Virus record (IMG/VR): IMGVR_UViG_3300010151_000258
Span: 1-20,616 of that record
Source of the DNA: a virus
Length of the DNA: 20,616 nucleotides
Strand: one strand, 5' to 3'
How positions within the stretch are numbered: the stretch's first letter is position 1; each line of letters opens with the position of its first letter. The translations under genes were made by a program, and so were the position numbers. The notes beneath the pieces are model-generated. The model saw only the letters and a program-made list of their open reading frames with translations, did not search any database and was not told the DNA's origin. Below are positions 1 to 20,616 of the stretch, in pieces.

Positions 1-84
1 AAGAGTCCCCGTTAAGGAACTCTCTTGTTCGGGTTCATACCCTTGGTCTTCTAGATTATTGCGTATGTCATCGTATTCAGCCAC
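1..84 (-). CDS. 5' end of a tail-region gene, cut by the left window edge
   Basis: A GTG at 84-82 opens a frame that stays open to the window edge (28 codons), with N-terminus MAEYDDIRNNLEDQ and an acidic, Gln-rich continuation. The SD AAGGTGA (97-91) overlaps the TGA stop of the upstream gene and sits 6 nt before the GTG, which is why I choose this start. The upstream context is tube, tube paralogues and chaperone-like genes, so in a typical myovirus order the next genes would be tape measure or baseplate components. 28 residues are too few to tell which. The function is unassigned. Confidence 0.6.
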   Translation of the reverse strand, partial: MAEYDDIRNNLEDQGYEPEQESSLTGTL

Positions 85-90
85 TTATTA

Positions 91-687
91 TCACCTTACA
101 AAACTGTCATCATAGTCTGCACTGCTATTTAGTTGATTGCTCGTATCTGTTCCTGCGTTTCCCGATGATAAATCTATGCTAAGACCTATAGCTTCTTTAG
201 GTGTACCGTCTGGATTCTCATATACTTTCTTTCTGTTTTCCTCTCGGACATCGTCTTCGTATTCTTCGTCATCTTCAGGTACTGGATCCCAAGGAGCAGG
301 ATCACCCACATCATATATAGAAGAAACTGTTAGATGATATACTGCTACCATATTACCTTCTTCTTGTATATCAAGTTCCATATCAGAAACACTGCAGCCT
401 CTGAGCTCCATCAATAACAATCCAGGGTTGATGAACTGTTCTGATGTCGTGAAACTTATATCACAGATACCTCCGTACTTATTAATAAGGGAAAGGAATT
501 GCAACTTGCACGCAACTAGTTTCGTTTCAATCATTGTAACATTAATCTGTTTGGCTACTACGTTATACTTAATTTGTATTCCCATGGGATTCATCGTATG
601 AATATTCTGTGCGAATCTCACGTTAGTATCTATTTCTGATGCATCAACTCCATATAGAGAACCAGGGGTACTCAGGAAGTCACTCAT
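91..687 (-). CDS. Tail-region protein of unknown function with acidic C-terminal tail
   Basis: A 198-aa protein. Residues 1 to about 132 look like a compact beta-rich domain (alternating hydrophobic strands such as GIQIKYNVVAKQINVTMIE and LLLMELRGCSVSDMELDI). From about residue 133 the chain becomes Pro-rich and strongly acidic (PVPEDDEEYEDDVREE) and ends in a low-complexity Ser/Asn/Asp tail that is probably disordered. The ATG at 687 has a GAGG SD 8 nt upstream. It lies 12 nt after the second chaperone-like gene, and its TGA overlaps the SD of the next gene, so it belongs to the tail operon. The strand pattern near LLLMELRG is faintly like the second half of the tube-domain proteins upstream, but this is too weak to call homology. 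It could be a small baseplate or tail-tip component. Confidence 0.75.
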   Translation of the reverse strand: MSDFLSTPGSLYGVDASEIDTNVRFAQNIHTMNPMGIQIKYNVVAKQINVTMIETKLVACKLQFLSLINKYGGICDISFTTSEQFINPGLLLMELRGCSVSDMELDIQEEGNMVAVYHLTVSSIYDVGDPAPWDPVPEDDEEYEDDVREENRKKVYENPDGTPKEAIGLSIDLSSGNAGTDTSNQLNSSADYDDSFVR

Positions 688-699
688 GTAGTTATCCTC

Positions 700-1356
700 T
701 TATATCTTACCTGCTAGGGCATCTGATAGAGCGTCCGTAGACACTGCCATATTGTGATCTTGATCTGCTGACAACTTGTCAGGATCCATATTAAATTTCT
801 TTGCATTGATATCTGTAGGGCTTCTAGGATGATCCATAGGAGCCTGATTCATAGTCCTATCTTTCTGTCTATTCATTCTTCTGAAGAGCTGAGGAGTAAT
901 AATCTCCTTGCCCTGTATACTTTCTGCCATAGCAAGAAGCTTCAGTAACTTAGGGACAGGTTTCTTCTCTAAGTCATCAGGAGTATATGTTGGGAATGCA
1001 GAACAAATATTAGCTATGATAAAGTTCAAACTATCAGTTGCTATCTCTTCTCTCGCTTTCTTCATATTGAACAGCAGTTCGTCTGGACTCTTTAATCCAG
1101 ATTCACTTACTATAAGTTCAGCAAGATCAGATGCACCAAAATCTAGTTGTTCATAATCTATAGGTACAGGATCAAGAACACATATACTACATACAATGTC
1201 TTCCATATCTGATGAGTCTATAGATCCGGGATGCATGATCAGTCTATAGTCCTCAGGAGATAGGAGTCTGAAAGTATATTCTACAGTGTTTATTTCTTGA
1301 ACCAGTATTGTGCCGTATTCTCGTTTAGCTTTGAATAGGTCTTCTGGACTAAGCAT
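700..1356 (-). CDS. Putative tail assembly chaperone (second of pair)
   Basis: A 218-aa protein. Residues 14-63 (TILVQEINTVEYTFRLLSPEDY, then an acidic stretch, then a helix ending VLDP) resemble the N-terminal module of phage tail assembly chaperones, where a short beta hairpin with a Y.FR-type core leads into an E/D-Y helix. The rest is helical, with a polar, Asp-rich C-terminus. Chaperones of this kind coat the tape measure protein during tail assembly and are usually encoded between tube and tape measure, which matches the position here after the tube genes. It starts 1 nt after the TAA of the preceding gene (TAAGATG) with only a weak GAG-type SD, so translation is probably coupled. The function is inferred from position and local pattern; a baseplate component is the alternative. 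Confidence 0.6.
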   Translation of the reverse strand: MLSPEDLFKAKREYGTILVQEINTVEYTFRLLSPEDYRLIMHPGSIDSSDMEDIVCSICVLDPVPIDYEQLDFGASDLAELIVSESGLKSPDELLFNMKKAREEIATDSLNFIIANICSAFPTYTPDDLEKKPVPKLLKLLAMAESIQGKEIITPQLFRRMNRQKDRTMNQAPMDHPRSPTDINAKKFNMDPDKLSADQDHNMAVSTDALSDALAGKI

Positions 1357-1357
1357 C

Positions 1358-1858
1358 TTAGAGTCTCATTGCGGGTGTGAGTGTGTCTCCACCTGAAACA
1401 TCCATAATAAGGGAAGAGAGAGTATCCGGCATTAGTGCGGGTTCGTCTGCCCAAAAGAGAGGATCATGAGCGGCTTGAGGATGTAGTGTGCCGTATGATG
1501 CAATGTATTCGTTCTGATCATCGGGATCCACAACTTTAGCTTGTGAGAAATGACCCTTGATATTTCGTTTCCATTCGTTTCTACGTATAACACGGTAAAC
1601 GAATATAACTCCGTGTTCAATACCAGGAACGATAAATGATGTCCAGCCTACATCTGCATATTGTTCTTTCCATGCAGCAACCATTTCAGGAGTAATTTGA
1701 TTCTGCGCAAAGAGCTCGTCTCTCGCATCATCCATCTCCTTACGTAGTCTAGCTTCCTCTCTTTCCTGAGGACTCATCTTTGCTAGTTCATCATCTGTAA
1801 ATGTTGGTGGTTCAATCTGTGGTACTTCTGTTGTCTCTTCTAGTGGTATCTCTGACAT
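1358..1858 (-). CDS. Putative tail assembly chaperone (first of pair)
   Basis: A 166-aa protein. The N-terminal 50 residues are acidic and helical (EREEARLRKEMDDARDELF). Residues 71-100 carry a strand-turn-strand ending VIFVYRVIRRNEWKRNI, which matches in pattern the YTFRLLSPEDYRLI segment of the next gene, suggesting that the two are distant paralogues. Paired overlapping chaperone genes are the rule in long-tailed phages, often linked by a programmed frameshift. Here the two frames are separate, and no slippery heptamer is visible at the junction. The ATG at 1858 has an AGGAG SD about 11 nt upstream. The function is inferred from position between the tube-type genes and the unseen tape measure gene. 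Confidence 0.55.
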   Translation of the reverse strand: MSEIPLEETTEVPQIEPPTFTDDELAKMSPQEREEARLRKEMDDARDELFAQNQITPEMVAAWKEQYADVGWTSFIVPGIEHGVIFVYRVIRRNEWKRNIKGHFSQAKVVDPDDQNEYIASYGTLHPQAAHDPLFWADEPALMPDTLSSLIMDVSGGDTLTPAMRL

Positions 1859-1911
1859 TAAGTAATTCTCCTATCTATCTTGATGTGGTCACCAGCGTCC
1901 TCCCATTTCAT
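1858..1911 (-). CDS. Possible 17-codon mini-ORF filling the gap before the chaperone-like gene
   Basis: The ATG at 1911 opens a 17-residue frame (MKWEDAGDHIKIDRRIT) whose TAA overlaps the ATG of the next gene by one base (TAATG). The frame therefore fills the 54-nt gap almost exactly, in the same tight style as the other junctions. The SD is poor: the TAG stop and AGG of the preceding gene lie too close to the ATG. It may be a leader peptide that couples translation, a real small gene, or chance. Confidence 0.25.
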   Translation of the reverse strand: MKWEDAGDHIKIDRRIT

Positions 1912-1912
1912 C

Positions 1913-3298
1913 CTATAGTCCTGGAGTCTGAAAGTATGTTTTTCTCTCCTGGTGAGCGCCTTCATCTAATTCTAATTGACCTCCGTCAAATATCCATCTT
2001 TTTACGGAGCTAACTTGTCTCATTTCTGCTGATAACCAGTTATCTCTCATCAGAACAAATCTCATACAGTCAGCAATTGTTGCTTGTCCTATTATCTGCA
2101 AACGCGTAGCAAGATATTCCTGGTCTCCCATTGATGGAGTAAATGTACCAAACATAAGTTCTTGATATAGTGCAGGTTGATCTCGGGTATACTCTTTAAG
2201 TTTAGGATGTATACGTGTGGGTCCTCGGGGCATCGCCTGTAGTACATACGTCTTTCTTGATATGTCCGGTGGAACCAACTTAGTTATACCATTAAGGTAA
2301 TTTTCTATCTCTTCATATCCTCCTCTGAATGTAGTCGATCCATTTTCATCAGTAATGAGAATGGGGGCATCTCTGAATGCTTCAACCGTTATACCTTCAA
2401 CTAGTTCAGGTTCGTATGCTTCTGTGGTACCATCATCTTGATTCTGATTGATAGGAACAGTAGAGCTCCCAGGTCCCTTCCGTGTTGTTATTGATGGAGT
2501 AAAGGAATATTGTCCTACACTTTCATCCGCTCCTCTAGCGAAGAATGAGTATCTCTCATAGATAGGTTGTCCTGTACTATCGAGTATTCTCTCATCCGAA
2601 GTGATGTGAACATCTATAATAGACTTAACAGTACTTGGTGCCTTGGAGTTATTTACATCTCCAAATGTCATCATGATGTTAAATCCGTTTTCAATAAATC
2701 TTCTACCATTAGGACCATTGAATATATCAAATTCATCTGCCCTTGGTAATCTATCTTCTTTAGTTTTATTTTGATTCCATATTGCATTTTCGAATTGATC
2801 TGTCAGATCTTTAAAACTTCTACCACCTTGATCTGCTGCTTCAGTAAGTACCTGATTTGCAGTAAGTGATGTAACAGTTATTGCTGCTTCATCTTCACCT
2901 ACGTTATTAGTCTTAGGTGTTGTAGTGATTCTCATTCCAGGATTACGAGATGGATCTATTGGCAGTGCACGAATAGCATCAAACTTCTTTTGTCCATTCC
3001 TTTTGACCCCAGATAGAGCATTCTCTACATATTCTCTACCTCTTTGTCCATCTTTCATTGCAGCCATAACAGCATGCAAGTAACCTACTTCTTTAAAGGG
3101 TATCATGAATGCGCCCTGTATTATATACTGTCCTTTAGACACTGCATCGAATTGCTCTGAAGCATATCCGTATACTGGTCTCTTAGTAGAGTTACCTCTC
3201 CATTCTATAGATGTTACATCATCCACAAGTATATGTCCAAAGTATACTCTGGCTTGTGCTCCACTAAAGAATTCATTATCTCTATATGGTTGAAGCAT
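1913..3298 (-). CDS. Tail protein with a split tail-tube-type domain (paralogue 3)
   Basis: A 461-aa protein. Residues 20-75 (GHILVDDVTSIEWRGNSTKR, PVYGYASEQFDAVSKG, then YIIQGAFMIPF) align with the tube protein's strand, REK-P-Y-MG, G.RGIAG.L.F motif block. A segment around residues 205-255 (GFNIMMTF, then VKSIIDVHIT, then ERYSFFAR) matches the second half of the tube domain (PPFDI, GVE, FVARSI), so about 120 extra residues appear inserted in the middle. The C-terminal 200 residues are unique. The ATG directly follows the TAA of the preceding gene in the same frame (TAAATG), with a strong AAGGAG SD inside that gene's last codons. In contractile phages, tube-fold proteins also form the tail-tip or baseplate-proximal rings and the initiator ring, so a hub or tube-initiator role is plausible. 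I cannot name the gene. Confidence 0.7.
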   Translation of the reverse strand: MLQPYRDNEFFSGAQARVYFGHILVDDVTSIEWRGNSTKRPVYGYASEQFDAVSKGQYIIQGAFMIPFKEVGYLHAVMAAMKDGQRGREYVENALSGVKRNGQKKFDAIRALPIDPSRNPGMRITTTPKTNNVGEDEAAITVTSLTANQVLTEAADQGGRSFKDLTDQFENAIWNQNKTKEDRLPRADEFDIFNGPNGRRFIENGFNIMMTFGDVNNSKAPSTVKSIIDVHITSDERILDSTGQPIYERYSFFARGADESVGQYSFTPSITTRKGPGSSTVPINQNQDDGTTEAYEPELVEGITVEAFRDAPILITDENGSTTFRGGYEEIENYLNGITKLVPPDISRKTYVLQAMPRGPTRIHPKLKEYTRDQPALYQELMFGTFTPSMGDQEYLATRLQIIGQATIADCMRFVLMRDNWLSAEMRQVSSVKRWIFDGGQLELDEGAHQERKTYFQTPGL

Positions 3299-4855
3299 TT
3301 ACAACTCCTTAGCTCTAAAGAAATCGAATGGATTGTCCTTGAAGGATCTCGAAGGATCAGTTATAGTTCTATATCTAACTTCTGATTTTCTTTCATCTCT
3401 ACGTGTAGTTACTTCATCAACCTCACGTTGCTTTGCTGCTATCTCATTACTCAATGAAGTTTGAAGTGCGAATATATCATTTCTATTCTCAATGGTAAAA
3501 CCAATTCCAGCCATCTCTGCTTGTGCATCAGCTATTTTGTAGATCATCAAGTCCAATTGTACTTGTATCTCTATTACTTTATTAAGCTGTTGCTGCATAG
3601 CTGCAAGAGACGCGGATGTATCATTTATAGTACCATCAAGATTAGCAAGTAAGTGATCCTCACTGAATGTTGAACCATTGAATATACCTGCTGAGAATGG
3701 AGTGACTCTTGTATTCGCACCACCGGGTGAACCAGTAACCGGAGTCATCATCTCGATGTCTCTCGCTACGAACTGCATTACATTTTCTATGTATAGATCA
3801 TTGACACCATGAGTCTGTCCTTCATCTACTATCTCCACACCATAAAGTCGCATGACTGCTCCTTTGAATTGGTTGGGTAGTCCGGGTGCATTTCTATTGG
3901 GTACTTCATGAAAGTATGTAATTGTTATATCAAATGGGGGTAGTTGGTCGGGAACTACTGTAGTCATCAAGTCATCTGAACCTGATTCAAAATCATATAT
4001 ATCTGCTAGTTGACTAAGTGCATATGTGTCAAACACTGTCCACACCAATGTACCAGCTATAGTTCTGCCGCCTCTAGTATAGCTTCTGGCATACGTTCTA
4101 CCAAGTGTACGTACAGGATGCTTCTCTCTATGTGTGGAGTAGGATAGTGTAGTTATGTTACCGAGCTCTAGTACCTTGTCCCCTGTAGTAATAACAGGAA
4201 CAATATCGCAACCAGAGAACACAGTTACTTCTGGTTCTACTGCAGGCTTTGGTTCTGTTGTAGGTTCTGTTGTAGGTGCTGGAGTTCCGTTTGGCTGTCT
4301 TCCAAGACTCTGTTCAGCTAGTCCTTGTTCTACTGCTTGATTAAATGCTAATCCTTGTTCTTTTCTTCTTTGGGTTTGTGCGTCTAAACTGTCTCCTGCC
4401 GTTTTATCAAATAGTAATCCTGCTCTTTGTTGTAGTAAATCATTTTGCAATTCAGTGGCATCATTATCAATAGTTAAATTAAAGCTAGCTATTTCTAATT
4501 GAACTTCTTTTCTTCTTAGTTTTAGTGCATCTAACCTGCCTTGTGCCTGGTCATATTGAAATGAATCGGGTGGAAAGCCGTAATCTCGTTGCGTAATTGT
4601 TGTCTGAAGTCTTTGTATATCACTATTAATTTGTTCTATTTCTTTCTTACGTGTATTTAGTTCATTATCTATTGAAGAATTAAGCTGTGCTATTATTTTA
4701 GCAAGCTCGTCTCTTGCTTCATCTATCTGATCCTTAACAACAAATGCGCGATCTGATTCCCCAGTCGTATCTAATCTACGACGTAGGATTTCATCTTTAC
4801 GTATTTGCTCTTGGAGAGCTTCAGCTTGTTGTTGTAACGTTTGTCTATATGACAT
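3299..4855 (-). CDS. Coiled-coil protein with central tail-tube-type domain (paralogue 2)
   Basis: A 518-aa protein in four parts. Residues 5-90 are a Gln/Glu-rich coiled coil. Residues 158-186 are the segment shared almost identically, in DNA too, with the gene at the right window edge. Residues 188-210 are a Pro/Thr/Glu linker with TTEP repeats. Residues 213-372 are a clear tube-type domain: SYSTHREKHPVRTLG, then SYTRGGRTIAGTLVWTVFD, LPPFDITITYF and ENVMQFVARDIE, each with a counterpart in the tube protein. A second coiled coil spans about 415-490. No SD precedes the ATG; the leader is pyrimidine-rich (CCCCCTCCTAT). The frame upstream is open without a stop back to the tube gene's TAA. It is likely a minor tail-tube or baseplate-proximal ring protein. 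Expression by readthrough or re-initiation is a hypothesis only. Confidence 0.75.
   Translation of the reverse strand: MSYRQTLQQQAEALQEQIRKDEILRRRLDTTGESDRAFVVKDQIDEARDELAKIIAQLNSSIDNELNTRKKEIEQINSDIQRLQTTITQRDYGFPPDSFQYDQAQGRLDALKLRRKEVQLEIASFNLTIDNDATELQNDLLQQRAGLLFDKTAGDSLDAQTQRRKEQGLAFNQAVEQGLAEQSLGRQPNGTPAPTTEPTTEPKPAVEPEVTVFSGCDIVPVITTGDKVLELGNITTLSYSTHREKHPVRTLGRTYARSYTRGGRTIAGTLVWTVFDTYALSQLADIYDFESGSDDLMTTVVPDQLPPFDITITYFHEVPNRNAPGLPNQFKGAVMRLYGVEIVDEGQTHGVNDLYIENVMQFVARDIEMMTPVTGSPGGANTRVTPFSAGIFNGSTFSEDHLLANLDGTINDTSASLAAMQQQLNKVIEIQVQLDLMIYKIADAQAEMAGIGFTIENRNDIFALQTSLSNEIAAKQREVDEVTTRRDERKSEVRYRTITDPSRSFKDNPFDFFRAKEL
4299..4386. repeat. Copy A of a near-identical 88-bp intragenic repeat
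   Basis: Matches 20527-20614 in the same orientation with only three mismatches (positions 4312, 4351 and 4358). On the minus strand it encodes residues 158-186 of the coiled-coil tube paralogue (DAQTQRRKEQG, then AFNQAVEQGLAEQSLGR). Similarity stops at about 4299 on the low side. On the other side it runs to within 2 nt of the window edge in copy B, so its full length cannot be seen. Confidence 0.9.
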
Positions 4856-4866
4856 ATAGGAGGGGG

Positions 4867-4894
4867 AAATGGGGGCTCCGAAGAACCCCCATTT
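4867..4894 (-). terminator. GC-rich hairpin with UUCG tetraloop between tube gene and paralogue 2
   Basis: On the minus strand AAATGGGGGTTC pairs with GAGCCCCCATTT (12 bp, one G-U) around a TTCG loop closed by C-G, a very stable tetraloop. It starts 3 nt after the tube gene's TAA. The U-tract is poor: ATTT lies inside the stem and is followed by CCCCC. It may be an attenuating terminator or a 3'-end stabiliser for tube mRNA. A role at the tube stop codon is also possible, because the frame beyond is open. Confidence 0.6.
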
Positions 4895-4897
4895 GGT

Positions 4898-5575
4898 TTA
4901 AGTTGTTGGTACGTTCTGTGCCGTATTAGTTCCTCTAGCATTCTCCAATGTCTTCCAGTCGATGATGGATCTTGCAACGAATGTCATCTGACTTTCAATT
5001 ACAATGTCATCAACTGAAACACCTGAACCTTGGTTCAAGAGTTCTACTCCCAGGATCTGCATGAACATTCTAGTTCCAAGTTCATTTTCTCCTGACAGTA
5101 CAATGTCGAATGGGGGCATCTGATCAACGTAGTTAACATTTCTTAAGTCCTTGTGGAACAATGTACCTTGCGGTCCAATCTGTCCACCAGCAGCTTCCAA
5201 CAATCCTGCTGCATCCTCTCTTGCTATATCACTGCCTCTTGATGCAGAGAATTCTCCAGGAGAAGCAACATCTGTGAATTTAGCAAAGTACTTGGCATGT
5301 CTAGGTTGATTCTTATCCGTTAGATTGCTTAGAGCAGATCTATCGAAAATCGTAAAGACAAGAGAGCCTGCGATACCTCTCTTACCTCTTGAGTATCCTC
5401 GTGGATCAACAGATCCCATCGTATAGATAGGAGCCTTCTCACGAGTCACTGAGTACGATATACCCATTAAGTTACCAATAGGGCGACCATCTAATACAGC
5501 TTGTATATCAGTTCCAGCGAAACTAGTATACGTAGATGTATAAGTGTTATCGAGTAAATCGGTGGCTTGCGCCAT
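4898..5575 (-). CDS. Tail tube protein
   Basis: A 225-aa protein. This size, and its place directly after the sheath gene, are typical of myovirus inner tail tube proteins, which stack as hexameric rings to form the channel for DNA. Motifs: GISYSVTREKAPIYTMG at 38-54, RGKRGIAGSLVFTIFD at 63-78, MPPFDIVLSG at 153-162 and QMTFVARSI at 196-204. All four blocks recur in the two larger downstream genes, which supports a shared fold. The ATG at 5575 has an extended purine SD (AAGGAAGGTGA). Strong hairpins lie on both sides (5595-5625 and 4867-4894), which would favour a discrete, abundant mRNA. Assignment rests on neighbourhood and length; I see no conflicting evidence. Confidence 0.85.
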   Translation of the reverse strand: MAQATDLLDNTYTSTYTSFAGTDIQAVLDGRPIGNLMGISYSVTREKAPIYTMGSVDPRGYSRGKRGIAGSLVFTIFDRSALSNLTDKNQPRHAKYFAKFTDVASPGEFSASRGSDIAREDAAGLLEAAGGQIGPQGTLFHKDLRNVNYVDQMPPFDIVLSGENELGTRMFMQILGVELLNQGSGVSVDDIVIESQMTFVARSIIDWKTLENARGTNTAQNVPTT

Positions 5576-5594
5576 TGATAGTCACCTTCCTTGG

Positions 5595-5625
5595 AAAAGG
5601 GGTAGGTAGTTAGCCTACCCCTTTT
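5595..5625 (-). terminator. Perfect 12-bp hairpin after the sheath gene
   Basis: On the minus strand AAAAGGGGTAGG pairs perfectly with CCTACCCCTTTT around a 7-nt loop (CTAACTA). The A-tract, GC-rich core and T-tract order is that of an intrinsic terminator, though the T-run is only four long and is followed by CC. It starts 2 nt after the sheath TAA and ends before the tube SD. It probably terminates some transcripts or protects the 3' end of sheath mRNA. Confidence 0.65.
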
Positions 5626-5627
5626 AT

Positions 5628-8420
5628 TTAAATTGTGTCTTGGATGTGTACGGTTGCACGAATTTCAGAAATCTCTCCAACTAGTACTAGAGAAAGATCT
5701 ATATCAAGAAGACCCTGTGCACGCATCTGTGGAGTAGTTATGATGCTGAAGTCATAACCTAGAAGCGTTACTCCGATCATCTGTTTCAAGCCAGAGTTGA
5801 TAGCTGTTTGCATAGCGACCTGTGCAGCGTTCGTGTTTGCACTACCGATAAACGGAGTGGCTGCAGCACGTACTATGTTCATAACTGTTCGCACAACTCT
5901 TGTTGCCCATTCGTTCTCATACTTAGAACCTACAGCAGCAGTGGTTATACCCTTGACGATAACGTACTCGTTAGGATTACCAATACTTGGTTTCGCAACA
6001 ACTAATCTTCCACCTATCATGTCCAGAAGTTGTCTTCTTGACAATGGGAACCTCAAGAGGCTCGTACTTCTAAGTGGTTGATTTGTAGCTGCTCTTGTTA
6101 TGTCCAAGCTAGCCAATAGACCAGCGTAGATTGCTTGACCGTTTGCAGCATACGTAATTCCCTCGAACTTGTTACCGATAATTGGTTCAAATGCTACAAC
6201 AGATATCAGTCTTTCGTCGAAGTCCCCTATGATGTTAGCTGATCTGGTAAGATCTCCAGGGAGTTGCAATGTAAGTTCCTCAACCCAAGCATTGATTATC
6301 TTCGGATCAGTTGAAGTAGGTGAATCTACACCCATGATGACCTGAGTCTCATCAACATTTTGTGTCAAGTTATTGACCAGAGTTTTCAGTATTCCATGAT
6401 AGTCTGCTGAAACTTCTTGATCAAGTCCGGTACGCTCGTTCGGTATTGTCTTCTTGGTATTAATGTTAACTCCCATTGGTACAATAAAGTCCACAGCGTA
6501 GTTCTCTATAGCTTCTGTTGTATCCTCAAGCTGAGTATACAGTGCAGATGCTGATAGTTCATTTCCATTTGAACCTCCACCCAATGACTTGAATGAGGTC
6601 AGGTTTGGAAATTCTGGGAGATAAGTGTAATCCACACCAATGATGGTGTCTAGATTATCTACCAGACCTGAAGGATCTGCAGGACCAGGTTGGTTACCCG
6701 CATCCAGGAATCTAATTGTAGAATATGTATCCGAACTTGTAGGCGTTCCAACTCTTCCTACAGGATCTGAAATTATATCTACCTGTGATCCAATTTCATA
6801 ATCAGTTATCTTTCTGTAACGAACTTCTACATCAGAAGGTAATGTTCCACCAAACGTAATGTTCTGTCCACTAATAAAGTATCTTCTCCACTTATCCCAG
6901 GCTGCCGATGTTGCAGTAGCTGTTGCTAGTGTTGATGATTCTGAAATTGTGTGAGGAATACTCTTATATGTTACAAAGAGATCCACACCTGCTGGAGGAG
7001 CTGTAGTAAATGCAACGTTTCCTCTTGGTGTTCCGAATTCTGTGACAGTTGCTGCTGCAGCATCCCATGCAATTGTATATTCCGTACGTGGTCTACCAAC
7101 AGTATCAGTGTCATACATTACTTCAAAACTACCTGAAGCGGTAACTGTTGCTCCGTCCCAGTTCTTAAGTCTTGTATCTGTTTCAATAAGATTTCCAATC
7201 AACTCTGGGGTTTCTGTTGCTGTATACCCAGTAGTTGTAGTCGTGATAATTTGTTGTCCTGAAACAACAGCCTTACCTACTAGACTATTAAGAACAGGAT
7301 TACCATCATCTATACATTGAGCTGCATCCCAGTGGAAGGTAGTTGTTGAACCATCACCAGTACCAATATATAGTCCTTCGATAACCTGTCTTACTTCACT
7401 TACTGCAGTTGTACCAGATGGTCCATATGAGAAATCTCCATCCAATACTCCACCAGACGTTACATAATCTTTCAATGCTGTCAGTGAATTGTATCCGGAT
7501 CTATCTGCCATATTCAATGGAGTATTAACGAGAGCTGCAGAACTTCCTCCAGCTACTCGAAGTCTTTCTTTTCCACCATCGGCAATAGAATATACTCTGT
7601 TTAATTTCTGTATGTTATTACCAGATGTTACTCCACCGGAAGGTGCAGCATTATCTAGCCAGTTATTTGCATATATCGAAGATCCACCTGCTCCATCGGG
7701 ATCATACGCATTTGCAAATGGAAGTGTTCTATCTGCAAGAGTAATTGAATGTCTTCCAGTAGAATCTTGATACACACCTGATGCTCTAGGTAAACCGGAT
7801 GAAGTATCATATCTTACTGCCATTTCAAATCTTGCTGTGAGTTCCCTATACTCAGCTACTACTATATCATTCAGGTTAGGGTCGGCATTGATAGCTGTAA
7901 CAAGATCAGCTACGTTATGTACGTCTGCTTGCACATTATCTCTATCAGGATCGTAGTCGAACCTTGATGTAATACCAGTCTTCGGATTGTAGATCTCAAT
8001 GTTTTGTCCATCTCTAAAACCTATTGATATGTGGTTATACACATCGCCAGGCTGTCTAGCTGTTAGTAACAAAGCATATGCTTCGGCATCTGCAGATTCT
8101 GCAGTTATACCAGATCCATCCGTTTCAGATATTTCAAGATTTGCTTTTACTCCACCGTCAAGTCTTAATCCACGCACATCTACTATCGCGGAACCTGCAC
8201 CGATGAATACTTCTTCGATCCCTCTAATAAGTGAGCCACCAGAGTAATTACCCCAGATTGCTTTAGCTTCTTCGACATTTCTAATAGCAACCGGAACATT
8301 AGGTGGGCCATCTACTGCCGTACCGATAACCAAGACAGAAGGAGCTCCTTGCAACTGCTGACGCGGCTGTGAGAAGTCTGTGTCCTTCCAAATTGAACTT
8401 ACCCCTGGAAGATTTGCCAA
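5628..8420 (-). CDS. Contractile tail sheath protein (large, with inserted domains)
   Basis: A 930-aa protein. The N-terminus (LPGVSSIWKDTDFS, APSVLVIGTAVDGPPNVPV, then an EAKAIWG segment) and the C-terminal 230 residues (IIGDFDERLISVVAFEP, RSTSLLRFPLSRRQLLDMIG, AVGSKYENEWATRVVRTVM, LDIDLSLVLVGEISEIRAT) have the pattern of myovirus sheath proteins. The sheath surrounds the tube and contracts to drive it into the host. Common sheaths are about 480-700 aa; the excess lies at about residues 90-560 and includes a module beginning GTGDGSTTTFHWD at 353, likely surface-exposed beta domains. The start is TTG at 8420-8418, set by a perfect AAGGAGG SD 9 nt upstream; the leader is nearly the same as that of the capsid gene. 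The next gene is the tail tube, the canonical order. Confidence 0.93.
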   Translation of the reverse strand: MANLPGVSSIWKDTDFSQPRQQLQGAPSVLVIGTAVDGPPNVPVAIRNVEEAKAIWGNYSGGSLIRGIEEVFIGAGSAIVDVRGLRLDGGVKANLEISETDGSGITAESADAEAYALLLTARQPGDVYNHISIGFRDGQNIEIYNPKTGITSRFDYDPDRDNVQADVHNVADLVTAINADPNLNDIVVAEYRELTARFEMAVRYDTSSGLPRASGVYQDSTGRHSITLADRTLPFANAYDPDGAGGSSIYANNWLDNAAPSGGVTSGNNIQKLNRVYSIADGGKERLRVAGGSSAALVNTPLNMADRSGYNSLTALKDYVTSGGVLDGDFSYGPSGTTAVSEVRQVIEGLYIGTGDGSTTTFHWDAAQCIDDGNPVLNSLVGKAVVSGQQIITTTTTGYTATETPELIGNLIETDTRLKNWDGATVTASGSFEVMYDTDTVGRPRTEYTIAWDAAAATVTEFGTPRGNVAFTTAPPAGVDLFVTYKSIPHTISESSTLATATATSAAWDKWRRYFISGQNITFGGTLPSDVEVRYRKITDYEIGSQVDIISDPVGRVGTPTSSDTYSTIRFLDAGNQPGPADPSGLVDNLDTIIGVDYTYLPEFPNLTSFKSLGGGSNGNELSASALYTQLEDTTEAIENYAVDFIVPMGVNINTKKTIPNERTGLDQEVSADYHGILKTLVNNLTQNVDETQVIMGVDSPTSTDPKIINAWVEELTLQLPGDLTRSANIIGDFDERLISVVAFEPIIGNKFEGITYAANGQAIYAGLLASLDITRAATNQPLRSTSLLRFPLSRRQLLDMIGGRLVVAKPSIGNPNEYVIVKGITTAAVGSKYENEWATRVVRTVMNIVRAAATPFIGSANTNAAQVAMQTAINSGLKQMIGVTLLGYDFSIITTPQMRAQGLLDIDLSLVLVGEISEIRATVHIQDTI

Positions 8421-8441
8421 GGTTAATCGCCTCCTTGGTAA

Positions 8442-8460
8442 AAGGAATATCTTATTCCTT
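8442..8460 (-). promoter_or_regulatory. Perfect 8-bp hairpin in the sheath leader
   Basis: AAGGAATA pairs with TATTCCTT around a 3-nt loop, just upstream of the sheath SD in a 67-nt gap. The stem is AT-rich, and the T-run after it is only four bases and is interrupted. It could be an RNA processing site, a 5' stabiliser or a weak terminator for the upstream neck genes. No convincing -35/-10 promoter is visible in the gap. Confidence 0.4.
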
Positions 8461-8487
8461 GTACGACTATGTTAAGAGGATTTAGCA

Positions 8488-9258
8488 TTAAGTTGTCTCC
8501 TTAATCCTTTCCTTTACACGAGTTGCCCAGTCAGGATAACTATCTTGACTGCGCAGTTCTTCTAATGCAATTCTTATACTTTTGAGTTTCTCTACCAATT
8601 CGTAAGTAACTTCTTCGCTCATAATATAATACTGCACGGACCTTGCTATGATACCATTCCTGAATTTAAGCAGGAACTCATCTCGTAGTCTTCTTTCAAA
8701 GTACCATCTTGATACACCGTACTTCTTCAGAGTTCCTACATGAAGCGTCATAGTTTTCATAAATTCAGTAACTAGTCTTTCAGCTTCAAAGTTCGTTTTT
8801 GCAAAACAATCAAACTGTATAATACTTTCAAACCTTTGACCGTATGTTACTATTTCTGTTTCTGGTACTTCTAAACCCAACGCAACTTCTTCGTTGTTGG
8901 GAATACTTGTTTCCCTCAGTCTCGGTGTCAGTTCTTTACGTGCACCGAACTTGTTACCACTTGTTGACCCAGGACTCATTCTAATAACTGACCATGCTAT
9001 GGTCTTGTCTGGCATCTGAGGAGCGTCTTCTGTATCTCTAATTAATAGAGAATCAACAAGGTAGTCGGGATATGCTGGTGTAAAAACAATGTCAGAATGT
9101 TCCAAATGTAAAATCTGATATATAAGGATCATTGCATCTTCTATAGTGGCAGGTTTCTCCGATCTCCTCATTAAAGTTGGGTGTTCCCAATCTTCAAAAT
9201 TACTAGGATCGATATCATCTATAGTTGCCGATCTATATTCTTTTGGTGTATCTGCCAT
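8488..9258 (-). CDS. Putative tail terminator / tail completion protein
   Basis: A 256-aa protein between the neck genes and the sheath, the usual position of the tail terminator that caps the tail and joins it to the head. The core, residues 120-215 (VTYGQRFESIIQFDCFAKTN, then a helix EAERLVTEFMKTM, then WYFERRLRDEFLLKF and SVQYYIMSEEVTYEL), follows the strand-helix-strand order of such proteins: a strand with a polar 'FDC' centre, a long amphipathic helix and late antiparallel strands. Its ATG overlaps the TAA of the preceding gene by one base (TAATG), with an AGGT SD upstream, indicating coupled translation. No single catalytic motif is expected. Assignment rests on synteny and fold pattern, and a neck protein of another type is possible. 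Confidence 0.65.
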   Translation of the reverse strand: MADTPKEYRSATIDDIDPSNFEDWEHPTLMRRSEKPATIEDAMILIYQILHLEHSDIVFTPAYPDYLVDSLLIRDTEDAPQMPDKTIAWSVIRMSPGSTSGNKFGARKELTPRLRETSIPNNEEVALGLEVPETEIVTYGQRFESIIQFDCFAKTNFEAERLVTEFMKTMTLHVGTLKKYGVSRWYFERRLRDEFLLKFRNGIIARSVQYYIMSEEVTYELVEKLKSIRIALEELRSQDSYPDWATRVKERIKETT

Positions 9259-9830
9259 TATTGTCTACCTATAACTTCTATTCCACATATACATGCGTAG
9301 AATTCAATTCTTCCACCATCACTTCTGAACGGTTCTACTAGATTTATATTCCATGCTTGTAGATATGGTGGTTCTATTCCTGTGGGTTCATCTACTCCTT
9401 CGTATGCTATTTCATATATTAAGTCAGACTGTTTAGGAGCTACATTGTGTGCAAGATAAAACTGTCTATATACCACTGGAATATTACCTAAGGGTGTCTC
9501 TTGTTCTACTTTGAACCTAGACGCTGTTACTGTCAATGCTCTTTTATTAGTTCTTACTAGTTCATCTTCGAACGGATAGGACTGACCTCCCACTCCTTCA
9601 CCAGTAGGTTTGTAATAACTTCCCTTCCCGGTTGTTCTATTATAGCTATCTGAATTCTGCGATGTATCGAATCTTCTATATACTACCCAGTAACCGTGAC
9701 CTTGATTATCCTGGTCACCATTTACAAAGCAATCGAATTCATCGCGGAGATCGATTCCTCTATCTCGGGATCCAAATCTATCAACCTTGATTGTATCTTC
9801 TGTTTCTTTTCTAAATAGATCTAATGCCAT
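9258..9830 (-). CDS. Putative head-tail stopper / neck protein
   Basis: About 190 aa, rich in beta strands and aromatic residues (GYWVVYRRFDTS, FKVEQETPLGNIPVVYRQFY, YLQAWNINLVEPF), with GRIEFYACICGIEVIGRQ at the C-terminus. A small, mostly beta protein directly after the adaptor gene fits the head-tail stopper that closes the portal channel after DNA packaging. Two starts are possible: TTG at 9836, overlapping the upstream TGA, and ATG at 9830, two bases after that stop. I use the ATG because neither has a good SD and coupling serves both. The stop overlaps the next ATG. Function is inferred from position. Two Cys residues (ACICG) near the end could bind a metal or be incidental. Confidence 0.62.
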   Translation of the reverse strand: MALDLFRKETEDTIKVDRFGSRDRGIDLRDEFDCFVNGDQDNQGHGYWVVYRRFDTSQNSDSYNRTTGKGSYYKPTGEGVGGQSYPFEDELVRTNKRALTVTASRFKVEQETPLGNIPVVYRQFYLAHNVAPKQSDLIYEIAYEGVDEPTGIEPPYLQAWNINLVEPFRSDGGRIEFYACICGIEVIGRQ

Positions 9831-9832
9831 GA

Positions 9833-11197
9833 TCAACTCGGATAGTTATTTACGGTGTACGTATATTCTCCCCAATGTAATCTTACTGGTAATTGCATTC
9901 CACCTAACCACTTCTCGATAAGTTGTCTTCTACCATTACTATCTCTTATTGAAGCGGGGCCCTCACATATGTAAGTGTCTCCCATATCCAATAATCTTGA
10001 GTGTTGTGGGAATCCATATTTGCCTCTTGTAGCAACCAATGGTTTAACTCTTCTTCCACCAGTTCTAATAAGACCCATTGCTTCTTTTGCGCATGCTTGT
10101 AGATGTTCAATTGTATCATCAAGTAATGCTTTAACTGATGTTACGTCTGCATCTATAGAAAGATCACCTAAGTGTTTCTCTCCAGCCTTCAATGCCATAG
10201 CTGAAAATTCCTGACGTATTACATCTACTGCTGTCTGACATGTCACGTAGTCAGTTACATAGTAGGGAACCGGACTATAGACTGTGCCACCATTAAATAC
10301 AGTGATCTGTCTTGAGTGCTGTAATGCTACTCTACGAATTGTATCGTCAGGAATGTGTTGAACGAAAGGACCAGCAAACAATCTCACAAGTACATCAGTG
10401 GTATACATTGGATAAAACTCGGTCATGAATGACATAGTTTCATCTGCTAGAGTTGGAGCAAAGCCCGAAGCTGTTGCACCAGCTTTCAATGTTACTGTAT
10501 ACTCTGCATTGTTTGCAAAGAATGTATCTGTTCTAACTGCACCTGTAGGTAATGCACAATGTATAGCGTTTCCAGATGCGGTAATAAAGTAACCAGAAGG
10601 ACCACTAATATGATCACCAGTTAAGGTGTATCCAAGTACATCTACTCCCTCTATACCAAAATAGCCCGAAAGGTCAGCAAAGGTACCTGAAGGTGAACCA
10701 TTTAATACTATTTCTAATGATCTTACATTAGTAGTTATTTTCTCGTCGCCATGTTCTATGATGCCACTAGCGTTTGTTAATAGTGTATTCCATAGAGTAG
10801 GAGTTCTCGTTACTGTTGCAGCAGCAGTTCCTGCTGCCCATTCAATTTCTGTCCCTGCTACTAGTTCAGTGTTCGATGTTGTAAAGTGCCAAACAAATGG
10901 ATCAAGAAGATAATTTCCATCGCTATCTTTAATTCCCGGAGTAGGTACTGTTACCCTATATCTTGTTAGGATCTGTAGATTAGACTCTGGAACCCAAACT
11001 ACTTGAGTCTGATTACCAGAAGTACTAATAACACCTTCAGGTACATCTAACGATCCATCATCCTCAACAATTGTGAGGGTAAGGGGATTGATAGATGCCT
11101 TGTCAATTTTCTCGTTAAACTCTACAAGTATATTAGAGTTAACAGGAACAAGGTGTCCACTAGGAGAATGATCTATAACATGGAAAGGTGTTGCCAC
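9833..11197 (-). CDS. Ig-like (Big_5) domain fused to head-tail adaptor-like domain
   Basis: A 454-aa protein. Residues 4-110 are a good bacterial Ig-like SbsA/Big_5 domain: an opening H.PSG..VPVNSNILVEF.E.ID..S motif, a central VVWVPESNLQ.LTRYRVTVP and a closing WHFTTSN. Residues 113-265 look like a second, more divergent beta domain (NVRSLEIVLNGSPSG through AEYTVTLKAGATASG). The last 190 residues start with TTDVLVRLFAGPF and IPDDTIRRVALQHS, followed by helices. This helical pattern is like the connector/adaptor proteins that dock below the portal, and the gene sits where an adaptor should. The start is GTG (11197-11195), whose G is also the last base of the upstream TAG. Ig-like domains on phage particles often face outward. 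The fusion is inferred from sequence pattern, not from structure. Confidence 0.65.
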   Translation of the reverse strand: MATPFHVIDHSPSGHLVPVNSNILVEFNEKIDKASINPLTLTIVEDDGSLDVPEGVISTSGNQTQVVWVPESNLQILTRYRVTVPTPGIKDSDGNYLLDPFVWHFTTSNTELVAGTEIEWAAGTAAATVTRTPTLWNTLLTNASGIIEHGDEKITTNVRSLEIVLNGSPSGTFADLSGYFGIEGVDVLGYTLTGDHISGPSGYFITASGNAIHCALPTGAVRTDTFFANNAEYTVTLKAGATASGFAPTLADETMSFMTEFYPMYTTDVLVRLFAGPFVQHIPDDTIRRVALQHSRQITVFNGGTVYSPVPYYVTDYVTCQTAVDVIRQEFSAMALKAGEKHLGDLSIDADVTSVKALLDDTIEHLQACAKEAMGLIRTGGRRVKPLVATRGKYGFPQHSRLLDMGDTYICEGPASIRDSNGRRQLIEKWLGGMQLPVRLHWGEYTYTVNNYPS

Positions 11198-11274
11198 TAT
11201 TTACGGGACCCCTTTTTCTTTTTGATGTCTTTGATGGTTGCTTTACGTATCTTCTGCTTATGTACTGATGCCAT
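11197..11274 (-). CDS. Lys-rich 25-aa mini-ORF between capsid-region and neck genes
   Basis: The ATG directly follows the TAA of the 212-aa gene in the same frame (TAAATG), and the TAG shares one base with the GTG of the next gene, so the 25-codon frame fills the gap exactly. The peptide has nine Lys and two Arg (MASVHKQKIRKATIKD, then a KKKK run and GSRK). No SD of its own is visible, so it would depend on coupled re-initiation or on readthrough of the preceding TAA. It could be a DNA-binding head peptide, a C-terminal extension of the upstream protein, or a translational coupling device. Confidence 0.5.
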   Translation of the reverse strand: MASVHKQKIRKATIKDIKKKKGSRK

Positions 11275-11913
11275 TTATTGCACCGATGTTAGAACTTCGT
11301 CAGCCTCGTTTGTGAAATCTGCATTTACTCCTTTTTCGACACGCGCATGCTTTTCAATTGCATCTATAAGCTTATCTTTTTCTACTGGAGTAAGCTCTCT
11401 ACCTTCTTTCTCTGAAATACCAATTACCTCTAATGCTTGCACGATTGCATCTACTACAGCGACCCTAGGCTTCAATGCCTTGTTCTGTCCAGTAGTTTCC
11501 AACGCGTATAGAACCTTCAATGGAATTTTTGCTACTCGTGGAGTATTAAGGATTTGCTTTACGTAAGCGAGTACTTGCTTTTCAGTAGTTTCTCTTGCGT
11601 GCAGGAATTGATACTGTGGACTATCAGATAGATCGAGTTGATATTCTTCTATCATCATAGGCTCTGGAAGTGACGGATCATATACTTCTATTTGACCTGC
11701 ACCTATCAGAGTCTGTAACTTTTGTTTCTGTATATCTTCTAACTTAGTCTTATCGAGTATAGCAGTAGTTTTGTTGACTAGAGCATTTAGTTCCAACCCT
11801 ATTGCAGGATTTAGAAGCATCTGTGCTTTCTTCAAACGTATGTGTACTTGATTTGACTGATCTACTTCTGCTTCTTCTACTTCTACTGTCTTAGTACTAG
11901 TACCTCTAGCCAT
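11275..11913 (-). CDS. Protein of unknown function following the capsid gene
   Basis: A 212-aa, mostly helical, charged protein with no recognised family. The N-terminal 25 residues are polar (TSTKTVEVEEAEVDQSNQ). A short segment HIRLKKAQMLLNPAIGLELN follows, then helices with many Lys and Glu. The middle contains a short acidic turn region (DPSLPEPMMIEEYQLDL). It lies between the major capsid gene and the neck genes, where phages often keep an inner-head, capsid-associated or connector protein. The ATG at 11913 has a GAGG SD 5 nt upstream, just after a strong hairpin. The TAA is followed at once by an in-frame ATG of a 25-codon basic ORF, so a longer readthrough form is conceivable. Function unknown. 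Confidence 0.8.
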   Translation of the reverse strand: MARGTSTKTVEVEEAEVDQSNQVHIRLKKAQMLLNPAIGLELNALVNKTTAILDKTKLEDIQKQKLQTLIGAGQIEVYDPSLPEPMMIEEYQLDLSDSPQYQFLHARETTEKQVLAYVKQILNTPRVAKIPLKVLYALETTGQNKALKPRVAVVDAIVQALEVIGISEKEGRELTPVEKDKLIDAIEKHARVEKGVNADFTNEADEVLTSVQ

Positions 11914-11924
11914 ATTGTCCTCAC

Positions 11925-11961
11925 AGTAGCGGGGCTAGCTTTATTGACTAGCCCCACTACT
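11925..11961 (-). promoter_or_regulatory. 14-bp hairpin after the major capsid gene
   Basis: On the minus strand AGTAGTGGGGCTAG pairs with CTAGCCCCGCTACT (14 bp, one G-U) around a 9-nt loop. It lies a few bases after the capsid stop. No T-run follows (GTGAGG comes next, serving as the SD for the 212-aa gene), so it is not a standard intrinsic terminator. It would suit a 3' stabiliser of capsid mRNA or an RNase processing site. Confidence 0.6.
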
Positions 11962-11967
11962 ATTTGT

Positions 11968-13281
11968 TTATATAAAGTCAGTTGACGCCAATGCTGCCAG
12001 CGTAACGGAGTTAGTGTTATCGAATACGTAGTTTCTGTCAAGAATTACGTTCTTAGCAAGTGCTACGCCCTTGCCTTGCTCGATAGGCATAAATCCGTAT
12101 CTTTCACGGAGTTTCAGTCCGTGCATATCTGCGAGTGGTTTGTCGAACTCTTCGATATTCAGTGACTCTCTATTAATCAGAACACCTGTTGCGCTAGCAT
12201 CTACCATTGCGATAGCTGTAGAAGGAAGACCTGCTGCTGCAGCGAGGTTTCCGCCAGTAGCATCATAAGCCATCCAAGGTGTAACGATCATTGTCAGAGG
12301 TGAAGGAAGTCCCTTAGGTGGGATGTTATGTGTATTACCCAATGGGTTCAGAGTATTCAAGAATGCGTTAGCACCATTTCTACCCTGTACGTTTGTTGGA
12401 TCTAGGTTTTTATTATATTCGCCAGTTGCAGTAGTACGCTGTCCCATTCCGTTGAATTCAGTAGGCCAACCGCCACCTGCTGCACCTGCTGGAATTCTGT
12501 TAGAAGAAAGAACTTCTCCTGACATAACGATTTCTCTGATCTCGGGATCCGTAAGGAACATAGTCCAAGCTAGAGGATGTGTAATCCAGTGTGAAGGAGA
12601 GAAGCCGCGAGTTACCAAGTATGCATAAAGCTGGAATACATCATTCAGCGTCATGCTACCATTCTGGTCACCAGCAACGTTTCTACCAGTGCATGAACCT
12701 TCGATTGATGTCTGACCTGTGTCGTTATCAAAGACAACGATACCCATCTCATCAAGAAGCTTCAAGCCCTTCAGCTCTTTGTGTCTCGCGAAAGCACGAC
12801 CTGCTGCTCTCAACCAAAGACCAATAACATCAAATTGAGTGTCCTCAATCATCTCGTCGGTAAAGTGAATCTGTATACCAACTTTGTCAACATTTGTTGC
12901 TATGATAGAACCCTCACCCATGTCTGGGAAGGCTTCAGGATATTCGGATCCTTCGGGAATGTCAGCGACAGTCATAGCACCGATGGAACCAATCTGTACT
13001 TGTCTACCTCTGTCAAGTTCCATGCTTTGGAAAATGTTATTTACCACAACCGCAGCAGGTTCAAGAGCTTCGCGTACAATAGTTGTTACAACCGTAGGGA
13101 TGAATCTATTAACTTCACCTGTAGTAAGAGCATCCTTCAAGTTCATTGTTACAAACTTGTCGTTATCCTCGTCATAGGCAACACCATTGTTCACAAAGGC
13201 TGAGTGTAGATCTTCTATGCGCTGTAGATCCGATGGGTCCATACTGCTCCCATCGGGCAGCTTTAAGTCTCTAATTCTCAA
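11968..13281 (-). CDS. Major capsid protein (HK97 fold)
   Basis: A 437-aa protein. Position after the protease/scaffold, size and sequence pattern point to the HK97-fold major capsid protein. An N-arm (residues 1-60) leads to a helix and strand (PTVVTTIVREALEPAAVVVN), an extended loop (RGRQVQIGSIGAMTVADIPEGSE region), and then the backbone-helix region (IHFTDEMIEDTQFDVIG, then WLRAAGRAFARHKE). The closing part (ESLNIEEFDKPLADMHGLKL, then RERYGFMPIEQGKGVALA) is typical of capsid proteins, where the last strand follows an R-YG-like segment. The start is TTG at 13281-13279 with an AAGGAGG SD 10 nt upstream. Hairpins lie on both sides of the gene, consistent with a highly abundant product. Proteolytic trimming of the N-arm by the nearby protease is possible, but no site is identified. 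Confidence 0.93.
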   Translation of the reverse strand: MRIRDLKLPDGSSMDPSDLQRIEDLHSAFVNNGVAYDEDNDKFVTMNLKDALTTGEVNRFIPTVVTTIVREALEPAAVVVNNIFQSMELDRGRQVQIGSIGAMTVADIPEGSEYPEAFPDMGEGSIIATNVDKVGIQIHFTDEMIEDTQFDVIGLWLRAAGRAFARHKELKGLKLLDEMGIVVFDNDTGQTSIEGSCTGRNVAGDQNGSMTLNDVFQLYAYLVTRGFSPSHWITHPLAWTMFLTDPEIREIVMSGEVLSSNRIPAGAAGGGWPTEFNGMGQRTTATGEYNKNLDPTNVQGRNGANAFLNTLNPLGNTHNIPPKGLPSPLTMIVTPWMAYDATGGNLAAAAGLPSTAIAMVDASATGVLINRESLNIEEFDKPLADMHGLKLRERYGFMPIEQGKGVALAKNVILDRNYVFDNTNSVTLAALASTDFI

Positions 13282-13301
13282 GGTTAAACAGCCTCCTTAG
13301 T

Positions 13302-13336
13302 CGGATGGTGCTAGGTTAGTCCCCAGCACCAATCCG
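13302..13336 (-). promoter_or_regulatory. Bulged hairpin in the capsid leader
   Basis: On the minus strand TGGTGCT pairs with AGCACCA and, across one bulged T, CGGA pairs with TCCG. It is placed after the decoration-gene stop and just before the capsid SD. No T-run follows, so transcription probably continues. It may stabilise the 5' end of capsid mRNA or be a processing point. Confidence 0.5.
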
Positions 13337-13343
13337 TGTTTAT

Positions 13344-14474
13344 TTAAGCTACATCGACCTGGATTCTTGCGGAACCGATAGCACCGCTTTGTACCATGTC
13401 TTTGATGTTCTTTGCAGAAGAACCAAGACTCAAACCTACGAGTGCGTCCTCTGCGAAATTATAAATGTAAGCAGGAATACCATTTGTTTCTGTACCCTGA
13501 AGTCCAGAACCAGGATAGGTATCTACAGCCTGCAGTTGATCTTTCGGAAATCTTGCTTCTGTGAATAGAAGTCTACCCACAGTCTGATTTGTGATCGATG
13601 CAGAAGCTGCTGAACCGTGAGGTACAAACTTACCGTATGCATCGGATGTCAAAATCTTACCGGCACGCCCATCATAAATGTTAGCAGTACTATCAAAGTA
13701 AAAGAAGCCGTGCTTCTTGTAAACCGCTTCGTAACCATCTTCTGTTGAAGCAGAAGGATCACTTGTAACAGTTGCTGCTGCGAAATTAGTAAGCGTCTGT
13801 GGTGTAGTATCGCCAAAATCAGCATATGGAAGATCGATCAATCCATCTGCAAGGATACCGTACTGGCTAGCCCATAGATTATAGTTCAAACTCTTACCAC
13901 GAATATCCTGCATTACGTCCATGAAGGCTACGCCAGCAGGCATATTAATTGGAGTATCAATGAAGTCTGCTGCAGTTGCGAGTGTATTGCTGGCATCTGG
14001 AAGTACTGTACCTGCAGTTACATCGTCTGCACTGTATTCATATCTAACTGCTGCTCCACCGTTTGCTGGAATCAAAAGTCCTGCTGCTGACTCGTGATAA
14101 CCCCAGAAACTTGTATCGATGTTAAGTGCTGTATATGCTGCTCCAGCTACTGTCTCATCATCAAAAACAGGAATGTTACCTGATGCTTCGATATCTGGAA
14201 TACCACCAGAGATACCTGTTTCTGCTGTTGCTGTAGTCTGATTTGTAATCAAACTAACAATTGTACCTTTTGTAATTACTACCCAGTCTCCGGTCTCAGT
14301 ATCCTGCCACTGGACAGGAAGAGCTTTCCATGGATAGAAGGCACCAGCCGGACGCATACCACCCTGAGCAGATTGCTCTAGCTCTCTACGGAGTGGGGAT
14401 GTGTTATACTTAGAAGGGTTACTTCTAATAGGCTGTCTGCGAACACTTTCATTTAAGAATACCAAATCTGACAA
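13344..14474 (-). CDS. Putative capsid decoration or head structural protein
   Basis: A 376-aa protein between the protease/scaffold and the major capsid gene. The N-terminal region contains AFYPWKALPVQWQDTETGDW then VVITKGTIVSL, a pattern like decoration proteins that carry a 'K/PGTIV' strand. The remainder is rich in Ala, Gly, Thr and Ser with many beta strands, typical of an extracellular virion component, and ends with ARIQVDVA. It starts at TTG (14474-14472) with an AGGAGA SD 10 nt upstream. It is probably made in large amounts, given its neighbours. It could instead be a second, minor capsid-type protein or a head fibre base. No enzyme motif is visible. Confidence 0.55.
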   Translation of the reverse strand: MSDLVFLNESVRRQPIRSNPSKYNTSPLRRELEQSAQGGMRPAGAFYPWKALPVQWQDTETGDWVVITKGTIVSLITNQTTATAETGISGGIPDIEASGNIPVFDDETVAGAAYTALNIDTSFWGYHESAAGLLIPANGGAAVRYEYSADDVTAGTVLPDASNTLATAADFIDTPINMPAGVAFMDVMQDIRGKSLNYNLWASQYGILADGLIDLPYADFGDTTPQTLTNFAAATVTSDPSASTEDGYEAVYKKHGFFYFDSTANIYDGRAGKILTSDAYGKFVPHGSAASASITNQTVGRLLFTEARFPKDQLQAVDTYPGSGLQGTETNGIPAYIYNFAEDALVGLSLGSSAKNIKDMVQSGAIGSARIQVDVA

Positions 14475-14498
14475 GTTAATTCACTCTCCTAGTTAAGT

Positions 14499-16091
14499 CT
14501 ATTTATTAGACTTTTTAAGAATTATTCTCTTGATCATATCTGAACCGCTTTCTTCCTTTGTTGAATCAACAATTTTTTCATCAGGATCATTATCCAGAAC
14601 TGGATTGTCTGTTCCCTGTGTTGGTTCGTCAGGCTTCTGATATGTTCCGAACTTTGTTTCAGCGCCCAATGCGTCGTACGCACTAGCGATCTGATGTCCG
14701 TCCATATCCGAAATTACCTTGGAGATAGCTTCCGATCTGTTATCAAAGAACTTCTCTGCTGTGACAAGGTCAGGTAGTTTACCTGCGCTCATCTGTAGAT
14801 CCACTAGAAGGGTAGCCCTTAGACGTTGAACTAATTGATAGAGTCCTGTGTTCTCATCAACCATTGCCTTCATAAGATCGCTCTCGTCTGGTTGCTCATC
14901 TAATTGAGTCTTGAGTGCATCAACCTGAGTCTGTAGCTTGCTTATGGTATCGGACTTCTCTTCGATGTCTTTCTGTACATCTTCTAGTTTTGTTTTAACT
15001 GCTTCGTGTTCCAGTACCTTTTCATCACTAAGTAGTTCTGTAAGATCTGCAATCTTCTTTTCAAGGTCTGCAATCTTTTCTGTAAATGAAAGATCCTGGT
15101 TGTCATCTGCAGCTTCGAATGATGCTTTCTTCATTAGCACAACTGAAGTAAGCTTGGCTTTGGATCCTCTACCATTGTAGTTATCCAAAATTTCTATTGC
15201 AGCATTGATGTGTTCCATGTCAGGAAGAGGAAACGTACTCTTCTTATCTGTATGTGGTCCACAAAATGCATCGTCACCTTCGTAGAACTTATCTCCAAGT
15301 TTTTCTTTCATTGCTTCTGCAACATGAGCTGCAAGCTTGAAGTCGTGTGCTGTCCACGCTGTAACGTCTTTCGGTTCCTCTTCTTTCTCGTCTTCTATTT
15401 CTACTTTGATGTGTGCTTCTTTAGCTTCACCAGATAGTTCAATAGAATCCCGTATAAGGATTACTTCTTCGCTATCTGTACTATCGTCGTCTCCGACATG
15501 CACTACACCAGCAAAGTGATCTTCGGACTGATCTGCTGGAGTATTTACAAATGATACTTCGCTGTATTTTCTCTGACCTACATTCCATACACAAACTTGA
15601 TCATCATAAGTCTTACCTTTTTCATGATCGCACTTGTCTTCTTTGCTCGATACATTAGAGTCACATATAGAGCATCTAATATCTTTACTTGAGCACGATG
15701 TAGATACAGTTAAGTACGTACCGTCAAGTACTTTCTTAATTGCATCGGGGTCGGTAATGAGCGCATCTAGAACAACTACACCAGTTGGACGATTATCTTT
15801 ATCGTCTCCATCTTGAAGCTGGAGATCTTCTCGTCTAGCATCGTAGACCCTGCCTAGAGGATCTTCCTGATCATTGTGAAATGTCACAACTGGCTTACCG
15901 AATGGTTCAAACCAAGACTTCAGGCTATTATCGGTAGCTTCGCCGTCTACATATCGAAACTTGTTCTCATTAACGTAACCCAGATGTGTTGCAGCCAGAC
16001 GAACATTTAATGCCTTAATATCAGAAGCATCTCTGGTTTTCAAAGCATCGGTCATCTGAACTTTCACGGGATTAACATTTACAAATTTCAA
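14499..16091 (-). CDS. Prohead maturation protease fused to coiled-coil scaffold
   Basis: About 530 aa from the chosen TTG at 16091-16089, which has an AGAGGTGG SD 7 nt upstream and overlaps the kinase TGA. An earlier TTG at 16124 lacks an SD. Residues 1-200 resemble a phage prohead protease: H72 (VVTFHND) and S130/S132 (LTVSTSCSS) are candidate catalytic residues, about the spacing seen in herpes-like prohead proteases, followed by a block ending SEVSFVNTPAD. Between them is a Cys/His cluster (C140, C143, C154, H156, C167), likely a zinc ribbon. Residues 289-325 carry the FPLPD..H...A motif of a small phage-associated domain. Residues 336-400 are a coiled coil of scaffold type. Together the protein would shape the prohead and then cleave head proteins. 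The catalytic residues are inferred. Confidence 0.72.
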   Translation of the reverse strand: MKFVNVNPVKVQMTDALKTRDASDIKALNVRLAATHLGYVNENKFRYVDGEATDNSLKSWFEPFGKPVVTFHNDQEDPLGRVYDARREDLQLQDGDDKDNRPTGVVVLDALITDPDAIKKVLDGTYLTVSTSCSSKDIRCSICDSNVSSKEDKCDHEKGKTYDDQVCVWNVGQRKYSEVSFVNTPADQSEDHFAGVVHVGDDDSTDSEEVILIRDSIELSGEAKEAHIKVEIEDEKEEEPKDVTAWTAHDFKLAAHVAEAMKEKLGDKFYEGDDAFCGPHTDKKSTFPLPDMEHINAAIEILDNYNGRGSKAKLTSVVLMKKASFEAADDNQDLSFTEKIADLEKKIADLTELLSDEKVLEHEAVKTKLEDVQKDIEEKSDTISKLQTQVDALKTQLDEQPDESDLMKAMVDENTGLYQLVQRLRATLLVDLQMSAGKLPDLVTAEKFFDNRSEAISKVISDMDGHQIASAYDALGAETKFGTYQKPDEPTQGTDNPVLDNDPDEKIVDSTKEESGSDMIKRIILKKSNK

Positions 16092-17011
16092 TCTTCTGCC
16101 ACCTCTGTGACTATGTGATTCCAACTTTCAATGTCTAGTGTATTGCCAGCGGGAAGTGACATCATTCTCTCACAGCCTTTAACGGCTGCTTCGAGACCTG
16201 TTCTCAAGTCCCAACCTTCTAATGCACCTACTGCAAGAACTGCAGTCATGACATCTCCTGCTCCAACCACTGTTTTAGGTTTACGTTGTCCTGGAAATAC
16301 TAATCCAAAAGGATGCTTCTTATCATCATAATGAATAGGTTCTTTTCCATTTGTTACTACAACTTGACCTGGGGTCCAGTCTGCTAACTTAGTAATAGCA
16401 TCCAAAGTATTATCAGTTGATGTTAAAGCTAGAGCTTCTGCAGAATTGGGTTTAATAATTATTTCATCCGTCTTGTATGCATCAAAGAACTCTTTCTTCG
16501 GATCTGCAATCCAAGTTCGGAAACGACCTTTGAGGGTCTGTAGTATTGACTCAGTTATTGATCCCTTTGCGTAGTCGCTAGTTATTAACACTTCGCAACT
16601 ATCAGGTATATCTTCAATCATTTCTAACACATGTTTATCATATTTCCTAAATGCATTAAAATGAGGATCTAAGTCAATTCTGGTTATGGTTTCATCTCCA
16701 CACATGTATCTATCTTTCTTACAGTCGAGATCAATCCATCCTAATGTTGTACCATCTATTAGGTATTTCTTTAAGGGAGCATGTGCTCCACTGTCATCTA
16801 ATATGTTAGTTCCAGTCATACCAATTATAATAGTTGGTATTCCCATTCGAGCTAGACACATTGCTACATTGCCTGCTCCTCCAGGACTAGAGTGATCAAA
16901 GATAGGGTTAACTATACATAAACCATCGTGCTCTGGAGACTTCTTTGTTGTTGCTTGATAATATCTGTCCAACATAATGTCGCCGAAGACAACGACTTTA
17001 GGACTTACCAT
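16088..17011 (-). CDS. PfkB-family sugar kinase, HldE/RfaE kinase-domain-like
   Basis: A 307-aa protein of ribokinase/PfkB type, close in pattern to the kinase half of HldE (D-glycero-beta-D-manno-heptose 7-phosphate kinase). Residues 8-18 (VFGDIMLDRYY) and 25-27 (SPE) form the substrate end, and PGGAGNVAMCLARMG at 43-57 is the first PfkB signature. SDYAKG is at 145-150, ADPK at 169-172 and KPNSAEA at 187-193. VVGAGDVMTAVLAVGALEG at 248-266 is the second signature, with D253 as predicted catalytic base. All key positions seem intact, so it is probably active. No nucleotidyltransferase domain is fused. It lies between portal and protease genes and shares its stop with the next start, so it is co-expressed. 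It may act on a sugar phosphate for glycan or nucleotide-sugar synthesis; the substrate is unproven. Confidence 0.85.
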   Translation of the reverse strand: MVSPKVVVFGDIMLDRYYQATTKKSPEHDGLCIVNPIFDHSSPGGAGNVAMCLARMGIPTIIIGMTGTNILDDSGAHAPLKKYLIDGTTLGWIDLDCKKDRYMCGDETITRIDLDPHFNAFRKYDKHVLEMIEDIPDSCEVLITSDYAKGSITESILQTLKGRFRTWIADPKKEFFDAYKTDEIIIKPNSAEALALTSTDNTLDAITKLADWTPGQVVVTNGKEPIHYDDKKHPFGLVFPGQRKPKTVVGAGDVMTAVLAVGALEGWDLRTGLEAAVKGCERMMSLPAGNTLDIESWNHIVTEVAED

Positions 17012-17082
17012 ATTTCTATAACTCCATATTATCCTTTACTTTATACTCACTACATAGCCCCATAACTTTTTTTGGGGTACAA
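17012..17082 (-). other. 71-nt gap between portal and kinase genes, weak promoter-like elements
   Basis: The gap is AT-rich. On the minus strand it contains CCCC and GGGG blocks that could form a short weak hairpin around an A-run, then TATAAAG and GATAAT boxes before the kinase ATG, and a GGAG SD 10 nt upstream of the start. No good -35 partner is present, so a promoter is only possible. It is the largest gap in the window. Confidence 0.25.
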
Positions 17083-19206
17083 TTAATTTGCAGTGCGACC
17101 AGGAACTGTCACCAAACAGTTACAATTAGGGTGCGAACTTCCTGGTGGAATGTCCAAGGAAGTTAAGTTATCAACGACTGGAAATGTTCTTGCTCCTTTG
17201 TTACATCCAGGACATGCAGGAATCAGAAGTTCTTGTTGTCCTTGGGCTTGGAACATTCTTGCTCTACCAAAATTGTAATCTCTCATCAATGAAGTAGAAA
17301 GATTCATTTTAATTCTATGGTGATATGTGTCCATGATTGCAGACACAGTTGATGCATCCAAAGAATCTGTAATATTTTTTTGATTGATCTTACGCGCAAC
17401 TGTTCTCGCTAACTTTTGTAATGACTTCTTAGCTTGTGTAATTGTATCCTCTACATCACTTTGCATCAATGAAGCTTGATCATTATCTATGATAACATCA
17501 TCAGTGAGTACACTATGTGCACCTTGAATATATGCATTAGTAAGTATAGGGGCGAGTACACCAATAGAGTCATCTACGAATTGTTTCTGAACTCCATCTA
17601 TCCACACGTCATCCATCTTATCATCTTCACTACCAAGTATAGTAATGAAATCTGTTCTCATAGTTTGCCAGTGAGAATCAATAATGTTTGACGAATGACT
17701 CATGCCCAATTCGTTCAGTACCGGAGTATCAAATGTATCTTGTAGTTGTAGTTCATCATTCAGATCCCCATCCTGAGGTATACGAGGAGATGCGAGTTGG
17801 GTCCCGTGTTGATTAGTGGGAATGTCCTTACTCTGTGCACTTCCATTTCCACCTACTGTACCTTTCAACATAAGTGTAGGCATAGTAACGTTCTTCAGAT
17901 ATGTATCTGCTTCTTGTGATCCAGTGAACGGTTCTTTACCAACTGCAAGTCTTGCTTCTTCATGTGTGATCATGCCACCTTGATACAGAAGCATATTATG
18001 ATTCTCGCTCTTTATCTTCTCATCTATATCAATTGAAGGTATGAACATTGTTACTTTATTAGTAGAGTTGTATTCGTCGTACGCGAACCCACCTTCAGAA
18101 AGGAGTTCTTCCAGTATGAATTCATTAACGAACATCTTCAGTACATCTTGAAACTCTTCTACTGTGTCGCGAGTATCTTGGGACATAGTAAGTGATGTAC
18201 CTCGTGAGGAACTATCACCCTCACCCCAATCTACAGATGAAAGATGTAACCCTCCACGTACACGCTTCATAAAGTAATCAAGATACGTCGAAGCATCAAT
18301 TGCTTCACCCTCAGCACCTATAACTTTTATCTCATGTCTCTCGGGAGTAACTAGAGCACCATTGAATGGCATGTTATCTACAGCATACTGTAATTCTTCT
18401 AGCTCTTCAGGTTCAGCTCTATCCTCGGTATCTCCAACAACATATTGATATAGTGGGACTGCGTGCTGATATACAAGTCTCTCGATATGTTCTTCCATAC
18501 CTCTCAGCGCACGTATGTCATCCAGCACAGATATAACGTACGGAGTACCAGTACTTAGTCCTACCTTTCTGTCTTTATGGAAGTGAATAACATCTTCAGG
18601 CTTGAACTTCGGCCATTGACTTCTAGGATAGCCAGGTACAACCTGTCGATACATTCTTACTTTGCCGTGCTCGTCTTTATCTATTTCAATAGTAGTTGCG
18701 CACATAGGATAGTATGCTGCTACTGGTTCTAGTTCTTTATCGTCGAATGTTCTACGATTCATTCCACCAGATGATTCCTTCTTACGTACCTTTACTATAT
18801 ATGCATTGGAATAGGTTACTAGTTGATCAACAAGGTCCTTAATTAGTTGTTCAGTAGGTATACCACTTACCATTGCTATTTGCTTGAATCTCTGCTTGAT
18901 ATAAGCTACCGCATTAGGATTCTGTCCCACCCACTCAAACTTATTCTTCAATATGAGTGTACATAGTTTCTCGACAGATCTGCGGAACAACGGTTCTCTG
19001 TCTATAGCATTAGCTACATCGTTAAGATTATAGTCAGGGCCCTTGAATGAGTTTCTATATTTTGTTCCATTATATGCTAGACCTGGAGAGTTAGCACGCA
19101 CAACGGGTCTCTTCTTCCGGACAGTCTTAGGGACTTCCTTATGAGAAGGCACATCCATTATAGCTATGCTATCTTTAGTATTGTCGTCAAAGTCAAATGC
19201 TGCCAT
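17083..19206 (-). CDS. Portal protein with MuF-like C-terminal region
   Basis: A 707-aa protein. Residues 50-450 have the pattern of dodecameric phage portals: FRRSVEKLCTLILKNKFEWV, then LVDQLVTYSNAYIVKVRKK, then PEDVIHFHKDRKVGLSTGTPYVISVLDDIRALRGMEEHI (split here as helix and loop), and a tail of DTVEEFQDVLKMFVNEF. Portals form the DNA entry channel and the base for the terminase and neck. The C-terminal 110 residues carry an R-rich helix (SLMRDYNFGRARMF), then a C..C pair (C665, C668) and PPGSSHPNCNC (H692, C695, C697), a pattern seen at the end of MuF/SPP1-gp7-type minor head proteins. It appears to be a natural portal-MuF fusion. It begins 2 nt after the TAA of the preceding gene. Confidence 0.85.
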   Translation of the reverse strand: MAAFDFDDNTKDSIAIMDVPSHKEVPKTVRKKRPVVRANSPGLAYNGTKYRNSFKGPDYNLNDVANAIDREPLFRRSVEKLCTLILKNKFEWVGQNPNAVAYIKQRFKQIAMVSGIPTEQLIKDLVDQLVTYSNAYIVKVRKKESSGGMNRRTFDDKELEPVAAYYPMCATTIEIDKDEHGKVRMYRQVVPGYPRSQWPKFKPEDVIHFHKDRKVGLSTGTPYVISVLDDIRALRGMEEHIERLVYQHAVPLYQYVVGDTEDRAEPEELEELQYAVDNMPFNGALVTPERHEIKVIGAEGEAIDASTYLDYFMKRVRGGLHLSSVDWGEGDSSSRGTSLTMSQDTRDTVEEFQDVLKMFVNEFILEELLSEGGFAYDEYNSTNKVTMFIPSIDIDEKIKSENHNMLLYQGGMITHEEARLAVGKEPFTGSQEADTYLKNVTMPTLMLKGTVGGNGSAQSKDIPTNQHGTQLASPRIPQDGDLNDELQLQDTFDTPVLNELGMSHSSNIIDSHWQTMRTDFITILGSEDDKMDDVWIDGVQKQFVDDSIGVLAPILTNAYIQGAHSVLTDDVIIDNDQASLMQSDVEDTITQAKKSLQKLARTVARKINQKNITDSLDASTVSAIMDTYHHRIKMNLSTSLMRDYNFGRARMFQAQGQQELLIPACPGCNKGARTFPVVDNLTSLDIPPGSSHPNCNCLVTVPGRTAN

Positions 19207-19208
19207 TA

Positions 19209-20616
19209 TTACCCCAGTCGCGTTAATGTATCATTTATTTCAAATAACAGTTCGTCCGATATGACCTGAGTACAATCAGCTAGTGTTTCGACAGCACGTA
19301 TCTGATTATTCACGTCATCTATTATTGCATTGTTTCTCTCTTCATCTGATAGTAATCTATCATCATCTCTACTTATAAAATCTGGTATGTTATCCAGATT
19401 CTCTTCTATCCCATCTCCATCAAGACCAAACTCTTCTGCAAGGAAACCACCAAGTTCATCTCTCGAAGGAAACAATGAATCGATCCCTGATCTTCCTGCC
19501 GGATGATTCACACTAGTTATATCATTAAGAGGATTGGGACTGGCAGCTATTGCTTCATCTGTAAGGTTAATGCAGAGGATTCCTTTATCTAATCCTGAAA
19601 TTACTTTATCTATAGTGTGTCTGAAGAATCGTAAGTTCTGTAGTACTTCTACTTTTCTGAGATAGCATCCTGCTTGACCTATAATAGGAACGCCCTTGTT
19701 AATAGCTATTCTAGACTTAACGGCATTCAATGCTCTGTTTATGTTTTTAGCTCTATTCTTAAGATCTCCTGTTCTCTCAGCCTGTCCTTCTACTGTAAGA
19801 CTATCTTCAATTTCAGCATCCGTTTCATCTCGTTCTCTTTTAAGTTCCTTTAACTCTTTATCTGCTTCGTCAAGAGAAGAGCAGTTGTATTTCATTCCTA
19901 TGCTTTCTTTTATATTGTTCTTCCAGTCAAGTATATAGGAATCAAGTTTAGCGAATATACCAGTGATAGGATGTGTTATCGTTTTAAGTATAAGATCAAT
20001 AAGTGCATTGAAGGGCCAGCATCTTGCGAAGACACTATCTCTACTCTTACCAATTAACTCAAATACTTCTTCTCTCAGATATTGTTGTAGTATATCTAGT
20101 GTAGTAATAACTGCACCAATCACAGCTAACATTATAGAGCCCAGTATATCAACAGAACCTTTAAGGTGCGTATCAATATCCTTCTGCAGGAAGTTGATAA
20201 GTAGGTCTATTACACTTCTCATCTGATGGAGTATACCAATATTCTTCTGTATTCTGTAATCTTTAGTAAGTCTTTGTATCTTATCTAGTCCACCAATAGC
20301 TGCAAGGTTACGTATAAGACAACACAGTACAACTGGATTCTTTGTCCATGAACGAAGTATTCTCTCAGCCTGTAACATGAATCCTTCAATAGCAGGTCTT
20401 ACTGCTGCACTATAAGCATTCCATGACTTAGGTACTTCTCTAGGAGGACCAGCAGTATGCGAGTTTGTATTAGATTGCGCAATGCGTCTTGCAGGTTCAG
20501 TAGCTGCTCTAGCTTCTAGGGTCTTCCTTCCAAGACTCTCTTCAGCTAGTCCTTGTTCTACTGCTTGATTAAATGCTACTCCTTGATCTTTTCTTCTTTG
20601 GGTTTGTGCGTCTACT
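19209..20616 (-). CDS. Helical virion-type protein, N-terminus beyond the right edge
   Basis: The frame ends in TAA at 19211-19209 and stays open to the window edge, giving at least 468 residues; an internal ATG at 20378 is therefore not the start. The first visible residues (DAQTQRRKDQG, AFNQAVEQGLAEESLGR) duplicate a segment of the coiled-coil tube paralogue. Next come a variable linker (TEPARRIAQSN...), a largely helical region with a hydrophobic stretch (SIMLAVIGAVITTLDIL), a second one around FNALIDLILKTITHPITGIF, a coiled coil (EADKELKELKRERDETDAEI) and an Asp-rich C-terminus. It lies upstream of the portal, where terminase or a head gene would be expected, but no terminase motif is visible. 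It could be a virion protein with membrane-active or channel properties, or an internal head protein; this is not established. Confidence 0.72.
   Translation of the reverse strand, partial: VDAQTQRRKDQGVAFNQAVEQGLAEESLGRKTLEARAATEPARRIAQSNTNSHTAGPPREVPKSWNAYSAAVRPAIEGFMLQAERILRSWTKNPVVLCCLIRNLAAIGGLDKIQRLTKDYRIQKNIGILHQMRSVIDLLINFLQKDIDTHLKGSVDILGSIMLAVIGAVITTLDILQQYLREEVFELIGKSRDSVFARCWPFNALIDLILKTITHPITGIFAKLDSYILDWKNNIKESIGMKYNCSSLDEADKELKELKRERDETDAEIEDSLTVEGQAERTGDLKNRAKNINRALNAVKSRIAINKGVPIIGQAGCYLRKVEVLQNLRFFRHTIDKVISGLDKGILCINLTDEAIAASPNPLNDITSVNHPAGRSGIDSLFPSRDELGGFLAEEFGLDGDGIEENLDNIPDFISRDDDRLLSDEERNNAIIDDVNNQIRAVETLADCTQVISDELLFEINDTLTRLG
20527..20614. repeat. Copy B of the near-identical 88-bp intragenic repeat
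   Basis: Direct repeat of 4299-4386 at 85/88 identity, with differences at 20540, 20579 and 20586. It encodes the first readable residues of the right-edge gene. The last two bases of the window differ from copy A, but the edge prevents me from telling whether the repeat stops here or continues with lower similarity. Confidence 0.9.

Follow-up and report, generated by a model that had tools for sequence, protein, structure and literature searches.

Rickettsia palindromic elements are a known case of sequences inserted, with the frame kept, into genes that are unrelated. In virulent E. coli phages, the median length of mosaics with more than 90% identity is 131 bp, and intragenic 100-bp pieces are often exchanged among phages (De Paepe et al., 2014, PMC3945230). 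The sharing of fragments between unrelated phage proteins is already known as well (Smug et al., 2023, PMC10684548). The locus described here joins the latter two phenomena, with one short piece found in two unrelated genes (copy A in a tail-tube-like gene, copy B in a pre-portal gene) and in two viruses. Judged from the sequence, this piece is a DNA stretch of ~90-120 letters that appears to have been copied recently between virion-protein genes that are unrelated, and between large phages that are relatives. It is a real, recent and very short mosaic, of a kind already known, and a fresh example of the acquisition of a protein piece by phages.

The window and related viruses

The window, that is, the whole stretch of DNA analysed, is a complete IMG/VR record of 20,616 bp, the right end of which stops at the repeat. 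It belongs to a large myovirus-type phage, here called virus X, and its genes, all on the minus strand, comprise pre-portal, portal, PfkB-like kinase, protease, capsid, sheath and tube genes together with tube paralogues (Table 1). Among named phages, Bacillus phage vB_BauM_KLEB27-3 and Moorella phage MTATph1 come closest, with a portal identity of ~30%. A further contig of X, G001 (IMGVR_UViG_3300037634_003240, 44,067 bp), is identical to window positions 1-18176 and holds copy A deep within it. The relative Y is represented by G002 (IMGVR_UViG_3300037634_003268, 37,548 bp), with 75-79% DNA identity to X in the main BLAST alignments, where copy B is found deep within the contig (21701-21788) with the same sequence as in the window. 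A third contig, G003 (IMGVR_UViG_3300010151_005235), also belongs to Y, with an identity of 99.98%. Virus Z is represented by IMGVR_UViG_3300009786_000143, covering 18.5 kb together with two contigs that are shorter and almost the same in sequence. X, Y and Z are roughly equidistant in portal, protease and capsid, and the phage group is known here from these three viruses only. No contig carrying virus X past position 20616 was found in the scans of viral contigs. The PfkB-family (sugar-kinase-like) gene, at 16088-17011 between the portal and protease genes, is kept in all three viruses.

Table 1. Window coordinates of the repeat, of the tract common to X and Y, and of the genes around them.
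Position	Strand	Feature	Basis or remark
3299..4855	-	Tail-tube paralogue with added N-terminal coiled-coil arm (~1-210) and added C-terminal part (after ~370)	Tube-gene matches; arm predicted helical
4299..4386	-	Copy A, ~residues 158-186 of the coiled-coil tube-like protein, before a Pro/Thr-rich linker	Same sequence inside G001
4358..4400	-	Copy A left edge with 14 adjoining bp	79% similarity to 4505-4547 within this gene (motif LDAxxxRRKE)
4505..4547	-	Internal coil repeat, upstream partner (GRLDALKLRRKE)	Similarity to 4358..4400
4898..5575	-	Tail tube gene, 225 aa	Reference neighbour for placing Y and Z
17083..19206	-	Portal gene, 707 aa	Adjoins the pre-portal gene
19209..20616	-	Pre-portal gene, 468 codons present, start lost at contig end	Open frame; helical protein; orthologues in Y and Z
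20494..20616	-	123-bp tract, 100% identical in X and Y, reaching the window edge	Maximal exact match; codon statistics
20527..20614	-	Copy B, residues DAQTQRRKDQGVAFNQAVEQGLAEESLG, pre-portal N-terminus	97% identical to 4299-4386; same sequence in Y contig G002

Comparison with described systems

A recent mosaic has been defined as a stretch of at least 100 bp with more than 90% identity, standing above its background, and the X/Y tract is of this kind (123 bp, 100% against 75-79%); copies A and B alone, with 88 bp, lie below the 100-bp limit (PMC3945230). Like the mosaics attributed in that study to relaxed homologous recombination, the tract is short, falls within 90-100% identity amid more diverged sequence, and has a size near the 131-bp median. 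Unlike them, copies A and B stand in two unrelated genes and not at matching positions, and the X/Y pair lies above the limit of 70% average identity set there for genome pairs. Domain mosaicism, defined by a fragment in two otherwise unrelated proteins, has in common with this locus that such a high-identity fragment is present, with protein identity (89%) above the 70% threshold for recent emergence and just below the 90% one, and with DNA identity of 97%. However, the fragment here comprises ~28 residues and no recognised domain, and it lies in a pre-portal and a tail-tube-like protein, whereas the published cases are receptor-binding proteins or endolysins (PMC10684548).

T4-type capsid-targeting and prohead protease propeptides offer a further parallel, in that virus Y carries a short, N-terminal and probably helical segment beside the portal gene. 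A capsid-targeting peptide is expected N-terminally on several head proteins; the segment, in contrast, has two carriers, is internal in one of them, was not found on other head proteins and is missing from the Z orthologue. As in the Rickettsia palindromic elements, an in-frame segment of ~30 residues stands in unrelated genes; unlike those elements, it has no palindrome and two copies only.

The repeated segment

It was found that copies A and B agree at 85 of 88 positions (97%), in the same reading frame and both on the minus strand, giving the peptide LDAQTQRRKEQG with 25 of 28 residues identical (89%). The longest exact direct repeat of the window, 38 bp, lies inside this repeat, and in randomised controls (n = 100; first-order Markov, dinucleotide-frequency) the longest direct repeat had a mean of 14 bp and a maximum of 19 bp; the repeat is far beyond chance. 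In BLASTP, the tail protein and the pre-portal protein match over the segment and a short low-complexity tail only. The same-frame repeat of 88 bp and 97% identity noticed in an earlier, sequence-only reading is thereby borne out, in two genes that share nothing else. Both copies are real, because each lies within an independent contig (A in G001, B in G002), and for the same reason neither hangs on the window edge. The assembly artefact which that reading had named as the first thing that could undo its claim is thus set aside, and the relatives do not carry the ordinarily diverged versions that it had named as the other. A self-comparison of 49 sequences of X and its relatives (830 kb, partly redundant) gave one other non-tandem repeat of at least 40 bp, and such repeats are rare in the X/Y/Z group. 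In this other repeat (48 bp, 85%), part of the tail tube gene (GIELLNGGSDVSVDDIVI) recurs in frame within a 67-aa open frame of Y (G002 1431-1478, in L014, and 37362-37409), the small frame being far from the tail genes.

The three differences between the copies, GAA/GAT (E/D), TTA/GTA (L/V) and CAG/GAG (Q/E), are all transversions, and the codon comparison confirmed the claim that all of them alter the residue. The accompanying statement that no silent change is present holds within the 88 bp (28 whole codons) and fails for the peptide as it had been quoted, since its terminal Arg, one base outside the 88 bp, differs silently (AGA in copy A, AGG in copy B). Over the segment codons the expected share of replacing changes is 0.74-0.77, and three of three replacing changes have P = 0.40-0.45. 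Because of this value, and because the next codon (AGA/AGG) is silent, the pattern is uninformative on selection, and the selection on residues that had been proposed from it is not upheld.

The pre-portal gene and the tract common to X and Y

The pre-portal protein gave no PHROG, Pfam or PDB match above the cut-off. Its orthologue in Y is complete, with 462 aa, and the Y gene starts MSEVDAQTQRRK..., as MSEVDAQTQRRKDQGVAFNQAVEQGLAEESLGRKTLEARAATEPARR in G002, where copy B is found. Because of this start, the segment forms the very N-terminal end of the pre-portal protein, and the far side of the repeat, which the sequence-only reading had described as cut off, can be seen from Y. In the window, copy B touches the contig end, and for X itself the sequence of this copy rests on one contig edge, which is the chief remaining doubt.

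The exact X/Y match next in length has only 38 bp, and the rest of the pre-portal gene is ~71% identical. At the borders, where a mosaic in the sense of PMC3945230 would show traces of homology, the identity is simply back to background at 20493, and the other side of the tract is lost at the contig end. Outside the tract, the codon is kept in only 56% of the residues conserved between X and Y in this gene. On this scale, ~41 successive codons with no silent change between the two viruses have a chance of ~10^-10, and identical codons at all 25 residues common to A and B one of ~10^-6, both figures being rough, with codons taken as independent. The alignment behind the 41-codon figure has one silent difference, in the last codon, at the base just past the exact match.

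In virus Z, the pre-portal gene has 62-65% protein identity and begins with MNSIDKVVQETQAARQDTAPARRI; a gap of 24 residues, flanked by aligned sequence left and right, falls at DAQTQRRKDQGVAFNQAVEQGLAE. The segment was not found in Z, either at the pre-portal place or elsewhere in its 18.5 kb. The contigs of X, Y and Z gave no further copy, whether diverged or not; no other carrier was found among the searched viral contigs, genomes, plasmids, named phages and distant relatives, and no relatives among the bacterial or archaeal genomes searched. A candidate third copy in Y (G002 4082-4132, 52 bp, 79%) was dismissed as a chance match, because the frame is glycosyltransferase-like and the peptide unrelated. 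A large protein of G001 gives a weak match to the segment (E = 0.08). The view that recent duplication or conversion explains the repeat better than old homology is strengthened by the 123 bp, the same in Y against ~71% for the rest of the gene, and by Z, which is without the segment.

The tail-tube paralogue

Only residues ~211-370 of the paralogue that carries copy A are homologous to the tube proteins of KLEB27-3 and MTATph1; compared with these, this second tube paralogue (3299-4855) is longer by ~210 residues at the N-terminus and by ~150 at the C-terminus. The shared segment lies within the added N-terminal 210 residues. In a single-sequence model, the arm is a long helix to residue 183, near the end of the segment and the start of the Pro/Thr-rich linker, and in the pre-portal model the segment is also helical; the models of both proteins are of low confidence (mean pLDDT 48 and 40). 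The internal likeness at the left edge of copy A, with its partner 147 bp upstream, exceeds 300 of 300 codon-shuffled controls. A weak plakin-type similarity in solved structures (E = 0.03-0.08) was discarded, having no Pfam support. The Y contig G002 ends ~40 bp past the stop codon of the tube gene, before the tail-tube paralogue, and none of the contigs obtained contains this paralogue of Y. The gene order of Z after the tube gene differs, and begins with a 70-aa coiled-coil-like frame.

Origin of the segment and alternative explanations

The segment is quite probably a short recombination patch, moved both from gene to gene and from phage to phage. A helix-coding piece of ~88 bp would have been copied, with its frame kept, between the part of the tail-tube-like gene that encodes the coiled-coil arm and the pre-portal gene at its 5' end, and, in a separate step, a patch of at least 123 bp over the pre-portal copy would have been exchanged recently between X and Y or, alternatively, would have entered X and Y from a third phage. 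The route may have been homologous recombination of the phage type, acting on short or imperfect homology during co-infection, and the segment may be tolerated as an extra helix with no dedicated function. The direction from the tail gene to the pre-portal gene is weakly suggested by the Z pre-portal gene, which is without the segment, and by the resemblance of the left edge of copy A, with the 14 bp beside it, to a stretch upstream in the same gene; this likeness could equally mark an entry point via short homology.

That the perfect-identity tract sits exactly at the contig end would also fit an edge chimera, in which the contig is X up to ~20494 and Y sequence thereafter, the assembler having crossed at a shared word, so that the true X start may differ. 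The X and Y contigs G001 and G002 come from one sample, 3300037634, and the Y contig G003, from another sample, starts at exactly the same base as the window end. However, such a stop at one base would be expected of a graph branch where X and Y truly share a stretch and differ beyond it, and the A/B repeat, whose longest identical run is 38 bases, would be too short to interrupt an assembly made with the usual word lengths. We consider the chimera unlikely, and gene-to-gene transfer stands even with a chimeric edge, because copy A of X and copy B of Y, both inside contigs, still match at 97%. The X/Y tract would otherwise reflect either recent movement or DNA held fixed. A functional DNA or RNA site (e.g., for packaging, replication or recombination) fixed in X and Y would agree with zero changes in 123 bp beside neighbours that differ by ~25%, and with a place between the terminase and portal genes. 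Yet neither this position nor any other part of the 18.5 kb of Z has it, and since Z is without the segment and the three viruses are about equidistant, an essential site fixed in the DNA is unlikely, and so is a function always needed by the pre-portal protein. Moreover, the three copy A changes all alter the protein, both copies are in one frame and strand, and there is neither a palindrome nor an unusual RNA fold (z = -1.5 and +0.6), which makes constraint on the DNA highly improbable. With no inverted repeats found, no strong fold and no further copies, an RNA or palindromic element and a mobile mini-element were rejected. A recombination hot spot at the segment, also raised in the sequence-only reading, is neither supported nor contradicted by what could be tested.

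The same reading had suggested a shared tag, that is, a head-targeting, assembly or protease-recognition peptide, which selection would have put on two virion proteins. Both carriers are indeed virion-type genes, the segment is N-terminal in Y and is predicted, with low confidence, to be helical in both settings, and its Leu-Ala-Glu resembles what we take to be the T4-type prohead protease site. Nevertheless, it occurs on two proteins only and is internal in the tail gene, the Z orthologue is without it, the contigs of X, Y and Z hold no further copy, diverged or otherwise, there is no reason for a head-entry signal on a tail-tube protein, and no excess of replacement changes is seen; the tag was not borne out, and its probability is very small indeed. 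It is also very unlikely that the segment is a helix-coding cassette moving repeatedly in frame among non-homologous virion genes and members of the group, as an interchangeable stalk or interaction piece in the assembly of head vertex to tail.

As a short recombination patch, the segment would be a sub-domain piece caught spreading between structural genes and between phages before silent sites diverged. Such spread is a step thought to build new phage proteins, and it is rarely seen so fresh and so small. From a practical point of view, an identical stretch in co-occurring phages can end contigs at one base.

Other observations

The tail tube gene, uninterrupted in X and Y, is interrupted twice in Z (L063:15608-16632 and L063:17092-18021) by stretches that carry LAGLIDADG-like open frames; these interruptions gave no match to Rfam intron models and may be introns or inteins. 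On the G001 contig of X, past the low end of the window, L003:15444-22226 encodes a protein of more than 2261 aa with an intein-like block containing a LAGLIDADG domain, followed by a region that, by eye, is PD-(D/E)xK nuclease-like.
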